A DNA stretch of 64,000 bases. Origin: Rhodobacter capsulatus (GTDB lineage Bacteria > Pseudomonadota > Alphaproteobacteria > Rhodobacterales > Rhodobacteraceae). Shown piece after piece: positions 1 to 64,000 of the stretch. Made by a program: the position numbers and the translations under genes. The stretch spans positions 142,820-206,819 of the forward strand of contig NZ_QKZO01000002.1 in NCBI RefSeq assembly GCF_003254295.1, in the 5' to 3' direction. The notes under the pieces are model-generated. The model was given only the letters and a program-made list of their open reading frames with translations. It did no database searches and was not told the origin of the DNA. Numbering within the stretch: position 1 is the first letter of the stretch; every line of letters starts with the position of its first letter.

Positions 1-168
1 CCGGCCGCTGAAGCTGCCCCGGTTGAAGCCCCGGCTGTTGAAGCTGCTCCGGTTGACCCGGTTGCCGCCGCGCTCGCCGCTGCCGAGGCTGCGAAACTCG
101 CCGCCGAAGCCGCTGTCGCTGCCGCTGCCGCTGCCGAAGCTGCCGCCGCCGCCGCTGCCGCGCAATAA
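1..168 (+). CDS. 3' end of an Ala/Pro/Glu-rich protein (partial)
   Basis: Frame 1 is open from the window edge to a TAA at 166-168 and gives 55 residues made almost only of Ala, Glu, Pro and Val (AAEAAPVEAPAVEAAP-type repeats ending in a poly-Ala run and Gln). The start lies outside the window. A good terminator follows at once, which supports a real gene end. Such low-complexity tails occur on several unrelated alphaproteobacterial proteins, so I cannot name the family. Confidence 0.6.
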   Translation, partial: PAAEAAPVEAPAVEAAPVDPVAAALAAAEAAKLAAEAAVAAAAAAEAAAAAAAAQ

Positions 169-190
169 GCGCCGCGCGCCTGACATCGAC

Positions 191-217
191 AAACGCCGCC
201 CCTCGGGGCGGCGTTTT
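191..217 (+). terminator. Rho-independent terminator of the Ala-rich gene
   Basis: A GC-rich hairpin (CGCCGCCCC, loop T, GGGGCGGCG) is followed by TTTTCTTTT, 22 bases after the stop codon of the upstream partial gene. It faces the terminator of fpr, so the two genes are separated by back-to-back terminators. Confidence 0.8.
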
Positions 218-251
218 CTTTTGCCCCGCCGCAAGCCGAACACAGATGCGC

Positions 252-285
252 CAAAGAAAAAGGCCGCCCCGAAGGACGGCCCGTT
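252..285 (-). terminator. Rho-independent terminator of fpr
   Basis: On the minus strand the sequence GGGCCGTCC-TTC-GGGGCGGCC is followed by TTTTTCTTT, about 20 bases after the fpr stop codon. This is a typical stem with a T-tract. Confidence 0.75.
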
Positions 286-303
286 TCCAATCTGCCTGAC
301 GGC

Positions 304-1116
304 TCAGATGCCGTCGCCGACGAAGGCCTTTTCCACCACGAATTCGCGCGGCTCGGAATTGGCGCCCTCGCGCAGGCCGTAGCTTTCCAGCACTTTCATC
401 ACGTCGACGTTGAAGGCGAGCGAGCCGCAGACCATCGCCCGGTCGGTCTCCGGGTTCATCGGCGCGATCCCCAGATCCTCGAACACCTTGCCCGAGGCGA
501 GGTTGTCGGTGATCCGGCCCATGTGGTGGAAGTCTTCGCGGGTGGTGGTCGGGTAGTATTTCAGCTTGCCCTCGACCAGCTCGCCGATCAGCGGATCCTC
601 TTGCAGCGCCTCGACCAGCTGGCGGCCGTATTCCAGCTCGGCCACCGTGCGGCAGGTGTGCATCATGATGACTTCGTCGAATTTCTCATAGGCCTCGGGC
701 TCGCGCATGAGGGACGCGAAAGGCGCAATCCCGGTGCCGGTGGCGAGGAACCACAGCCGCTTGCCCGGCAGCAGCGCGTCGATCACCAGCGTGCCGACGG
801 GTTTCGGGCGCAGGATGATCTGCTCGCCCACCTTGATGTGTTGCAGCCGCGAGGTCAGCGGGCCATCGGGCACCTTGATCGAGTAGAATTCCAGTTCCTC
901 GTCCCAGGCGGGCGAGGCGATCGAATAGGCGCGCATGATCGGCTTGCCGTTGTCATCCAGCAGCCCGATCATCACGAACTCGCCCGAGCGGAAGCGCAGC
1001 GTCTGCGGCCGCGTGACGCGGAACGAAAACAGCGTGTCGGTCCAGTGCCGGACAGAGGTCACCGTCTGCGCATCGGGCAGGACTTTCGCGGGGGCAATCG
1101 GCGTGGTCTCGTTCAC
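304..1116 (-). CDS. fpr: Ferredoxin/flavodoxin-NADP(H) reductase (FPR)
   Basis: FAD enzyme that moves electrons between NADPH and ferredoxin or flavodoxin in the cytoplasm. Seen: the FAD motif RAYS at residues 62-65, the NADP-binding GTGIAPF, and a C-terminal tail ending EKAFVGDGI, all typical of bacterial FPR. From the GTG at 1114-1116 the protein has 270 residues, close to the 272 I recall for R. capsulatus FPR, to which it looks nearly identical. An upstream ATG at 1203 would add 29 residues with no FPR similarity, so I prefer GTG. It lies 156 bases after the cys operon on the same strand and ends in its own terminator. Inference: it could supply reduced ferredoxin to the sulfite reductase, which has no CysJ partner here. 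Confidence 0.95.
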   Translation of the reverse strand: MNETTPIAPAKVLPDAQTVTSVRHWTDTLFSFRVTRPQTLRFRSGEFVMIGLLDDNGKPIMRAYSIASPAWDEELEFYSIKVPDGPLTSRLQHIKVGEQIILRPKPVGTLVIDALLPGKRLWFLATGTGIAPFASLMREPEAYEKFDEVIMMHTCRTVAELEYGRQLVEALQEDPLIGELVEGKLKYYPTTTREDFHHMGRITDNLASGKVFEDLGIAPMNPETDRAMVCGSLAFNVDVMKVLESYGLREGANSEPREFVVEKAFVGDGI

Positions 1117-1272
1117 GGTCGTCTCGTCTTTGAGGCCCGAAGGGGCGATGAAGAAGCGCCGCACCGGCGCGGGTGAAGGCGCGGCAGGAAACATGCGCCG
1201 CAATTACCACAAAAGGCCGCGGCGTGCCATGACTATGGGCAGATGCCGCCTGCGACCTTTCGCGTCAAGCGA

Positions 1273-1659
1273 TCACGCTGTCGCAACCGATCCGAAGAGG
1301 CGCGCGCGGTAATCATGCGCCTGCCAGTCGGCCCGGGCCAGCCATTGCGCCTCGCCCTGCCGGGCGGCCAGATCATCGGGGATCTCCACCTCGTCAAAGC
1401 CCGAGCGCCGCGCCATGCCGTATTGATCGGCGATGATCGGCCCGCTGGCGCGCAGCCGCCCCGTATAGCCCGCGTCGCGGATCAGCCGACCCAGCGTGAA
1501 GCCGCGCCCGTCCGAGAAGCTGGGGAACAGCACCTTGACCAGCTCTGCCCCCGCAACCAGCGCCGCCAGCGCCTCGGGCGCGGTGGTGGGGGGAACCTCG
1601 ACGGCCACCCCGGTGAAATCCTCGGGCGCAAAGCCCGTATCGCGCACGATCACGCTCAT
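1273..1659 (-). CDS. DUF934 protein of the sulfite-reduction operon
   Basis: 128-residue protein of the DUF934 family. Seen: the central FPSFSDGRGFTLGRLIRD stretch and the RASGPIIADQ segment that mark this family. The ATG at 1657-1659 overlaps the stop of cysH as ATGA, so the two are translationally coupled. Family knowledge: DUF934 genes nearly always sit beside cysI/cysH in proteobacteria, but no biochemical role is settled that I know of. A role in delivering electrons to, or assembling, the siroheme sulfite reductase is inference from position. It is the last gene of the operon. Confidence 0.9.
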   Translation of the reverse strand: MSVIVRDTGFAPEDFTGVAVEVPPTTAPEALAALVAGAELVKVLFPSFSDGRGFTLGRLIRDAGYTGRLRASGPIIADQYGMARRSGFDEVEIPDDLAARQGEAQWLARADWQAHDYRARLFGSVATA

Positions 1660-2420
1660 GCCACCTTGTCCTTGTCGCTGCCTTCGGGGGCGTCCTCGGC
1701 CGGTTTGACCCGCACCATCTTGCCGCCGATGAAATGGATGCCGCATTCGGTCTTTTGCGAGCCGCGCCAACGGCCTGCGCGCGGATCTTCGCCCGGTTTC
1801 ACCGGCGAGGTGCAGGGCGCGCAACCGATCGAAGGATAGCCCCGCGCCACCAGCGGATGCCGGGGCAGGCGGTTTTGCACCATGTATTCTTCCAGATCCT
1901 CGCGCCCCCAATGCGCCAGCGGATTGATCTTCATCCGGTCGGGGGTTTCGACTTCAAAGAAGTCGATCTCGGCCCGGGTCTGGCCCTGATAGCGCTTGCG
2001 CCCGGTGATCCAGGCGTCAAAGCCCGCAAGCGCCGTTTCCAGCGGCACGGTCTTGCGCAGATTGCAGCAGGCGTCGGTGTCGAACTGATAAAGCGTGCCA
2101 TCGGGGTCATCGAGCGCCAGCGCGGCTTTCGTCGCGCGGATGGTGCGGATTTCCGACAGGCCCAGTTTCGAGGCGACCTCCTGCTGATAGGCGAGCGTCT
2201 CGGGAAACAGCATCATCGTATCGACGAACAAGACCGGCGTCGCCGGGGCGATCAGCGAGACCATGTGCAACAGCACGACCGATTCCGCGCCAAACGAGCT
2301 GACCATCGCCACCCGCCCGGTGTCGGGATCGGAAAGCGCCTTTTCCATCACCGAAATCGCGGCATGATGTCGATAGCGGTCATTCAGCGCCGCGACGCGG
2401 GGGCCGATGTCAGGCAGCAT
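1656..2420 (-). CDS. cysH: Assimilatory APS/PAPS reductase, thioredoxin-dependent
   Basis: Reduces adenylyl sulfate (or PAPS) to sulfite in the cytoplasm. Seen in 254 residues: the nucleotide-binding PP-loop SSFGAES at 41-47; a Cys-Cys pair at 118-119 plus C200 and C203 (GCAPC), the four ligands of the [4Fe-4S] cluster found in APS-type reductases; and the catalytic ECGIHF near 225-230. The cluster cysteines point to APS rather than PAPS as substrate. The ATG at 2418-2420 overlaps the end of cysI by 11 bases and the stop overlaps DUF934, which fits a single operon. Confidence 0.95.
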   Translation of the reverse strand: MLPDIGPRVAALNDRYRHHAAISVMEKALSDPDTGRVAMVSSFGAESVVLLHMVSLIAPATPVLFVDTMMLFPETLAYQQEVASKLGLSEIRTIRATKAALALDDPDGTLYQFDTDACCNLRKTVPLETALAGFDAWITGRKRYQGQTRAEIDFFEVETPDRMKINPLAHWGREDLEEYMVQNRLPRHPLVARGYPSIGCAPCTSPVKPGEDPRAGRWRGSQKTECGIHFIGGKMVRVKPAEDAPEGSDKDKVA

Positions 2421-4071
2421 CCTGGGCCTCGTCATAAAGCGCCGCGCGGAAGGGCTCGCGGCCCAGCCGGTGCAGCGCCGCCAAAAAGCTTTCGTCCGCC
2501 GAAAGCCGCAAGGCCAGATAGGCGCGCACCAGCCGTTCGATCGCGGGAACGACGGCGTCATAGGCAAAGCCCGGCCCCATCTTTTCGCCGATCGCCGCCT
2601 CGGGCCCCTCGGCGCCGCCCAGGGTGATCTGGTAATTCTCGGCCCCGGCGCGGTCGAGGCCCAGAATGCCGATGGCGCCCAGATGGTGATGACCGCAAGC
2701 ATTGATGCAGCCCGAGATTTTCAAGGGCAGCGGCCCGATGGTTTCGACCAGACCCAGCGTCTCGAAATGCTGCGCGATCTCTTGCGCGAGCGGGATCGAA
2801 CGCGCCGTGGCCAGCGCGCAGTAATCCATCCCCGGACAGGCGATCATGTCGGAGATCAGCCCGACATTCGCCGCCGCCAGCCCGACCTTGCGCAGCGCGG
2901 CATGAAGGGCGGGCAGATCGGCGCGGGCGACATGGGGCAGAACGATGTTCTGCATGTGGGAAATCCGCAGCTCGCCATAGCCGTGCAGGTCGGCCAGATC
3001 CGCCACGGCGCGCATCTGGCGGGCCGAGACATCGCCCGGTTCCTCGCCCGGGGTCTTGACCGAGATCGTCACCACCGCATGATCGGGGCGCTTGTGATCG
3101 GTGACGGACTGCTTCGCCCAGGCCGCGAAAGCCGGATCCGTGGTCCGCGCCGCGGCAAAGGCGGCGGGGTCTTTCGCCACCAGATCGGGCAGGGCGAAAT
3201 GCGGGGTGATTTCCGCCAAAAGCGCCTGATCGGCGCCGGTGAATTGCGGGCGGATACGCGCGAATTCCTGCTCGACCAGATCGCGGAAGGGCTCGATCCC
3301 GGTCTCGAACACGGTGATCTTGATGCGCGCCTTGTATTTGTTGTCGCGCCGCCCGATCAGGTTGTAGGCGGCCAGGATCGCCTCCAGATAGGGCAGCAGA
3401 TCGGCTTTCGGCAGGAAGTCGCGCAGCTCGGGCGCCAGCATCGGCGTGCGCCCCAGCCCGCCGCCCACCAGCACGCGAAAGCCGGTTTCGGCGCCGCGGC
3501 GGATCAGCTGCAGACCCACGTCATGGGCGCGGATCGCGGCGCGATCCTCGGGGCTGCCGGTAATCGCGATCTTGAACTTGCGCGGCAGGAACTGGAATTC
3601 GGCATGATCCGAGGACCATTGCCGGATCAGCTCGGCATAGGGGCGGGGGTCTTCGATCTCGTCGGCGGCGGCGCCCGCAAAGGCATCGGTCGTGACGTTG
3701 CGGATGCAATTGCCCGAGGTCTGGATCGCATGCAGACCGTCATCGGCCAGCCGCTCCAGAATGTCGGGCGTGTCGGTGAGCTTGATCCAGTTGAACTGGA
3801 TGTTCTGGCGGGTGGTGAAATGGCCATAGCCGCGGTCGAACCGGTCGGCCACATCGGCCAGCGCCCGCATCTGGTGCGACGAAAGCGTGCCATAGGGGAT
3901 GGCGACGCGCAGCATATAGGCGTGCAGCTGCAGATAAAGCCCGTTCATCAGCCGCAGCGGGCGGAATTCTTCCTCGGTCAGGCTGCCGTCCAGCCGCCGC
4001 GCCACCTGATCGCGAAACTGCGCCACGCGGTTGCGCACGAAGGCTTCGTCGAAGTCGGAATATTCATACAT
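2410..4071 (-). CDS. cysI: Siroheme [4Fe-4S] sulfite (nitrite/sulfite) reductase
   Basis: Six-electron reduction of sulfite to sulfide. The 553-residue protein has two ferredoxin-like half-domains and the cluster/siroheme signature C412-x5-C418 ... C455-x3-C459 (CPGMDYC and CINACG). QTSGNCIRN near 117-125 is the matching motif in the first repeat. No CysJ flavoprotein is encoded nearby, so it is probably the ferredoxin-dependent type common in alphaproteobacteria. It overlaps DUF2849 upstream by 8 bases and cysH downstream by 11. Sulfite rather than nitrite as substrate is inferred from cysH and the siroheme gene in the same operon. Confidence 0.93.
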   Translation of the reverse strand: MYEYSDFDEAFVRNRVAQFRDQVARRLDGSLTEEEFRPLRLMNGLYLQLHAYMLRVAIPYGTLSSHQMRALADVADRFDRGYGHFTTRQNIQFNWIKLTDTPDILERLADDGLHAIQTSGNCIRNVTTDAFAGAAADEIEDPRPYAELIRQWSSDHAEFQFLPRKFKIAITGSPEDRAAIRAHDVGLQLIRRGAETGFRVLVGGGLGRTPMLAPELRDFLPKADLLPYLEAILAAYNLIGRRDNKYKARIKITVFETGIEPFRDLVEQEFARIRPQFTGADQALLAEITPHFALPDLVAKDPAAFAAARTTDPAFAAWAKQSVTDHKRPDHAVVTISVKTPGEEPGDVSARQMRAVADLADLHGYGELRISHMQNIVLPHVARADLPALHAALRKVGLAAANVGLISDMIACPGMDYCALATARSIPLAQEIAQHFETLGLVETIGPLPLKISGCINACGHHHLGAIGILGLDRAGAENYQITLGGAEGPEAAIGEKMGPGFAYDAVVPAIERLVRAYLALRLSADESFLAALHRLGREPFRAALYDEAQDAA

Positions 4072-4393
4072 TGGCGGATTCCTTGGGGGCGGCTTCCTTG
4101 GCGGCGGCTTCTTTCGTCGGGCGGATCGAGGGGCCCCTGGCGCGGAACTGCTCGCGCAGCGCCACCGGCACCGGGCCCTGCGGTTCTTGCGTCACATCCA
4201 CCAGATAGACGCCGACGGCAACGGTAGGATGACCCATCGCGGAAAGCAGGCGCAGCTGCGCCTCGGCCTCGTCGGTCAGCACCTCGGCCTCTGCAATATC
4301 GCGCACCCAGTCTCCGCTGGCGGCGAAATAGACCACGTGACCGGCGCGCAGATCATTGGCGCTGACGACTTTCGGAACAAAGGAACGACTCAT
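4064..4393 (-). CDS. DUF2849 small protein of the cys operon
   Basis: 109-residue protein matching the DUF2849 family: it opens with a compact domain (NDLRAGHVVYFAASGDWV) and continues with DEAEAQLRLLS and VAVGVYLVDV. The last 25 residues are a Lys/Ala/Glu-rich tail. It overlaps cobA (ATGA) and cysI (8 bases), so all are co-translated. Family knowledge: DUF2849 occurs in alphaproteobacteria, typically just before the sulfite reductase gene, with unknown function. Inference: an accessory factor linking siroheme supply to CysI. Confidence 0.88.
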   Translation of the reverse strand: MSRSFVPKVVSANDLRAGHVVYFAASGDWVRDIAEAEVLTDEAEAQLRLLSAMGHPTVAVGVYLVDVTQEPQGPVPVALREQFRARGPSIRPTKEAAAKEAAPKESANV

Positions 4394-5181
4394 ATCACGG
4401 CCTCAAGCGATTGGGCGGCGGCCGCGCGGGGGGCGAGACCGAACAGGATGACGGCGGGACCTTCCAGACGCGCGGCGGCGGCGGGCAGATCGGCCAGGGT
4501 GGTGGCAAGCACGCGCTCCTCGGCGCGGGAAACATTTTCTACGAGCGTCACCGGCGTCGTGGCAAGGGCGCCGTGCATCATCAGGCGGCCTTGCAGGAAA
4601 CGTGCGGCCTTCTTGCCCATGTAGATCGCGGCGACCGCGCCCGGACGGGCAAGGCCCGCCCAATCCGCCTCGGCGAAACCCGCGATGTCATGGCCGGTGA
4701 TCAGGCGCAGCTCCTTGTTGCGGCCGCGCTCGGTCAGGCTTTGCCCCAGGCTGGCGGCGGCGGCCGAGGCGGCGGTGATCCCGGGCAGGACGGTGAAGCC
4801 GATCCCGGCGGCTTGCAGCGCGTCCAGCTCCTCGCCCAGACGGCCGAAGACGCCCGGATCGCCCGATTTCAGCCGCAGCACATCGCGCCCGGCCTGCGCG
4901 AAGCCCAGCATCAGCGCGGTGATCTCGTCTTGCGGCATATGGGTGCCAAAGCCGGTCTTGCCCGTCTCGATCACCAGGGCCTGCGGCCCGGCCAGCGCCA
5001 GCACCTCGGCCGGGACCAGCCGGTCGTGCAAGATCACATCGGCCGCGCCAAGCGCCCGCGCCACCGCCAGCGTCAGATGATCCGCGCAGCCCGGCCCGGC
5101 CCCGGCCAGCGTCACATGGCCGGTGCGATGGTCCGTGCGGCGGGGAGCGGGGGTCTCGGGCGTGCGACGGGTCTGGGTCAT
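4390..5181 (-). CDS. cobA: Uroporphyrinogen-III C-methyltransferase (SUMT)
   Basis: SAM-dependent methyltransferase making precorrin-2 from uroporphyrinogen III, the first step to siroheme (and to cobalamin). Seen in 263 residues: the N-terminal loop VTLAGAGPGCADHLTL, the LHDRLV segment, the GDPGVFGR loop, and the GITAASAAAA region typical of SUMT. It lacks the CysG N-terminal dehydrogenase/chelatase domain. First gene of the cys operon, with a good Shine-Dalgarno (AAAGGAG) before the ATG at 5179-5181. The context argues for siroheme for the neighbouring sulfite reductase rather than B12. It could equally be named cysG (SUMT part only). Confidence 0.93.
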   Translation of the reverse strand: MTQTRRTPETPAPRRTDHRTGHVTLAGAGPGCADHLTLAVARALGAADVILHDRLVPAEVLALAGPQALVIETGKTGFGTHMPQDEITALMLGFAQAGRDVLRLKSGDPGVFGRLGEELDALQAAGIGFTVLPGITAASAAAASLGQSLTERGRNKELRLITGHDIAGFAEADWAGLARPGAVAAIYMGKKAARFLQGRLMMHGALATTPVTLVENVSRAEERVLATTLADLPAAAARLEGPAVILFGLAPRAAAAQSLEAVI

Positions 5182-5202
5182 GGCGGTCTCCTTTCGCGCA
5201 AT

Positions 5203-5263
5203 ATAGGAAATTTTTCCCCGCCTGCGCCATGCCCCCTTGCGAATAAGGAACTTCGTTTCCTAT
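5203..5263. promoter_or_regulatory. Dyads between cys operon and Lrp-type regulator
   Basis: The 129-base divergent intergenic holds ATAGGAAA at 5203-5210 and its exact reverse complement TTTCCTAT at 5256-5263. Smaller dyads sit inside them (GGAAATTTTTCC near 5206-5217, and GGAA-N6-TTCC at 5247-5260). Repeated, spaced, AT-rich dyads are what Lrp/AsnC octamers bind, so this is a candidate operator serving both directions. Binding itself is inference. Confidence 0.5.
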
Positions 5264-5310
5264 CCTGGGTCCGGCAGAGGAGATTTCCTGCGAAACGGGG
5301 GAAAAGGCGA

Positions 5311-5772
5311 ATGGCGGTCCGGTTGGACGAGATGGATCGGAAGATCCTGTTTCAGATGCAGGAAGACGCGAGCCAGTCGCTCGACGAGATCGCGCGCAAG
5401 GTGGGCTCGTCGAAGACCCCGGTGTGGAACCGGATCCGCAAGATGAAGGATCTGGGCGTGATCGGGCGGCAGACGGTGCTGCTCGATGCCGAGGCGCTGG
5501 GGCTCGAGGCCTGTTTCTTCGTGCTGATCCGCACCTCGGAGCACGAGGCCGAGTGGCAGCGCCGGTTTCTGGCCACGCTGCGCGCCCGCCCCGAGGTGCT
5601 CGAGGCGCATCGGCTGGCGGGCGACATCGACTATATCCTGAAGGTGCGGGTGAAGAATGCGCGCGCCTATGATCTTTTCTATCAGGCGCTGATCTCCGAG
5701 GTGAAGATCTACAACGTCACCGCGCTTCTGAGCATGGAAGAGATCAAGTCGACGACGATCTTGCCGGTGTGA
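5311..5772 (+). CDS. Lrp/AsnC-family transcriptional regulator
   Basis: 153 residues with the N-terminal winged HTH (LDEMDRKILFQMQEDASQSL, then KTPVWNRIRKMKDLGVI as the recognition region) and a C-terminal RAM ligand/oligomer domain (GDIDYILKVRVKNARAYDLF). The ATG at 5311 follows a GA-rich stretch (GGGGGAAAAGGCGA). It is divergent from the cys operon across 129 bases with several dyads, so it is likely to control sulfur assimilation and itself. The effector (possibly a sulfur amino acid) is unknown. The family assignment is firm, the target is inference. Confidence 0.9.
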   Translation: MAVRLDEMDRKILFQMQEDASQSLDEIARKVGSSKTPVWNRIRKMKDLGVIGRQTVLLDAEALGLEACFFVLIRTSEHEAEWQRRFLATLRARPEVLEAHRLAGDIDYILKVRVKNARAYDLFYQALISEVKIYNVTALLSMEEIKSTTILPV

Positions 5773-5788
5773 GGGGATCAGGCCGGGC

Positions 5789-5931
5789 AGGGGGGCGCTG
5801 CCCCCCTCTGGCCTGTCGGCCATTCACCCCCCGGGATATTTGTCCCAAGGTGAAAGGCAACCCGGTGCTGCTTTCACCTTGGTGCAAATATCCCGGGGGG
5901 AGTCCCGAAGGGACGGGGGGCAGCGCCCCCT
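5789..5931. repeat. Palindromic intergenic repeat, copy 1 (AAGGTGAAA type)
   Basis: Outer hairpin GGGGGGC-GCT-GCCCCCC at 5790-5806, then a long inverted pair: left arm 5827-5855 (CCCCCCGGGATATTTG...CAAGGTGAAA) and right arm 5872-5900, then small hairpins GTCCC-GAA-GGGAC and GGGGGCAGCGCCCCC. It lies between the convergent Lrp and tpiA genes. Confidence 0.85.
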
Positions 5932-5937
5932 TCTGCG

Positions 5938-6681
5938 TCAGGCCGCGTCGAGCGCGCTCAGGATCGCGCCGAAATCGGCGGCCTTGAGCGAGGCGCCACC
6001 CACCAGCGCGCCATCGACGTTCGAGGTGGCAAAGATCTCGGTCGCGTTCGAGGGTTTGACCGAGCCGCCGTAAAGGAGCCGCATCCCTTCGCCCTCGGCG
6101 CCGAAGCGCGCGACGAGTTCCGCACGCAGGAAATCATGCACTTCGGCAATCTGTTCCAGCGTCGGCGTGCGGCCGGTGCCGATCGCCCAGACCGGTTCAT
6201 AGGCGATGACGGTATTCGCCGCCGTCGCGCCGTCCGGCACCGAGCCCGCCAGCTGCGCGCCCACCAGTGCCAGCGTCTCGCCCGCATCGCGCTGCGCTTC
6301 GGTCTCGCCAACGCAGATCACCGCGACCAGACCCGCGGCGCGGGCGGCGGCGGCCTTGGCGCAAACCATCTCCGAGCTTTCGCCATGATCGGCGCGGCGT
6401 TCGGAATGGCCGAGGATCACATGGGAGGCGCCGCAATCGGCCAGCATTTCGGCCGCGATGTCACCGGTATGCGCGCCTGCGGCCTTCATGTGGCAGTCCT
6501 GGCCGCCGACCGCGATCTTGCCCGCCGCCGTCGCCACCATCGCCGCGACCAGCGTTGCGGGCGGGCAAAGCAGCACTTCGGATTTCGGATCGGGATGCGC
6601 CGCGATCAGCGCCGCCACTTCGGCCAAGCTTGCCTTGGTGCCGTTCATCTTCCAGTTGCCCGCGGCCAATTTTCTGCGCAT
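5938..6681 (-). CDS. tpiA: Triosephosphate isomerase
   Basis: Interconverts dihydroxyacetone phosphate and glyceraldehyde 3-phosphate in glycolysis and the Calvin cycle. The 247-residue TIM barrel shows all catalytic residues: K11 (NWKMN), H92 (GHSERR) and E162 in [10 protein letters not shown], plus the phosphate-binding LLYGGSVKP near the C-terminus. Length is normal. The ATG at 6679-6681 is preceded by GGCAAGGAGGCAGGA. It stands alone, 69 bases from the next gene. Confidence 0.98.
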
Positions 6682-6750
6682 TCCTGCCTCCTTGCCAAAG
6701 TCGGGCGCAGATTAGGCAGGCGCGCGGCCCGTGCAAGCAAGAAATGGGCC

Positions 6751-7110
6751 TCAGCCCGCGGCGGTGTCGCGGAACTTCACCGATTCGCCGCAGCCGCAGC
6801 TTTCGACCACATTCGGGTTGCGGAACTTGAAGCCCGATTCGAGCATCGTTTCCTCGTAGTCGATTTCGGTTCCAAGCAGGAACATCTGCGCCAAGGGCGC
6901 GATCAGCACGCGGGCCGGGCCTTCCTCGACGACGATATCCATCGGATCGGCCTCGGCGGCGATTTCCATCGTATATTCCATGCCCGCACAGCCGCCCTTT
7001 TTCACGCCGATGCGGAACCCGGCGGCGCCCTCGCGCGCCATCAGATCGGCGATCTGCGCGACGGCGGCGGGGGTCAGTGTGACGGGGGGCTTGCCGGGGA
7101 GTGCGAACAT
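6751..7110 (-). CDS. A-type Fe-S cluster carrier (IscA/ErpA/SufA family)
   Basis: 119-residue HesB/IscA-fold protein that passes Fe-S clusters to apo-proteins. The three conserved ligands are visible: a Cys in GGCAGMEY and the C-terminal SCGCGES pair. N-terminal VTLTPAAVAQI is typical. The ATG at 7108-7110 has a GGAG Shine-Dalgarno; longer upstream frames lack similarity. It is not linked to a suf or isc operon here, though sufT lies 1.3 kb away on the same strand. Which of ErpA, IscA or SufA it matches best cannot be decided by eye. Confidence 0.9.
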   Translation of the reverse strand: MFALPGKPPVTLTPAAVAQIADLMAREGAAGFRIGVKKGGCAGMEYTMEIAAEADPMDIVVEEGPARVLIAPLAQMFLLGTEIDYEETMLESGFKFRNPNVVESCGCGESVKFRDTAAG

Positions 7111-7181
7111 GGGGGGCTCCTTTCGCCTCAAGATAGGCGCGCGGGGGCGGTCCGGCAAGCCTGCCGGGCCGCCCGGAGGGA

Positions 7182-8255
7182 TCAGGGCAGGGCGGGATAG
7201 TCGGTGTAGCCCTCGGCGCCGCCGCCATACATCAGCGCCAGCCGCAGCGGGTTCCATTCCGCGTCCCGCTCCAGCCGCGCCACCAGATCGGGGTTGGCGA
7301 TGAAGGGTTTGCCGAAAGCCACCGCGTCGGCCGTGCCCGTTGCCACCGCGGCCAGGGCGCTTTCGCGGTCATAGCCGTTGTTGGCGATATAGGGGGCGCG
7401 GATCGCCTCGCGCAGCGCTTCCAGCTCGCCCGCGGGCCAGTCGCGCGGGCCGCCGGTCTGGCCCTCGACCATATGGACAAAGGCCAGCGGCCGGTCGTTC
7501 AGCGCGGCGATGGCGGCGCCGAAAAGCGCGGGCGTGTCGCTGTCGAGGCCGATATTATTGGCGTTCGAGAAGGGCGAAAGCCGCACGCCGACCCGCCCCG
7601 GGCCCCAGACCGCGACGCAGGCATCGACGGCACCCAAAAGGAAGCGGATGCGGTTGGCGACCGGGCCGCCCCAGCCGTCGCTGCGGATGTTCGACGTGTC
7701 CCGCAGGAACTGGTCGATCAGATAGCCGTTCGCCGCATGCACCTCGACCCCGTCGAAGCCCGCCTGTTTCGCCAGCTGCGCCGCATGGCCGTAATCAAGG
7801 AAGGTGCGTTCGATGTCTTCCGCGGTCATTTCGCGCGGCATGCCGGTTTCGACGAAGCCCTTGCCGTCGAAGGTCTTCGAGGCCGCCGACAGCGCCGAGG
7901 GGGCGACCGGTGTCAGCCCGTCGATGATCGTTTCATGCGAGACGCGCCCGACGTGCCAGAGCTGGATCACGATCTTGCCGCCCTCGGCATGGACGGCCTC
8001 GGTGACCCGGGCCCAAGCCGCCGCCTGCGCCTCGGTGTGGATGCCGGGCGTCCAGGCATAGCCCTGTGCGATGGGCGAGATCTGCGCGCCTTCGGTGACG
8101 ATCAGCCCGGCCGTCGCGCGCTGGCGGTAATACTCCACCGTCAGATCGGTGGGCATCCGGTCGGGCGCGCGATTGCGGGTGAGCGGCGCCATCACGACGC
8201 GGTTTGCGATCGAAATTTCCCCAAGCTGGCCGGGGGAAAACAGGGTGTCGGTCAT
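7182..8255 (-). CDS. Old Yellow Enzyme-type alkene reductase
   Basis: 357-residue FMN enzyme of the OYE/NemA family that reduces activated C=C bonds (N-ethylmaleimide, nitro-esters) with NAD(P)H. Seen: N-terminal ANRVVMAPLTRNRAP (FMN binding), IQLWHVGR, the substrate-binding VEVHAANGYLIDQFLRD (the family's usual HxxH/HxxN pair appears as H-A-A-N), and the phosphate-binding end segment DAVAFGKPFIANPDL. Length fits NemA. No flanking regulator is evident. Function in detoxification is family knowledge. Confidence 0.94.
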   Translation of the reverse strand: MTDTLFSPGQLGEISIANRVVMAPLTRNRAPDRMPTDLTVEYYRQRATAGLIVTEGAQISPIAQGYAWTPGIHTEAQAAAWARVTEAVHAEGGKIVIQLWHVGRVSHETIIDGLTPVAPSALSAASKTFDGKGFVETGMPREMTAEDIERTFLDYGHAAQLAKQAGFDGVEVHAANGYLIDQFLRDTSNIRSDGWGGPVANRIRFLLGAVDACVAVWGPGRVGVRLSPFSNANNIGLDSDTPALFGAAIAALNDRPLAFVHMVEGQTGGPRDWPAGELEALREAIRAPYIANNGYDRESALAAVATGTADAVAFGKPFIANPDLVARLERDAEWNPLRLALMYGGGAEGYTDYPALP

Positions 8256-8371
8256 CTGACCCTCCGTTCAAGAAGACCCCCACCGTAAAGGATCGGCGCA
8301 AGGGGACAAGGGCGCTGCCGCACAGGGGGGCCGTCCGCTCCGCACAGCCCGCCGCGCCCGCCCCCGCAAGC

Positions 8372-8737
8372 TCACATGAAGCCGAGTTCGAGCCGGGCCT
8401 CGTCCGACATCATGTCCATGCCCCAGGCCGGGTCGAAGGTCATCTCGATCTCGCAGCGCTGCACCCCCTCGACCGCCTCGACCGCGTCGGCAAGCCATTG
8501 CGGCATCTCGCCCGCCACCGGACAGCCCGGGGCGGTCAGCGTCATGGTGATGGCGACGACGCCGTCCTCGCCGATCCGGATCGTGTAGATCAGACCGAGA
8601 TCGAAGATGTTGACCGGAATTTCCGGGTCGAAGACGGTGCGGCAGGCCTCGACCACCGAGGCGTAAAGCGGGTGCTCGATATCGGACGGGGCAATCAGCG
8701 GGGCCCCTTCGGGGAGCGCGTGTTCGGTGCTGGTCAT
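8372..8737 (-). CDS. sufT: SufT-type MIP18/DUF59 Fe-S assembly protein
   Basis: 121 residues with the MIP18/DUF59 domain: DPEIPVNIFDLGLIY and the conserved Cys in TAPGCPVAGEMP, followed by the EMTFDPAWGMDMMSDEARLELGF ending as separate blocks. Family knowledge: SufT is an auxiliary factor for Fe-S protein maturation, usually near suf genes; PaaD and the Mrp N-domain share the fold. Here it is a single gene near the A-type carrier. The ATG at 8735-8737 is preceded by a short AT-rich stretch (TATATAAACTCTAGG), the likely promoter. Confidence 0.85.
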   Translation of the reverse strand: MTSTEHALPEGAPLIAPSDIEHPLYASVVEACRTVFDPEIPVNIFDLGLIYTIRIGEDGVVAITMTLTAPGCPVAGEMPQWLADAVEAVEGVQRCEIEMTFDPAWGMDMMSDEARLELGFM

Positions 8738-8852
8738 GACTCTCTCGGGCTATTTCCTAGAGTTTATATAGGGTATCAGGGGGAGAGGTAAAGGCCGTCG
8801 GTGCGGGGCGGAAAGCCGCGTGCCAGGTGGGATTTCACCGAGGCGGGGCCTC

Positions 8853-9040
8853 GGCGACCCGGGCGGGGGCTCCGCCCCCGCACCCCCGGCGTATTTGCGC
8901 CAAGAAGAAACAAGCCGCGGCAAGCACGTCTTTCGGCGGCATGTCGCGTCCGTCAACGGGCAAAGGCCCTGTTTTTCCTTGGCAAAATACGCACTTCTTT
9001 TTTCGGGGGGGGCGGGGGGCGAAGCCCCCCGCGGGTCGCC
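8853..9040. repeat. Palindromic intergenic repeat, copy 2 (diverged)
   Basis: It fills most of the 413-base gene-free stretch between sufT and tgt. Outer arms GGCGACCC (8853-8860) and GGGTCGCC (9033-9040) enclose hairpins GCGGGGGC-TCC-GCCCCCGC and GGGGGGC-GAA-GCCCCCC and the core pair GGCGTATTTGCGCCAAG / CTTGGCAAAATACGC. Same plan as the other copies with a diverged core and a longer loop. Nothing else is evident in this gap apart from the tgt and sufT promoters. Confidence 0.7.
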
Positions 9041-9150
9041 TCGGGCCTGCCCGAGGCGAAAGCCTTCCCCGCCCGCGTGCAAACCCTGCCTGCGCGGGTC
9101 CCTTCCCCTTTCGGCACGGCGCTGCTACATGCGGCCGAAAGGAGCGCCCG

Positions 9151-10278
9151 ATGACCCAGTTCAGCTTCACCCTGTCCGCCACCGACGGCGCCGCCCGCAC
9201 CGGGGTGATCCACACGCCGCGCGGCGAGATCCGCACCCCCGCCTTCATGCCCGTCGGCACCGCCGCCACGGTCAAGGCGATGCTGCCCGAAAGCGTGCGC
9301 GCCACCGGTGCCGACATCCTTCTGGGCAACACCTATCACCTGATGCTGCGCCCGACGGCCGAGCGCATCGCGCGGCTGGGCGGGTTGCACAAGTTCATGA
9401 ACTGGGAGCGCCCGATCCTGACCGACTCGGGCGGGTTTCAGGTGATGAGCCTTGCATCGCTGCGCAAGCTCACCGAGGAGGGCGTGACCTTTTCCAGCCA
9501 TATCGACGGCTCGAAACATCACCTGAGCCCCGAACGCTCGATGGAGATCCAGAAGCTTCTGGGCTCGGATATCGTCATGGCCTTTGACGAATGTCCGGCG
9601 CTGCCCGCCGACGAGGCTGCGGTGGCGAAATCGATGCGGCTCTCGATGCGCTGGGCCGAGCGAAGCCGCGACGCCTTTGGCGACCGGCCGGGGCATGCGC
9701 TCTTTGGCATCATGCAGGGCGGCGTCACGCGGGAGTTGCGCGAGGAAAGTGCCCAGAAACTCAAGGACATCGGCTTTGACGGCTATGCGCTCGGCGGGCT
9801 GGCCGTGGGCGAGGGGCAGGAGGCGATGTTCTCGGTCCTGGACTATGCGCCCGGCTTCCTGCCCGCCGACAAGCCGCGCTATCTGATGGGGGTGGGCAAG
9901 CCCGACGACATCGTCGGCGCGGTCGAGCGCGGCATCGACATGATGGATTGCGTGCTGCCCTCGCGCTCGGGGCGGACCGGGCAGGCCTGGACGCGGCGCG
10001 GCCAGATCAACATCAAGAACGCCCGGCACATGGACGACCCGCGCCCGCTCGACGAAGCCTGCAACTGCCCGGCCTGCCGGAATTACTCGCGCGCCTATCT
10101 GCACCATGTCTTCAAGGCGCAGGAGATGATCTCGGGCATGCTGCTGACCTGGCACAACCTGCACTATTATCAGGATCTGATGGCGGGCCTGCGCGCGGCG
10201 ATCGCGGCCGGGCGGCTTTCTGCCTTCGTGGCCGAGTTCCATGCCGAACGCGCGGCGGGCGATATCGACCCGCTTTAA
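9151..10278 (+). CDS. tgt: tRNA-guanine transglycosylase (queuine)
   Basis: Exchanges G34 of Asp/Asn/His/Tyr tRNAs for the queuosine precursor preQ1. In 375 residues: the nucleophile region [28 protein letters not shown], the second catalytic region [12 protein letters not shown], and the zinc site [16 protein letters not shown]. Start ATG 9151 has AAAGGAGCGCCCG before it; 375 residues is the normal size. Its last four bases overlap the end of the convergent PAQR gene. Confidence 0.97.
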
Positions 10279-10919
10279 TGCCCGGCGATCAGGATGACGG
10301 CGGCGTAATGCGTCGCCGCCGCCGCAATCACATGGCCGTGCCAGATCGCGCGCGAAAACGGCATCCGCTTCAGCTTGTAGAACACCGTGCCCAGCAAATA
10401 GACGGCGCCGCCGATGCCCAGAAGGATCAGCACCGCCAGCGGCAGCCGCTCGATCAGCGGCCAGATCGCGACCAGGCCCAGAAGCCCCATGACAAGGTAA
10501 AGCAGGAACCCGGCCTTCTCGGCGGCATGAAAGAAGCCAAGCTTCATCACCATGCCGATCAGCGCCAGCGTCCAGATCGTCACGGTCAGCGCAATGCCCA
10601 CCTTGCCGCCCAGTCCGATCAGCGCCATCGGCGTGTAAGTTCCTGCAATCAAAAGATAAATCGCCGCATGATCGAAGCGGCGCAGCACCGCGCGGGCAGG
10701 CGCGTAAAGCGTCAGGTTGTAGCCCGCCGAAAAGCCGAAAGAGGCGATCAGCCCGACCGCATAGACGACAAGCGGCCAGATCTTCGGCCCAAGCCCCGCC
10801 ATCGCCGCCCAGACCATCAGCGCCGAGACCGCCGCGACGGCAAAGGTCACCCCCAGCACATGCATCACGCCATCGGCAAAATGCTCGCGGAACGAGTGGG
10901 CCAGCTCATGTCGTGTCAT
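10275..10919 (-). CDS. Hemolysin III / PAQR-family membrane protein
   Basis: 214 residues with seven hydrophobic segments and the family's metal-binding marks: an N-terminal [12 protein letters not shown] (His), [16 protein letters not shown] (HxxIY), and C-terminal [13 protein letters not shown]. Bacterial members (YqfA, Hly-III) are inner-membrane proteins of uncertain function; a hemolytic role is not established for most. Convergent with and overlapping tgt by 4 bases. The next gene on this strand is separated by repeat copy 3. Confidence 0.9.
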
Positions 10920-11000
10920 CGCAACCTCCGGGAATGGCGCATTCTAGCAGCCGGGGCGGGCAAGCCAAAGGCTGACGCTGCGTCAGCTGCGAGCCGGGCA

Positions 11001-11106
11001 GGGGGCGCTGCCCCCCGTCCTGCGGACTCCCCCCGAGGTATTTCGGGCAAGATGAAATTGCGGCCTTCATCTTGCTGCAAATACCTCGGGGTGCGGGCAG
11101 AGCCCC
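11001..11106. repeat. Palindromic intergenic repeat, copy 3 (AAGATGAAA type)
   Basis: Outer GGGGGCGCTGCCCCC, left arm 11031-11057 (CCCCGAGGTATTTCGGG...AAGATGAAA), right arm 11066-11091 (TTCATCTTGCTGCAAATACC then TCGGGG), and a closing GGGC-AGA-GCCC. It sits between two minus-strand genes. Confidence 0.85.
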
Positions 11107-11108
11107 GC

Positions 11109-11792
11109 TCAGCCGAAGATCACAAGATCGGCGGCGCGGTTTCCGGTCGTCAGCAGACGCCCGTTCGGCAGGTCGTTCTCCTCGGTCCGGCGCGTGGCTT
11201 CCGCCAGTGGCAGGTCGGCCCAGCGCGCCATCAGGCGGCGGCGCAGCTCGGCCTCGGTCACGGCAAGCCGGACCGAAAGATCGAAAATTGGCGCCAGATC
11301 GCGCCAGCCCGGGCGGGTCAGCAGCAGGTAATTGCCCTCGACCAGGATCACCTGCGCCGTGGCCGGGATCACCGCGCCCGCAGGCACCACGGCATCGGCG
11401 GCGCGATCGAAGCTTGGCACCGCGCAGTCGCCGGTTGCCGCCTTGACCTGCGCCAGACAGGCGGCAAGGCCCGCGACATCGAAAGTGTCGGGATGGCCCT
11501 TGAGTGCGCGCAGGCCCTGCGCGTCCAGCCAGTCATTGGCGCGATGAAATCCGTCCATCGGCAGGATCGCGGCGCGTCCGGGGCTGCGGGCATTCAGCTG
11601 CCCCGCCAGTTCCGCCGCCAGCTGCGACTTGCCCGAGCCGGGCGCGCCCACCAGCGCCACCAGCACGCGCTCCTCGCCCAACTGCCCGATGTGGCCCGCC
11701 AGATCGGCGCGGTCCACCCGCAGCTCGGAGCCCATGAAGGCGCCGACATCGCCCATCGGGCCGTTGGAATCGCCCAGCCAGAATTCCGCCAT
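11109..11792 (-). CDS. P-loop kinase of the FrcK/uridine-kinase-like family
   Basis: 227-residue small-molecule kinase. Seen: Walker A GAPGSGKS near residue 50, PMDGFHRAND after it, LVEGNYLLL in the middle (Walker B region), and an arginine-rich lid RRRLMARWADLPLAEATRR. These are hallmarks of the nucleoside/nucleotide kinase superfamily group that includes FrcK (found with fructose ABC importers) and PanK-like proteins. There is no sugar importer here. Its ATG at 11790-11792 shares a base with the stop of the ThiE-like gene (TGATG), so the two are co-translated. Substrate unknown. Confidence 0.8.
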   Translation of the reverse strand: MAEFWLGDSNGPMGDVGAFMGSELRVDRADLAGHIGQLGEERVLVALVGAPGSGKSQLAAELAGQLNARSPGRAAILPMDGFHRANDWLDAQGLRALKGHPDTFDVAGLAACLAQVKAATGDCAVPSFDRAADAVVPAGAVIPATAQVILVEGNYLLLTRPGWRDLAPIFDLSVRLAVTEAELRRRLMARWADLPLAEATRRTEENDLPNGRLLTTGNRAADLVIFG

Positions 11793-12409
11793 CAGCCCAT
11801 CGCCGCGACAAGGCGGCCGAGCGCCGCCACCGGGTCCTCCGCTGTCCAGATCTCCTCGCCCACGGCGAAGAAATCGGTGACGGGGGCAAAGTCGCGCACC
11901 AGAGCCTCGGTCAGCGCGCCTTCGGCCACCACCGGCACCTCGATCACCTCGGACCACCACTGGAACAGGTCGCGCTCGGCCCGGGCGCCGGTGCCAAGCC
12001 CGGTTTCGCCCACCGGACCAAAGCAGACGTAATCCGCCCCGGCCTCGCCCGCGGTCATGCCGTCATGCTGCGAGGCGGCGCAGAAACAGCCCACGATCGC
12101 CTCCTGACCCAGCTCCTTGCGGGCATAGCGCACGGTGCGGGCGCCATCGGTCAGATGCACGCCGTCAAGCCCGTGGCGTTCCACCAGCGCGATGTGGTTC
12201 TCGATCACCAGCGCGACATCGAACTCATGCGCCACCTGACGCACCGCATCGGCCGCGCGCATCACCTTGTCCTCGTCTTTCGTCGCCAGACCCAGACGCA
12301 GGCAGGCAATCTCCTGCGCGCCCAGCACGCGCGCCAGCAGCTGCGGGAAAACCTCCAGATCGAAGCTGGGCGGGGTGGCCAGATAAAGCTGCGGGCGATC
12401 CTCGGACAT
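11792..12409 (-). CDS. ThiE/TenI-like (thiamine phosphate synthase fold) protein
   Basis: 205-residue TIM-barrel protein of the ThiE/TenI superfamily; GVHL, GADYVCFGPVGETG and VPVVAEGAL are recognisable. Several positions that bind HMP-PP and thiazole phosphate in true ThiE look changed: the usual QLR-K motif reads CLRLG, the ND pair reads EN, and the K of the GP-x-TK loop is absent. So it may not make thiamine phosphate. It is the first gene of a two-gene unit with the P-loop kinase and is divergent from trmJ. Confidence 0.75.
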   Translation of the reverse strand: MSEDRPQLYLATPPSFDLEVFPQLLARVLGAQEIACLRLGLATKDEDKVMRAADAVRQVAHEFDVALVIENHIALVERHGLDGVHLTDGARTVRYARKELGQEAIVGCFCAASQHDGMTAGEAGADYVCFGPVGETGLGTGARAERDLFQWWSEVIEVPVVAEGALTEALVRDFAPVTDFFAVGEEIWTAEDPVAALGRLVAAMG

Positions 12410-12490
12410 GATGGCTCCTTTCGGGTTTGGCGCCTTCTAGCGCAGGCCGCCCCGCCTTGCCAGCGGCTTTGCGCTTCTGTATCGGGGGGC

Positions 12491-13228
12491 ATGACTTCGC
12501 ATCCGACCCCCGTCTTCATCCTGATCCGTCCGCAGATGGGCGAGAATATCGGTGCCGCCGCCCGCGCGATGCTGAATTTCGCGCTGTCGACCCTGCGGCT
12601 CGTCGATCCGCGTGACGGCTGGCCGAACCCGAAGGCGGTGGCGATGGCCTCTGGCGCGGCGGGCAAGGTGCTCGATCATGCGGGGGTGTTCGCCACCACG
12701 GCCGAGGCGATTGCCGATTGCGATTTCGTCTTTGCGACCACGGCGCGCGGGCGCGAGCTGACGAAACCCATTTACACCCCCGAGGCCGCGATGGCCGAGG
12801 CGCGGGCGCGGATCGCCGCCGGTCAGCGCGTCGGCGTGATGTTCGGCCCCGAGCGCACGGGGCTGGAAAACGACGACATCATCCGGGCGAATGCGATCAT
12901 CACCGTGCCGGTGAACCCAGACTTCTTCTCGCTCAACCTTGCGCAGGCGGTGCTGCTGACGGCGTATGAATTCGCCCGTCAGGGCAGCGACGCCCCCGCG
13001 ATCGACCCCGGTCTGGCCGGGGCCGAGATGGCCAATGCGCTGGAAATCGAGAAGCTGGGCGATCATTACGAGGAACGCCTCGAGGCGGCCGGGTTCTTCT
13101 TCCCCGAGGGCAAGGCGCCGATGATGAAGCGCAATCTGCGCAACATGTGGAGCCGGTTCGGCCTGACGCGGGCGGATGTACAGACGCTGCACGGGATGCT
13201 GCGGCAGCTGCTGCGCAACCGCGACTGA
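12491..13228 (+). CDS. trmJ: SPOUT-family RNA 2'-O-methyltransferase (TrmJ-like)
   Basis: 245 residues of the SpoU/TrmJ class, which methylates ribose in tRNA (position 32 in E. coli). The knotted SPOUT domain shows motif 1 NIGAAARAMLNFA near the N-terminus, motif 2 MFGPERTGLENDDI, and motif 3 VPVNPDFFSLNLAQAV. A C-terminal helical tail (MMKRNLRNMWSRFGL) is typical of TrmJ. Start ATG 12491 follows a GGGGGGC stretch; 82 bases separate it from the divergent ThiE-like gene. tRNA rather than rRNA as target is a family-based guess. Confidence 0.88.
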   Translation: MTSHPTPVFILIRPQMGENIGAAARAMLNFALSTLRLVDPRDGWPNPKAVAMASGAAGKVLDHAGVFATTAEAIADCDFVFATTARGRELTKPIYTPEAAMAEARARIAAGQRVGVMFGPERTGLENDDIIRANAIITVPVNPDFFSLNLAQAVLLTAYEFARQGSDAPAIDPGLAGAEMANALEIEKLGDHYEERLEAAGFFFPEGKAPMMKRNLRNMWSRFGLTRADVQTLHGMLRQLLRNRD

Positions 13229-13423
13229 TCCGCCGGCCGGGCCGCGGGGGCGCGACATTTGCGCCAAGGGCCGCGCCCGCGCCCTGCGCCTGCGCCGAAA
13301 AACCCTGCCCGCCCCGGGGGTTGCGGGACGATCCGGGCCGCGCCGCCGCCCGGGCAAGCGCCAATCCCCTTGCCCCCGCCCGCCCCGCGCCCTAGTGTCG
13401 CGCGAAAGCGACAGGAGGCCCGC

Positions 13424-14608
13424 ATGGGGATGAAACCCGTCAAGAACCGCTCGCGCGCGATCTTCGAGGAGGTGGGCGTCGAGACCCCGAAACAGATGCC
13501 GGTGGCGCCGAAGGGCGGCATGATCGACGCGCGGCCGAAAGGCGCGCGCAAGGCGCTGATGTTCTGGATGGTCTCGCTGATCGTGCTCGCGGTGCTGCAA
13601 CTGGGGCTGGATGCGACGCCGGGCTTCGGCATTGCCGAGCTTGATCTGGTGCAGCCCTATACCGGGCTCGCGCTCTTTGCTGTCTGGGCGCTTGGCGCGC
13701 TGGGGCTGGCTGTCAGTCGCCGCCTGCCGCCGGGCTGGGGGATGCGCGTCGCCGGTCTGGGGCTGGGCTGCCTGCTGCTGGCGGCCTCCGACCCCGCGCC
13801 GATGTCCCAGCTTTCCAAGGCCTTGTCACCCGCCCCCGCGGCCGAGGTGCTGCCGCAAACGGGCGCCCTGCCGCCGCTGCAATTGCTGCCCGCAACCCCG
13901 CCGACGCCTGCGCCTGTGGTGGCGCCCCCGACCCCGCAGGAGCGGGTGGTGCAAGCCGCCAATCTGGTCGTGGCACAGATCGAACGGGCGCAGACGACCC
14001 TTGGCGCAGCCCCCTTTGCCACGCTGCGCCTTGGGCTGGCCTTCGCGCTCGCAGGCTTTGCCTTCTGGTATGCGCTCTTGGCCGCGCGGACCGAGGCTGC
14101 GCTGATCTCGGCGCGGCGTCAGGCGGAACCGGGGCTGGTCGGGCTGGCGACGGGGCTGATGCATCTGAGCTTCCTGCAACTGCTCGTGGGCGGGCTGGTG
14201 ACCGGGATTGGCGCGGGGGCGGTTTTCACCGACTGGCCGTTGATGGGCGGCCTCTGGCTGCCGCCCGACATGCTCTCGCTGCAACCGATCTGGCGCAATG
14301 CGCTGGAAAATCAGGCGCTTTTGCAGTTCAGCCACCGGGCGCTCGGCTATCTGCTTGTGGTGCTTGCGCTTGTCGCGTTGATCCGGTCGCGCCGGTCGGT
14401 GCATGCGGTGACGCGCATGGCCTTCGTGCTGGCCGCGGTCTGGATGCTTCTGCAGGCGGTGCTGGGCGTCGTCACGCTGCTGCATGGCGATCCGCTGGCG
14501 CTGCGGCTGGCGCATCTGGGCGGGGCGCTGGTGCTCTGGCTCTTTCTCATCCGCGCGCGGTTTCTTGCGCGCTATCCGCGCGTGCAATCGATCCGGGGGA
14601 TCAAATGA
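13424..14608 (+). CDS. COX15/CtaA-like membrane protein with a degenerate N-terminal half
   Basis: 394 residues. The C-terminal half (about 235-385) matches the second four-helix bundle of heme A synthase: LVGGLVTGIGAG, WPLMGG at 271-276, LQPIWRNALENQALLQF, H304 in FSHRALGY and H364 in LAHLGGALV. The first half lacks the conserved heme-ligand helices (no WGHR, no GG-TRLT-SGLS motif, and no histidine before H247). Instead it has three hydrophobic segments (44-62, 75-97, 107-121) and a Pro/Ala-rich linker (123-172). It is therefore not a complete heme A synthase; C-half heme binding is possible. The ATG at 13424 follows AGGAGG; the 3' end overlaps the peptidase gene (ATGA). Confidence 0.85.
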   Translation: MGMKPVKNRSRAIFEEVGVETPKQMPVAPKGGMIDARPKGARKALMFWMVSLIVLAVLQLGLDATPGFGIAELDLVQPYTGLALFAVWALGALGLAVSRRLPPGWGMRVAGLGLGCLLLAASDPAPMSQLSKALSPAPAAEVLPQTGALPPLQLLPATPPTPAPVVAPPTPQERVVQAANLVVAQIERAQTTLGAAPFATLRLGLAFALAGFAFWYALLAARTEAALISARRQAEPGLVGLATGLMHLSFLQLLVGGLVTGIGAGAVFTDWPLMGGLWLPPDMLSLQPIWRNALENQALLQFSHRALGYLLVVLALVALIRSRRSVHAVTRMAFVLAAVWMLLQAVLGVVTLLHGDPLALRLAHLGGALVLWLFLIRARFLARYPRVQSIRGIK

Positions 14609-16074
14609 CAGCTTTGACCGACCTGAAAGCCTACCTTCGCGAAACCGAGGCGCTTGGCCATGTGGCCGAGCGTCTGGGCTGGGATCAGGAAACGATGATG
14701 CCGCGCGGGGCGGCCGAACAGCGGGCCGAGGAACTGGCGGCGCTGGAATCGGTGCTGCATGCGCGCCGCACCGATCCGCGGCTCGAAGACTGGCTGGCCC
14801 GTGCCGAGGCGACGACCGAGGCGGATGCGCGGCTTCTGGATCTGGCCGGGCGCAATTACAACCGCGCCACCCGCATTCCGGCGCGGCTGGCCACCGAACT
14901 GGCGCGCCTCACCTCGCTTGCGCAGGGCGTCTGGGCCGAGGCGCGCGCGGCCGAGGATGCGGCCGCCTTCCTGCCGACGCTGGCGCAGATGGTGGCATTG
15001 AAGCGCGAGGAAGCGGCCTGCCTGTCGCAAGGCGATCTTTACGATGCGCTGCTGGATGATTACGAACCGGGCGCCACGCATCGCGCGCTTGGCGCGATGT
15101 TCGACCGGATGCGCCCGCGCCTTGTCAGCTTGCGCGAAAAGGTGCTGGGATCGGAACACCAGCCGCCCGCGCTGAGCCATGTCTTCCCCGAGGCGACGCA
15201 GCTGCGCCTTGCCCGCATCTGCGCCTCGGCCTTCGGCTATGACTGGACGATGGGGCGGCTCGATCTCGTGGTGCATCCGTTCTGCTCGGGCTCGGGGCGG
15301 GATGTGCGCATCACCACGCGGGTGTGCGAAAGCGACCCGTTCAACTGCCTTTATTCCACCATCCACGAGGTCGGCCACGCCTGCTACGAACAGGCGATTT
15401 CGCCCGACTATGCCTTCTCGCCGCTCGGCCGCGGCGTCTCGATGGGGGTGCATGAAAGCCAGAGCCGGATCTATGAAAACCAGCTTGGCCGCTCGGCCGC
15501 CTTCACCGGCTGGTTGTATCAGCGCATGCTGGATGCGTTCGGGGATTTCGGCGTGGCGGACGCGCAGGCCTTTCATGCGGTGGTGAACCGGGTCAATCCC
15601 GGCTTCATCCGCACCGAAGCCGACGAGCTGCACTACAACCTGCACATCATGCTGCGCTTCGATCTGGAACGGCAGCTGATCGCGGGCAAGCTTGAAGTGG
15701 CCGATCTGGAAGCGGCCTGGAACGCCCGGTTCCTGACGGATTTCGGGGTGGCGGTCGAGAAACCCTCGCAGGGCTTCTTGCAGGATGTGCACTGGTCCGC
15801 CGGCCTCTTTGGCTATTTCCCGACCTATACGCTGGGCAATGTCTATGCGGGCTGCCTGAACAGCGCGATGCGCGCGGCGGTGCCGGGGATCGATGCGGCT
15901 CTGGCCGAGGGCACGGCAAAACCCGCGACCGACTGGCTGCGGGAAAACCTGCAACGCCACGGCGGGCTGCGCCCCCCGCGCGAGACGATCGTCACCGCCT
16001 GCGGGTTTGAGCCTTCGGAAGAACCGCTGCTCGACTATCTCGAAACCAAATACGCGGCGATCTACCGGCTTTGA
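14605..16074 (+). CDS. M32-family metallocarboxypeptidase (carboxypeptidase Taq type)
   Basis: 489-residue cytosolic zinc carboxypeptidase. The zinc motif HEVGH is seen in TIHEVGHACYEQAI, with a downstream glutamate in GVHESQSRIYEN; the family signatures LGWDQETMMP near the N-terminus and the C-terminal NVYAGCLNSAM are present. Length is that of the family (about 500). It is translationally coupled to the COX15-like gene by a four-base overlap. Repeat copy 4 follows. Confidence 0.95.
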   Translation: MTALTDLKAYLRETEALGHVAERLGWDQETMMPRGAAEQRAEELAALESVLHARRTDPRLEDWLARAEATTEADARLLDLAGRNYNRATRIPARLATELARLTSLAQGVWAEARAAEDAAAFLPTLAQMVALKREEAACLSQGDLYDALLDDYEPGATHRALGAMFDRMRPRLVSLREKVLGSEHQPPALSHVFPEATQLRLARICASAFGYDWTMGRLDLVVHPFCSGSGRDVRITTRVCESDPFNCLYSTIHEVGHACYEQAISPDYAFSPLGRGVSMGVHESQSRIYENQLGRSAAFTGWLYQRMLDAFGDFGVADAQAFHAVVNRVNPGFIRTEADELHYNLHIMLRFDLERQLIAGKLEVADLEAAWNARFLTDFGVAVEKPSQGFLQDVHWSAGLFGYFPTYTLGNVYAGCLNSAMRAAVPGIDAALAEGTAKPATDWLRENLQRHGGLRPPRETIVTACGFEPSEEPLLDYLETKYAAIYRL

Positions 16075-16080
16075 GGGCGA

Positions 16081-16211
16081 GGGGGCGCTGCCCCCGCCGA
16101 GGCGATGCCTCGGCCCCCCGGGATATTTCGGGCAAGATGAAAGGCATCCGGTTTCATCTTGCTTCAAATACCTCGGGGGGAGTCCCGCAGGGACGGGGGG
16201 CAGCGCCCCCC
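16081..16211. repeat. Palindromic intergenic repeat, copy 4 (AAGATGAAA type)
   Basis: Left arm 16114-16142 (CCCCCCGGGATATTTCGGGC then AAGATGAAA), right arm 16152-16180 (TTTCATCTTGCTTCAAATAC then CTCGGGGGG), flanked by GGGGGCGCTGCCCCC on the left and GTCCC-GCA-GGGAC plus GGGGGGCAGCGCCCCCC on the right. It lies between two convergent genes. Confidence 0.85.
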
Positions 16212-17425
16212 TACGCCATTGATGTAAAGCGGTTCGCGGGCGTCTCGATCACGCTTTTTGACGGCAGCGTCTGCGCGAAGCGCTCGGCCAGGGTCAGGGG
16301 CCCGGCGGTGATGCGGAAGTAATCATAGGCGCCGGGGCGGTCGAAGGCGCAAAGATACTGGAAATGCAGCCGGAAGAAGCGCCAGCGCAGTTGCTTCCAG
16401 CGCGCGGGCGAGAGTGTTTGCGTGAAGGCGGCAGACAGGATCAGCGGCTGGCGTTGATCGGCGGGGCTGACGCCCGAGACCTTGACCGGATCGCACAGCG
16501 CAAAGGCGCAGCCGTCGCCCGGGGCGGTGACATCGACCCAGGTCAGTTCGGTCCGCGTGCAAAGATAAGCCAGATCGCCGCGCAGCCGTTTCGCCTCGGG
16601 CAGGAAGCTGACCATCGGCACGACATGGCCCAGCGACAGGAAGCCGAGCCGCGGCCCCGGCGCAGGCACCCGGCCCGCGCGGATCAGATCGGCCAGAACC
16701 GAGACCGCCAGATGCGCGCCCGAGGAATGGCCGACGATCAGAACCTCGTCCCAGTCCTCGGTCAGCGCCTGCGCGATCGTGTCGGCAAAGCCGGCCATCC
16801 GGGTTTCGAGCGCGGCCGGATTGGCGCCGCCCCAGCGCGCGGTGAAGGCGTAATCATGCATCAGGTAATAGGCGTAGAAGGTGCCATCGTGCTTGCGAAA
16901 CCAGCGCAGCACCGCCCAGGTGACGGCGGCACAGATCGCAAGGCCGAGCGCCCCGTCAAAGGCGAAATCGGGCAGTGGCCAAAGCAGCAGCGCGGCCAGC
17001 GCCGCCCCCGCGCCAAGTCCCGCCAGCGCCTGCAAGATCAGCGCGACGATCGGGTAAAGCGCCGCGATCACCGGGCCCTTGCGCAGCCGCATCAGCCGAA
17101 ACAGCGCGCCTGAGCCGATATAGGCCCAGGCGGTACGCACCAGCTGCAGATAGGTCGCGGGGATCGAGGCCGCCATGCTGTCGCGCACGATATCGGCCCA
17201 GAGCAGCACCTCGATATCGGTCTCGACTGCCTGCCCGTCCTGGGTCGCGCTCACATGCCAGCCATAGGGGCCGCCCGCGCGTTTGGGCGCCAGCGCCAGC
17301 GCATAGCCCGAAATCGCCGCCTGCGCCGTGCCCTCGGTCCGGTACAGCTCGCGGTAGCGGCGGGGGGGGATCGGGTCATAGCCGGGGATGTAGAACACCC
17401 GGCGCTTGCGGACGGTCTGGCTCAT
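16211..17425 (-). CDS. Membrane-anchored alpha/beta-hydrolase-like protein
   Basis: 404 residues. The N-terminus reads VFYIPGYDPIPPRRYRELYR; two to three hydrophobic segments follow (about 120-150 and 155-180); then a nucleophile elbow GHSSG in DEVLIVGHSSGAHLAVSVL with a helix after it. That is the fold signature of serine hydrolases, though acid and histidine partners cannot be assigned by eye. I do not recognise a named family. No operon partner: the M48 protease is 60 bases upstream on the same strand. Substrate unknown. Confidence 0.7.
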   Translation of the reverse strand: MSQTVRKRRVFYIPGYDPIPPRRYRELYRTEGTAQAAISGYALALAPKRAGGPYGWHVSATQDGQAVETDIEVLLWADIVRDSMAASIPATYLQLVRTAWAYIGSGALFRLMRLRKGPVIAALYPIVALILQALAGLGAGAALAALLLWPLPDFAFDGALGLAICAAVTWAVLRWFRKHDGTFYAYYLMHDYAFTARWGGANPAALETRMAGFADTIAQALTEDWDEVLIVGHSSGAHLAVSVLADLIRAGRVPAPGPRLGFLSLGHVVPMVSFLPEAKRLRGDLAYLCTRTELTWVDVTAPGDGCAFALCDPVKVSGVSPADQRQPLILSAAFTQTLSPARWKQLRWRFFRLHFQYLCAFDRPGAYDYFRITAGPLTLAERFAQTLPSKSVIETPANRFTSMA

Positions 17426-17485
17426 CTTTGGGTCCTGCTTTTGCCTGTCCCGGTGATAGCGGAAAAAACGGCGCCGCGCTGTGAC

Positions 17486-18175
17486 TTACGCCGCAGTCCA
17501 GCGGGCGACATTGGCGCGGATCGCGGCCATGCGCCGCTCCGTCTCGGGATGCGAGGAAGCCCAGGCCGGGGCGGCGCCCGCGCCCGCGCCCACAAGCCGG
17601 TCGAGCCGGGCGAAAAGGCTCAGCTGCGGCTCCGGGCCGATCCCCGCCTTGATCAGCAGCGCGGTGGCAAAGGCATCGGCCTCATATTCGTCGCGCTGGC
17701 TCAGACGCGCGGCAAGAGCGGTGGTGATCAGATTGGCGATCCAGATCCCGGCAAAGGGCACGATCCGGCCCAGCACGCCCACGAGCAGCAGCTGCAGCAG
17801 GTTCTGCCCGGTGAAGTCGATCATCCGCCGCCGCGCATGGCCGCTGGCGACATGGCCGATCTCATGGGCGATGACCGAGGCGAGCTCCTCGGCGGTGACC
17901 TGCCCGCTGCGGTAAAGCGCCAGAAAACCCTCGGTCAGGAAGACCCGGCCATCGGGGGCGGCGAGGCCGTTCACCTTGGGGTCATCGAGCACGAAGACGG
18001 GCAGGGAAGGGACCCCCAGCGCCGCGCGCAGCCGGTCAAGCACCGGGGCCAGACCCGGTTCCGCCAGCGGCACCGAGCGGGCGGAGAGTTGGCGCAGCAG
18101 GTTGCGCGACGAAAAATGCCACATCGCAAGCGCGGCAAGGATCGTCAGCAGGAAGGGCAGAAGGCGCAGAAGCAT
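17486..18175 (-). CDS. M48-family membrane metalloprotease
   Basis: 229 residues beginning with a signal-anchor (MLLRLLPFLLTILAALAM), then a zinc-protease core with HEIGH in VIAHEIGHVASGHARRRMID and the third ligand region around DEYEADAFATALL. HtpX/BepA-like M48 proteases act in envelope protein quality control. The ATG at 18173-18175 is chosen because the next in-frame upstream codon is a TTG inside the preceding gene and adds a non-signal sequence. It is 49 bases downstream of the VWA gene, possibly co-transcribed. Confidence 0.88.
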   Translation of the reverse strand: MLLRLLPFLLTILAALAMWHFSSRNLLRQLSARSVPLAEPGLAPVLDRLRAALGVPSLPVFVLDDPKVNGLAAPDGRVFLTEGFLALYRSGQVTAEELASVIAHEIGHVASGHARRRMIDFTGQNLLQLLLVGVLGRIVPFAGIWIANLITTALAARLSQRDEYEADAFATALLIKAGIGPEPQLSLFARLDRLVGAGAGAAPAWASSHPETERRMAAIRANVARWTAA

Positions 18176-18224
18176 CGGCCAAAGATGGGGCCGGGGGCGG
18201 CCCGGGTCAATCCCCGCCGCGCCC

Positions 18225-19406
18225 TCAGCCAAGCAGCTTCATCGCCCGGGTGATGCCGTCAAGCGTCAGCGGGAACATGCGGCCTTCGAACGCCGCCTGG
18301 ATCATCGCGATCGACTGTGTATAGCCCCATTGCCGTTCCGGCACCGGGTTGAGCCAGACATGGCCCGGCCATTGCGCCCGGGCGCGGGCCAGCCAGACCG
18401 CCCCCGCTTCGGCGTTCCAATGCTCGTTGGCGCCGCCGACATGGCTGATCTCATAGGGCGACATCGACGCATCGCCCACGAAAATGCATTTGTAATCAGG
18501 CCCGTAGCGGTGAAGCACCTCCCAAGTGGGGGTCAGCTCGTCCCAGCGGCGGCGGTTGTCGCGCCAGACCCCCTCGTAAAGGCAGTTGTGGAAGTAATAA
18601 GGCTCCAGATGCTTGAATTCGCTGCGCGCGGCGGAAAACAGCTCCTCGACCAGTTGCACATGCGCATCCATCGAGCCGCCCGCATCCAGAAACAGCACCA
18701 CCTTGACCGCATTGTGCCGCTCGGGCCGGGTCTTCACGTCGATATAGCCGCTTTCGGCGCTGGCGCGGATCGTGCCGGGCAGGTCAAGCTCCTCGGCTGC
18801 GCCGTGCCGGGCCCAGCTTCGCAGCCGTTTCAAGGCCACCTTGATGTTGCGCGTGCCCAGTTCCACCCGGTCGTCGAAATCGCGAAATTCCCTTTTGTCC
18901 CAGACCTTCACCGCGCGCTGATGACGGCTCTCGGCCTGGCCGATCCGCACCCCTTCGGGGTTGTAGCCATAGGCGCCAAAGGGCGAGGTTCCGGCGGTGC
19001 CGATCCATTTGTTGCCGCCCTGATGGCGGCCCTCCTGCTCTTTCAGCCGTTCGCGCAGGGTTTCCATCAGCTTCTCAAACCCGCCCAGGGCTTCGATCTG
19101 CGCCTTTTCCTCGGGGGTCAGATGCTTTTCCGCCAGCTTGCGCAGCCAGTCCTCGGGCAGCTGCAACGCGTCCAGAACCGCCTCGGGCGGGATCGCGTCA
19201 AGGCCGCGGAAGCTTTCCGCGAAGGCCCGGTCGAAACGGTCAAGGTGGCGTTCGTCCTTCACCATCGTCGCGCGCGCGAAATAGTAGAAGCCGTCAATGT
19301 CAAAGCGGCAAAGACCCGCCGCAAGTCCTTCGAGAAACGCCAGATATTCGCGCGGACTGGCGGGCACGCCGTGACGGCGCAGGCTGTCGAAGAAAGGCAG
19401 GAACAT
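18225..19406 (-). CDS. VWA domain protein, CoxE-like
   Basis: 393 residues. The C-terminal half is a von Willebrand A-like domain with a MIDAS-type motif that reads DAGGSMD (rather than DxSxS with a final T), typical of the CoxE/VWA proteins that pair with MoxR ATPases. The N-terminal half is helical (REYLAFLEGLAAGLCRFDID). No MoxR gene is in the window. Start ATG 19404-19406; a hairpin lies just upstream, between it and the DUF2927 gene. Role unknown; metalloenzyme maturation is family-level inference. Confidence 0.87.
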   Translation of the reverse strand: MFLPFFDSLRRHGVPASPREYLAFLEGLAAGLCRFDIDGFYYFARATMVKDERHLDRFDRAFAESFRGLDAIPPEAVLDALQLPEDWLRKLAEKHLTPEEKAQIEALGGFEKLMETLRERLKEQEGRHQGGNKWIGTAGTSPFGAYGYNPEGVRIGQAESRHQRAVKVWDKREFRDFDDRVELGTRNIKVALKRLRSWARHGAAEELDLPGTIRASAESGYIDVKTRPERHNAVKVVLFLDAGGSMDAHVQLVEELFSAARSEFKHLEPYYFHNCLYEGVWRDNRRRWDELTPTWEVLHRYGPDYKCIFVGDASMSPYEISHVGGANEHWNAEAGAVWLARARAQWPGHVWLNPVPERQWGYTQSIAMIQAAFEGRMFPLTLDGITRAMKLLG

Positions 19407-19413
19407 CGAAAAC

Positions 19414-19441
19414 CCCCCGCGCCGCTGCCAAGGCGCGGGGG
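19414..19441 (-). terminator. Hairpin between DUF2927 and VWA genes
   Basis: Minus-strand CCCCCGCGCC-TTGGCAGC-GGCGCGGGGG followed by GTTTTC. It directly follows the DUF2927 gene and directly precedes the VWA start codon, so it may be a leaky terminator or attenuator. Confidence 0.6.
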
Positions 19442-19452
19442 TCAGCCGGGCC

Positions 19453-20931
19453 TCAGTTGTACCGAGCCCCGGCCCGCGCCAAAGCTGCCACTTCGGCCGC
19501 GCGTGCCTGCACGGCGGCATCCGAGCCGAAACCGTAGCGTGCCCATTGCGCCGAGTCGAGCCGTGCCTGCCGCGCCTGCGCCGGATTGCCCAGCGTTTCA
19601 TAGGCCTCGGCGCGGATCAGATAAAGCGTCGCCATCAGCGCGGCGTTTTCCCCGGTCAGCGCCTGCGGAATCGCCCGGTTCACCAGCGCGATCGCATCCG
19701 AGGCCCGGCCCGAGGACAGTGCAAAGGCCGCCAGCTGCATGTCGACATGGGCCGACTGGATGCCCGCGCCGGGCGTCGCCCGGTAGATCGCGCCCGCATT
19801 GGCAAAGGCGGCAATCGCGGTCTCGGGGTCGTCATAGACGCTCAGCCGACCGAGCGCGAACCAGCCAAAGGCGGCCCTTGTGTCCTGCCAGCGCTGCGCC
19901 CCCGACATCTGGATCGCCGTCATCGCCGCCGCCTTGCGCGCGCCTTGCGAACCGCGGCCGATGGCGCGTTCGAGTGCAGTGACGAAGGCGCGCGGGGTCG
20001 GGTCTTCGGGCAGGCCGGTGACTTTGCCGCCGCCGGGATTGATCCGGGCGAAGACCGCGGGCAGTTTCGCCTGCACCTCGGGCACCGACATCCCCGAGCG
20101 CAATTCGGGCGCATAGACGGCGCGCAGCTGCATCATGTCGTAGCGGGTCAGGACGGTGTGGAAGTTGTCGTCGTTCCAGACCGAATTCGACAGCCGGTAC
20201 AGGTCGTTCAGCGGCCCGAGCGCCTGGCTGGTCTCCTCGTGCAGGCAGTCGCGCAGCTCCTGCGGCGTCGCCTCGGCGGGGATGAAGACGGTGGCGGCGG
20301 TGCGGCGCTGCACCTTGGTCCAGTCGCCCGCGGCAGAGCGGCGGTTGGCGCGATACTCGGCCCAGGTGGCGGCATTGGGCACGACGAAACAGGCGGCATT
20401 CGGGACTTCGCGGCTCATCTCGGCGCGGGGCACGAAGGCGATGCTGATGCGGTTCGTGGCGCCCGCGCCGGTCGAGATCGGGATATGCGCCTCGCTGCGC
20501 AGCCGGGTGACGAGGCGGGACAGCTCGGTCGCGGCGGTGGGCGGCGCGGCGCCCTGCAGCGTGACGCTGATCGGCCCTTCGAAGCGCGAGAATTGCGGGA
20601 TCGGGCGGCCCGATTCCAGCATGAAATTCAGTTCCATGAAGTCGCGCGCCAGCACGCTGTTGCCGGGCAGTGCCCCGGCGCGGGGGGCGGGGGTCGGCAG
20701 CCCGATCGTCGGATCGTCCAGCGGCATGTCGATCGCGGCGGTCGAGGCGCGCGAGGTCGGCACATCACGGCCCCCCGGCGCATCGGCACAGCCAGAAAGC
20801 GCAGCGGCCAGAGCCAGCCCCGAGAGGGCAGCGAAAGCGTGACGGGCCCGTGGCGCAATGCGCCCGGACCGGGTGGCTTCCGCGGGGGCAGCCGCGAAAA
20901 CCGCCCGAGGCGGCAGACAGTTCAAACGCAT
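19453..20931 (-). CDS. DUF2927 lipoprotein
   Basis: 492 residues. A signal peptide ends in a lipobox LSGC (about residues 45-48), so it is likely a lipoprotein. The centre carries the DUF2927 region with ELRDCLHEETSQALGPLNDL, which resembles a zinc-protease-like HE motif; the C-terminal 150 residues look like TPR-type helices (AEAYETLGNPAQARQARLD). Function not established. The ATG at 20929-20931 leads into a basic N-terminus; another in-frame start at 20964 is possible. The 477 bases upstream hold no gene. Confidence 0.8.
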   Translation of the reverse strand: MRLNCLPPRAVFAAAPAEATRSGRIAPRARHAFAALSGLALAAALSGCADAPGGRDVPTSRASTAAIDMPLDDPTIGLPTPAPRAGALPGNSVLARDFMELNFMLESGRPIPQFSRFEGPISVTLQGAAPPTAATELSRLVTRLRSEAHIPISTGAGATNRISIAFVPRAEMSREVPNAACFVVPNAATWAEYRANRRSAAGDWTKVQRRTAATVFIPAEATPQELRDCLHEETSQALGPLNDLYRLSNSVWNDDNFHTVLTRYDMMQLRAVYAPELRSGMSVPEVQAKLPAVFARINPGGGKVTGLPEDPTPRAFVTALERAIGRGSQGARKAAAMTAIQMSGAQRWQDTRAAFGWFALGRLSVYDDPETAIAAFANAGAIYRATPGAGIQSAHVDMQLAAFALSSGRASDAIALVNRAIPQALTGENAALMATLYLIRAEAYETLGNPAQARQARLDSAQWARYGFGSDAAVQARAAEVAALARAGARYN

Positions 20932-21214
20932 GGCAGTGCGTATCCCAGGTTGTGGTGCCAACATTCGGCACAGGCCTTAAAAGCGACCAGTCATGCTTCG
21001 GGTTTCAATGAGATATTAATGTGGCAGGTCCAGATGTAGTGCCAAGACGAGGTCATGTACACGCCTTATTGTGGCCGTAATTCAATCGCTCGCGCCGTCT
21101 TTGGGTCTGGCGGGGAAACAGTGGCGGCGCTTCGCGGCGAATCATTGCCGCGATTTCAGCGCGTTCCCCCGCGTCCGGCCCGGGGATGTTTCCGGTTTTG
21201 AAACGGAAAATTTT

Positions 21215-21229
21215 TTAACACTTCGTTAA
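21215..21229. promoter_or_regulatory. CtrA-like full site TTAA-N7-TTAA
   Basis: TTAACACTTCGTTAA matches the consensus of the alphaproteobacterial response regulator CtrA exactly in half-sites and spacing. The nearest gene reading away is the DUF2927 lipoprotein, 285 bases away. Sequence match is direct; use as a CtrA site is inference. Confidence 0.4.
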
Positions 21230-21334
21230 TCACTATGTCGAAAACCTTGCGGCGGGCGGCCCCGGGGGCGGGTCGGGCGGCATTGATCCCGGCGCGGCGG
21301 GCAATCGGGGGCGATTACCGGCGGGCCCGGAAAC

Positions 21335-21364
21335 GAAACGCCCCGGCCGGGGCCGGGGCGTTTG
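21335..21364 (-). terminator. Terminator of the methyl-folate operon
   Basis: A near-symmetric stem AAACGCCCCGGCC / GGCCGGGGCGTTT, 45 bases after the stop of the pterin-binding methyltransferase. The minus-strand copy ends in GTTTCG, so it can terminate that operon and perhaps transcription from the other side. Confidence 0.65.
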
Positions 21365-21408
21365 CAAGGGGCGGGGCGCTTCGTCGCGGGGGCGCGAATC
21401 GCGCCGTC

Positions 21409-22380
21409 TCAGCGGGCGCGGCGGCGTCCGCCGCGCGTGGCCGAAGCGGCGGCGGCCGAGGCCTCGGCGAAGCTCGCGCCCTCTTTCATCGCCTCGAGCA
21501 CCTTCGAGAGCCGGATCCAGTCCATCGCATTGTCGTCGTGGTTCATCAGCAGGTTGGCGGCGCGGATCGCCTCCATCTCCTGGCTGCGGACCGGGTTCAT
21601 GATCGCCGAGGTCATGCCCGCGCCGATCGCCATCGGCAGGAAGGCGGCGTTGACGCCATGCCGGTTCGGCAGGCCGAAACTGATGTTCGACGCACCACAG
21701 GTGGTGTTGACGCCCAGCTCGGTGCGCAGCCGGTTGACCAGCGTGAACACCTGCCGCCCGGCCGAGGCCATGGCGCCCACCGGCATCACCAGCGGGTCAA
21801 CGACGATGTCATGCGCCGGAATGCCGAAATCGGCGGCGCGTTCGACGATCTTCTTCGCCACGGCAAAGCGCACGTCGGGGTCTTCGGAAATGCCGGTGTC
21901 GTCGTTCGAGATCGCCACCACCGGCACGTTGTATTTCTTCACCAGCGGCAGCACGCGTTCGAGCCGCTCTTCCTCGCCGGTGACGGAATTCAAGAGCGGA
22001 CGGCCCTCGCAGGCGGCCAGGCCCGCTTCGAGCGCCGCCGGAACCGAGCTGTCGATGCAAAGCGGCACATCGGTGATCGCCTGCACCCGCAGGATCAGAT
22101 CGCGCATCAGGGGCGGCTCGACGAAGTTGTTGTCGGCATAGCGCGGATCTTCGGCCATCTTGTTCGAAAAGACCGCGCCCGAGTTGATATCCAGCACCGT
22201 CGCCCCGCAGGCCACCTGTTCCAGCGCGTCCCTCTCGACGGTGGTGAAATCGCCCAGCTCCAGCTCGGCGGCCAGTTTCTTGCGGCCGGTCGGGTTGATG
22301 CGTTCGCCGATGACGCAGAAGGGCTCGTCGAAGCCGATCACCACGGTCTTCGATTTGCTTTCCAGAACGGTACGGGTCAT
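21409..22380 (-). CDS. Pterin-binding methyltetrahydrofolate:corrinoid methyltransferase
   Basis: 323-residue TIM-barrel of the DHPS/pterin-binding family: VIGERINPTGRKKL at the N-terminus, ATVLDINSG, ITDVPLCIDSS, and NDDTGISEDP. These are the marks of AcsE/MetH-type CH3-H4folate transferases. Context: it is third in an operon after a PF13769-type protein and MetF. Family knowledge: in Rhodobacterales the methionine synthase MetH is split and a separate pterin-binding protein supplies the methyl group. The last 25 residues are a basic Ala/Arg tail. The homocysteine and cobalamin parts are not in this window. Confidence 0.88.
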   Translation of the reverse strand: MTRTVLESKSKTVVIGFDEPFCVIGERINPTGRKKLAAELELGDFTTVERDALEQVACGATVLDINSGAVFSNKMAEDPRYADNNFVEPPLMRDLILRVQAITDVPLCIDSSVPAALEAGLAACEGRPLLNSVTGEEERLERVLPLVKKYNVPVVAISNDDTGISEDPDVRFAVAKKIVERAADFGIPAHDIVVDPLVMPVGAMASAGRQVFTLVNRLRTELGVNTTCGASNISFGLPNRHGVNAAFLPMAIGAGMTSAIMNPVRSQEMEAIRAANLLMNHDDNAMDWIRLSKVLEAMKEGASFAEASAAAASATRGGRRRAR

Positions 22381-22383
22381 GCC

Positions 22384-23274
22384 TCAGCCTTTCGTTTTGT
22401 CCGCGATCCAGGTCGCATTGGTCTTGATACCGCCGAGCGGGAAGAAATGCACCGCCTCGATGCCGAAATCGGGATGCTTGGCCTTGTGGCGGGCCAGATC
22501 CATCAAAAGATCGGTGGGCTCGAAGGGGGTGAGCAGTTTCGTCACGTCCTTGGCGCGCTTTTGCAGCACTTTCAAGGACGGGCCGACACCGCAGGAAATC
22601 GCGAATTTCAAGAGCGTCTGCAGCTTCGCGGGGCCCGCGATGCCGATATGCACCGGCATCTTGATGCCCTCGGCGGCCAGACGGTCGACCCATTGGATGA
22701 TCGGCCCGGCCTCAAAGGCGAATTGCGTCACGATGGCCGTGTCGGCATCGGTCGCGTCGGCAAATTTCTGTTTCAGGGCAAGCGCCTGCATGACGATCTT
22801 GTCGGTGCCGTCGGCGTCGATGTCGCGGTTGCCCTCGGGGTGACCGGCGAAATGCAGCCGCTCGAACCCCGCGAAGGCGCCGGTTTCGACCAGCTGCATC
22901 GCATTGTCGAGGGTGCCCACCGGCGTCTTGACGCCGCCGCCCAGAAGCAGCGCCTGTTTCACCCCGGCCTCGCCCTTGTAGCGCGCCACCCAGTCGCGCA
23001 GCTGCAACGCGTCGCGGAGGATCCGGGCGGGGAAATGCGGCATCGGCTCGAAACCTTCGACGCGCAGGCGTTTCGCCGTGGCGACCATTTCCTCGATCGG
23101 CGTGCCCTCGATATGGGCGACATAGACACGGGTGCCCGCGGGCAGAAGGGCGCGGAAATCCTCGATCTTTTCGGCAGTGCGCGGCATCACCTCGATCGAG
23201 AAGCCGTCAAGGAAAGCGGTCAGCGTGCCGTTGGTGGGGGTCTCGGCCTCGCGGCGGAAGTTCAAAAGCGCCAT
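22384..23274 (-). CDS. metF: Methylenetetrahydrofolate reductase
   Basis: 296-residue flavoprotein that reduces 5,10-methylene-H4folate to 5-methyl-H4folate for methionine synthesis. Seen: LDGFSIEVMPRTAEKI near the N-terminus, VYVAHIEG, the HFPARILRD strand (usual PHLT-type motif), a GHPEGN loop, and TQFAFEAGPI. It is shorter and more diverged than E. coli MetF but keeps the barrel motifs. Start ATG shares bases with the upstream stop (TGATG) and a 3-base gap leads into the pterin-binding methyltransferase, so one operon. Confidence 0.88.
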   Translation of the reverse strand: MALLNFRREAETPTNGTLTAFLDGFSIEVMPRTAEKIEDFRALLPAGTRVYVAHIEGTPIEEMVATAKRLRVEGFEPMPHFPARILRDALQLRDWVARYKGEAGVKQALLLGGGVKTPVGTLDNAMQLVETGAFAGFERLHFAGHPEGNRDIDADGTDKIVMQALALKQKFADATDADTAIVTQFAFEAGPIIQWVDRLAAEGIKMPVHIGIAGPAKLQTLLKFAISCGVGPSLKVLQKRAKDVTKLLTPFEPTDLLMDLARHKAKHPDFGIEAVHFFPLGGIKTNATWIADKTKG

Positions 23275-23597
23275 CAGATCTCTCCGTCAGGGCGGCGGGC
23301 CTGGTCCCAGCCATCGTTGCCAATCAACCGCAGCAAGGCGGCGGTGTCGTAGTCGCAGAGAACCCGGGCCAGCTCGGCCTCGGCGGCTTCGGCATCCGTG
23401 CCGTCGCGGGTGCCGATCACCACCTTGCGCCATTCGGCCAGGTAAGCGTCGCTGTCCTTCGCGCCGATCTTCATCGCGCAGCGGTCGATCGCCTGCTCGA
23501 AGCGTTCGGGCAAAGGTTTCTTGACGGCCTTGCGACCGGTCCCGGCAATGATCTGCGCCGGGATGTCGCGCCAGAAGACGATCGTGATTTCAGCCAT
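23274..23597 (-). CDS. Small PF13769 'virulence factor'-type protein
   Basis: 107 residues with VFWRDIPAQII, the basic block GRKAVKKPLPERFEQAIDRC, and DAYLAEWRKV, the pattern of the family annotated 'virulence factor' in Pfam (PF13769). The annotation is historical; the family is repeatedly found in front of metF and the pterin-binding gene in Rhodobacterales. It is the first gene of the operon (TGATG overlap with metF). Inference: an accessory part of the split methionine synthase or of cobalamin handling. The ATG at 23595-23597 is chosen by homology; an upstream start would add 29 unrelated residues. Confidence 0.8.
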   Translation of the reverse strand: MAEITIVFWRDIPAQIIAGTGRKAVKKPLPERFEQAIDRCAMKIGAKDSDAYLAEWRKVVIGTRDGTDAEAAEAELARVLCDYDTAALLRLIGNDGWDQARRPDGEI

Positions 23598-23720
23598 GTG
23601 CGTGATTCCCTCTGAGACAGGGATACGCCCGTTTGCGACGCGCCCGGTGACGGATTTCGACATGTTGCGCCAGATTGGCGACAACCGCGCAGGTTCCTTG
23701 GCCCTGCTGCGCCTGTCCTT

Positions 23721-23737
23721 GCATCTTCAAAAGATGC
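23721..23737. promoter_or_regulatory. Perfect palindrome upstream of the metF operon
   Basis: GCATCTT-CAA-AAGATGC, followed directly by ATCAAGATGATG, about 125 bases before the first gene of the operon. It could be an operator of a methionine-cycle regulator; it could also be a fragment of the nearby palindromic repeat, whose arms carry AAGATGAAA/TTTCATCTT. Confidence 0.35.
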
Positions 23738-23792
23738 ATCAAGATGATGAGGCGCGCCCAAGGCCCCGCCCGGTCGCCTTGCCCCGCGCGGC

Positions 23793-23895
23793 AGAGCCTC
23801 CGGCGGAGGTATTTGGGGCAAGATGAAATGGCGGCCCTTCATCTTGCTTCAAATACCTCGGGGGGAGGCCGCAGGCCCGGGGGGCAGCGCCCCCC
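23793..23895. repeat. Palindromic intergenic repeat, copy 5 (AAGATGAAA type)
   Basis: Left arm 23800-23828 (GGAGGTATTTGGGGCAAGAT then GAAA), right arm 23838-23865 (TTCATCTTGCTTCAAATACC then TCGGGGGG), closing GGGGGGCAGCGCCCCCC at 23879-23895. It occupies part of the 400-base gap between the divergent PF13769 and ppx genes; the rest holds a palindrome at 23721 and a promoter-like site at 23940. Confidence 0.8.
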
Positions 23896-23939
23896 GCCTT
23901 GCTTCGGCCTTGCGACGTCACGAAGATGTCATCGGGCGC

Positions 23940-23968
23940 TTGAACCTTCGGCCCCCCCGCGCTACCTA
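23940..23968 (+). promoter_or_regulatory. Sigma-70-like promoter of ppx-rlmE
   Basis: TTGAAC at 23940-23945, 17-base spacer, TACCTA at 23963-23968, 29 bases before the ppx start codon. Confidence 0.45.
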
Positions 23969-23997
23969 GGGGGTAACTTGAAATCGGAGGGCGTAAG

Positions 23998-25128
23998 ATG
24001 GCGCCCAGGCGTCCTCGGGCTGCGGGCGCGATCCCGAAACTGGTCGAACGCGCCGCATCCCACCCCGCCGAGCCGGGCGAGCTTTATGCTGCGCTCGATC
24101 TCGGCACCAACAGTTGCCGGATGCTGATCGCCCGACCGAAGGGCGATCAGTTTCAGGTCGTGGACAGCTTTTCCAAGGCTGTTCAACTCGGTCAGGGGCT
24201 GGAAGCCTCGGGCCGGTTGTCGCGCTCGTCGATGGCGCGCACCGTTCAGGCTTTGCAGATCTGCCGCCGCAAGATCGAGACGCATGGCGTCAAGCGGATG
24301 CGGTTGGTCGCGACCGAGGCCTGTCGCCGCGCGGGCAATGCGCGGGATTTCATCCGCTATGTCCGGCGCGAGACCGGGCTGCCGCTGGAAATCATCCCGC
24401 CCGAGGAAGAGGCGCGGCTGGCGGTGATCTCCTGCGCCTCGCTGGTCAATCCGCGCAGCGAGCAGGTGCTGGTCGTCGACATCGGCGGCGGCTCGACCGA
24501 GCTTGTGTGGATCGACATTTCCAGGGTGCCGCATTCGGACCGGCCGCGCTCGATCATGCGGCTTTCGGGCGGCTTCGATCAGCCCGAGGGCGAGATCCCG
24601 CAGGCGCGGGTGGTGGACTGGATTTCCGTTCCGCTGGGCGTGGCCACGCTCAAGGACCAGTTCGGCGATGTCGAGGATGACGCCGCGCGATTCGCGCTGA
24701 TGTCCTGGTTTTTCGAGGAAAAGCTGGCCGATTTCACCCCCTATGCCTCGGGGACGCCGCAGGAGGGGTTTCAGGTGATCGGCACCTCCGGCACGGTGAC
24801 GACGGTTGCCGCTTGCCATCTGAACCTGAAGCGCTATGACCGCAACCGGGTCGATGGTCTGACAATGACCTCGGGCGAGATCGACGCGGTGATCCGCTCC
24901 TTCCTGACGCTCGGCCCCGAGGGACGCCGCGCCGATCCGCGCATCGGGCGCGACCGGCACACGCTGATCATGTCGGGGGCGGCGATCTTGCAGGCGCTGA
25001 TGCGGGTCTGGCCGACGGACAAGATGTCGGTGGCCGACCGCGGCCTGCGCGAGGGGCTTTTGTATGCGCAGATGGCCGAAGACGGCGTGATCGAAGAAAT
25101 GAAGCCGATCGAGGGAGAGATGAAATGA
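23998..25128 (+). CDS. ppx: Ppx/GppA-family phosphatase (exopolyphosphatase)
   Basis: 376 residues of the actin-like ASKHA fold: [16 protein letters not shown] (phosphate 1), [23 protein letters not shown] (phosphate 2) and [11 protein letters not shown]. Family members hydrolyse polyphosphate or pppGpp. The protein lacks the long C-terminal domains of E. coli Ppx, as is usual for this alphaproteobacterial group paired with rlmE. ATG 23998 follows GGAGGGCGTAAG. The stop overlaps rlmE by 4 bases. Whether polyP or pppGpp is the substrate cannot be told from sequence. Confidence 0.88.
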
Positions 25129-25904
25129 CGAAACCCCCCAGCGGCAAATCGGGCGGTGCGGGCTCTGGCAAGAACACTTCGGGGCGCGGGCAGCGCGATC
25201 TGCGGGTGCGGGTGAAGACCGCAAAGGGGCGCAAGCTGTCCTCGACGCTCTGGCTGGAACGGCAGCTGAACGACCCCTATGTGGTGCGCGCGAAGAAAGA
25301 GGGCTATCGCGGCCGCGCCGCCTACAAGATCATGGAACTGGACGACAAGTTCCGCTTCCTCGTGCCCGGGGCGCGGGTGGTGGACCTTGGCTGCGCGCCG
25401 GGGGGCTGGTGTCAGGTCGCCGTCGCGCGGGTGAATGCGCTGGGCGAAAAGGGCGGCAAGAAGGTCGGCACGGTTCTGGGCGTCGATCTGCAGGAGATCG
25501 CGGCGATTGCCGGGGCCGAGCTGCATCAGCTTGATTTCCTCGAAGATGGCGCCGACGACAAGGTCAAGGCCTGGCTGGGCGGGCGCGCCGATGTGGTGAT
25601 GTCGGACATGGCGGCGGCCGCCTCGGGCAACCAGCAGGTCGATCACCTCCGCATCATTACCCTGTGCGAACACGCCGCCTATTTCGCCTTCGACGTGCTG
25701 GAACTGGGCGGCACCTTTGTCGCCAAGGTGCTGGCGGGGGGCGCCGAACAGGGGCTGATGACGGTCTTGAAGAAGAATTTCGAGAAGGTGGTGAACATGA
25801 AGCCGCCCGCCAGCCGCAAGGACAGCTCGGAAAAATTCGTCGTCGCCACCGGCTTCCGCGGCAAGCGCCACGAAGAGGGGCAGGCGGAACCCGCCGAGGA
25901 CTGA
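25125..25904 (+). CDS. rlmE: 23S rRNA (U2552) 2'-O-methyltransferase
   Basis: 259 residues of the FtsJ/RlmE family. The SAM site [11 protein letters not shown] and the catalytic K-D-K-E set are recognisable ([20 protein letters not shown]; a Lys in FVAKVLAGG; the final acidic residue is less certain). A basic, disordered N-terminal extension of about 45 residues ([19 protein letters not shown]) precedes the domain, as in other Rhodobacterales. Coupled to ppx by ATGA. Confidence 0.95.
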
Positions 25905-25928
25905 GCCTTAGACCAAAGTCGTAGCGCT

Positions 25929-25953
25929 GCGGCCTGCACTTGCGTGAGGCCGC
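25929..25953. promoter_or_regulatory. Inverted repeat before the GAF-Fis regulator
   Basis: GCGGCCT at 25929-25935 and AGGCCGC at 25947-25953, an 11-base loop, 47 bases before the regulator's start codon. It may be an operator or the end hairpin of rlmE; there is no T-run. Confidence 0.35.
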
Positions 25954-26000
25954 AAAGCGCCTATCCTGCGGAAAGCACCGAAAAGAGGGGAGGCTTTCCG

Positions 26001-26975
26001 ATGCGTCTTTCTGCCCCCACGCGCAACCATGCCGAGATCGTGCAAGCGGTCGTCGCCTCGTCCAATGCCGGGGCGCGGGCCGGTTTTGCCGCCAGTTGGC
26101 GCCGCTCGATGATCCATCACAAGCTGGACCCGGCGCGGGCGCGGGTTACCGACCGGCTGACCGCCGCCGATATCGCCGCCCGGCGCGAGGCGGCGGGGCT
26201 TTTGCTGCGCGTCGCAACCCCGGTGCTCGACCGGCTCGCCCGCGCCGCCTGCGAGGCGGGCTGTGCCGTCTTTCTGTCGGATGCCGAGGGGCTGGTGCTG
26301 GAAGAACGCATGCGCGAGGCCGACCGGCGGGCCTTTCACGGCTCGAACCTTGCCCCCGGATCGGACTGGTCCGAGGGGCGCGAGGGCACGAACGGCATCG
26401 GAACCTGTCTGGCCGAGGGGCGGCCCGTCACCGTCTGGCGCGATCAGCATTTCCGCGCCACCAACACCGGGCTGACCTGCATGGGCGCCCCCGTCTTTGG
26501 CGCGCGGGGCGAGCTGGCCGGGGTGATCGACGTCTCTTCCGCGCGCGAGGACATGACCGAGGGCTACGCCCGTCTGGTCGCGCTGACGGTGCAGGATGCG
26601 GCAAGCCGGATCGAAGCGGATCTGTTCCGCGCCTCCTTCGAGGGGGCGCGCATCCTCTCGACCGGCGCGGCCGAGGAGAGCCCGCAGGGGGTGGTGCTTC
26701 TGGCGCTTGACCGCGACGATCTGGTGATCGGGGCGACGCGGGCGGCGCGCCGCCAGCTGGGATTGGACGAGGCGCAGATGGGCCGGGTGCCTGCCACGGA
26801 TCTCTTCGGCGCCAGGCGCGAGGCGGGGCAGGGCGCGCTGGCCGAGGCGCAGCGCGCCGAGATGGTGCGGGCGCTGGCGCGCGCGGGCGGCAATGTCTCG
26901 GCGGCGGCGCGCGATCTCGGCATCGGCCGCGCCACCTTTTATCGCAAGGCCAAGGCGCTTGGTCTGAGCGTGTAA
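26001..26975 (+). CDS. AcoR-like regulator: GAF plus Fis-type HTH, no AAA+ domain
   Basis: 324 residues. The N-terminal sensor region includes the AcoR-type helix SWRRSMIHHKLDP and a GAF domain (about 75-210, with NGIGTCLAEGRPVTVWRDQH as landmark). A short PAS-like stretch (VVLLALDRDDLVIGATRAAR) follows, then directly a C-terminal Fis/HTH-8 (GGNVSAAARDLGIGRATFYR). The sigma-54 AAA+ module of true AcoR proteins, with its GAFTGA loop, is absent. The ATG at 26001 has GGGGAGG before it; an earlier start at 25944 is less likely. It lies just before an aldehyde dehydrogenase that it probably controls. Confidence 0.88.
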   Translation: MRLSAPTRNHAEIVQAVVASSNAGARAGFAASWRRSMIHHKLDPARARVTDRLTAADIAARREAAGLLLRVATPVLDRLARAACEAGCAVFLSDAEGLVLEERMREADRRAFHGSNLAPGSDWSEGREGTNGIGTCLAEGRPVTVWRDQHFRATNTGLTCMGAPVFGARGELAGVIDVSSAREDMTEGYARLVALTVQDAASRIEADLFRASFEGARILSTGAAEESPQGVVLLALDRDDLVIGATRAARRQLGLDEAQMGRVPATDLFGARREAGQGALAEAQRAEMVRALARAGGNVSAAARDLGIGRATFYRKAKALGLSV

Positions 26976-26980
26976 GGGGG

Positions 26981-27147
26981 GGGGGGCGCTGCCCCCCTCT
27001 TGCCCGTGCCGGGCAATTCACCCCCCGGGATATTTGCACCAAGGTGAAAGGCAAGGGCGCTCCGGCCGGGGCGCCTTTCTCATGCCGTTTCACCTTGGCC
27101 GAAATATCCCGGGGGGTGAGGCGCAGCCGAGGGGGGCAGAGCCCCCC
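26981..27147. repeat. Palindromic intergenic repeat, copy 6 (AAGGTGAAA type)
   Basis: Outer GGGGGGC-GCT-GCCCCCC at 26981-26997 and GGGGGGC-AGA-GCCCCCC at 27131-27147. Inner arms 27021-27049 (CCCCCCGGGATATTTGCACC then AAGGTGAAA) and 27088-27116. It fills half of the 355-base gap between the regulator and the aldehyde dehydrogenase; the other half holds that gene's promoter region. Confidence 0.85.
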
Positions 27148-27230
27148 TTTCCCCACCTGCGACCCCGCGCCGCCTTTACGAATTTTGCGATGCTGCAGCT
27201 GCACCTGTCTCGTCCCTGAAACAGCTCCGC

Positions 27231-27256
27231 CATAACGGAAAAACAAAGCCGCTATG
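27231..27256 (+). promoter_or_regulatory. Inverted repeat upstream of the aldehyde dehydrogenase
   Basis: CATAACGG (27231-27238) and CCGCTATG (27249-27256), 7 of 8 positions symmetric, 75 bases before the start codon. Candidate binding site of the adjacent GAF-Fis regulator. Confidence 0.4.
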
Positions 27257-27330
27257 CAAGAATCGCAAAGAGGCGCAGTCTTTTCCCATCGACACCCCGG
27301 GGAGGGGGTCAGACCATCAGGGAGGACAAG

Positions 27331-28857
<1,527 letters not shown>

Positions 28858-28874
28858 TCCCTCCCGCCCGGCCC

Positions 28875-28896
28875 GGGCCGCGTTTCGACGCGGCCC
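28875..28896. terminator. Hairpin between convergent aldehyde dehydrogenase and UPF0114 genes
   Basis: GGGCCGCG-TTTCGA-CGCGGCCC, a perfect 8-bp stem in a 51-base convergent gap. It has no T-run, so it may be a weak or bidirectional terminator. Confidence 0.5.
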
Positions 28897-28908
28897 GACT
28901 GGTCTGTC

Positions 28909-29442
28909 TCAGGATTTCGCCGCGTCGTATTTCGCGGTCTTCTTCATCGACTTGGCGTGATTGGCAATCCAGTCCATGAGCGCGAGCAGCACCCCCGAGA
29001 TGACGAAGACCAGATGGATCACCACCATCCAGGTGATCTTTTCCGGCGGATATTTGTCGATATCCATGAACACCTTGAGCAGGTGAATCCCGGAAATCGC
29101 CACGATCGAGGCGACCAGCTTCAGCTTCAGCGTCGAGAAATCGACCTCGCTTTGCCAATCCGGCCGGTCCTCGTGGTCGTGGGTGTCCATGCGCGAGACG
29201 AAATTCTCGTAGCCCGAGAAGATCACGATCAGGATCAGGTTCGCCGCCAGGCTCAGGTCGATCAGCGACAGCGCCCCCATCACCGCGTGATCCACCGTCA
29301 GCTGCGGAATTTCGAGCGCGAAATGGTAAAGCTCCAGCACGAAGGCCCAGAGCAGGATCGCCAGCGTGCCCACCAGCCCCAGATACATCGGTGCCATCAG
29401 CCAGCGGCTGGCAAAAAGCACCCGTTCGATCGCGCGTTCCAT
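28909..29442 (-). CDS. UPF0114 (YqhA-like) inner-membrane protein
   Basis: 177 residues with four hydrophobic segments and the family pattern ERVLFASRWLMAPMYLGLV, LSLIDLSLAANLILIVIFSGYENF and WMVVIHLVFVISGVLLALMDW (in pieces). YqhA/UPF0114 function is not firmly known. The ATG at 29440-29442 starts MERAIER, which fits the family. It stands alone: AraC-type regulator upstream at 78 bases, convergent aldehyde dehydrogenase downstream. Confidence 0.88.
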   Translation of the reverse strand: MERAIERVLFASRWLMAPMYLGLVGTLAILLWAFVLELYHFALEIPQLTVDHAVMGALSLIDLSLAANLILIVIFSGYENFVSRMDTHDHEDRPDWQSEVDFSTLKLKLVASIVAISGIHLLKVFMDIDKYPPEKITWMVVIHLVFVISGVLLALMDWIANHAKSMKKTAKYDAAKS

Positions 29443-29519
29443 GAATACTCCGTTAATGTCTGCTCCGCCTAGATAGGGACGGCCCCGCCGCGCGCAAGAG
29501 CCGGGCGCCGACCCTCGGC

Positions 29520-30416
29520 TCAGCCGCCCTTGCGGAAGGCCGAGGGGGTCTTGCCGACCCGGGCCTGAAAGGCGCGGGTGAAATAGGCGGGGCTGTTGAA
29601 GCCAAGTGCTGCGGCGATGTCCTTGACCGGGGTTCCGGTCTCGCTGAGCAGCCGACGCGCCTCGTAAAGGCGGCGATCCTGCAGCAGCTCGGAGGCGGCC
29701 CGGCCACAGCTGATCCGGCACGAGCGCGTCAGATGCGTCGCCGTCACACCGAGCTGCGCGGCATAGTCCGCCACCCCCAGGCCAGAACGGAAATCGCGTT
29801 CGAGAACCGCGGCATAGCGGGTCACCAGCTTGCGCGCAGCCTCCGAGGCGCGGGGCTCGGCCGCCTGCGACATGCCCTGACGTTCGATGATCACGCTCAA
29901 AAGGCCCAGATAATGCAGCGCCGCCCGGTCCGATCCGGGGCGGTTGCTTTCCAGCTCGCGGATCACCGATTCGATCAGCCCCGAGATTTCCGCCTGCACC
30001 GGAGGTTCGCGCACGCGCAGATATTGCGCCGCATGCGGCAGCGTCAGGTCCGAATTCTTGCCGAAAAACACCGCCATGCCGGTGGTCTGGGTCGAGATCT
30101 CGAAGCCGTGCATCACCCCCGCGGGCAGGAAGGCGGCCGAATAGGGGCCATAGCCGCGGGTCACGCCGCCCATGGTGATGCGGCCCTGACCGCGGGTGAA
30201 CCACAGGAAACAGGGTTCCGACAGAGCCCGCATCGCCTCGACCCGCCAGCGCCCGCCCTGGGCGAGCCGGGCGATCGGCACGATGCGCGGCACCGAGGGC
30301 GGCTCGGGCAAAAGCGACTTCGGCCGCGTGGGCTTGGCCGCGACAGACAGGGCTGGGGCGCCCGGGCGCAGGGTCTTGGCGAAGGGCGCGAGCGGGGGGG
30401 TCTTGAAAAGGGTCAC
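29520..30416 (-). CDS. AraC-family transcriptional regulator
   Basis: 298 residues. The C-terminal 100 form the AraC double HTH (YAAQLGVTATHLTRSC, then PVKDIAAALGFNSPAYFTRA with the FxxR/F ending). The N-terminal part is a cupin-like sensor (FTRGQGRITMGG, GYGPYSAAFLPAGVMHGFEI). The start is uncertain: GTG at 30414-30416 with GGAAG upstream is preferred; the frame stays open further up without similarity. The ligand and target are unknown; the adjacent UPF0114 gene is a possible target. Confidence 0.82.
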   Translation of the reverse strand: MTLFKTPPLAPFAKTLRPGAPALSVAAKPTRPKSLLPEPPSVPRIVPIARLAQGGRWRVEAMRALSEPCFLWFTRGQGRITMGGVTRGYGPYSAAFLPAGVMHGFEISTQTTGMAVFFGKNSDLTLPHAAQYLRVREPPVQAEISGLIESVIRELESNRPGSDRAALHYLGLLSVIIERQGMSQAAEPRASEAARKLVTRYAAVLERDFRSGLGVADYAAQLGVTATHLTRSCRISCGRAASELLQDRRLYEARRLLSETGTPVKDIAAALGFNSPAYFTRAFQARVGKTPSAFRKGG

Positions 30417-30516
30417 GAAAGCTTCCGGGGCGGCGGCGGTCGGCCCAAGGATAGGGAAGATCCCCTTGTTAATCCAACGAAAAACGTGACCGCGCCGAAA
30501 TTGGCACGGCCCGGTT

Positions 30517-31461
30517 TCAGCCCCGCAGGATGTTGTGCCAGCCCCCCATCCGGCCACGAAACCATGTGCGTTGCCGCTTCGCATATTGCCGCGAGGCGGC
30601 CTTGGCGCGCTCGGTCGCGGTGGCCAGATCGATCTCGCCGCGCAGATGCGCGACCAGCTCGGGGGCGCCGATCGCCTTGGCCCAGAGCGCCGCGCCGTCC
30701 CACTGGGGCAGCAGGGCGCGGACCTCGTCCAGCGCGCCCGACTCAAGCATCGTCTCGAAGCGGGCATCGATCCGCGCCGCCAGAAGGTCGCGCTCGGGCG
30801 AGAGCAGCAGCGGCACGGCGGCGGCCAGCGGCAGAAGCGGCGGCGGCGTCGCGTCCTGCCAGGCGGCCAGCCCGCGGCCGGTCGCCCGCATCACCTCCCA
30901 CGCCCGTTGCACCCGCATCGGGTTCAGCCCGTCAACGCGGGCGGCGGTGGCGGGGTCCAGCTCGGCCAGCAGGCCCGCGTGCCCCTCGGTCAGGCGGCGG
31001 CGGTCGGCCTCGGCGCGGATCTCGGGCGGGGTCGCGGGAATTTCGGCCAGCCCCTCGGTCAGCGCGCTCAGGTAAAGCCCGGTGCCGCCGGTGATGATCG
31101 GGCGCGGCCCGGCGCCTGCGCGAAAGGCAGCAAGGATCGGGCCGATCTCGCGCAGCCAGGCGCCGACGGAATAATCCTCGCCCGGGGCGCGGTGGCCGTA
31201 AAGCGCATGGGGCGCGCGGGCTTCTTCCGCCGCGGAAGGCCGGGCGGAGAGCACGCGCCAGCACGACCAGACCTGCAGCGCATCGGCATTCACCACCACG
31301 CCGCCGGATTTTTCAGCGATTTCAAGCGCCAGCGCGGATTTGCCCGAGGCCGTCGCCCCCGCGATCAGCACCGGGCGGTCAGCGGGCAGGGCGGCAAGGT
31401 CGAACACGGCGATGATCCCGAGGCTGCGGTTGAGGTTGATCCCGGACGCCATTTGCGACAT
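30517..31461 (-). CDS. miaA: tRNA dimethylallyltransferase
   Basis: Adds the isopentenyl group to A37 of tRNAs reading UNN codons. 314 residues with the P-loop [12 protein letters not shown], the catalytic NADALQVW (D/S-Q motif), [15 protein letters not shown], and [16 protein letters not shown] near the C-terminus. Start uncertain between ATG at 31461 and ATG at 31452. It is divergent from pyrH with only 41 bases between them. Confidence 0.95.
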
Positions 31462-31502
31462 TTTGCGCCCCGATGACAACCAGGGACCGCCAAGGAGCCG
31501 CG

Positions 31503-32234
31503 ATGACCGACACCGACGAACCGATCGTGAAATACAAACGCGTGCTTCTGAAGATCTCGGGCGAGGCGCTGATGGGCGATCAGGGCTATGGCCTGCACCC
31601 GCCGACCGTCGAGCGCATCGCCCGCGAGATCAAGTCGGTGCGCGATCTGGGCGTCGAGATCTGCATGGTGATCGGCGGCGGCAACATCTTCCGCGGCCTT
31701 GCGGGCTCGGCGCAGGGGATGGAGCGCACGACGGCCGATTACATGGGGATGCTGGCGACGGTGATGAATGCGCTCGCCATGCAGGGCGCGCTCGAATCGA
31801 TGGGGGTCTTTACCCGTGTGATCAGCGCGATTCCGATGGATCAGGTCTGCGAACCCTACATCCGCCGCCGCGCCGTGCGGCATCTGGAGAAAAAGCGCGT
31901 CTGCATCTTCGCCGCGGGCACCGGCAACCCCTATTTCACCACCGACACCGCCGCCACACTGCGGGCGAATGAAATGTCCTGCGAGGCGATCTTCAAGGGC
32001 ACCAAGGTCGATGGCGTCTATGACATGGACCCGAAGAAACACGCCCATGCGAAGCGCTACGATACCGTCAGCTATGACGAGGTGCTGCAAAAGAACCTTG
32101 GCGTCATGGATGCCTCGGCGATTGCGCTGGCGCGGGACAACAACCTGCCGATCATCGTGTTTTCGCTGGATGAGCCGGGCGGGTTCCGCACCATTCTGGC
32201 CGGGCAGGGCACCTATACCCGCGTGCAGGGCTGA
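31503..32234 (+). CDS. pyrH: UMP kinase
   Basis: Phosphorylates UMP to UDP; hexameric bacterial type. 243 residues with [13 protein letters not shown], the [10 protein letters not shown] glycine loop, [13 protein letters not shown] at the C-terminus, and [16 protein letters not shown] in the middle. ATG 31503 has a clear CAAGGAG Shine-Dalgarno. First gene of the long envelope run; gap of 105 bases to frr. Confidence 0.98.
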
Positions 32235-32339
32235 GACCGGCGACATGTGACGCAACGGAACGGGTGTGCGCGCTTGGCCCCTATCCAAGCGCCGCCCGCC
32301 CCGTTAAGAAGACGAAAACGGAAAAAAGCGGGGGACCCC

Positions 32340-32903
32340 ATGTCCGACGACATCGAAATCGACACCGACGACCTCGAACGCCGCATGGAGGGCGCGATGC
32401 ATGCGCTGAAACATGAATTCGGCACGCTGCGCACCGGGCGGGCTTCGGCCTCGATGGTCGAGCCGATCATGGTCGACAGCTACGGTTCGCTGGTGCCGAT
32501 CAACCAGGTCGGCACGATCAACGTGCCCGAGCCGCGGATGGTGACGGTGAACGTCTGGGACAAGGGCATGATCAGCAAGGTCGAAAAGGCCATTCGCGAT
32601 TCGGGCTTGGGCATCAACCCGCAGACCAACGGCCCGATCATCATGCTGCCGATCCCCGAGCTGAACGAGGAACGCCGCCGCGAGCTGACCAAGGTCGCCG
32701 CGCAATATGCCGAACATGCCCGTGTCGCCATTCGCAACGTGCGCCGCGACGGCATGGACCAGATCAAGAAGGCCAAGGCGAACGGCATGTCGGAAGACGA
32801 CGTGAAGTTCTGGGAAGCCGAGATCGAAGAGCTGACGAAAAAGCACATCGGTGTGGTCGACAAGGCGCTTGAGGGCAAGCAGGCGGAGATCATGCACGTC
32901 TGA
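32340..32903 (+). CDS. frr: Ribosome recycling factor
   Basis: Splits post-termination ribosomes with EF-G. 187 residues (E. coli 185): [19 protein letters not shown] at the N-terminus, [27 protein letters not shown], and [21 protein letters not shown] at 32340-32342. The intergenic upstream (32235-32339) has no clear terminator, so pyrH-frr is likely transcribed through. Confidence 0.98.
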
Positions 32904-32920
32904 GACGTGCGGAAAGGCAG

Positions 32921-33676
32921 ATGATGACCGCGACCGAGCCCCGACCCGCGCCGACCGGCGGTGGCGTCACCGATTACGGCGTCTCGCATGTCGCGATCAT
33001 CATGGATGGCAACGGCCGCTGGGCCAAGCAGCGCGGCTGGCCGCGGCTCGTCGGGCACCGAAAGGGTGCGGAACGGGTCAAGGAGATCGTCCGCGCCTGC
33101 CCCGATCTGGGGGTGAAATGGCTCACCCTTTATGCCTTTTCGACCGAGAACTGGAAGCGCTCGACCGAGGAAGTCCTTGGGTTGATGTCGCTTTTTGCCC
33201 GCTACATCCAGCGCGAGGCCGATGCGATGTCGGCCGAGGGGGTGCGGATGCGCTTCATCGGCGACCGCGGGCCGCTCGATGGCAAGCTGCGCGGGCTGAT
33301 GGACGGGATCGAGGCGCGCACGGCGATGAATGCGCGCCTCAACCTGACCGTGGCGATCAATTACGGCGGCCGCGACGAGCTGCGCCGGGCGGCGGTCCTG
33401 ATGGCCGAGGCGGTGGCGGCCGGGCGGCTGGCCCCCGAGGCGATCACCGAGGCGGTCTTTGCAAGCCATCTCGACACCGCGGCGATCCCCGATCCGGATC
33501 TGGTGATCCGCTCCTCGGGCGAGACGCGGACGTCGAATTTCCTGCCCTGGCAGGCGGCTTACGCGGAATATGAATTCACGCCGACGCTTTGGCCGGATTT
33601 CAACCCGGCGGCGCTGGCGGCGATACTTTCGCAATTTTCCGGCCGCGAGCGGCGTTTCGGCGGGGTGAAGGGATGA
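32921..33676 (+). CDS. uppS: Undecaprenyl (poly-cis-prenyl) diphosphate synthase
   Basis: Makes the C55 carrier for peptidoglycan and LPS. 251 residues: the diphosphate-binding MDGNGRWAK near residue 28-36, YAFSTENWKR, INYGGRDE, and IRSSGETRTSNFLPWQ. Two ATGs at 32921 and 32924 follow GGAAAGGCAG; either could serve. The stop overlaps cdsA (ATGA). Confidence 0.96.
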   Translation: MMTATEPRPAPTGGGVTDYGVSHVAIIMDGNGRWAKQRGWPRLVGHRKGAERVKEIVRACPDLGVKWLTLYAFSTENWKRSTEEVLGLMSLFARYIQREADAMSAEGVRMRFIGDRGPLDGKLRGLMDGIEARTAMNARLNLTVAINYGGRDELRRAAVLMAEAVAAGRLAPEAITEAVFASHLDTAAIPDPDLVIRSSGETRTSNFLPWQAAYAEYEFTPTLWPDFNPAALAAILSQFSGRERRFGGVKG

Positions 33677-34467
33677 GCGGCAACTGGTCGGATCTGCGCG
33701 TGCGCACGGGCTCGGGGCTGGCGATGGTCGCGGCGGGGGCGCTGGCGATCTGGCTGGGCGGGCTGCCCTTTGTTGCGCTGGCGGTGCTGGTCACCGGGCT
33801 GATGATCTGGGAACTGGCGGCGATGACGCGCCCCGAGGGGGCCGCGTCCTGGCCTGCGGTCGCGCTTGGCCTGACCGCCGCTGCGGCGCTGTTTGTCGTC
33901 GTTTTCGGGCATCTGTGGTTTCTGACGCCGCTTCTGATCCTGCCCGCGGCGCTTGGCAGCTTCGTCACGGCCCGCCGCGACCGGGCGATTTTCGCCGCCT
34001 ATGCGGTGCTGATCCTGCTGGCGGGCTATGCTTTGGTGGCGCTGCGCCTTGGCGTCGGGCCGGGGGTGATCTTGTGGCTGGTTTGCGTCATCGTCGCCTC
34101 GGACGTCGGCGGGTATTTTGCGGGCCGCGCATTTGGCGGGCCGAAATTCTGGCCCAGCGTCTCGCCGAAAAAGACCTGGTCGGGCACCGTGGCGGGCTGG
34201 GTCGGCGCAGGCGCCGTGGGCGGGCTTTTCGCCGCAGCGGGCCCGGGCGGGCTTGCGCTTGTCTGGCTTTCGCCGATTGTGGCGCTTGCCGGGCAGATGG
34301 GCGACATCGCGGAAAGCGCGATCAAGCGGCGGATGGGGGTGAAAGATTCCTCGGCCCTGATCCCCGGTCACGGCGGAGTGCTGGACCGGTTCGACGCGCT
34401 GATCGGCGCGGCTGTGGTGGTGCTTTTGCTTGTGCCCTTGATGCCGCAAACGCTTTTCGGAGGCTAA
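33673..34467 (+). CDS. cdsA: Phosphatidate cytidylyltransferase
   Basis: Inner-membrane enzyme making CDP-diacylglycerol. 264 residues with about seven hydrophobic segments and the C-terminal CDS signature: SAIKRRMGVKDSSALIPGHG followed by GVLDRFD. Overlaps uppS by four bases; dxr follows after three. Confidence 0.95.
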   Translation: MSGNWSDLRVRTGSGLAMVAAGALAIWLGGLPFVALAVLVTGLMIWELAAMTRPEGAASWPAVALGLTAAAALFVVVFGHLWFLTPLLILPAALGSFVTARRDRAIFAAYAVLILLAGYALVALRLGVGPGVILWLVCVIVASDVGGYFAGRAFGGPKFWPSVSPKKTWSGTVAGWVGAGAVGGLFAAAGPGGLALVWLSPIVALAGQMGDIAESAIKRRMGVKDSSALIPGHGGVLDRFDALIGAAVVVLLLVPLMPQTLFGG

Positions 34468-34470
34468 GTC

Positions 34471-35643
34471 ATGCGACGCATTACGGTTTTCGGGTCCACC
34501 GGCTCGATCGGGGTCAATACGCTTGACCTGATCGCCCGCAGGCCCGGGGCCTTTCAGGTGGTGGCCCTGTCTGGCGGGCGCAACATCCGGCTTCTGGCCG
34601 AACAGGCGCGGGCCTTCCGGGCCGAGGTCGCGGTGACCGCGCATGAAGACTGCCTGCCCGCGCTGCGCGAGGCTTTGGCCGGAACCGGCATCGAGGCCAC
34701 GGCAGGCAAAGCCGCGCTGATCGAGGCGGCGCTTCGTCCGGCCGACTGGATCATGTCGGCGATCGTCGGCGCCGCGGGGCTGGCGCCCGGGTTTGCCGCG
34801 CTGAGCCAGGGCACGACGCTGGCGCTGGCGAACAAGGAATCGCTGGTCACCGCCGGGCCGCTGCTGCTGGCCGAAGCCGCGAAACACAACGCGCGCCTGT
34901 TGCCGGTCGACAGCGAACATTCGGCGGTCTTTCAGGCGCTGGTGGGCGAGGAGATCGACGCGGTCGAGCGGGTGATCATCACCGCCTCGGGCGGGGCCTT
35001 CCGCGACTGGCCGATCGAGAAACTGGCGCAGGCGACGGTGGCCCAGGCCTCGACCCATCCGAACTGGGCGATGGGGCAAAGGATCACCATCGATTCCGCG
35101 TCCATGTTCAACAAGGCCTTGGAACTGATTGAAACCAAGGAATATTTCGGTGTGAAGCCCGAGCAGATCGAGGTGCTGGTGCACCCGGAATCGCTGGTGC
35201 ACGCGCTGGTCGGCTTCAAGGATGGCGCGCTGATGGCGCATCTGGGCGCGCCCGACATGCGCCATGCCATCGGCTATGCGCTGAACTGGCCCGACCGTAT
35301 CGACCTGCCCGTCGCGCGGCTTGATCTGGCGAAGATCGGCGCGCTGACTTTCCGCGCCCCGGATGACGCGCGCTTCCCGGCGCTGCGTCTGGCGCGCGAG
35401 GTGATGGCGATGGGCGGCACCGCGGGGGCGGCCTTCAACGCCGCCAAGGAAGCCGCGCTTGATGCCTTCATCGGCGAGGAGATCGGCTTTCTGGCGATGA
35501 GCCGTCTGGTCGAGGCGGTGCTGGCCGAGATGACCGCGCGTCACGGGCTTGGAAAACCGCTCGACAGTCTCGATATGGTGATGGACACCGATGCCACCGC
35601 GCGGGCGCTTGCGCGCAGCCTTGTGCCGACAGTAAGGACCTGA
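34471..35643 (+). CDS. dxr: 1-deoxy-D-xylulose 5-phosphate reductoisomerase
   Basis: Second step of the MEP isoprenoid pathway (fosmidomycin target), NADPH-dependent. 390 residues: VFGSTGSIGVNTLDL (NADPH), ANKESLVTAG, PVDSEHSAVFQ, the metal/substrate loop ITASGGAFRD, HPNWAMGQRITIDSA, and HPESLVHALV. ATG 34471 is preceded by CGGAGG. Confidence 0.98.
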   Translation: MRRITVFGSTGSIGVNTLDLIARRPGAFQVVALSGGRNIRLLAEQARAFRAEVAVTAHEDCLPALREALAGTGIEATAGKAALIEAALRPADWIMSAIVGAAGLAPGFAALSQGTTLALANKESLVTAGPLLLAEAAKHNARLLPVDSEHSAVFQALVGEEIDAVERVIITASGGAFRDWPIEKLAQATVAQASTHPNWAMGQRITIDSASMFNKALELIETKEYFGVKPEQIEVLVHPESLVHALVGFKDGALMAHLGAPDMRHAIGYALNWPDRIDLPVARLDLAKIGALTFRAPDDARFPALRLAREVMAMGGTAGAAFNAAKEAALDAFIGEEIGFLAMSRLVEAVLAEMTARHGLGKPLDSLDMVMDTDATARALARSLVPTVRT

Positions 35644-35646
35644 CCC

Positions 35647-36981
35647 TTGGATTTTCTTCCCGACCTCGTTTCGATGCTGCAGACCGTGCTGGCCTTTGTC
35701 GTCGCGCTCTCGATCATCGTCACGGTGCATGAATACGGCCATTACATCGTCGGACGGCTGTGCGGCATCAAGGCCGAGGCCTTCTCGATCGGCTTCGGGC
35801 CGAAGCTGATCAGCCGGGTCGACAAGCATGGCACGGTCTGGAAGATTTCTCTTTTCCCGCTGGGCGGTTACGTCAAGTTTCTGGGCGATGCCAACGCCAC
35901 CTCGGCGGGGGTGGACGAGGAGACCATGGCGCGGCTGAACGCCGAGGAACGCCGTCATTCGATGCATGGCGCGCCGCTTTGGGCGCGGGCGGCGACCGTT
36001 GCCGCGGGGCCGGTCTTCAACTTCATCCTGTCGATCCTGGTCTTTGCCGGGGCGATGGCCTGGGAGGGCAAGCCCGCCGTGCCGCCGCAGGTGGCCGAGC
36101 TGGTGGCGCTGCCCGGCGGCTCGGGCGATCTGCGCCCGGGCGACCGGCTTCTGGCGCTCGAAGGCGTCGCGCTGCCCGATTACGACCGCCTGCGCGAGGT
36201 GACGACGCCGGAAAAACCCTTCCTCAGCTATCGCGTGCTGCGCGAGGGCACCGATCTGGTCGTCGAGGGGCCGCAGCTGGCGCCGCCGCGCGCCGCGCAG
36301 GTGCTGCCGCAATCGGCCGCCGATGCCGCCGGGATCCGGATGGGCGACGTCATCACCGCGATCGACGGGCAGCCGATCTGGCGCTTTGAAGATCTGGTCG
36401 CCAAGGTCGGTGCGGGCAAGGGCGCGCCCCTGACGCTGGATCTGTGGCGTCCCGCCGAGGAGGACAGCGGCGGCAGCACGCTCTCGGTGACGCTGACGCC
36501 GAAGATCGTCGACATGCCGCGCCCGGATGGCAGTTTCGTCAGCGATTACAAGATCGGCCTGATCGCGGGCCCGGGCTTCAGCCCGGTCACCGAGGCGATC
36601 GGTCCGGTCGAGGCGCTGACCGGCGGGGCAAAGCAGACCTGGGCGGCGATCACCGCCTCGGTCTCGGCGATCCAGCATATCGTGCTGGGCAAGATTTCCA
36701 GCTGCAACCTGCGCGGCGCCATCGGCATTGCCGAGGGCTCGGGCGCGGCGGCCAAGGCGGGGGTGGCGGATTTCATCTGGTTCATCGCCATGCTCTCGAC
36801 CGCGGTGGGCTTCCTGAACCTGTTCCCGATCCCGGTGCTGGATGGCGGCCATCTGATGTTCCACCTCTGGGAAGGCGTCACCGGCAAGCCGCCGTCGGAC
36901 CGGGTGATGAGCCTGATGGTCTCGGTCGGGCTGGCTTTGGTGCTGATGGCCTTTGGCCTTTGGAACGATCTGGTGTGCTGA
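35647..36981 (+). CDS. rseP: Site-2 (RIP) zinc metalloprotease RseP
   Basis: Intramembrane protease that cleaves anti-sigma factors and remnant signal peptides. 444 residues: HEYGH (H28, E29, H32) in the first membrane helix, the LDGGHLMFH motif of the second catalytic helix, and two tandem PDZ-like regions between (AELVALPGGSGDLRPGDR and QSAADAAGIRMGD). The start is a TTG at 35647 with AGTAAGGACC before it; no ATG precedes the first helix. It follows dxr after three bases. Confidence 0.94.
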   Translation: MDFLPDLVSMLQTVLAFVVALSIIVTVHEYGHYIVGRLCGIKAEAFSIGFGPKLISRVDKHGTVWKISLFPLGGYVKFLGDANATSAGVDEETMARLNAEERRHSMHGAPLWARAATVAAGPVFNFILSILVFAGAMAWEGKPAVPPQVAELVALPGGSGDLRPGDRLLALEGVALPDYDRLREVTTPEKPFLSYRVLREGTDLVVEGPQLAPPRAAQVLPQSAADAAGIRMGDVITAIDGQPIWRFEDLVAKVGAGKGAPLTLDLWRPAEEDSGGSTLSVTLTPKIVDMPRPDGSFVSDYKIGLIAGPGFSPVTEAIGPVEALTGGAKQTWAAITASVSAIQHIVLGKISSCNLRGAIGIAEGSGAAAKAGVADFIWFIAMLSTAVGFLNLFPIPVLDGGHLMFHLWEGVTGKPPSDRVMSLMVSVGLALVLMAFGLWNDLVC

Positions 36982-37088
36982 GACCGGACGGGGCGCGGGG
37001 CGGCGGCGCCGCAAATTCGCCCCGATCCGCCCTAATTAGGCCGTATTGAACGGGTATTTCCTTTCCGAAAGGCAAAGGAGACCCGATC

Positions 37089-37262
37089 ATGCAGGCGGTT
37101 CTGAGCGAAGGATACCGGAGCGTCTCGCTCGTCTTCGATCTTGCGGCCGACCGCATTCTGGTGCCGGTGGCGATCTTCGTCGCGCTGGCCGGGGCTCTGG
37201 TGATCGGCATCGAGGTTTCGGCGCTGCTTTCCCCCGCCGATCCGGCCCTGTATCAGCTTTGA
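37089..37262 (+). CDS. 57-residue single-span membrane protein
   Basis: A short frame with a strong Shine-Dalgarno (AAAGGAGACCCGATC before ATG 37089) that encodes 57 residues: a polar N-terminus (MQAVLSEGYRSV), one hydrophobic span of about 22 residues (LVPVAIFVALAGALVIGIEV), and a short tail ending PALYQL. I do not recognise a family. It lies between rseP and bamA, 107 and 121 bases from them, downstream of a palindrome CCTAATTAGG (37031-37040). Its hydrophobicity and RBS support coding. Inference: a small envelope protein. Confidence 0.6.
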   Translation: MQAVLSEGYRSVSLVFDLAADRILVPVAIFVALAGALVIGIEVSALLSPADPALYQL

Positions 37263-37313
37263 CCGATCTACCATATCTCGCGCTTTCCTGGCGCCCGAAC
37301 ACGGTCTGTCGCT

Positions 37314-37342
37314 TTGACAAGGGCCGTCTTTCTCGCTAGTCA
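37314..37342 (+). promoter_or_regulatory. Sigma-70-like promoter of bamA
   Basis: TTGACA at 37314-37319, exact 17-base spacer, TAGTCA at 37337-37342, 42 bases before the bamA ATG. It would give bamA and the lpx genes their own transcript within the run. Confidence 0.5.
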
Positions 37343-37383
37343 CGTCAGAGAACTGCGCCAAGCGACCTGACGGGGAGAGTGCG

Positions 37384-39768
37384 ATGACGATCCGGCTGCA
37401 ACTTGCCAAGCCCAGGGCGAAGACCCGTCTGGGGACGCTCGCGACCAGCACATTCCTTGCCCTTGCCGTGCCTTGCGCCTTTGTCGCCGCGCCCGTGCTG
37501 GCGCAGGACTATGCCTTTCAAAGCGTGAAGATCGAGGGCAACGACCGGGTCGAACCGGCGACGATCCTCAGCTATGCCGGAATCGCCAAGGGCGCCAGGG
37601 TCAGCGCCGGGGCGCTGAACGACGCGTTTCAGCGGCTGCAGGGCTCGGGCCTGTTCGAAAGCGTCGAGATCGTGCCGCAGGGCGGCACGCTGCTGATCCG
37701 GGTCAAGGAATATCCGACCGTCAACGTCGTCGATTTCGAGGGCAACAAGATCCTCAAGGATGACAAGCTGGCCGGGCTGGTGAAGACGCAGCCGCGCAAG
37801 GTGTTCTCTCCGGCGACGCTCGAGGCCGATGCCGCCGCGCTCGCCGAGGGCTACGCCACCACCGGCCGTCTGGCCGCCCGCGTCGATCCGAAAGTGATCA
37901 AGCGCGACGGCAACCGCGTCGATGTCGTCTTCGAGATCAAGGAAGGCGCCGTCTCCGAGGTCAACCGCATCACCTTCACCGGCAACCGCTCCTTCTCGGA
38001 CCGGCGTCTGCGCGACGTGCTGGGCACGAAACAGGCGGGCATCCTGCACCGGCTGATCCAGCGCGACACCTTCGTCCCCGACAGGGTGCAGCTTGACCGG
38101 CAGATGCTGGTCGATTTCTACCATTCCCGCGGCTATCCGGATGTGGAAGTGACCGGCGTCTCCTCGGAAATGACGCGCGACCGCGAAGGTTTCTTCATGA
38201 CCTTCAGCATCCGCGAAGGGCAGCAATACAAGTTCGGCCAGATCACCACGGTGTCCGAAGTGGGCGAGCTTGACGCCAAGGAGTTCGAGGGGCTGGCAAA
38301 GATCCGCTCGGGCCGGATCTATTCGCCGACCGACATCGATTACGCCGTGACCCGGATGGAGGAAGTCGCGCTGCGCAAGGGCGTGAACTTTGTCCGCGTC
38401 GATCCGCGCATCACCCGCGATCCGCGCACGCAGACGCTGAACGTCGAATTCGCGCTGGTGCGGGGCGAGCGCGTCTTTGTCGAGCGCATCGACATCGAGG
38501 GCAACACCACCACGCTGGACAGCGTGATCCGGCGCGAGTTCAACACGGTGGAAGGCGACCCCTTCAACCCGCGCGAAATCAAGAACGCCTCGGAACGGAT
38601 CCGCGCGCTTGGCTTCTTCTCCAAGGCCGATGTCGGCACGAAACCGGGCACCGGCCCCGATCAGGTGATCGTCGGCGTCGATGTCGAGGAACAGCCGACC
38701 GGTTCGCTGACCTTTGGCGCCAGCTACGGGGCTTCGGCCGGGTTCGGGATCAATGCCTCGCTCGAGGAAGCGAACTTCCTGGGCCGTGGGCAATATCTGG
38801 GCATCTCCATCGGCACGACCAAGGACAACCAGCAGAATTCGATCGACTTCATCGAGCCGCATCTTCTGGGCCGCGACCTGAAGGGGCGGTTCCGGATCTG
38901 GTACAACACTTCGGAAAGCGACAATTCCGATTACAACACCAAGATGATGGGGCTTACGCCCTCGCTCGAATTCCCGCTGGCGCGGAACGCGCGGCTGGAA
39001 ATGCGCTACAGCTTCCTGAACAACGAGCTCTACGGTGTGACGGACTATGACGCCGATCCGGATAGCGATTCCGCGACGAATGATGCGGTCGGCTCCTCGT
39101 GGATCCTGAGCGACGAAGAGGGCAAGCGCAGCAGCATGGGCCCGGGTTATACCTACACGTTCGACACCCGCCGCACCGGCATCGACCCGCGCACCGGCTT
39201 CACCTTCCGTTTCAGCCAGGATCTTTATGGCCTGGGCGGCGATGTCGAGGCGCTGAAGACCACGGCCCTGTTGCGCGCCGAGCGCAAGGTCTGGAACGAG
39301 GATGTGACCTTGCGCGCCGAGCTGGAAGGCGGCGCGATCGCGGCGCGGGGCGATACCACGCTGACGGTTCTGGATCGCTTTTCGGGCAACAACAAGGTGC
39401 GGGGCTTCGAGGGCAATGGCTACGGCCCGCGCGATCTGAAGGTGCCGAACCAGGACGCCCTGGGCGGCAAGTATTATGCCGCGCTGCGGCTGGAAACCGA
39501 ATTCCCGCTGGGCTTGCCCGAGGAATACGGCATCCATGGCGGTCTGTTCTGGGATACCGGCTCGGTCTGGGGGCTCGACAAGACCGCGGGCGGTCCGAGC
39601 CGCACCGATACGGTCGATGACTCGATGCATCTGCGCTCCTCGGTCGGTTTTTCGGTGTTCTGGGATTCCGCGCTTGGCCCGCTGCGGCTGAACTTCATGA
39701 CGGCGCTGAAAAAGGAAGACTACGACGAGGAACAGAACTTCGATCTGACCATCGCGACGAAGTTCTGA
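37384..39768 (+). CDS. bamA: Outer-membrane assembly factor BamA
   Basis: Inserts beta-barrel proteins into the outer membrane. 794 residues: a signal peptide cleaved after VLA (about residue 40), five POTRA domains (about 42-440; the last begins RVFVERIDIEGN), and an Omp85 barrel with the lid-loop motif VRGFEGN (as usual VRGF/Y) and RTGFTFRFSQDL. It ends in Phe, as barrels do (IATKF). ATG 37384 follows GGGGAGAGTGCG. Confidence 0.97.
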   Translation: MTIRLQLAKPRAKTRLGTLATSTFLALAVPCAFVAAPVLAQDYAFQSVKIEGNDRVEPATILSYAGIAKGARVSAGALNDAFQRLQGSGLFESVEIVPQGGTLLIRVKEYPTVNVVDFEGNKILKDDKLAGLVKTQPRKVFSPATLEADAAALAEGYATTGRLAARVDPKVIKRDGNRVDVVFEIKEGAVSEVNRITFTGNRSFSDRRLRDVLGTKQAGILHRLIQRDTFVPDRVQLDRQMLVDFYHSRGYPDVEVTGVSSEMTRDREGFFMTFSIREGQQYKFGQITTVSEVGELDAKEFEGLAKIRSGRIYSPTDIDYAVTRMEEVALRKGVNFVRVDPRITRDPRTQTLNVEFALVRGERVFVERIDIEGNTTTLDSVIRREFNTVEGDPFNPREIKNASERIRALGFFSKADVGTKPGTGPDQVIVGVDVEEQPTGSLTFGASYGASAGFGINASLEEANFLGRGQYLGISIGTTKDNQQNSIDFIEPHLLGRDLKGRFRIWYNTSESDNSDYNTKMMGLTPSLEFPLARNARLEMRYSFLNNELYGVTDYDADPDSDSATNDAVGSSWILSDEEGKRSSMGPGYTYTFDTRRTGIDPRTGFTFRFSQDLYGLGGDVEALKTTALLRAERKVWNEDVTLRAELEGGAIAARGDTTLTVLDRFSGNNKVRGFEGNGYGPRDLKVPNQDALGGKYYAALRLETEFPLGLPEEYGIHGGLFWDTGSVWGLDKTAGGPSRTDTVDDSMHLRSSVGFSVFWDSALGPLRLNFMTALKKEDYDEEQNFDLTIATKF

Positions 39769-39772
39769 GCCG

Positions 39773-40405
39773 ATGCGGCGGATGCGCCAGCGCAAAGCCC
39801 TGACGGGGCCGGGGAGCCTCCCCGGCCTTTTGCGCCTGTGCCTTGCCGCGGCGGTGCTGGCGCTTGGCCTTGCGGCGCCGGTCCGGGCCGAGCCGGTGGC
39901 CCCGGCCGCGGTGCCGGTGCTGACGCTCGATTTCGAGCGGCTCTTCGATGACACGCTCTGGGGCAAGGCGATCGCCGCCGAGATGACCCGCGAGTCGACG
40001 GCGCTTGCGGCGGAAAACACCCGCATCGCCGATGACCTGATCGCCGAGGAAAAGCTGCTGACCGAACGCCGGGCGAAGCTGACGCCCGCGGCCTTTCGCG
40101 CCGAGGCCGATGCTTTCGACGAACGCGCGACGGGGATCCGCGCGGCGCAAAAGGCCAAGGCGCAGGCGCTGACGCAAAGCTTCGAGGCGGCGCAGCAGGC
40201 GTTTTTCGTCGCCTCCGGCCCGCTGATCGACGAGATCCTGACCCGCCGCGGCGCGGTGATGGTGCTCGATCGCCGGGCGATCATCCGCGGCCTGGAAGCC
40301 GCCGACATCACCGAGGATCTGGCGCGGCTGATGGATGCGCGTCTGGGCGCGGGCCCCGCCGCCGCGCCCGGCCAGCCCGGGTCCGGGGCGGGCGGCGGCG
40401 AATAG
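39773..40405 (+). CDS. skp: OmpH/Skp-family periplasmic chaperone
   Basis: 210 residues with a signal peptide ending APVRA (residue 39), a short beta strand ([12 protein letters not shown]) and a long alanine/glutamate-rich coiled coil ([20 protein letters not shown] and on), as in Skp. The C-terminal 20 residues are Gly/Ala/Pro-rich. It follows bamA after four bases and probably escorts its clients. It is longer than E. coli Skp (161), as is usual in this group. Confidence 0.88.
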
Positions 40406-40509
40406 CCGCCCATGCCGATGCGCCCCGTCCTTGCCAAGCGGAACGCGCGACGCTAGCAACGGCCAAAGGCCCCGACCCTGCAGCAGGGCCCGTTTTGGAA
40501 GGATCGAAG

Positions 40510-40971
40510 ATGAGCGAACCCGCCCCCCATACCAGCGCCGATCTGAGCCTGATCAAGCGGATCATCCCGCACCGTTACCCCTTCCTGATGGTCGACAAGG
40601 TGCGCGACATCGTGCCCTTCGAAAGCGCGGTCGGCATCAAATGCGTGACCAACAACGAGCCGCAATTCACCGGCCATTTCCCCGAGGAACCGGTGATGCC
40701 GGGGGTGATGATCGTCGAAGCGATGGCGCAGACGGCGGCGGTGGTCGTGGGCATTTCGATGAACGTGATCGACAAGCCCTTGGGCACCTATTTCATGGCG
40801 ATCGACGCCTGCAAGTTCCGCCGCAAGGTGGTGCCGGGCGACGTGCTGGAAATGCGGGTGACGGTCAAGCGCGGCGGTGGCAAGGTATGGAAATTCCTCG
40901 GCGAATCCTTCGTCGAGGGGCAGCTGGCGGCCACCGCCGAATTCACCGCGATGATGGATCTGAAGGGCTGA
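40510..40971 (+). CDS. fabZ: (3R)-hydroxyacyl-ACP dehydratase
   Basis: Dehydratase of fatty-acid elongation. 153 residues: [13 protein letters not shown] with the active-site His, then [18 protein letters not shown] with the catalytic Glu, hotdog fold. The ATG at 40510 has GGAAGGATCGAAG before it. Directly upstream one expects lpxD in many genomes, but it is not here. Two bases separate it from lpxA. Confidence 0.97.
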
Positions 40972-40973
40972 CC

Positions 40974-41768
40974 ATGGCCGTTGACGCAACCGCCCGCGTG
41001 CATGTCTCCTCGGTGATCGAGCCGGGGGCGGTGATCGGCCCGGGCTGCCAGATCGGCCCGTTCTGCCACATCGGCCCCGAGGTCGTGCTGGCCGAGGGGG
41101 TGGAGCTGAAAAGCCATGTGGTGATCGCCGGCGCGACCGAGATCGGCGCGGGCACCGTGGTCTTTCCCTTCGCCTCGCTGGGGCAGATCCCGCAGGATCT
41201 GAAATTCAAGGGCGAAAAGACCCGGCTGGTGATCGGTGCGCGCAACCGCATCCGCGAATATGTGACGATGAACTGCGGCACCGAGGGCGGCGGCGGCGTG
41301 ACCCGGGTCGGCGACGACGGGCTGTTCATGGCCAATGCCCATGTCGCGCATGACGTGCAGATCGGCAACCGGGTCATTCTGGTGAATTCGGTCGCCATCG
41401 CGGGCCATTGCGTGATCGAAGACGATGTGATCGTTGGCGGGCTTTCGGGCGTGCATCAATGGGTGCGCATCGGCCATGGCGCGATCATCGGTGCTTTGTC
41501 GATGGTGGCTTCGGATGTGATCCCGCATGCGCTGGTGGCGGGGCCGCGCGCGGGGCTTGAGGGGCTGAACCTTGTCGGGCTCAAACGCCGCGGTGTCGAA
41601 CGTTCCGAAATTTCAGCATTGCGCGAACTTTACATGGCGCTTGGCGAGGGCAATTTCCGCGAACAGGCCCGCAAGCTCTCGGAAGAGGGGACGGAGAGCC
41701 GCCACGTTCGCGAAGTGCTTGATTTCATCCTCGGTCCCTCGGACCGCAGCTTCCTGACGCCGCGATGA
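40974..41768 (+). CDS. lpxA: UDP-N-acetylglucosamine acyltransferase
   Basis: First step of lipid A synthesis. 264 residues with the left-handed beta-helix hexapeptide repeats (VIEPGAVIGPGCQIGPFC), FKGEKTRLVIG, NRIREYVTMNCGT, the catalytic His in NAHVAHDVQIG, and the C-terminal GLNLVGLKRRGV helices. Coupled to lpxI by ATGA. Confidence 0.97.
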   Translation: MAVDATARVHVSSVIEPGAVIGPGCQIGPFCHIGPEVVLAEGVELKSHVVIAGATEIGAGTVVFPFASLGQIPQDLKFKGEKTRLVIGARNRIREYVTMNCGTEGGGGVTRVGDDGLFMANAHVAHDVQIGNRVILVNSVAIAGHCVIEDDVIVGGLSGVHQWVRIGHGAIIGALSMVASDVIPHALVAGPRAGLEGLNLVGLKRRGVERSEISALRELYMALGEGNFREQARKLSEEGTESRHVREVLDFILGPSDRSFLTPR

Positions 41769-42571
41769 GCGTGGGATCTGAAACCGCGCTGATCGCCGGG
41801 GGCGGCGCGCTGCCCGGGCTGCTGCTGCAAGCCGCGCCCGGGATGCTGGTCTGCGCGCTTGAAGGCCAGCCCGCTCCGGGCGGATCGGTGCTGCCGTTCC
41901 GCATCGAACGGCTGGTGCCGTTCCTCGACGCGCTGACGGATCGCGGCATCCGGCGTGTCTGTTTCGCGGGCGCGATGCAACGCCCGAAGCTGGAGCCCGA
42001 GCTTTTCGACGCCCGCACCGCCGCGCTGGTGCCGCGGCTTGTGGGCGCGATGCAAGCGGGCGATGATGCGACGCTGCGCGCGGTGATCGCGCTTTTCGAG
42101 GAATGGGAGTTCGAGGTGATCGGCGCCGACCGGGTCGCCCCGGGTCTTGTGCCGGGCGACGGGCTTTTGTGCGGCACGGTCGGCGATCAGGACCAGCTGG
42201 ATGCTGCGCGCGCAGCAGAGATCGTCGCGGCCTTGGGCGCGGTCGATGTCGGGCAGGGCGCGGTCGTGGCGCGCGGTCTCTGCCTTGGGGTCGAGGCGCT
42301 TCCGGGCACCGATGCGCTGCTGGATTTCGTCGCCGCGCATCGCGGGCTGGTGCCGCTGCCGAAGGCGGGCGTCTTCTTCAAGGCGCCGAAACCGGGGCAG
42401 GATCGCCGCATCGACCTGCCCGCGCTCGGTCCGCAGACCGTGGCCAAGGTCGCCGCGGCCGGTCTTTCCGGCATCGTTTTCGAAGCGGGGGGCGTGCTGC
42501 TTCTGGACCGCGCGGCGACGATCGCGGCCGCCGAAGCGGCGGGGATCTTCCTTTGGGGGCGCTCTCCGTGA
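41765..42571 (+). CDS. lpxI: UDP-2,3-diacylglucosamine pyrophosphatase, LpxI type
   Basis: Hydrolyses UDP-2,3-diacylglucosamine to lipid X; the alphaproteobacterial replacement of LpxH. 268 residues (DUF1009): N-terminal ALIAGGGALPGLLL, CFAGAMQRPKLEPE, and the C-terminal domain with LGVEALPGTDALLDF and GLSGIVFEAGGVLLLDR. Start overlaps lpxA, stop overlaps lpxB (GTGA). Confidence 0.95.
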   Translation: MSVGSETALIAGGGALPGLLLQAAPGMLVCALEGQPAPGGSVLPFRIERLVPFLDALTDRGIRRVCFAGAMQRPKLEPELFDARTAALVPRLVGAMQAGDDATLRAVIALFEEWEFEVIGADRVAPGLVPGDGLLCGTVGDQDQLDAARAAEIVAALGAVDVGQGAVVARGLCLGVEALPGTDALLDFVAAHRGLVPLPKAGVFFKAPKPGQDRRIDLPALGPQTVAKVAAAGLSGIVFEAGGVLLLDRAATIAAAEAAGIFLWGRSP

Positions 42572-43719
42572 AGCTTTTCCTCGTCGCCGGCGAAGCCTCT
42601 GGCGACAAGCTTGGCGCGGCGCTGATGGCGGCGCTGACCGACCTTGTTCCCGGTGTGACTTTCGTGGGCATCGGCGGGCCGCAGATGGAAGCCCTTGGCC
42701 TGCAAAGCCTTTTCCCGATGGAAGAGCTGTCGGTGATGGGCCTTCTGGAAGTGCTGCCGAAATATCGCCAGCTGAAACGCCGCATTGCCGAGACGGCAGA
42801 GGCGGTGCTGAAGACGGCACCCGACGCGCTCATCACCATCGACAGCCCGGATTTCTGCCTGCGCGTGGCGCGGATCGTCAAGGCGGCGCGCCCGGCGCAA
42901 AAGACCGTGCATTACGTCGCCCCCTCGGTCTGGGCCTGGCGTCCCGGTCGCGCGGCGAAGATGGCCGAGGTGATCGACCACGTTCTGGCGCTTTTGCCCT
43001 TCGAGCCGCCCTATATGACCGCCGCGGGGATGAGCTGCGATTTCGTCGGCCATCCGGTCGTGGCCGAGCCGCGGGCCCCGGCCGCCGAAGCCGCCGCGCT
43101 GCGCCAGACCCTGATGATCGGCCCGGATCAGCCGGTGCTGCTGTGTCTGCCCGGCTCGCGCCGCGGCGAGGTGAAGCGGCTGATGCCACGCTTTGCCGCG
43201 ACCGTTGCTGCGCTGCGGCGAGATCTGCCCGGGCTGCGCGTGCTCATTCCCACCGTGCGCGGCGTGGCGCCTTTGGTGCGCAAGCTGGCCTGTCGCTGGG
43301 ACGAGGTGCCGAATGTGATTTCGGACCCGGCCGAAAAGCGCGCCGCCTTTGCCACGGCCAATCTGGCGCTTGCGGCCTCGGGCACGGTCAGTCTGGAACT
43401 GGCGGCGAACCGGGTGCCGATGGTGATCGGCTACCGGATGAACTGGCTCACCTGGCACATCACGAAACGCGCGATGCTGATCGACACGGTGACGCTGGTG
43501 AACCTTGTGTCCGAAACCCGGGCCGTGCCGGAATTCCTGGGCCCGGCCTGTCGGCCGAAACCCATGGCGCGGGCCTTGCAGGAATTGCTGCAAGATCCGC
43601 AACGCCGCGCGGAACAGGTTTCCGCAATGGAAACAACGATGCAGCGGCTGGGCGAGGGCGGCGAGGCCCCGGGCCTGCGCGCCGCGCGATCGGTTCTTTC
43701 CTTCCTTCAAAGGGGCTGA
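42568..43719 (+). CDS. lpxB: Lipid-A-disaccharide synthase
   Basis: Joins UDP-diacylglucosamine and lipid X. 383 residues: LFLVAGEASGDKLGA, FVGIGGPQME, TIDSPDFCLRVA, YVAPSVWAWRPGRA, GSRRGEVKRL, and VIGYRMNWLTWHI. The start is GTG at 42568, overlapping the lpxI stop as GTGA. Its last 13 bases overlap the convergent pxpA gene. Confidence 0.96.
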   Translation: MKLFLVAGEASGDKLGAALMAALTDLVPGVTFVGIGGPQMEALGLQSLFPMEELSVMGLLEVLPKYRQLKRRIAETAEAVLKTAPDALITIDSPDFCLRVARIVKAARPAQKTVHYVAPSVWAWRPGRAAKMAEVIDHVLALLPFEPPYMTAAGMSCDFVGHPVVAEPRAPAAEAAALRQTLMIGPDQPVLLCLPGSRRGEVKRLMPRFAATVAALRRDLPGLRVLIPTVRGVAPLVRKLACRWDEVPNVISDPAEKRAAFATANLALAASGTVSLELAANRVPMVIGYRMNWLTWHITKRAMLIDTVTLVNLVSETRAVPEFLGPACRPKPMARALQELLQDPQRRAEQVSAMETTMQRLGEGGEAPGLRAARSVLSFLQRG

Positions 43720-44444
43720 AGCACGACCCCTTCGGCCTGCAATTTGCTGCGCAGCAATTTCGCCATTTCAAGAGCTTGCGGCGTGTCGCCATGCAGGCAG
43801 ACAGTGTCGATCCGCGCCGGGATGCGATGGCCGCTGGCGGAAAGGATCGCGCCCGCGTGCAGCATCGCCAGAATCCGCGCCGCGGCCTCCTCGGCGTCAT
43901 GCAGCACCGCGCCCGGAAGCGACCGATCGAGCAGCGTTGCATCGTCGTTATAGGCGCGGTCGGCGAAAATCTCGCCCGCCCAATCGGCGGTCAGATCCCG
44001 CGCCGCAGTCTCTTGCGCGGTGGCCGAAAGCACCATCAGCTTCAGATCCGGCACGACGGAAAGCGCTGCCGCATAGCAGGTGCGGGCCAGATCGGCATCT
44101 TCGGACGCCATATTGGAGAGCGCCCCGTGCAGCTTGAAATGCCGCAATTTCAAGCCCTTGGCCTGCGCCACGGCGGCCATTGCGCCGGTCTGATACGCGA
44201 TCAGATCGACCAGCTCGGGTTTCGACAGCGCCATCCGCGTGCGGCCGAAATGCGCCCGGTCGTCAAAGCCCGGATGCACGCCGAGGCCGACGCCTTTCGC
44301 GGCGGCCAGCGCCATCACCCGCGCCATTTCCAGCGGCCCGCCCGCATGCAGCCCGCAGCAGATATTGGCCGAGGTCACGACGTCCAGCAGCGCCGCATCC
44401 GCGCCCGCCCCTTCGCCCATGTCGGAATTGAGATCAAGTTTCAT
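43707..44444 (-). CDS. pxpA: 5-oxoprolinase subunit A (LamB/YcsF family)
   Basis: 245 residues: LDLNSDMGEGAG at the start, SANICCGLHAGGPLEM, GVHPGFDDRAHFGR, VKLHGALSNMA-type segment (here FKLHGALSN), and EIFADRAYNDDATLLDRS. Family knowledge: PxpA with PxpB and PxpC hydrolyses 5-oxoproline (pyroglutamate) to glutamate with ATP. It is the last gene of a six-gene operon and overlaps pxpC as ATGA. Confidence 0.95.
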   Translation of the reverse strand: MKLDLNSDMGEGAGADAALLDVVTSANICCGLHAGGPLEMARVMALAAAKGVGLGVHPGFDDRAHFGRTRMALSKPELVDLIAYQTGAMAAVAQAKGLKLRHFKLHGALSNMASEDADLARTCYAAALSVVPDLKLMVLSATAQETAARDLTADWAGEIFADRAYNDDATLLDRSLPGAVLHDAEEAAARILAMLHAGAILSASGHRIPARIDTVCLHGDTPQALEMAKLLRSKLQAEGVVLQPL

Positions 44445-45454
44445 GCGTCCTCCTCGTCGCCGCGGATCATGCCCGAGATCAGCTGATAGGCCAAAAGATC
44501 GGTCATGTCGCGCGGATCGCGGGTCAGCGGGCGGAGCAGGCGGCGGATCTGCGCCAGCCAGAGCGCCTCGGGCGGCGAGGCGGTCTCGGCGGCATCGAGC
44601 GGGATTTCGACCAGCCTCAGGGCGGTTCCGGGGCGCGCCTGCGCGGCGCGGGGCAGATCAAGCGGGATCACCGTTCCAAGGCGCGGATAGCCACCGATGG
44701 TCTGGCAATCGGCGAGCAGCACAACCGCTTGTCCCGTCCCGGTCATCTGGATGTCGCCCGGGCCGATGAAATCCGAGAGCAAGCCCGAGGTTTCGGTGGC
44801 AAAAGCGGCCCCGTCTTGCAGCAGCGCCAGCCCCTGACGGCTGGCCGGACCGGCGCGGAAGCGGGTTGCAAAGGCGCGGGTCCGCGTTTCGGTGTCGAAA
44901 AGCGCGGTCTGCGGCCCCGCGATCACCCGCAGCGCGCCGCCGGTGAACCGGTCCTCCGGCGGCAGATGCTGCGGCGCGGCATCGGGGGCCGGATCGGCGC
45001 CGAAGGGCAGGCGCAGGCCCGCGTGAACCGGCGTGCCCAGCCCCGCCGCGGCAAGGGTGGCGCGGGCGCCGAGCGTTTCGGGTGTCAAAAGCCCGCCCGC
45101 GAGCGACAGATAGCCGTAAACGCCGCTCTCGCCAGGGCGCAGATCCAGGCATTCGCCGGGCGCGAGCAGATGGGAGGCGTTCCAGATCAGGGGTTTGCCA
45201 TCGCGGCTGGCCTGCATCGGCGCGCCGGTGAGCGCAATGCGGCTGGGGGCGGTGACGCGAAACCGCCCGCCCGTCAGCGGCAGTTCCAGCGCGGCTTGCG
45301 GGCCGGATTGGCCCAGAAGGGCCGCGGCTTCCCAGAGCGCACGCCGGTCGGCGGCGCCCCCGGTCGACAGACCGAATGCGGTGTAGCCCGGCCGCCCCAG
45401 ATCCTGCACCGAAATTCCGGGACCGGCGGAAATTACTTCCAGATATCCCGTCAT
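44441..45454 (-). CDS. pxpC: 5-oxoprolinase subunit C (biotin-dependent carboxyltransferase-like)
   Basis: 337 residues of the KipA/PxpC family: VISAGPGISVQDLGRPGYTA at the N-terminus with GLSTGGAADRRAL, CLDLRPGESGVYGYLSLAGG, and TGTGQAVVLLADCQTIGGYP near the C-terminus. The domain resembles the C-terminal part of urea carboxylase. Overlaps pxpB and pxpA by four bases each. Confidence 0.94.
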   Translation of the reverse strand: MTGYLEVISAGPGISVQDLGRPGYTAFGLSTGGAADRRALWEAAALLGQSGPQAALELPLTGGRFRVTAPSRIALTGAPMQASRDGKPLIWNASHLLAPGECLDLRPGESGVYGYLSLAGGLLTPETLGARATLAAAGLGTPVHAGLRLPFGADPAPDAAPQHLPPEDRFTGGALRVIAGPQTALFDTETRTRAFATRFRAGPASRQGLALLQDGAAFATETSGLLSDFIGPGDIQMTGTGQAVVLLADCQTIGGYPRLGTVIPLDLPRAAQARPGTALRLVEIPLDAAETASPPEALWLAQIRRLLRPLTRDPRDMTDLLAYQLISGMIRGDEEDA

Positions 45455-46170
45455 TTCGGAAAACTCCGAATTGCACCCCCCAAAGGATCGCCTTTTTCGA
45501 TCAGCATGGCGATGTTTTCGGCACTTGTCGGGGTGAATCGCAGAAAATCGCCCGGGCGCAGCAGGAAGGGCTCGGCGGCCTCGGCGGCAAAGGGACGAAA
45601 GGCGGTGCGGCCCAGCGCCCGCCATCCGGTGGGCGAGGGCGCGGCGAACAGCACGATCTGGCAGAGCGCGGTGGTGATCGTGCCCGCCGCGACCCGTGGT
45701 GTCAGCGCGGGCAGGCGGGGCATCTGCCAATGGTCGGGCAGGGTGCCCAAGTAAGGCTGGCCGGGCGCGAAGCCCAGCGCCAGAACCCGCAAGTTCGTTG
45801 CGCAAAGCTCTGAAATCAGGGTGGTTTCGCTGCGACCGGCAAGGGCTGCGGCCGCGGCCAGCTGCGGGCCTTCCACGCCGCCGAAACAGGCGGGCACCAG
45901 CCAATGCCGCGCAGCATCTTCCGGCGCCGCCGCATGGTCGAGACGGTCGCGCACCGCGCCAACGATGGCCGCGCGCGTCGTTTTCAGCCGGTCGAAGCGC
46001 AACAGGGCCGATCCCAGACCCGGCGCAACCTCGGTTTGTCCGGGCAGCGGATCGGCCGAAAGCGCCGCGGCAAGCCGCTGCGCCGCGGTGTTGGCGGCCT
46101 CCGACCAGGTGGTGGAAAAGCGCACCAGCAGGGCATCAAGGCCAAGCGGCAGGATCTCGGGCAGGCTCAT
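45451..46170 (-). CDS. pxpB: 5-oxoprolinase subunit B (KipI/PxpB)
   Basis: 239 residues of the cyclophilin-like KipI family: DALLVRFSTTWSEAAN, VPACFGGVEGPQLAAAAAL (where the ATP-binding PVCY-x-EFG pattern is altered), FAPGQPYLGTLPD, PRVAAGTITTALCQIVLFAA and GWRALGRT. In B. subtilis the relative KipI inhibits the sporulation kinase, but with PxpA and PxpC it is an oxoprolinase subunit. Overlaps the transglutaminase gene by ATGA. Confidence 0.92.
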   Translation of the reverse strand: MSLPEILPLGLDALLVRFSTTWSEAANTAAQRLAAALSADPLPGQTEVAPGLGSALLRFDRLKTTRAAIVGAVRDRLDHAAAPEDAARHWLVPACFGGVEGPQLAAAAALAGRSETTLISELCATNLRVLALGFAPGQPYLGTLPDHWQMPRLPALTPRVAAGTITTALCQIVLFAAPSPTGWRALGRTAFRPFAAEAAEPFLLRPGDFLRFTPTSAENIAMLIEKGDPLGGAIRSFPK

Positions 46171-47051
46171 TCGGCATCCAGCGGCAGCACGTCGACCGCC
46201 TGCCGCGTCTTGGCCCGGCCGGCCGTGCGCAAGGCGCCGCGGATCGGCGCCACGTCGTCGTAATCGCGCCCGATCGCGACGGTGACGAAATCCACCCCGG
46301 CGGTCTGGTCATTCGTCGGATCGAATTCGATCCAGCCCATTTCGCGCCCGACCCAGGCCCGCACCCAGGCGTGCATCGCATCCGCGCCCTCCAGCCGCGG
46401 CTGCCCGGGCGGCGGAAACGTGCGCAGAAAACCAGAGACATAGCCCGCGGGAATGCCGATGCCGCGCAGGGCGGCGATCATCACATGGGTGAAATCCTGA
46501 CAGACGCCGCGGCCGCGGGCAAAGGCCTCGCGCGGGGGGGTGTCGACCGTCGTCGCCTCGGCGTCGAAGGTCATGTGCCGGTGCAGCGCATGGCCCACCG
46601 CGGCGATGGCGGCAGCGGCGGTCATCGTGCGGCTGGTCGCGGCGCGGGCAAAGGCGGTGATCTCGGGGCAGGGCACGACGCGCGGCGAGGCGCCCAGAAA
46701 ATGATGCGGGGCGGTGGCGGCCAGTGTCGTCTCGGCCGCGACCTCGGCGCCAAGTTTCAGCAGCGACGGCGAAAGATCCAGCGGCACGGGCTGCGCCAGC
46801 CGTTCGATCCTTGCGGAAAGTTCGAACCGCACATCGGCGACGGGGCGGTGCCAGACCACCGAAGTCACCGCATTGCCGAAGAAATCCAGCCCCTCGCGGC
46901 GCTCGTCCGGGGCCGGGTCCAGCGTCAGCCGCCGCGCCACCACCCGCTGCGCTCCGGCAATGTCGGGCGGCAGCAGCCGCGCCAGATTGCGCAGATGGTC
47001 CGAGGGCGCGGCGTAATCGTAGTCGATGGCCAGTTTGATGTCGTAGCGCAT
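46167..47051 (-). CDS. Transglutaminase-like cysteine peptidase/ligase
   Basis: 294 residues. The N-terminal 90 are the bacterial transglutaminase-like N domain (LRNLARLLPPD). The papain-like core has the catalytic Cys in GRGVCQDFTHVMIA, His in GADAMHAWV and Asp in EFDPTND. Such proteins (COG1305) are found with cpATP-grasp/alpha-E genes. Three bases downstream of that gene, and ATGA-coupled to pxpB. No signal peptide, so probably cytoplasmic. Confidence 0.9.
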   Translation of the reverse strand: MRYDIKLAIDYDYAAPSDHLRNLARLLPPDIAGAQRVVARRLTLDPAPDERREGLDFFGNAVTSVVWHRPVADVRFELSARIERLAQPVPLDLSPSLLKLGAEVAAETTLAATAPHHFLGASPRVVPCPEITAFARAATSRTMTAAAAIAAVGHALHRHMTFDAEATTVDTPPREAFARGRGVCQDFTHVMIAALRGIGIPAGYVSGFLRTFPPPGQPRLEGADAMHAWVRAWVGREMGWIEFDPTNDQTAGVDFVTVAIGRDYDDVAPIRGALRTAGRAKTRQAVDVLPLDAE

Positions 47052-47054
47052 GAC

Positions 47055-49478
47055 CTACCCCAGATAGCTTTGCGTCACCAGGTTCGAAATTTCCGCCACC
47101 TCGGCGCGCAGCGTGAACAGCCGGTGCGTGGTGATGTCTTCGGGTGCGGCGACCGAGAGCAGGCTTTCGATCGGCACGATCGCCCGCGAAAGCGCCGCCA
47201 GCCGCCCGTTGTCGCGCGCATGCGGCAGATCGGCGGCCAAGGCCCGCATCCGCGCGATCTGAAACAGGATCGAGCGCGGGTTGTCGCCGTCCAGCGCCAG
47301 CAGATCCACCACCGTCTCGCGCGAGCGTTCCATGCGGTAGCGGCGCTGATGCGTGATCACGCTGTCGGCCACCTCGATCGCGATATCCAGACAGCCCGAG
47401 GGCGCCTTGGCATCGGCGAAAGTGGCCAGAACCGCCGCCAGCGCATCGGTGCGTTCCAGCGCGCGGCCAAAGGACAGAAAGGTCCAGCCGGAAAACCGAT
47501 ACATGTTTTCATGCACGAGGCCGGAAAAGCCGGTGATCTTGCGCAGCAGCACCGACATCGCGCGGGCGGCATCGTCGCCCGGTTTCGCGGTCTGGCTCAT
47601 CGACCTTGCCGTGCGGGCAAGGTCCGCCAGCGCCGCCCAGCCGTCGGTCGAAAACCGGTCGCGGACCTTGGCGGCGCAACCGCGGGCGGCCTCGATCCGG
47701 TCGATCAGCGCGCCGGGCACCGGCTGGGTCGTGGTGATGCCATAGCCCGCAAGGAAGCCGCGCAAAAGCCGCAGCCGCGCGTCCTCGGCATTGTCGGTGG
47801 CGGCCAGGCGCAGGTGATAGGCGCGAATGAGCCGGATCGCGTCCTCGGTGCGTTCGACATAGCGGCCCAGCCAGTACAGATTGTCGGCCGAGCGCGCGGG
47901 CAGGATGCCGGGACTGGCCCGGCGCACGCCCTTTTCCGGCCGCGGCAAAAGGCTGTCTTGCCGCACCGGGCGGTCGGCGACGACCCAGACATCGGCCACC
48001 GCCCCGCCGCGCTGCATCGCCAGCGCGGTCGTGTCGCCAGATCGCCCGATGCGGGCATAGCCGCCCTTCATGAAGGTCCAGTTGCCGGTCGCATCGCGGG
48101 CGGCAAAGACCCGCACCGTCATCGGCCGCGGCTCGATCCGGTTCGCGCCGGTGCCGCTTTCGACCCAGGCGGGGGTGGTGGACAGCGTCACCGCCTCCTG
48201 TCCGACCAGCATCTGCCCCTCGGCCTCCAGCCAGTCGGAAATCGACGCCCGGGCCGTGCCGCGCAGGGTGCCGCCCAGCGCCGTCGCCGCGCCCAGATCG
48301 AAGGGCAGATCGCAGGCATAGGCCGAGCCGATCATCATCCGCTCGGCATGGTCGCGCACGAAGGCGCGTTCCTCGGCGCCGCCGCACCACCAGGTGGCGA
48401 TATTGGGGATCTTCAGCGGCTGGCCGCGCAGCACCTCGCAGATGCGCGGCAGAAAGGCCATCATCGCCCGCATCTCCATCACGCCCGAGCCAAGCGCATT
48501 CACCAGCGCCAGATTGCCCGCGCGGATTGCCTCGACCAGACCCGGGGTGCCGATCTGGCTCGTGGCGTCCAGTTCCACCGGATCGGCAAAGGCCGCGTCG
48601 ATGCGCCGCCACAGCACGCCAAGCGGCTGCGGCCCCTCGATCGTGCGGACCATCGCCTGGCCGTCCTGCACCAGCAGATCCTCGCCCTCGAGCAGCATCA
48701 GGCCCAGATAGCGGGCGATATAGGTGTGTTCGTAATAGGTGTCGTTCGAGGGGCCGGGCGTCAGGATCGCCGCGGCGCGTTCGCGCCCGCCCGGCGCCTG
48801 CGCCAGCCGCTCCAGCGCGGCGCGGAAGGTGCCGAAGAACCCGGCCAGCCGGTGGATATGGGCGCGCGGGAAGCGTTCGGGAAAGATCCGCCCGGTCGCC
48901 ATGCGGTTTTCCAGCGCAAAGCCCGCCCCCGAGGGCGCCTGTGTGCGGTCGCCCAGCACGAACCAGCGCCCATCCGGGGCGCGGCCGATTTCAAAGGCCA
49001 GCACATGCAGGAAATGGCCGCCGCGCGGGGCAATGCCGACCATCGGGCGCAGCCATTGCCGTGATCCGGCGATCAGTTCCGCGGGCAGATGGCCCTCGCT
49101 CACCAGCCGCCCGGGGCCGTAAAGATCGGCCATGACGGCTTCCAGCAGATCCGCGCGCTGCCGCAGCCCGGCGCAGATCGTCTCCCATTCCGTTTCATGC
49201 AGGATCACCGGAACATGCGAAAGCGGCCATTCCCGTTCCGCCAGCGGATCGTTCGAATATTGCCGGAAGAAGACGCCTGCATCGCGCAGATATTGATCGG
49301 CGCGTTCGAACCGGGCGGTGATCTCGGCCGGGCTCAGCCGGGCGAAGCGCTCGACAAAGCGCTTCCAGACCGGGCGCATCTGCCCCCGCGCGTCGAACAA
49401 TTCATCCGCCACCCCGGGCGAGAGCCGGTAATTGGCGAAAAGGTCATGCGCGGGGTGGGGCGGGGGCGTCTGGGTCAT
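47055..49478 (-). CDS. Fused circularly permuted ATP-grasp and alpha-E protein
   Basis: About 807 residues. The first 480 match the COG2308 circularly permuted ATP-grasp (RQYSNDPLAEREW, ILTPGPSNDTYYEHTYIARY and the LLEGEDLLVQDG strand after it); the rest is the alpha-helical alpha-E domain (NLYWLGRYVERTEDAIRLI). In many genomes these are two genes; here they are one. Family knowledge: predicted peptide/amide ligase working with transglutaminases. Start could be the GTG at 49502, overlapping the upstream stop as GTGA, or the ATG at 49478; I list the ATG. Product unknown. Confidence 0.9.
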   Translation of the reverse strand: MTQTPPPHPAHDLFANYRLSPGVADELFDARGQMRPVWKRFVERFARLSPAEITARFERADQYLRDAGVFFRQYSNDPLAEREWPLSHVPVILHETEWETICAGLRQRADLLEAVMADLYGPGRLVSEGHLPAELIAGSRQWLRPMVGIAPRGGHFLHVLAFEIGRAPDGRWFVLGDRTQAPSGAGFALENRMATGRIFPERFPRAHIHRLAGFFGTFRAALERLAQAPGGRERAAAILTPGPSNDTYYEHTYIARYLGLMLLEGEDLLVQDGQAMVRTIEGPQPLGVLWRRIDAAFADPVELDATSQIGTPGLVEAIRAGNLALVNALGSGVMEMRAMMAFLPRICEVLRGQPLKIPNIATWWCGGAEERAFVRDHAERMMIGSAYACDLPFDLGAATALGGTLRGTARASISDWLEAEGQMLVGQEAVTLSTTPAWVESGTGANRIEPRPMTVRVFAARDATGNWTFMKGGYARIGRSGDTTALAMQRGGAVADVWVVADRPVRQDSLLPRPEKGVRRASPGILPARSADNLYWLGRYVERTEDAIRLIRAYHLRLAATDNAEDARLRLLRGFLAGYGITTTQPVPGALIDRIEAARGCAAKVRDRFSTDGWAALADLARTARSMSQTAKPGDDAARAMSVLLRKITGFSGLVHENMYRFSGWTFLSFGRALERTDALAAVLATFADAKAPSGCLDIAIEVADSVITHQRRYRMERSRETVVDLLALDGDNPRSILFQIARMRALAADLPHARDNGRLAALSRAIVPIESLLSVAAPEDITTHRLFTLRAEVAEISNLVTQSYLG

Positions 49479-49498
49479 GGGGCACCGGGGCTTGAGCC

Positions 49499-52400
49499 TC
49501 ACTCAAGCCCGATGGGACGGCGCAGGTCAAGGGTCAGCGGAAATTCCGGGTGCGGCGTCTCGGGGGCGGGGGCATAGGCGCCGGGGCTGTGGCCATGCGG
49601 CTCGAAGCGCGCCAGCCTGCGCGCCTCGGCCTCGTTGGCGTTGATGGGGAAGGTGTCGTAGCTGCGCCCGCCCGGATGGGCGACGTGATAGGTGCAGCCC
49701 GCCAAAGCCCGGCCCGACCAGCGGTCGTAGATGTCGAAGACCAAGGGCGTGTTCACCGGCAGCGTCGGATGCAGCGCCGCGGGCGGTTGCCAGGCCTTGA
49801 AGCGGACGCCTGCGACCGAGGTCCCCGCGGTGCCCGTGCGCGTCATCGGGACGGGTCTGCGGTTGCACATCACCGTATAACGGTCCTGATGCAGCGAGGT
49901 CAGCTTCACCTGCAACCGCTCGACCGAGCTGTCGGTATAGCGCACCGTGCCGCCGATCGCCCCGGTCTCGCCCAGCACATGCCAGGGTTCCAGCGCCTGG
50001 CGCAGTTCCAGATGCACCCCTTCGGCCTCGATCTGGCCGCAGAAGGGGAAGCGGAATTCCGATTGCGCCTCGAACCAGACCGGGTCGAAGTCAAAGCCAT
50101 GCGCGCGCAGATCGGAGAGCAGGGCGAGCAGATCTTCCCAAAGGTAATGCGGCAGCATGAAGCGATCATGCAGCACCGTGCCCCAGCGGACGGGGCGGCC
50201 GGTGACGGGCGCGTTCCAGCAGCGCGCGATCAGCGCCCGGATCAGCAATTGCTGCGCCAAGGACATGCGCGGATGCGGCGGCATCTCGAAGCCGCGGAAT
50301 TCGACCAGACCCAGACGGCCGGTGGGGCCATCGGGGGAATAGAGCTTGTCGATGCAGATCTCGGCGCGATGGGTGTTGCCGGTGACATCGATCAGCATGT
50401 TGCGCAGCAGCCGGTCCACCAGCCAGGGCGGCGGCAGGTTGCCGCCATGGACCGGATCACCGATCTGGGCGAGCGCGATTTCCAGCTCATACAAAGTGTC
50501 ATGCCGCGCCTCGTCGATCCGCGGCGCCTGAGAGGTCGGCCCGATGAACAGTCCCGAGAAGAGGTAAGACAGGCAGGGGTGGCGCTGCCAGATCAGGATC
50601 AGCGATTTCAGAAGATCGGGGCGGCGCAGGAACGGGCTGTCATTCGGCGTCGCGCCGCCGACGACGACATGGTTGCCGCCGCCGGTGCCGGTGTGGCGGC
50701 CGTCGATCATGAACTTGTCGGCGCCAAGACGCGAGAGCCGGGCCTCGGCATAGATCGCCTCGGTCGTGGCGACGCAATCCTCCCAGCTGTGCGCGGGGTG
50801 GATGTTCACCTCGATCACGCCGGGATCGGGGGCGACGCGGATCACGTTGAGCCGTGGATCCTGCGGCGGCGCATAGCCCTCGATATGGATGGGCAGGTTC
50901 AGCTCGGCCGCCGTCGCCTCGGCGCTGGCGATCAGGTCAAGGTAATCTTCCAGCGTGTCGCAGGGCGGCATGAAGAGACAGAGCCGCCCGTCGCGCGGCT
51001 CGATCGCAATCGCCGTGCGCACCGCGCCCGTGGCCGGATCGGCGCCCTGTGCCAAAAGCGCCCCCCGCTCGGTCGGATCGCTCTCGGTCCGGGTCGATTT
51101 CTGCTGATGCTCGGGGCTGACCGCAGGCAGGAAGGCCGCCTGTTCACGGGCTTCCTCGGCGGCAAGCCGGTCGCTCTCGGCCTGGATCTTCGCGCGCCGT
51201 TCCGCAATGGCGGCGCTGAAATCCGGCAGCGGCCCGACCTCGACGGTCGGATCGGCGGGATAGGAATAGGGATAGGATTCGGGGGGCACATGGGGCAGCG
51301 CGCCGAGCGGCAGGCGGAACCCCACCGGGCTGTCGCCGGGCACCAGGAACAGATGCCCCCGCCGCGGCTTCCACAGTTCCGAGCGCCAGCGCCGCCCCTC
51401 GGCCCGGCCCTGCCAGGGCTGGATCGGCAGTACGAAGCCCGAGGGCTCAGTCAGGCCGCGGTTGAAGACGCGGGCATAACGGGCGCGGTCCTCGGGGTTC
51501 TTCAGCTTCGGGTTTTCCGGGCTGACATTCGGCGGCAGGTTCGCCTCTTTCAGGATCCATTCGCCCGGGTCCTCATAGGCGGGCTGGGCAAAGATCGGGT
51601 CAAGGCCCAGGTGCGTGGCAAAGCTTTCCATGAAGCGCCCGGCCTCGGCGGGGCCGACCCCCGTGGCGGCATTTTCCCGCGCGATCAGATCGGGGTTTTT
51701 CCAGACCGGCGCGCCGTCCTGGCGCCAGTACAGCGAAAAGGTCCAGCGCGGCAGGCTCTCGCCCGGATACCACTTGCCCTGCCCGTAATGCAGAAAGCCC
51801 CCCGGCGCGAAGCGGGCCTGCAAGCGGCGGATCAGATCATCGGCCAAGGCGCGCTTTTGCGGCCCGACGGCCTCGGTGTTCCATTCCGGCGTCTCGAAAT
51901 CATCGACCGAAACAAAGGTCGGCTCCCCCCCCATGGTCAGCCGCACATCGCCCGCCCGCAAGGCGTCATCGACCCGGTGGCCCAGCGCATTCAGCCGCTC
52001 CCAGGCGGCGTCGGAAAAGGGCTTGGTGATGCGCGGATGTTCCGCCACCCGCTTGACCGTCATGTCAAAGGCAAAGCGCGTCTCGGGCGTGCCTGCGGCG
52101 GTGAAGCCCCCGGCGATCGGCGCGGCATTGCGGTAATGCGGCGTCGCGGCCAAGGGGATATGGCTTTCCCCCGCCAAAAGCCCCGAGGTCGGATCAAGCC
52201 CCACCCAGCCCGCGCCGGGCAGGAAAACCTCGACCCAGGCGTGCAGATCGGTGAAATCGACCTCGGTCCCCGAAGGACCATCGAGCGCCTTCACATCGGG
52301 GGCAAGCTGGATCAGATAGCCCGAGACGAAGCGGGCGGCAAAGCCCAGATGGCGAGCCACCTGCACCAGCAGCCACGAGCTGTCGCGGCACGAGCCGGAG

Positions 52401-52927
52401 GCCAGCCCCAGCGTCTCGTCGGGCGTCTGCACCCCGGGCTCCATCCGGATCGTGTAGCGGATTTCCCGCGCGATACGGGCGTTCAGCGCCACCAGAAAAT
52501 CGACGGTGCGGGTCTGGGTGAAATCCACCGTGCCGATGAACCGCGCCAGCCGCGGCCCCTCGGGCTCGGGCGTGCGGTAGATCGAGAGATCGTCGCGCAG
52601 GTCTTCGGGATAGTCAAAGGGCCAGGTCTCGGCGGTTTCTTCCAAAAAGAAATCGAACGGGTTGTAGACCGTCATGTCGGCGACCAGATCGACCTCGATC
52701 TTGAACTCGGTCACCGGCTCGGGAAAGACGAAGCGGGCCAGCCAGTTGCCATAGGGGTCCTGCTGGTGGTTCACGAAATGGTCGCCGGGCGAAACCTTGA
52801 GGCTGTGCGAAATCACCCGCGTGCGAGAGTGTGGGGCGGGGCGCAGCCGGATGATCTGCGGCCCCAACGTCACCGGCCGGTCGTAGACATAATGCGTCAG
52901 GTGATGGATGGATGCGTGGATCGCCAT
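49499..52927 (-). CDS. Transglutaminase/DUF2126 amidoligase-type protein
   Basis: 1142 residues. N-terminal transglutaminase domain with the Cys in [19 protein letters not shown], His in [17 protein letters not shown] and Asp in LDPTSG. A long DUF2126 region follows ([67 protein letters not shown]). DUF2126 belongs with COG4196. Family knowledge: predicted to form or edit isopeptide/amide bonds with the cpATP-grasp partner. First gene of the six-gene operon; ATG at 52925-52927. Divergent from the nosR-like gene by 175 bases. Confidence 0.92.
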
Positions 52928-53012
52928 GGTCTTCCCCCCGTGTTGCCCCGACTGTAGGAAGCCGGGCGGAGGATGCCATGGGAAACCGGCCCCGGCCGCG
53001 GGGCGGGCGGCG

Positions 53013-53035
53013 TTTTCCGGGCAACTGCCTGAAAA
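53013..53035. promoter_or_regulatory. Dyad in the divergent DUF2126/nosR-like intergenic
   Basis: TTTTCCGGGCA-AC-TGCCTGAAAA, an almost perfect dyad, 21 bases upstream of the ACCAAGGTCGAATAG motif. Candidate operator for either gene. Confidence 0.4.
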
Positions 53036-53055
53036 TTGGGCGCCGCGCGTCTTGC

Positions 53056-53070
53056 ACCAAGGTCGAATAG
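53056..53070 (+). promoter_or_regulatory. Shared motif ACCAAGGTCGAATAG upstream of the nosR-like gene
   Basis: It ends 32 bases before the start codon. The same 15-mer with one change occurs on the minus strand upstream of pedF (57637-57651), and a looser version before the ABC importer (57709-57723). Candidate binding site of a common activator. Confidence 0.5.
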
Positions 53071-53102
53071 GCAGCCTGTCCCGGCTCAAGCACAGTTGCG
53101 AC

Positions 53103-55148
53103 ATGATCCGGTTCCTGCTTCTTTGGCTGGCCTTCGCGACCCCGCTTTGCGCGGAGGTGCTGACGCGCGATGCGCTTTCCGCGCTGATCCTGGCGCCCTA
53201 TGAACTGGGGGAGCCGGTGAATGACAAGGGCGTCTGGACGCTTTTGAATTCGGGCGGGGGCGAGGCGGGATTTGTCTTTGAAACCGAACCCCTGGCGCCC
53301 TTGCCCGGGTTTTCCGGCGCGCCCGTCGACCTGCTTGTCCTGCTTGACCGCGAGGGGCGGTTCATCGACGTGCGGCTGCTGCGGCAAAACGAGCCGATCT
53401 TCGTGTCGGGTCTGGGCGAGGCGCCGTTCCGGGCTTTTCTGGAACAATATCGCGGCCATGCGATCACCGAGCCGCTGGTCGTCGGCACGCCCTATGGCGC
53501 GGGGGGCACGGCCTCGGACAATGTCTATCTTGATGGGGTGACGAAGGCGACGGCCTCGGTGCGGATCGCGCATGACTCGATCCTGGCGGCGACGCTGGCG
53601 GTCGCGCGCGACAAGATGCAGGGCGTGGCGGCAGGCCCCGCGCCAAGGCCAGATCTTGCGCATGACGAGGCCCTGTCGTGGAAAGATCTTCTGGATCAGG
53701 GGCTTGTTGGCCGGTTGCAGGTGACCGGGGCGCAGCTTGACGCGGCCTTTGCGGGCACGAAATGGGCGCAGGACGGCGCGGGCACCGACCCTGACGCGCC
53801 TTTCATCGACCTTTACGCGATCGACCTTGGCCCGCCCGCGCTGGCCCGGGCGGTGCTGGCCCCCGAGACTTTGGCCGAGATCGCCCGCTTCACCGCCCGC
53901 GCCCCCGATGACGAATTGATCCTGCTGATCGAGGCGGGGCAGCATGGGCTGGTCTCCGACGCCTTCGTGCGCAACACCGCGCCCGACCGGCTGACGGCGG
54001 TGCAGGACGGCCTGCCGCTGGTCTTGCGCGATGCCGACATCCTGCCCGAACTGGCCGCCGCTCTGCCGCCCGAGTTGAGCGAGGCGACGAAGATGGTGGT
54101 GCGGCTCGACCGCCGTCTGGGCTTCGATCCGACCCGGCCGTGGGAGCTGCGGCTGCAGGCCGTGCGCGAACACGGGATGTTTCAGGCCGAGGTCGGCTCG
54201 GCGCATTTTCCGCTCACGCTGCAGACGCCCGAGCGGTTTTTCCTGCGTCCCGCCGCGCCCGACCGGCTCAGCCCCTTTCACGTGGCGCTGCGCCATCGCG
54301 CCGCCGATCTTTGGGCGCTGGGCGGGTTTCTGGCGCTGTTGATGGTGGCGCTTTTTGCGCAATCGCGGCTGGCGGGGCTGCGCGCCTTCACCCCGGTGCG
54401 GCTGGGCATCCTGTCCGTCGTCATCGGCTTTGTCGGCTTCTGGGGACAGGGGCAGCTTTCCATCGTCACGGTGATGGCCGTCGCGCGCGGGCTGGTTGCG
54501 GGCGGGCTTGACGTGCTGCTTTATGATCCTTTCGGGCTGGCGGTCTGGGCGGCGGCGGGGATCGGCTTTCTGCTCTGGGGGCGGGGGTTCTTTTGCGGCT
54601 GGCTTTGCCCCTTTGGCGCGGTGCAGGAATTCGCCCATCACGCCGGGCGGCTGTTGCGCCTGCCGCAGATCGAGCCGCCCGCAAGCCTCGCCCGGGCGCT
54701 GCTCTGGACTGGTCCGATTGCTGCAACTGGACTTATCGCTGTGGCCTTCCTTGCCCCCCAACATGCGGAAGCGGCGGCGGAAATCGAGCCCTTCAAGACC
54801 GCGATCACGATGCATTTCGACCGCAACTGGCCCTATCTGATCTGGGCGATTGGCTGGATCGCGGTGTCGATGGTCTGGTTCAAGGGCTTTTGCCGCTCGC
54901 TCTGCCCCTTGGGCGCGGTGATGCGGCTTGGGGGGCTGATGCGGCTGCGCGCCTTCATCCCGCGGCGTGCGGACTGCGGCAAACCCTGCCAGCTGTGCCG
55001 CGTGCGCTGCGCCTATGGCGCGATCAAGCGCACCGGCGAGATCCGCTATTCAGAGTGTTTCCAGTGTCTTGACTGCGTTGCGATCCATGACGACAAAAGC
55101 CGCTGCGTGCCCCTGGTGCTCGCGGCGAAACGAAAGGCTCGGGCATGA
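53103..55148 (+). CDS. NosR/NirI-family FMN and polyferredoxin membrane protein
   Basis: 681 residues. A signal peptide (1-17) leads to a periplasmic FMN-binding domain with a flavinylation-type site DGVTKAT (144-150; target Thr150), then several membrane spans. Two CxxxCP motifs follow ([13 protein letters not shown] and [13 protein letters not shown]), then a C-terminal ferredoxin-like domain with [12 protein letters not shown] and [17 protein letters not shown]. NosR and NirI move electrons across the membrane for periplasmic reductases or act in their expression. No nosZ or nirS is seen here; instead PQQ-dehydrogenase accessory genes follow. Coupled to ApbE by ATGA. I call it NosR/NirI-like without a gene name. 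Confidence 0.9.
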
Positions 55149-55996
55149 AGCGGCGGCGGTTTCTGCAGATCGTGGCGGGGGCGGCGCTGATCGCCCAAGG
55201 CGCGCGGGCCGAGACCTGGACGGGCCGGGCCTTTGGCGCCGATCTGCGGATCACCGCGCCCGGCGCCCTGCCGCTGGCCGAGATCCACGCCGAGATCGCC
55301 GCGATCGAGGCGACGTTTTCGCTTTACGCCGACAGCGAATTGACCCGGCTGAATGCGACCGGCCGCGCTTCGGGCTCGGACCGGATGCGGTCCGTGCTGG
55401 CGGTGGCCCGGCGCGTGCATGACCTGACGCGCGGGGCGTTCGATCCGACGGTGCAGCCGCTTTGGCTTGCGCTGGCCGAGGGCCGCGATCCGCTGTTGCC
55501 GCGCGCGGCAATCGGCCTGCATCGGGTGCAGATCGGGCGGGACATCGTGCTTGCGCGCGGGCAGGCGCTGACGCTGAACGGCATCGCGCAGGGCCATGGC
55601 GCCGATGCGGTGGCCGGGATCTGTGCCCGGGCGGGACTGGGCGACTGTCTGATCGACATGGGCGAGTATCGCGCCCTGGGCGGGCCGTTCCGGCTGGGCA
55701 TCGCAGACCCCGAAGCCGGGCTGGTGGCAACGCGGATGCTGACGGACGGGGCGATGGCGACATCCTCGCCCGCCGCGATGGCCTTTCCGGGCGGCAGCCA
55801 TATCCTTGGCCCGCATGGACAAATTCCGCGCTTCTCGACGGTGACGGTGGCGGGCGCCAGTGCCACGCTCTGCGATGCCGCCTCGACGGCCTTCGTGCTG
55901 ATGCAGCGCGACGAGATCATCGCGGCGGCGCAAAGGCTGCGGCTGCGCGCGGTGACGGCGGTGGATTTTCAGGGCAATTTCGAGACGCTGGTCTAA
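55145..55996 (+). CDS. apbE: ApbE-family FAD:protein FMN transferase (NosX-like)
   Basis: 283 residues. The N-terminal RRRFLQ followed by a hydrophobic run looks like a Tat signal, as in NosX. The ApbE core shows FDPTVQPLW, LTLNGIAQGHGADAVAGI, DMGEYRALGG and MATSSPAAM. It attaches FMN covalently to a Thr or Ser, most likely to Thr150 of the coupled NosR-like protein. Ends overlapping the tail of the convergent XoxJ-like gene (sharing 55993-55996). Confidence 0.92.
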   Translation: MKRRRFLQIVAGAALIAQGARAETWTGRAFGADLRITAPGALPLAEIHAEIAAIEATFSLYADSELTRLNATGRASGSDRMRSVLAVARRVHDLTRGAFDPTVQPLWLALAEGRDPLLPRAAIGLHRVQIGRDIVLARGQALTLNGIAQGHGADAVAGICARAGLGDCLIDMGEYRALGGPFRLGIADPEAGLVATRMLTDGAMATSSPAAMAFPGGSHILGPHGQIPRFSTVTVAGASATLCDAASTAFVLMQRDEIIAAAQRLRLRAVTAVDFQGNFETLV

Positions 55997-56898
55997 CGCG
56001 CCGGCGCCTCGAAGCTGATCCTGTGATCGGCGAAGATCTGCGCGATCCGGCCATCGGCCAGCGCCGCGGCGATCGCATCGTCGACCGCATAGCCAAGGTC
56101 GCGATGCTGAAAGGACAGCGCCAGCCCCAGCGTCCAGCTGGGCCGTGCGAGCCCCAGCAGCGGCGGCGTGTGCACCCCGATGCCGGGGGCAAGATGGGCC
56201 TCAAGCTCGGCGCGCGGCCCCATCGCCGCGCTGACCTGATGTGCCGCAAGCCCCGCCATCGCCGCGCCCGTGGTTCTGTAGCGATGCACCTTGTCCGCCG
56301 CCGCCCCATGCGCCAGCGAGGTCAGGAAGAAATCCGAAAGCGAGTCATTCTCGACCCCCACCGGATCGTAGCGAAACACCGCAGGCACCGGCGCTTTGTC
56401 CGGATAGCTGGCCTTGTCATAGGCGATCGCCAGCCGCTCGGTCGCATATTGGCCGGTGAAGACGACCTGATCGAAGCGGCACGCGTAATCGACGTCATAG
56501 GGCACATGGCCCATGAGATCAGAGACATGCCCGCCCACCGCCGCGCCGCGATAGACATAGTTCAGCAGATCGGCATCGAGCGTCTCGCCCGGTTGCACCA
56601 GCCGGATCCGCGCCACCACCCCCAGATCGGCGGCGATCAGCCGGGCGATCTCGACATCGATGCCCTGCGGCCGACCGCCCTCCGCCCAGGACCAGGGCTT
56701 GTAGTTCTCATACAGCGCCACCTCGATCCAGCCGTCCTCGCGGATGCGGTCCAGGCTGCGGCCGATGTCCTGCGCGGGGCTGTTTTGCAGCTTCTGTTCG
56801 GGGGGCAGCCCCTCGCAGGCGGCCAGCGCAGCCAGCGGCGCCAGAGCGGCAAGCCCGCAGAGCAAAACCAGGGTCCAGATCCGCGCCGACAGGGTCAT
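55993..56898 (-). CDS. Quinoprotein-dehydrogenase-associated binding protein (XoxJ-like)
   Basis: 301-residue family-3-type solute-binding protein with a signal peptide (ends about ALAAC). Landmarks: GWIEVALYENYKPWSWAEGG at the first strand, GIDVEIARLIAADLGV, and a C-terminal DAIAAALADGRIAQIFADH. This matches the class found beside PQQ alcohol dehydrogenases (TIGR03871/XoxJ/MxaJ). MxaJ-type proteins are thought to activate the dehydrogenase rather than feed an importer. Coupled to pedF by ATGA, second in that pair. Confidence 0.82.
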   Translation of the reverse strand: MTLSARIWTLVLLCGLAALAPLAALAACEGLPPEQKLQNSPAQDIGRSLDRIREDGWIEVALYENYKPWSWAEGGRPQGIDVEIARLIAADLGVVARIRLVQPGETLDADLLNYVYRGAAVGGHVSDLMGHVPYDVDYACRFDQVVFTGQYATERLAIAYDKASYPDKAPVPAVFRYDPVGVENDSLSDFFLTSLAHGAAADKVHRYRTTGAAMAGLAAHQVSAAMGPRAELEAHLAPGIGVHTPPLLGLARPSWTLGLALSFQHRDLGYAVDDAIAAALADGRIAQIFADHRISFEAPAR

Positions 56899-57578
56899 TT
56901 CGCCGCCGACAGGCCCAGCGTCAGCAACTCGGCCGCGTGCTTGAAACTGGCCTTGTCCGCGCTCAGCACCTCGGCGGCGCGGCTGACCGTGCTGTCGGCC
57001 ACCGGCGCCCCGGAAAAGGTCTTCACCCCGGAATTGATCTGTTGCAGCTCTTCCTTGACCGCCACGCCATCCGCCGTGCCCGCCTCCAGATCGGCGACGA
57101 TCGCCCGCAGCCGGTCAGTGTGGCTGTCAAGCGCCCCGTCCTCGGGCCGGGTCTCGATATAGGTGCGGATCGCCCAGCCCGCCTTTTGCCCCAGCACCGG
57201 GCCAAAGGCGGGCATCTTCGTCGTGCCGTCCTGGGTGTAGCCGTGCTGGAACCGCTCGGCGAACCATTCATCGCCATATTCCTCGGCCTCGAGAAAGCGC
57301 AGATCCGGCGCCAGCCCCCCCGAAACCGCGCCCAGCCCATGGCAGCGCGCGCAATTCTGGTTGAAGCCGGAATCGCCGATCTTCACCGCCGCCTTCCAGA
57401 CCTCCTCGCCCGCCGTGTCGGCGCGATAGGGGTTTTCGGTCAGCCATTCCTCGCCCACCTCGGGCAGGGCATCGGTGTTCACCGGCTGCGGCGCCACATC
57501 GCCATGCGCCAGAAGCGGCCCCGGAAGACCGGCCAGCAGCAGGGCCGCAAGGAAACGGCGGTTGCGGACGTCGAGCAT
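56895..57578 (-). CDS. pedF: PedF-type c-type cytochrome of PQQ alcohol oxidation
   Basis: 227 residues: signal peptide cleaved after LLA (residue 24), one heme site C76-x-x-C79-H80 in NQNCARCHGLGAVSGGLAPD, and a Met-rich distal segment (TTKMPAFGPVLGQKAGWAIR). This is the cytochrome c550 family associated with PQQ ethanol/methanol dehydrogenases, the likely electron acceptor. ATG 57576-57578 follows AGGGAGAGAG. Shared motif upstream at 57637-57651. No dehydrogenase gene is in the window. Confidence 0.88.
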   Translation of the reverse strand: MLDVRNRRFLAALLLAGLPGPLLAHGDVAPQPVNTDALPEVGEEWLTENPYRADTAGEEVWKAAVKIGDSGFNQNCARCHGLGAVSGGLAPDLRFLEAEEYGDEWFAERFQHGYTQDGTTKMPAFGPVLGQKAGWAIRTYIETRPEDGALDSHTDRLRAIVADLEAGTADGVAVKEELQQINSGVKTFSGAPVADSTVSRAAEVLSADKASFKHAAELLTLGLSAAK

Positions 57579-57636
57579 CTCTCTCTCCCTAACGATCGGT
57601 GCTGCCAAGGTGGTAACGGCGCGGGCCTGTCCGCGG

Positions 57637-57651
57637 CCATTCGACCTTGGT
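57637..57651 (-). promoter_or_regulatory. Shared motif ACCAAGGTCGAATGG upstream of pedF
   Basis: 14 of 15 bases identical to the motif before the nosR-like gene, in the same orientation relative to its gene, 59 bases before the start codon. Confidence 0.5.
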
Positions 57652-57708
57652 CGGGGGGGGCGGGGTCTGCCGCGATCCTGCCCCAGCCGCGGTCGGGGGC
57701 GTATTGGC

Positions 57709-57723
57709 CATTGGTCTAATAGG
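57709..57723 (+). promoter_or_regulatory. Weaker motif copy upstream of the ABC importer
   Basis: CATTGGTCTAATAGG matches 11 of 15 bases of CCAAGGTCGAATAGG, 52 bases before the start codon. Weak on its own; listed because of the two better copies nearby. Confidence 0.3.
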
Positions 57724-57774
57724 AAGGCCGGGGGGGCGCGGTTAGCCTTTGCGCACCGAATGAGGGAGGAGACG

Positions 57775-58755
57775 ATGATCAGAATGACGCGCCGGGCCGC
57801 GCTGGCCTCGGGCCTTGCGGCGATGCTGGCCGGGGCCGCCCCCGCGCGGGCGCAGGATCTGCCGGTGCTGACCGTGGCGGCGCTGGAAGGCGGCACGGTG
57901 AGCTGGGAACTCGACACGATCCGGCATTACGGTCTGGACACCGCGAACGGGTTCCGGCTGCAGGTGCTGGCCGTCGCGGGCAACCCCGCGGCCGAGGTGG
58001 CGTTGCAGGGGGGCGCGGCCGAGGCGATCGTGACCGACTGGTTCTGGGTCGCGCGGATGCGCGCCGCGGGCAGGGATTTCACCTTCATCCCCTATTCGCG
58101 CGCGGTCGGCGGGCTTTTGGTCAGGCCGCAAGCGGGGATCGTCGATCTGACGGATCTGAAAGGGAAAAAGATCGGCATCGCGGGCGGGCCGCTGGACAAG
58201 AGCTGGCTGATCCTGCGCGCCTATGCGCGCCAGAAATACGGCATGGATCTGGCGAAGGAGACCGAGCAGGTCTTCGGCGCGCCGCCCTTGATCATGGAGG
58301 CCGCGCTTTCGGGCGAGGTCGATGCGGCGATCAACTTCTGGCATTTCGGCGCCAAGATGCAGGCGCGGGGGATGGAGACGCTGGTCTCGACCGCGGACGC
58401 GGCGACGGCGCTGGGGCTGGACCCGGAAACGCCGCTTCTGGGCTATGTCTTCTCGGAGCAGCTCGCGCAGGACAAGCCCGCCGCGGTGGCCGGTCTGCGC
58501 GCGGCTTCAAAGGCGGCCAAGGCGCTTCTGGCCAGCGATGACGCGGCCTTTGCCCGGCTGCGCGCGATCATGAATGCGACATCCGATGCGCAATATCTGG
58601 CGCTGGTGGCGGGCTATCGGGCGGGCATCCCGACCGATGCGCCGGTCGATGCGGCCGCGGCCGACAAGATGCTGAAGCTGATGGCCGGGATCGGCGGCGA
58701 GGAGCTTCTGGGCCCGGTCCGGGATCTGCCCCCGGGCACATTCCTGGCGAACTGA
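57775..58755 (+). CDS. ABC importer substrate-binding protein (ThiY/SsuA/NMT1-like)
   Basis: 326 residues with a Tat-like signal (RMTRRAALASGLAAMLAG, cleaved near ARAQ) and an NMT1/SsuA fold (DLPVLTVAALEGGTVSWEL, LKGKKIGIAGGPLDKSWLI, MEAALSGEVDAAINFWHFG). Family members bind HMP, sulfonates, nitrate or other small anions; the ligand here is unknown. ATG 57775 has TGAGGGAGGAGACG before it. TGATG overlap with the permease. Lies within the PQQ accessory region, so its ligand may relate to that system. Confidence 0.87.
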   Translation: MIRMTRRAALASGLAAMLAGAAPARAQDLPVLTVAALEGGTVSWELDTIRHYGLDTANGFRLQVLAVAGNPAAEVALQGGAAEAIVTDWFWVARMRAAGRDFTFIPYSRAVGGLLVRPQAGIVDLTDLKGKKIGIAGGPLDKSWLILRAYARQKYGMDLAKETEQVFGAPPLIMEAALSGEVDAAINFWHFGAKMQARGMETLVSTADAATALGLDPETPLLGYVFSEQLAQDKPAAVAGLRAASKAAKALLASDDAAFARLRAIMNATSDAQYLALVAGYRAGIPTDAPVDAAAADKMLKLMAGIGGEELLGPVRDLPPGTFLAN

Positions 58756-59582
58756 TGGTCAGCATGGCGCGCAAGCCGCAACCCGTCGCGGGGGGGGCGA
58801 TCATCGCCCCTTCTGCCATGCCGGGCGGGCGGGAATGGCGCGCGGTCGGGCGCACGGCGGTTTCGATCCTGGCGGCGCTGCTGCTTTGGGCGGCGATCGC
58901 GGCGGTGCTGGGCGATCCGTCCCATGCGCCCGGGCCGCAGCAGGTGCTGCCGCAGCTGGCCGAGGGGCTGGTCTCGGGGCGGATGCTGCCCGATCTGGGC
59001 GCGACGCTGGCGCGGGTGGGGGCGTCCTTCGCTCTGGCGATGCTGGCGGGGACGGTGCTGGGCATCGTGCTGGGCCTGTCGCGGCGGGTGAACGACTGGT
59101 TCGACCCCTGGCTGACGATCTGGAACAACATCCCGGCGCTGGTGCTGATCGTGCTGTGTTACCTCTGGATCGGGCTGAACGAGACCGCGGCGATCACCGC
59201 CGTCGCCTTGAACAAGGTGCCGCTGGTGGCGGTGATCCTGCGCGAGGGCGTGCGGGCGCGGGACCCGGCGCTGTCGGAAATGGCCCGTGTCTTCGGCATG
59301 GGATTTGTCGCGCGGCACCGCCATATCCTGATCCCGCAGCTGATGCCGCATCTGATCGCCGCGGCGCGGGCGGGGCTTTCGCTGATCTGGAAGGTCGTGC
59401 TGGTGGTCGAATTTCTGGGCCGCTCGAACGGGATCGGCTTTCGCATCCATCTGAATTTCCAGATGTTCGACATTGCCGGGGTGCTCGCCTGGGCGGCGGC
59501 TTTCGTCTGCGTGATGCTGGCCGTCGAATGGCTGATCCTGGCGCCGCTTTCGGGGCGGGCGAACCGCTGGAGACGGGAATGA
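58755..59582 (+). CDS. ABC importer permease (SsuC/TauC/ThiX-like)
   Basis: 275 residues, six membrane spans, with the EAA loop visible as RVFGMGFVARHRHILIPQLM, the site that docks the ATPase. The N-terminal 35 residues are polar and cytoplasmic. Coupled by overlap to the binding protein (TGATG) and ATPase (ATGA). Confidence 0.92.
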   Translation: MVSMARKPQPVAGGAIIAPSAMPGGREWRAVGRTAVSILAALLLWAAIAAVLGDPSHAPGPQQVLPQLAEGLVSGRMLPDLGATLARVGASFALAMLAGTVLGIVLGLSRRVNDWFDPWLTIWNNIPALVLIVLCYLWIGLNETAAITAVALNKVPLVAVILREGVRARDPALSEMARVFGMGFVARHRHILIPQLMPHLIAAARAGLSLIWKVVLVVEFLGRSNGIGFRIHLNFQMFDIAGVLAWAAAFVCVMLAVEWLILAPLSGRANRWRRE

Positions 59583-60172
59583 TCGCGCTTGATCTGACGG
59601 AAAAGCGCTTTGGCGCGACGGTCATTCTGGGCGCGCTGCGCCTGCGGGTCGAGCCGGGCGAGGTGCTGGGGATTGCCGGGCCCTCCGGCTCTGGCAAATC
59701 GACGCTGCTGCGCATCCTGGCCGGGGTGGACACGCGGTTTCGCGGCACGTTGCAGGGGCCAAGCCGCCGCGCGATGGTGTTTCAGGAGCCCAATCTGATG
59801 CCCTGGCGGCGGGTGGTGGACAATATCATCCTGCCGACCGGGGTCGATGCGGCAACCGCCGAGGCCTGGCTTTCCCGCGTCGGTCTGGCGGGCTATGGCG
59901 CGCATTGGCCGGGGCAGCTGTCGCTGGGTCAGGCGCGCCGGGTGGGGCTGGCGCGGGCCTTTGCGGCGCGGCCCGAGCTGCTCATTCTGGACGAGCCTTT
60001 CGTGTCGCTTGATGCGGGCCGGGTCGAGGAACTGCTCGAGCTGACGGCGGATCTGATCGCCGAGACGCGCCCGGCGGTGGTGCTGGCCTCGCATGCGGCG
60101 CTGGAGTTGGACCGGCTGGCCACGCGCCGCGCGCGGCTCTCGGGCCGTCCGGCGCGGCTGAGCGAGGGGTGA
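59579..60172 (+). CDS. ABC importer ATPase (short SsuB-like)
   Basis: 197 residues, shorter than the usual 240-260, but with Walker A GPSGSGKST, a Q-loop FQEPNLMPWRRVVDNI typical of nitrate/sulfonate importers, signature LSLGQARRV (LSGGQ with one change), Walker B LLILDEPF, and a switch His in VVLASHAA. Complete but lacks the C-terminal extension. Third gene of the importer operon. Confidence 0.92.
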   Translation: MIALDLTEKRFGATVILGALRLRVEPGEVLGIAGPSGSGKSTLLRILAGVDTRFRGTLQGPSRRAMVFQEPNLMPWRRVVDNIILPTGVDAATAEAWLSRVGLAGYGAHWPGQLSLGQARRVGLARAFAARPELLILDEPFVSLDAGRVEELLELTADLIAETRPAVVLASHAALELDRLATRRARLSGRPARLSEG

Positions 60173-60178
60173 CGATCT

Positions 60179-60200
60179 GGCCAAGGCCATCGCCTTGGCC
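60179..60200 (+). terminator. Hairpin after the ABC importer operon
   Basis: GGCCAAGGC-CATC-GCCTTGGCC, a perfect 9-bp stem 7 bases after the ATPase stop. There is no T-run, so termination is likely but not certain. Confidence 0.45.
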
Positions 60201-60357
60201 CTGCGGAACAGATGCCCCAAGACCGCCCAGGGCCCAAAGGCCCTCGGGCAGCGCCCGCCCCGCCCATGGCGGGCGCTTCTCGCCCGCCGGGCCGGGCGCT
60301 GCCCTCTGACATTGCTTGCGGAAGCGGTCTTGTCGCGGGCGTGGCGCTGGCGGGCGG

Positions 60358-60376
60358 GGAAAGGCGATGCCTTTCC
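60358..60376 (-). terminator. Hairpin after the ABC-2 operon
   Basis: GGAAAGGC-ATC-GCCTTTCC, 20 bases beyond the permease stop on the minus strand. No strong T-run. Confidence 0.4.
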
Positions 60377-60395
60377 TGATCCGCCCGATCCGGGC

Positions 60396-61199
60396 CTACT
60401 CCCCCTTCGGCCGCCGTGTCCGCGCCGGTTCATAGCCCCAAAGCGCCAGCGCGAAGAACACCGCCGTCGCCCCCGCCGTCACCGCCAGCGACAGCGCATT
60501 GCCTTGCAGATAAAGCGAAAACCGGATCAGCTCGACCGCATGGGTGAAGGGGTTGAGACGGCAGATCCAGGCCAGCGCGGGCGAGGCCTCCTGCATCTTC
60601 CAGATCGGGTAAAGCGCCGAGGACAGGAAGAACATCGGGAAGATCACGAAATTCATCACCCCGGCGAAATTTTCCAGCTGCCGGACCCGGGCGGACAGAA
60701 GCAGGCCAAGCGACCCCAGCATCAGCCCCGAAAGAAGCAGCGCGGGCACGGCGGCCAGATAGCCGAGCGGCGGCAGATGGATGCCATAAGCCCAGCCCAC
60801 GCCCAGAAAGACCGCCACCTGCACCAGCCCGACCAGCGCCCCCGCCAGCAGCTTCGTGCCCAGAAGGAACCAGCGCGGCCAGGGCGCCGTCAGCATCAGC
60901 CGCATCGTGCCGCTTTCGCGGTCATTGACCAGCGAAAGCGCGCTTTGCATGGCGGAAAACAGCAGGATCATCCCGCACAGCCCCGGCGCGATATAGGTTT
61001 CATAGGTGATATAGGTGCGATAGGGCGGAATGATCGACATCCCCAAAGCGGCGCGAAAGCCCGCGGCAAAGACGAAAAGCCACACCAGCGGGCGCACCAG
61101 CGCCGCCAGAAAGCGTTCTCGCTGGCTCAGGAACCGGGCCAGTTCGCGCGCCATGATGGCGCCTGCGGCGCGCAGGGCTCTGGTAGTGGCGGCCCTCAT
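60396..61199 (-). CDS. ABC-2 permease of a PQQ-dehydrogenase-associated transporter
   Basis: 267 residues, six membrane spans, ABC-2 fold (LARFLSQRERFLAALVRPLV start; ESGTMRLMLTAPWPRWFLLG amphipathic segment; GLLLSARVRQLENFAGVMNF; CRLNPFTHAVELIRFSLY). This matches the permease class found with PQQ-dependent alcohol dehydrogenases (TIGR03861 type) and, by gene order, LutF of the lanthanide-uptake cluster of Methylorubrum. Overlaps its ATPase as ATGA. Confidence 0.85.
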   Translation of the reverse strand: MRAATTRALRAAGAIMARELARFLSQRERFLAALVRPLVWLFVFAAGFRAALGMSIIPPYRTYITYETYIAPGLCGMILLFSAMQSALSLVNDRESGTMRLMLTAPWPRWFLLGTKLLAGALVGLVQVAVFLGVGWAYGIHLPPLGYLAAVPALLLSGLMLGSLGLLLSARVRQLENFAGVMNFVIFPMFFLSSALYPIWKMQEASPALAWICRLNPFTHAVELIRFSLYLQGNALSLAVTAGATAVFFALALWGYEPARTRRPKGE

Positions 61200-61918
61200 G
61201 CTACGGCTCCGGTCCGGGCCAGAAACCAGTCGGGCAGGGGTGTGGCGCCCCGCAAGCCGCCGACCGCGCCCGCGGCGGCGACGCGGCCGCGATGCAACAG
61301 CACCATGTCGTCGCTGTCGCGCAATTCATCGACCAGATGCGTCGCCCAAACCACGCTGATGCCGGTTGCGGCCAGATCATGCACATGCGCGGTGATCGCG
61401 GCGCGGGCGGGCGCATCCAGCCCCACCGTCGGCTCGTCGAGCAGCAAAAGCCGCGGCCGGTGGATCAGCGCGCGGGCAATCTCCATCCGCCGCCGGTGCC
61501 CGCCATTGAGCCTGCCGACTTTTTCCCCCGCCCGTTCCGCCATGCCAAGCCGGGTCAGGGCTTCCTCGATCCGGGCCTCGGTCTCGGGGCGCGTCAGCCC
61601 CTGCAGCGCCGCGAAATAGCGCAGGTTCGCCGCCACCGTCCGGTCCAGATCCTGCGTGGGCTGCTGGAACACCACCCCGATCCCGGCCAACGCCGCGCGC
61701 GGGGCGCGGCCCATGTCCACCCCCGCGACGCTCACCACGCCGGGGCGCGGCCGGATCAGCCCGGTCAAGACCGCCATCAAGGTTGATTTGCCCGCCCCGT
61801 TCGGGCCCAGAAGCGCGCAAAAGCGCCCCGCGGGCAGGGTGAAGCTGACGGCGTCAAGCGCGGTCTTCGCGCCCCAGCGATGGCTCAGCCCCGCGACGGC
61901 AAGGGCGGGCTCAGTCAA
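61196..61918 (-). CDS. ABC-2 ATPase of the PQQ-associated transporter
   Basis: 240 residues: Walker A GPNGAGKST, Q-loop VVFQQPTQDLDRTV, Walker B LLLLDEPTVGLD, and an unusual signature GRLNGGHRRRMEIARAL in place of LSGGQ, typical of the TIGR03864 family of PQQ systems (LutE-like). The start is uncertain: TTG at 61918 gives LTEPALAVAGLSH; an ATG at 61972 would overlap the upstream gene by 62 bases. I list the TTG. Confidence 0.87.
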   Translation of the reverse strand: MTEPALAVAGLSHRWGAKTALDAVSFTLPAGRFCALLGPNGAGKSTLMAVLTGLIRPRPGVVSVAGVDMGRAPRAALAGIGVVFQQPTQDLDRTVAANLRYFAALQGLTRPETEARIEEALTRLGMAERAGEKVGRLNGGHRRRMEIARALIHRPRLLLLDEPTVGLDAPARAAITAHVHDLAATGISVVWATHLVDELRDSDDMVLLHRGRVAAAGAVGGLRGATPLPDWFLARTGAVA

Positions 61919-62336
61919 TGGTGATCGCCAGACGCTGATCGGACCCTTTTGCCCCCGGGATTTCAAGCACATAAGACCCGGGCTTCACCGCGACGAAGCC
62001 GATTTCCATCGTGCCCGCCTGATCGAATTCGATCGAATGCAGCCCCATCGGGCGGATTTCCAGCCCCTCGATCACCACCTCGTCGACCCAGATCGCGCGG
62101 AAGAAATCGCCGCCCGAAAGCCCGATCTCGCCCGAGCCGTCGGCGGTGATCTCGACCTCGTAATAGCGGCCCGATTTCAGCGCCCAGGGCCCGCCCAAGG
62201 GCTCGCCGACCGAAAGCATCACCTCGGGCAGGGTCTGTTTGTTCGGCCCCGCCAGAAGGCCTGCGGGGGCGTCATCATCTTCGGCCAAGGCCGGGGTGGC
62301 CAAGGCAAGGGCGAGCAGCAGCGGGAAAAGGCGCAT
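61911..62336 (-). CDS. Exported beta-rich protein of the PQQ-associated cluster
   Basis: 141 residues: signal peptide MRLFPLLLALALATPALA, then a beta-rich domain with YYEVEITADGSGEIGLSGGD, MGLHSIEFDQAGTMEIGFVA, and KPGSYVLEIPGA. The end resembles a cupredoxin turn, but no Cys and no copper-ligand pattern is present. Unknown function; a protein at this position occurs in lanthanide/PQQ clusters (LutB-like by place only). It lies between the beta-propeller and ATPase genes, nine bases after the former. Confidence 0.75.
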   Translation of the reverse strand: MRLFPLLLALALATPALAEDDDAPAGLLAGPNKQTLPEVMLSVGEPLGGPWALKSGRYYEVEITADGSGEIGLSGGDFFRAIWVDEVVIEGLEIRPMGLHSIEFDQAGTMEIGFVAVKPGSYVLEIPGAKGSDQRLAITID

Positions 62337-62344
62337 GGGAACTC

Positions 62345-63307
62345 CTATTGCGGGGTGGGGCGGGCGGCGGCCCCCCAGGGGAAGCGGCCGACCTTGATCG
62401 TGGCAAGGGGCTCTAGCGTGGCGAGGTCGATCACCGTCACATCGCCTGAAACCCCGTTCGTGGTGAAAAGCCGGGTCTGATCGGGCGAAAGCGCCATGTG
62501 CCAGACGCGGCGGCCGACCATGATGTAGCGCTCGACCTGCAGGGTCTTGGCATCGACCACGGCCAGATGGTTGGCGGGGCCGAGCGCCACGAAAACCCGG
62601 GCGGCATCGGGCGAGAACCTCATCCCCACGGGTTGCAGCTTTTCCGCCCGCACGCCCGGAATTTCAAAGGAAATCTTGCCCTTCTCGGTCTGTGTTGCGG
62701 CATCGAACACCGTCACCGTGCCGCCGATTTCGGAACTGACCCAAAGTTCCGCGCCATCGGGAGAAAATTCGGCGTGCCGCGGGCGGCTGTCGACCAGCGT
62801 GTTCGCGACGATCCGATGCGTCGCCGTGTCGATCCAATGCGCCATGTTGGTGGTTTCCGAGGTCGTCACCTGCAGCTTGCCGTCGGGGGAAATCCCCATC
62901 CCCTCGGGCTCGACGCCGACATCGATCTGCGCCACCACAGAGCGGCTTTGCGTGTCGACGACGGTGGTGATCGCGTCATCCTCGTTCGCGATGTACAAAA
63001 GCCGGTCATCGGGGGCGAGCACGAATTGCTCGGGGTCCTCGCCCGAGGGCAGGTCATGCAGGATCGCCCCGGTGTCCGGGTCCATCACCTGCACCGCGTC
63101 GCTGTCCGAGGCGCAGATGTAAAGCCGCTTGAAATCGCGCGAAAAGGTGATGCCGCGCGGGCGTTCGCCGGTGGGGTAGGTGGCCTTGACGGCCAGCGTC
63201 GCCACGTCGATCACGCTCACCGTGTCGTCGGATTCGTTCGTCACCCAGATTTCATCGGCCATCGCGGGCGTGGCGAGCAAGGTGGTCAGCAAAAGGGCGC
63301 GGATCAT
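62345..63307 (-). CDS. YVTN beta-propeller protein of the PQQ-associated cluster
   Basis: 320 residues with a signal peptide (MIRALLLTTLLATPAMA) and about seven repeats of the YVTN type (VTNESDDTVSVIDVATLAVK, IANEDDAITTVVDTQSRSV, VSSEIGGTVTVFDAATQTEK, FTTNGVSGDVTVIDLATLEP). This is the PQQ-dependent catabolism-associated propeller (TIGR03866), LutD-like by order. ATG at 63305-63307 overlaps the stop of the binding protein (ATGA). Exported, function unknown. Confidence 0.87.
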   Translation of the reverse strand: MIRALLLTTLLATPAMADEIWVTNESDDTVSVIDVATLAVKATYPTGERPRGITFSRDFKRLYICASDSDAVQVMDPDTGAILHDLPSGEDPEQFVLAPDDRLLYIANEDDAITTVVDTQSRSVVAQIDVGVEPEGMGISPDGKLQVTTSETTNMAHWIDTATHRIVANTLVDSRPRHAEFSPDGAELWVSSEIGGTVTVFDAATQTEKGKISFEIPGVRAEKLQPVGMRFSPDAARVFVALGPANHLAVVDAKTLQVERYIMVGRRVWHMALSPDQTRLFTTNGVSGDVTVIDLATLEPLATIKVGRFPWGAAARPTPQ

Positions 63308-64000
63308 AGATTGGCTCCGAAGGCTTTGCACAGGGTTTCGGGGCGGTCGGTGCCCAGCGTGTCAAGTTCGTTCGTCTGGTGCAGGAAGCCTTCCAGCGGG
63401 GCCATCGCCACCACGGCGCGCTCGGTCACCAGCGGCATCGGCTGGCGCATCTGCCCGTCCCAGGGGCGGAAGCTGACCGGCTGGCCGAGGAAGGCGGCGA
63501 TCCGCGCCTTGTCCGAAAGCAGGAAGCTGCGCAGGTCCGCGGGATCGGCGGTCCCTGTGCGGGTGCGCGCATCCGAAATCGCGGCGATGGCGGCCCAGGC
63601 CGAGAAATCCGCGTCCTGCATCGGGCGGCTTGCGGTCTGGCGAAAGCGCACTTGCAGCTGTGCTGCGCCGTAGTCTTCGACCACCTCGGTCCAGCCTTTC
63701 GCACTCAGCCCCTCGGAGCCCGCGACGGGGCGCGGCAACCAGGTGTTGAAGGGGATGTAGCGGGCGAAATCGCCGCGTTCGTCGGCCACAAGCAGCAGGT
63801 CATGTTCGGGCAGATCTTGCGTGAAGAGCGGCACCTCGGCCGCGCCGGACCGGCGCATGTCGGCAGTGAGCGGCCAGTCCTTTTCGCCCGCAAGCGTCAG
63901 GCCGAATTTCGCCAGGCTGGTTTTCAGCGCCGCGGCAAAGGCGCGGTCCTCGGGCTGCGGGCCGGTGATCAGCGCAAGGCTTTGCCAGCGTTTCGCCCGC
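63304..64000 (-). CDS. PQQ-associated ABC substrate-binding protein (TIGR03863-type), 5' cut by window
   Basis: The frame is open to the right edge: 231 residues of the C-terminal part with WQSLALITGPQPEDRAFAAA, DLLLVADERGDFARYIPFNT, FSAWAAIAAISDARTRTGTA and a C-terminal ETLCKAFGANL. This matches the ABC binding component of PQQ-dependent alcohol dehydrogenase systems (LutA in the lanthanide cluster). An internal ATG at 63858 is not the start. Coupled to the propeller gene. Confidence 0.8.
   Translation of the reverse strand, partial: RAKRWQSLALITGPQPEDRAFAAALKTSLAKFGLTLAGEKDWPLTADMRRSGAAEVPLFTQDLPEHDLLLVADERGDFARYIPFNTWLPRPVAGSEGLSAKGWTEVVEDYGAAQLQVRFRQTASRPMQDADFSAWAAIAAISDARTRTGTADPADLRSFLLSDKARIAAFLGQPVSFRPWDGQMRQPMPLVTERAVVAMAPLEGFLHQTNELDTLGTDRPETLCKAFGANL

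Follow-up and report, generated by a model that had tools for sequence, protein, structure and literature searches.

A NosR-like flavin/iron-sulfur protein and its ApbE partner accompany a predicted lanthanide-type PQQ alcohol dehydrogenase in Rhodobacter capsulatus and its relatives

Why does a relative of NosR, a protein of nitrous oxide reduction, lie among genes that otherwise accompany PQQ-dependent alcohol dehydrogenases (ADHs)? The question is raised by a stretch of 64,000 nucleotides of Rhodobacter capsulatus (NZ_QKZO01000002.1, 142,820-206,819; hereafter the window, whose numbering is used for all gene positions). The genes named in the original prediction were found where it had placed them, with corrections to the identity of three: the importer, the XoxJ-like protein and the NosR-like protein. 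The genes in the window and just past it are the following.

53103-55148, + strand: NosR-like protein (NosR-L) of the FMN/polyferredoxin membrane type, 681 aa
55145-55996, + strand: divergent ApbE-family FAD:protein FMN transferase, above the PF02424 cut-off (125.1 versus 25.6 bits); its start overlaps the end of the NosR-L gene by 4 bases
55993-56898, - strand: family-3 periplasmic binding protein in the PedG/XoxJ position (PF00497, 33.2 bits, cut-off 26.4)
56895-57578, - strand: cytochrome c-550 PedF (TIGR04494, 185.9 bits, cut-off 122)
57775-58755, + strand: predicted PqqT-type PQQ-binding periplasmic protein, formerly read as SsuA
58755-59582, + strand: ABC importer permease, formerly SsuC
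59579-60172, + strand: ABC importer ATPase, formerly SsuB
60396-61199, - strand: ABC-2 permease, PedC-like (PF01061; named after a table of PMC12997753)
61196-61972, - strand: ABC-2 ATPase, PedB-like (PF00005); start uncertain, overlapping the next gene
61911-62336, - strand: small protein without assigned function or NCBIfam match, with a signal-like N-terminus as judged by eye; conserved in the cluster
62345-63331, - strand: PQQ-associated beta-propeller, PedA2-like (TIGR03866, 521.9 bits, cut-off 287.3)
63304-64000, - strand, running past the window: 3' part of the TIGR03863 binding protein, PedA1-like (whole gene 493.4 bits, cut-off 413.6)
64582-65130, + strand, beyond the window: sel1-like gene
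65238-65630, + strand, beyond the window: c-type cytochrome
65794-67761, + strand, beyond the window: predicted PQQ-ADH, longest frame (TIGR03075, 771.3 bits, cut-off 480)
3' of the PQQ-ADH gene, + strand: ErdR-, NosP- and NahK-like genes, none of which reaches its NCBIfam cut-off

Judged by its sequence, NosR-L is a homologue of NosR and not NosR itself. It comprises a periplasmic FMN-type domain with the motif DGVTKAT, a second periplasmic domain, predicted membrane helices, two CxxxCP motifs and two C-terminal 4Fe-4S motifs. NosR shares the FMN-type domain, the helices and both pairs of cysteine motifs, and it too has ApbE as a partner. The flavin motif and Fe-S cysteines of NosR are thus present in NosR-L, with Lys in place of the Gly of SGAT; across 36 sequences, all twelve Fe-S cysteines are invariant, as is the flavin-motif Thr. 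DGVTKAT is found in 69 of 80 NosR-L proteins and DGVTKGT in nine, whereas the four nosZ-linked NosR proteins read carry IISGAT. Identity between the two groups is about 30-36%, the NosR model NF046105 gives NosR-L 410.1 bits against a curated cut-off of 1000, and in a tree of 30 proteins NosR-L forms a clade of its own apart from NosR (split supports 1.0 and 0.96). The former label "NosR-like" holds as a statement of homology, but not as an assignment to NosR proper. Searched as a profile against PDB sequences, NosR-L returned no match, and its structure model is mediocre (pLDDT 75); the FMN domain weakly resembles RnfG (best E 0.02, no match at 0.001 or better).

Genomic context separates the two proteins as well. 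While 62 of 67 listed canonical NosR genes lie within 10 kb of nosZ, this gene, named beforehand as the neighbour that would speak against a quinoprotein link, is within 25 kb of none of the 82 NosR-L places, and the host genome contains no nosZ propeller match, in agreement with the absence of nosZ noted earlier for the window. A denitrification role, i.e. service of NosR-L to nosZ, is rejected on these grounds.

Following the suggestion to look past position 64000 for a xoxF/exaA-type gene, we found the predicted PQQ-ADH, whose alignment to relatives begins at about 65974, inside the longest frame. Its WDFDG motif places an additional Asp beside the catalytic Asp (D-x-D), which we take to be a marker of lanthanide enzymes, and its nearest solved relatives are ethanol dehydrogenases (6zcv at 5e-254). 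The enzyme is predicted to be of the lanthanide-type ExaF/PedH kind and to depend on lanthanides. D-x-D is present in 43 of 43 ADH matches of the clade with a readable motif (52 matches in all, some redundant). Among 394 genomes of the host's family, Rhodobacteraceae, this ADH occurs in 77 of the 81 that have NosR-L, and NosR-L in 77 of the 79 that have the ADH. Chance hardly accounts for such an arrangement (Fisher p 3e-74 for NosR-L with the ADH, in a test that ignores relatedness). With the ADH next door, these counts bear out the view that the NosR-like/ApbE pair belongs with a PQQ dehydrogenase cluster.

Likewise, the proposed resemblance to lut/ped clusters is substantiated: both TIGR03863 and TIGR03866 score above cut-off beside an ABC-2 pair, with the ADH adjoining, which supports a PedA1A2BC/Lut-like transporter with predicted lanthanide transport. 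For the "XoxJ-like" protein the position fits PedG/XoxJ, but the sequence does not confirm it: its matches to SBP_bac_3 are weak, and XoxJ does not appear among the PDB matches. As PedA1A2BC is described as a lanthanide transporter in PMC12997753, its presence in one cluster with a D-x-D enzyme could mean that NosR-L handles metal: its reduction of Fe(III), Cu(II), Ce(IV) or a metallophore complex in the periplasm would release the lanthanide or discriminate it. In Variovorax the gene next to ApbE encodes a TonB receptor, and Thioclava has one about 8 kb away from NosR-L, but the other five annotated clusters that were read list none. Moreover, most lanthanides are not redox active. Of six TIGR03863 genomes lacking NosR-L whose locus was read (L074-L078 and L081), five have an ADH of 35-37% identity there, and D-x-D type enzymes at that place do without NosR-L. 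We regard metal handling as improbable.

The supposed SsuABC-like importer turned out to be of the PqqT type. The best solved structures for its binding protein are 9b1u, 9b1v and 9ooz, all titled PqqT with PQQ (phmmer 6.7e-60; TM 0.92 by target length to 9b1v at 38% identity), and a Lys that presumably corresponds to K142 of PqqT is kept in 18 of 18 sequences. The match in sequence and fold predicts PQQ binding and leads us to reject a sulfonate/taurine importer. The host protein resembles PqqT of Methylorubrum extorquens in both respects, but the host differs in having permease and ATPase genes in the ADH cluster and a genome in which neither pqqC nor pqqE exceeds its cut-off. Because these two genes are missing, the host is probably a PQQ auxotroph; the pqqC search across 80 NosR-L genomes gave 43 positives, with the host negative. 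Some bacteria may accordingly rely on scavenged PQQ for rare-earth alcohol oxidation. In the 80 genomes, pqqC alone is present in 22, PqqT alone in 35, both in 21 and neither in two; therefore, NosR-L is tied to neither route of PQQ supply.

Could NosR-L instead act on PQQ, reducing it so that the PqqT transporter can take it up? Among the 80 named loci, the gene lying divergently next to NosR-L is the importer permease in 36 and pqqB in eight. In 11 split genomes, in which NosR-L lies far from TIGR03863, ApbE remains beside NosR-L in ten and the permease in six, and in exactly these six the other cluster has PqqT and the ATPase but no permease. ApbE and the permease also recur next to stand-alone NosR-L genes (counting only families in at least three loci). 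However, a role in PQQ import only is disfavoured, since pqqC occurs without PqqT in 22 of the 80 NosR-L genomes; besides, two Azospirillum ADH clusters contain a PqqT-type importer with NosR-L absent at the locus. Such a helper function appears still less probable than metal handling.

Among the 80 named NosR-L loci, ApbE is found in 76, the PedG/XoxJ-like protein in 67, PedF in 65 (some truncated), TIGR03863 in 64 and the small protein of 61911-62336 in 46. The large subunit of a Mo-hydroxylase is present in just 33, ruling this enzyme out as an obligate partner. The retention of PedF bears on a proposal by Meheust et al. 2021 (eLife survey, PMC8238504), a section of which describes an exaA cluster with a flavinylated NapH-like protein, which takes the cytochrome's place in carrying electrons of the ADH into the respiratory chain. 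The two associations, each of a flavinylated polyferredoxin with PQQ-ADH genes, are probably one and the same; to guess from the name, the survey's "Rhiobacillus thiooxidans" may be identical with the bacterium of our Ciceribacter thiooxidans locus. Whereas the protein is there inferred to do the cytochrome's work, NosR-L loci usually keep PedF, which is also present in 12 of 12 TIGR03863-side clusters of genomes with a distant NosR-L (ADH recognised in nine of these 12 stretches) and in two of three betaproteobacterial loci. Variovorax boronicumulans fits an exit path better: the ADH there adjoins NosR-L and a high-potential iron-sulfur protein, and the sequence read contains no PedF. Since PedF is usually retained, replacement of the cytochrome by NosR-L is not supported. 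Electron flow from PQQ to a flavin of lower potential would also be uphill. An exit path for ADH electrons is thus unlikely, though it ranks ahead of the other alternatives.

We favour the reading that NosR-L and ApbE are an accessory module dedicated to the lanthanide-type PQQ-ADH, which would direct electrons outward for reductive maturation or protection, and tentatively assign it a probability of about 0.4. Electrons from the quinol of the membrane or from a donor in the cytoplasm would enter NosR-L and reach the FMN on the periplasmic side by way of its Fe-S clusters; this FMN may then serve a reductive step that matures or protects the quinoprotein, for example at its vicinal disulfide or PQQ. 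The outward direction is one we infer by analogy: PMC8238504 names five characterised systems flavinylated by ApbE (Nqr, Rnf, nitrous-oxide respiration, organohalide respiration and Gram-positive electron export), three of which send electrons outward to an acceptor, and we count this in its favour. Flavinylation of NosR-L is not certain because the Asp of the ApbE HxxDP motif, presumably a metal-site residue, is kept in just 11 of 74 homologues of this ApbE; in the host it is replaced by Gly.

A role in redox sensing and expression control was once proposed for NosR, and the NCBIfam NosR model is still named "transcriptional regulator". NosR-L might accordingly sense redox state and control expression of the ADH cluster, but an ErdR-like regulator and NosP/NahK-like sensors are already at hand, and the conserved Fe-S cysteines and flavin motif are those expected for electron transfer. 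We consider a sensor function the most remote of the alternatives.

The idea of linking a flavinylated protein to PQQ-ADH is not wholly new, as the survey section in PMC8238504 placed one in an exaA cluster; new relative to that section are the lanthanide motif, the near-obligate co-occurrence, the PqqT link and the reciprocity with SoxYZ described below. No experiment on a flavinylated NosR-like protein of a PQQ cluster was found among the best matches of a literature search, and neither these matches nor the passages searched in PMC11334425, PMC11996626, PMC13088180 and PMC12997753 hold a further link of a NosR-like protein to PQQ or lanthanides.

The ped cluster of Pseudomonas putida (PMC12997753) shares with the host pedA1A2BC, pedF, a binding protein in the position of pedG, a lanthanide-type ADH (pedH) and NosP/NahK/ErdR-type regulators. 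It differs in containing a rhodanese (PP_2666), a SoxYZ-like protein (PP_2677) and a SoxH-like protein (PP_2678), where the host has NosR-L/ApbE instead. The words NosR, ApbE and flavin are absent from the main text of that paper, in which the role of SoxYZ, SoxH and rhodanese genes beside lanthanide-dependent dehydrogenases is left open. In 16 D-x-D ADH loci outside the family, a SoxYZ-like carrier with a zinc metallohydrolase is present in eight, NosR-L/ApbE in seven (two of them first located through NosR-L itself), both in none and neither in one, this being Sinorhizobium fredii NGR234, in 42 kb read. Conceivably, though this is more doubtful than the accessory role as such, two unrelated modules do the same job for lanthanide quinoproteins, i.e. 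reductive maturation or protection at the vicinal disulfide or PQQ: a thiol/sulfur relay of SoxYZ-like carrier and SoxH-like metallohydrolase, in some clusters with rhodanese, and the flavin/Fe-S conduit of NosR-L/ApbE. If the modules replace each other, one can explain the other. NosR-L would then be a NosR-family protein serving an oxidising enzyme, and we know of no other; the role of NosR-type proteins would widen from feeding terminal reductases to servicing dehydrogenases. Strict exclusion of SoxYZ and NosR-L is ruled out by family genomes that have both. SoxYZ lies beside NosR-L in three of the 80 named loci and occurs in one ADH-side (L067) and one TIGR03863-side cluster (L072). TIGR04557 exceeds its cut-off in 16 of 61 NosR-L genomes: in eight it has a second TIGR03863 gene within 15 kb, in four it is within 5 kb of NosR-L, in one beside the main cluster and in three elsewhere.

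The genes of the original prediction and their coordinates were borne out by sequence and family matches. It had also proposed looking beyond position 64000 for a PQQ alcohol dehydrogenase (ADH) gene; the rest of the TIGR03863 gene is followed there by a sel1-like gene, a c-type cytochrome gene, the ADH gene and then ErdR-, NosP- and NahK-like genes. The features concerned are (window or window-equivalent positions; the window spans 142820-206819 of its contig, so contig positions are higher by 142819):

49499-53104, minus strand: long open frame of 1201 codons, transglutaminase-like by eye
53103-55148, plus strand: NosR-L, the NosR-like FMN/polyferredoxin membrane protein
55145-55996, plus strand: its ApbE
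65794-67761 (longest frame): PQQ alcohol dehydrogenase, TIGR03075, 771.3 bits
67918-72096 (4738-8916 of locus L004): ErdR-, NosP- and NahK-like genes downstream of the ADH

In PDB comparison the host ADH is closest to solved quinoprotein ethanol dehydrogenases (6zcv), and it carries an adjacent Cys pair and the active-site sequence WDFDG. The second Asp of this D-x-D motif is a mark of lanthanide enzymes. By virtue of the ErdR-, NosP- and NahK-like genes the cluster ends in a putative nitric-oxide-sensing pair. At the other end, the 1201-codon frame points away from NosR-L; taken at full length it runs two bases into the start of NosR-L, but its true start probably lies further inside the frame. 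Sinirhodobacter hankyongi and Rhodobacter aestuarii are among the nearest named loci (NosR-L identity 79%).

Among the NosR matches listed for 394 Rhodobacteraceae genomes, two identity groups were apparent, one of 50-100% (NosR-L; 81 genomes) versus one of about 30-36%. A nosZ propeller match lies at most 10 kb from 62 of the 67 listed members of the latter. The original prediction had named an adjoining nosZ or nir cluster in genomes lacking a PQQ dehydrogenase as one sign against its reading; no nosZ was found within 25 kb in 82 NosR-L places; elsewhere in the genome nosZ occurs in 20/81 NosR-L genomes, approximately the background rate (100/394). A midpoint-rooted tree of 30 proteins (29 fetched plus the window's own NosR-L) split ADH-linked from other NosR, with a support of 1.0 on one side of the split and 0.96 on the other. 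The flavin motif reads DGVTKAT in 69 of 80 named NosR-L loci, DGVTKGT in nine and DGVAKAT in one (one gave no reading), whereas all four nosZ-linked NosR compared have IISGAT. Across 36 sequences there is no variation in the two CxxxCP motifs, in eight cysteines near the C-terminus or in the last Thr of the flavin motif. Judged by sequence, NosR-L is a clade separate from NosR. A third NosR-like group (L086, L087, L100; motif IISRAT), possibly NirI, forms its own branch and lies at least 15 kb from nosZ. The AlphaFold model of NosR-L (pLDDT 75, pTM 0.55) matched no PDB structure at E 0.001 or better; the top match, a weak one, was RnfG, the FMN subunit of Rnf, with five rows (probability 0.96-1.00, E 0.02-0.14) amid immunoglobulin-like noise.

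The ADH clade (at least 74% identity) is present in 79 of the 394 genomes. NosR-L occurs in 77 of these 79, and the ADH in 77/81 NosR-L genomes (Fisher p 3e-74 over 394 genomes, uncorrected for kinship, which inflates every p value of this analysis). Exceptions are G020, G122, G191 and G198 (NosR-L only) and G147 and G216 (ADH only); completeness of G122, G147 and G198 is 73-81%, and in G198 an ADH match of 70% adjoins NosR-L. TIGR03863 is found in 77/81 NosR-L genomes, in 60/81 within 25 kb on one contig. Within flanks of up to 10 kb, cut in some loci by contig ends, the 80 named loci contain ApbE (76), the PedG/XoxJ-like binding protein (67), the PedF cytochrome (65), TIGR03863 (64), the beta-propeller (63), the importer permease (43), a Mo-hydroxylase large subunit (33) and the ADH (26). 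All six annotated plasmids carry NosR-L, ApbE, PedG/XoxJ-like, PedF, propeller, TIGR03863-type and ADH genes; the ABC-2 pair is present on five of them and the importer on four. The alcohol-oxidation cluster is frequently plasmid-borne in Thioclava, Sulfitobacter and Pseudosulfitobacter (L036, L038, L041 and other plasmid records), and the S. pontiacus plasmid carrying it is typed conjugative. In many relatives the Mo-hydroxylase set (xanthine/CO dehydrogenase family), often with CoxG, lies between ApbE and the PedG/XoxJ-like gene (L038 17996-22269, L041, L056, L059, L061 and others), perhaps providing the next step, aldehyde oxidation.

Outside the family, a class sample of 190 genomes contained a close ADH in four besides the host: G420 and G566 have NosR-L, and G443 and G560 have none, and in these two a SoxYZ-like carrier (TIGR04557) and a metallohydrolase adjoin the ADH. 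Ten D-x-D plasmid loci were chosen by hand from 60 of 106 ADH records listed. SoxYZ and metallohydrolase without NosR-L were found in Novosphingobium (2), Sphingobium and Azospirillum (3), NosR-L and ApbE without SoxYZ in Aquabacterium and Variovorax (2), and neither module within the 42 kb examined of Sinorhizobium fredii NGR234. Altogether, 16 outside D-x-D loci, with the three Azospirillum and likewise the two Variovorax close kin, gave SoxYZ in 8, NosR-L in 7, both in 0 and neither in 1; omitting Shinella and Ciceribacter, first found through NosR-L, the counts are 8, 5, 0 and 1 of 14. Six further loci outside the family by name, also found through NosR-L (L114, L116, L120-L122, L124), showed no SoxYZ in the stretch covered. 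Within the family, 45/61 NosR-L genomes tested, including the host, had no TIGR04557 over cut-off; in the other 16 it lies no more than 15 kb from another, second TIGR03863 gene (8; the two examined, L079 and L080, have an ADH of 35-36%), within 5 kb of NosR-L (4), beside the main cluster (1) or elsewhere (3). SoxYZ occurs in 4 of 108 NosR-L loci, some from the same genomes. Reciprocity of the two modules is partial. D-x-S ADH clusters, too, can carry SoxYZ (present in L096, L098, L211; absent in L212, L097), so it is not lanthanide-specific. Novosphingobium ES2-1, Sphingobium and Ponticoccus have a rhodanese gene annotated next to SoxYZ; neither of the two annotated Azospirillum does.

Building on the observed co-occurrence, motifs and partial reciprocity, our best reading is that NosR-L may be an outward electron conduit, and that its electrons would serve maturation or protection of the quinoprotein; electron direction, donor and target we infer. 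This reading is favored because NosR-L often occurs where SoxYZ/SoxH/rhodanese are missing, and because PMC8238504 names five characterised systems flavinylated by ApbE, three of which pass electrons to an outside acceptor. According to PMC12997753, SoxYZ/SoxH/rhodanese proteins may help to form disulfides, stabilise the cofactor or shield PQQ against sulfur nucleophiles. The main rival is the earlier eLife proposal of Meheust et al., as worded in parts of PMC8238504, that the flavinylated protein is an exit path, in which case the cytochrome would become dispensable. However, PedF is missing with a replacement (HiPIP) in view in only one Variovorax locus. On the V. boronicumulans plasmid (L208), a high-potential iron-sulfur protein follows the ADH, PedF was not seen in the stretch covered, and NosR-L, ApbE and pqqBCDE lie close by. 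Flavinylation of NosR-L is putative, since the Asp of the ApbE HxxDP metal motif is mostly lost (63/74 homologues, including the window's), a feature that seems unusual in a flavin transferase; the residue at this position is His in 31, Gly in 23 and Asp in 11 of the 74 sequences.

Eleven split genomes (L042-L052) were examined, with NosR-L more than 50 kb from TIGR03863 or on a separate contig. ApbE was recognised adjoining NosR-L in ten. In six, the importer permease adjoins NosR-L, and exactly these six have PqqT and ATPase without permease at the TIGR03863-side cluster, indicating one importer divided between two places; the other five have PqqT, ATPase and permease at neither place. PedF is kept in 12/12 TIGR03863-side clusters (the 11 plus G031), the ADH being recognised in 9/12 stretches.

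PQQ supply in 80 of the 81 NosR-L genomes (G122 left out) was pqqC only in 22, PqqT only in 35, both in 21 and neither in 2 (Fisher p 5.6e-6); as these genomes were picked for having NosR-L, the counts show only that NosR-L is bound to neither route. The host genome gave no pqqC match in a search positive in 43/80 NosR-L genomes, and its best pqqE match, at 41 bits, stayed below the cut-off (a same-genus genome reaches 555.8 bits). By these searches the host is probably a PQQ auxotroph or scavenger, though it encodes a PQQ-ADH. The same-genus genome G046 has both pqqC and pqqE. The binding protein of the host's importer matches PqqT both in sequence (phmmer 6.7e-60) and in fold: Foldseek aligned it to 9b1v with a TM of 0.92, scaled to target length, and 38% identity. 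Mutation of K142 changes metal affinity of PqqT, according to passages of PMC12828617. We infer that K142 is residue 115 of the 9b1u chain, and the Lys equated with it is kept in 18/18 sequences.
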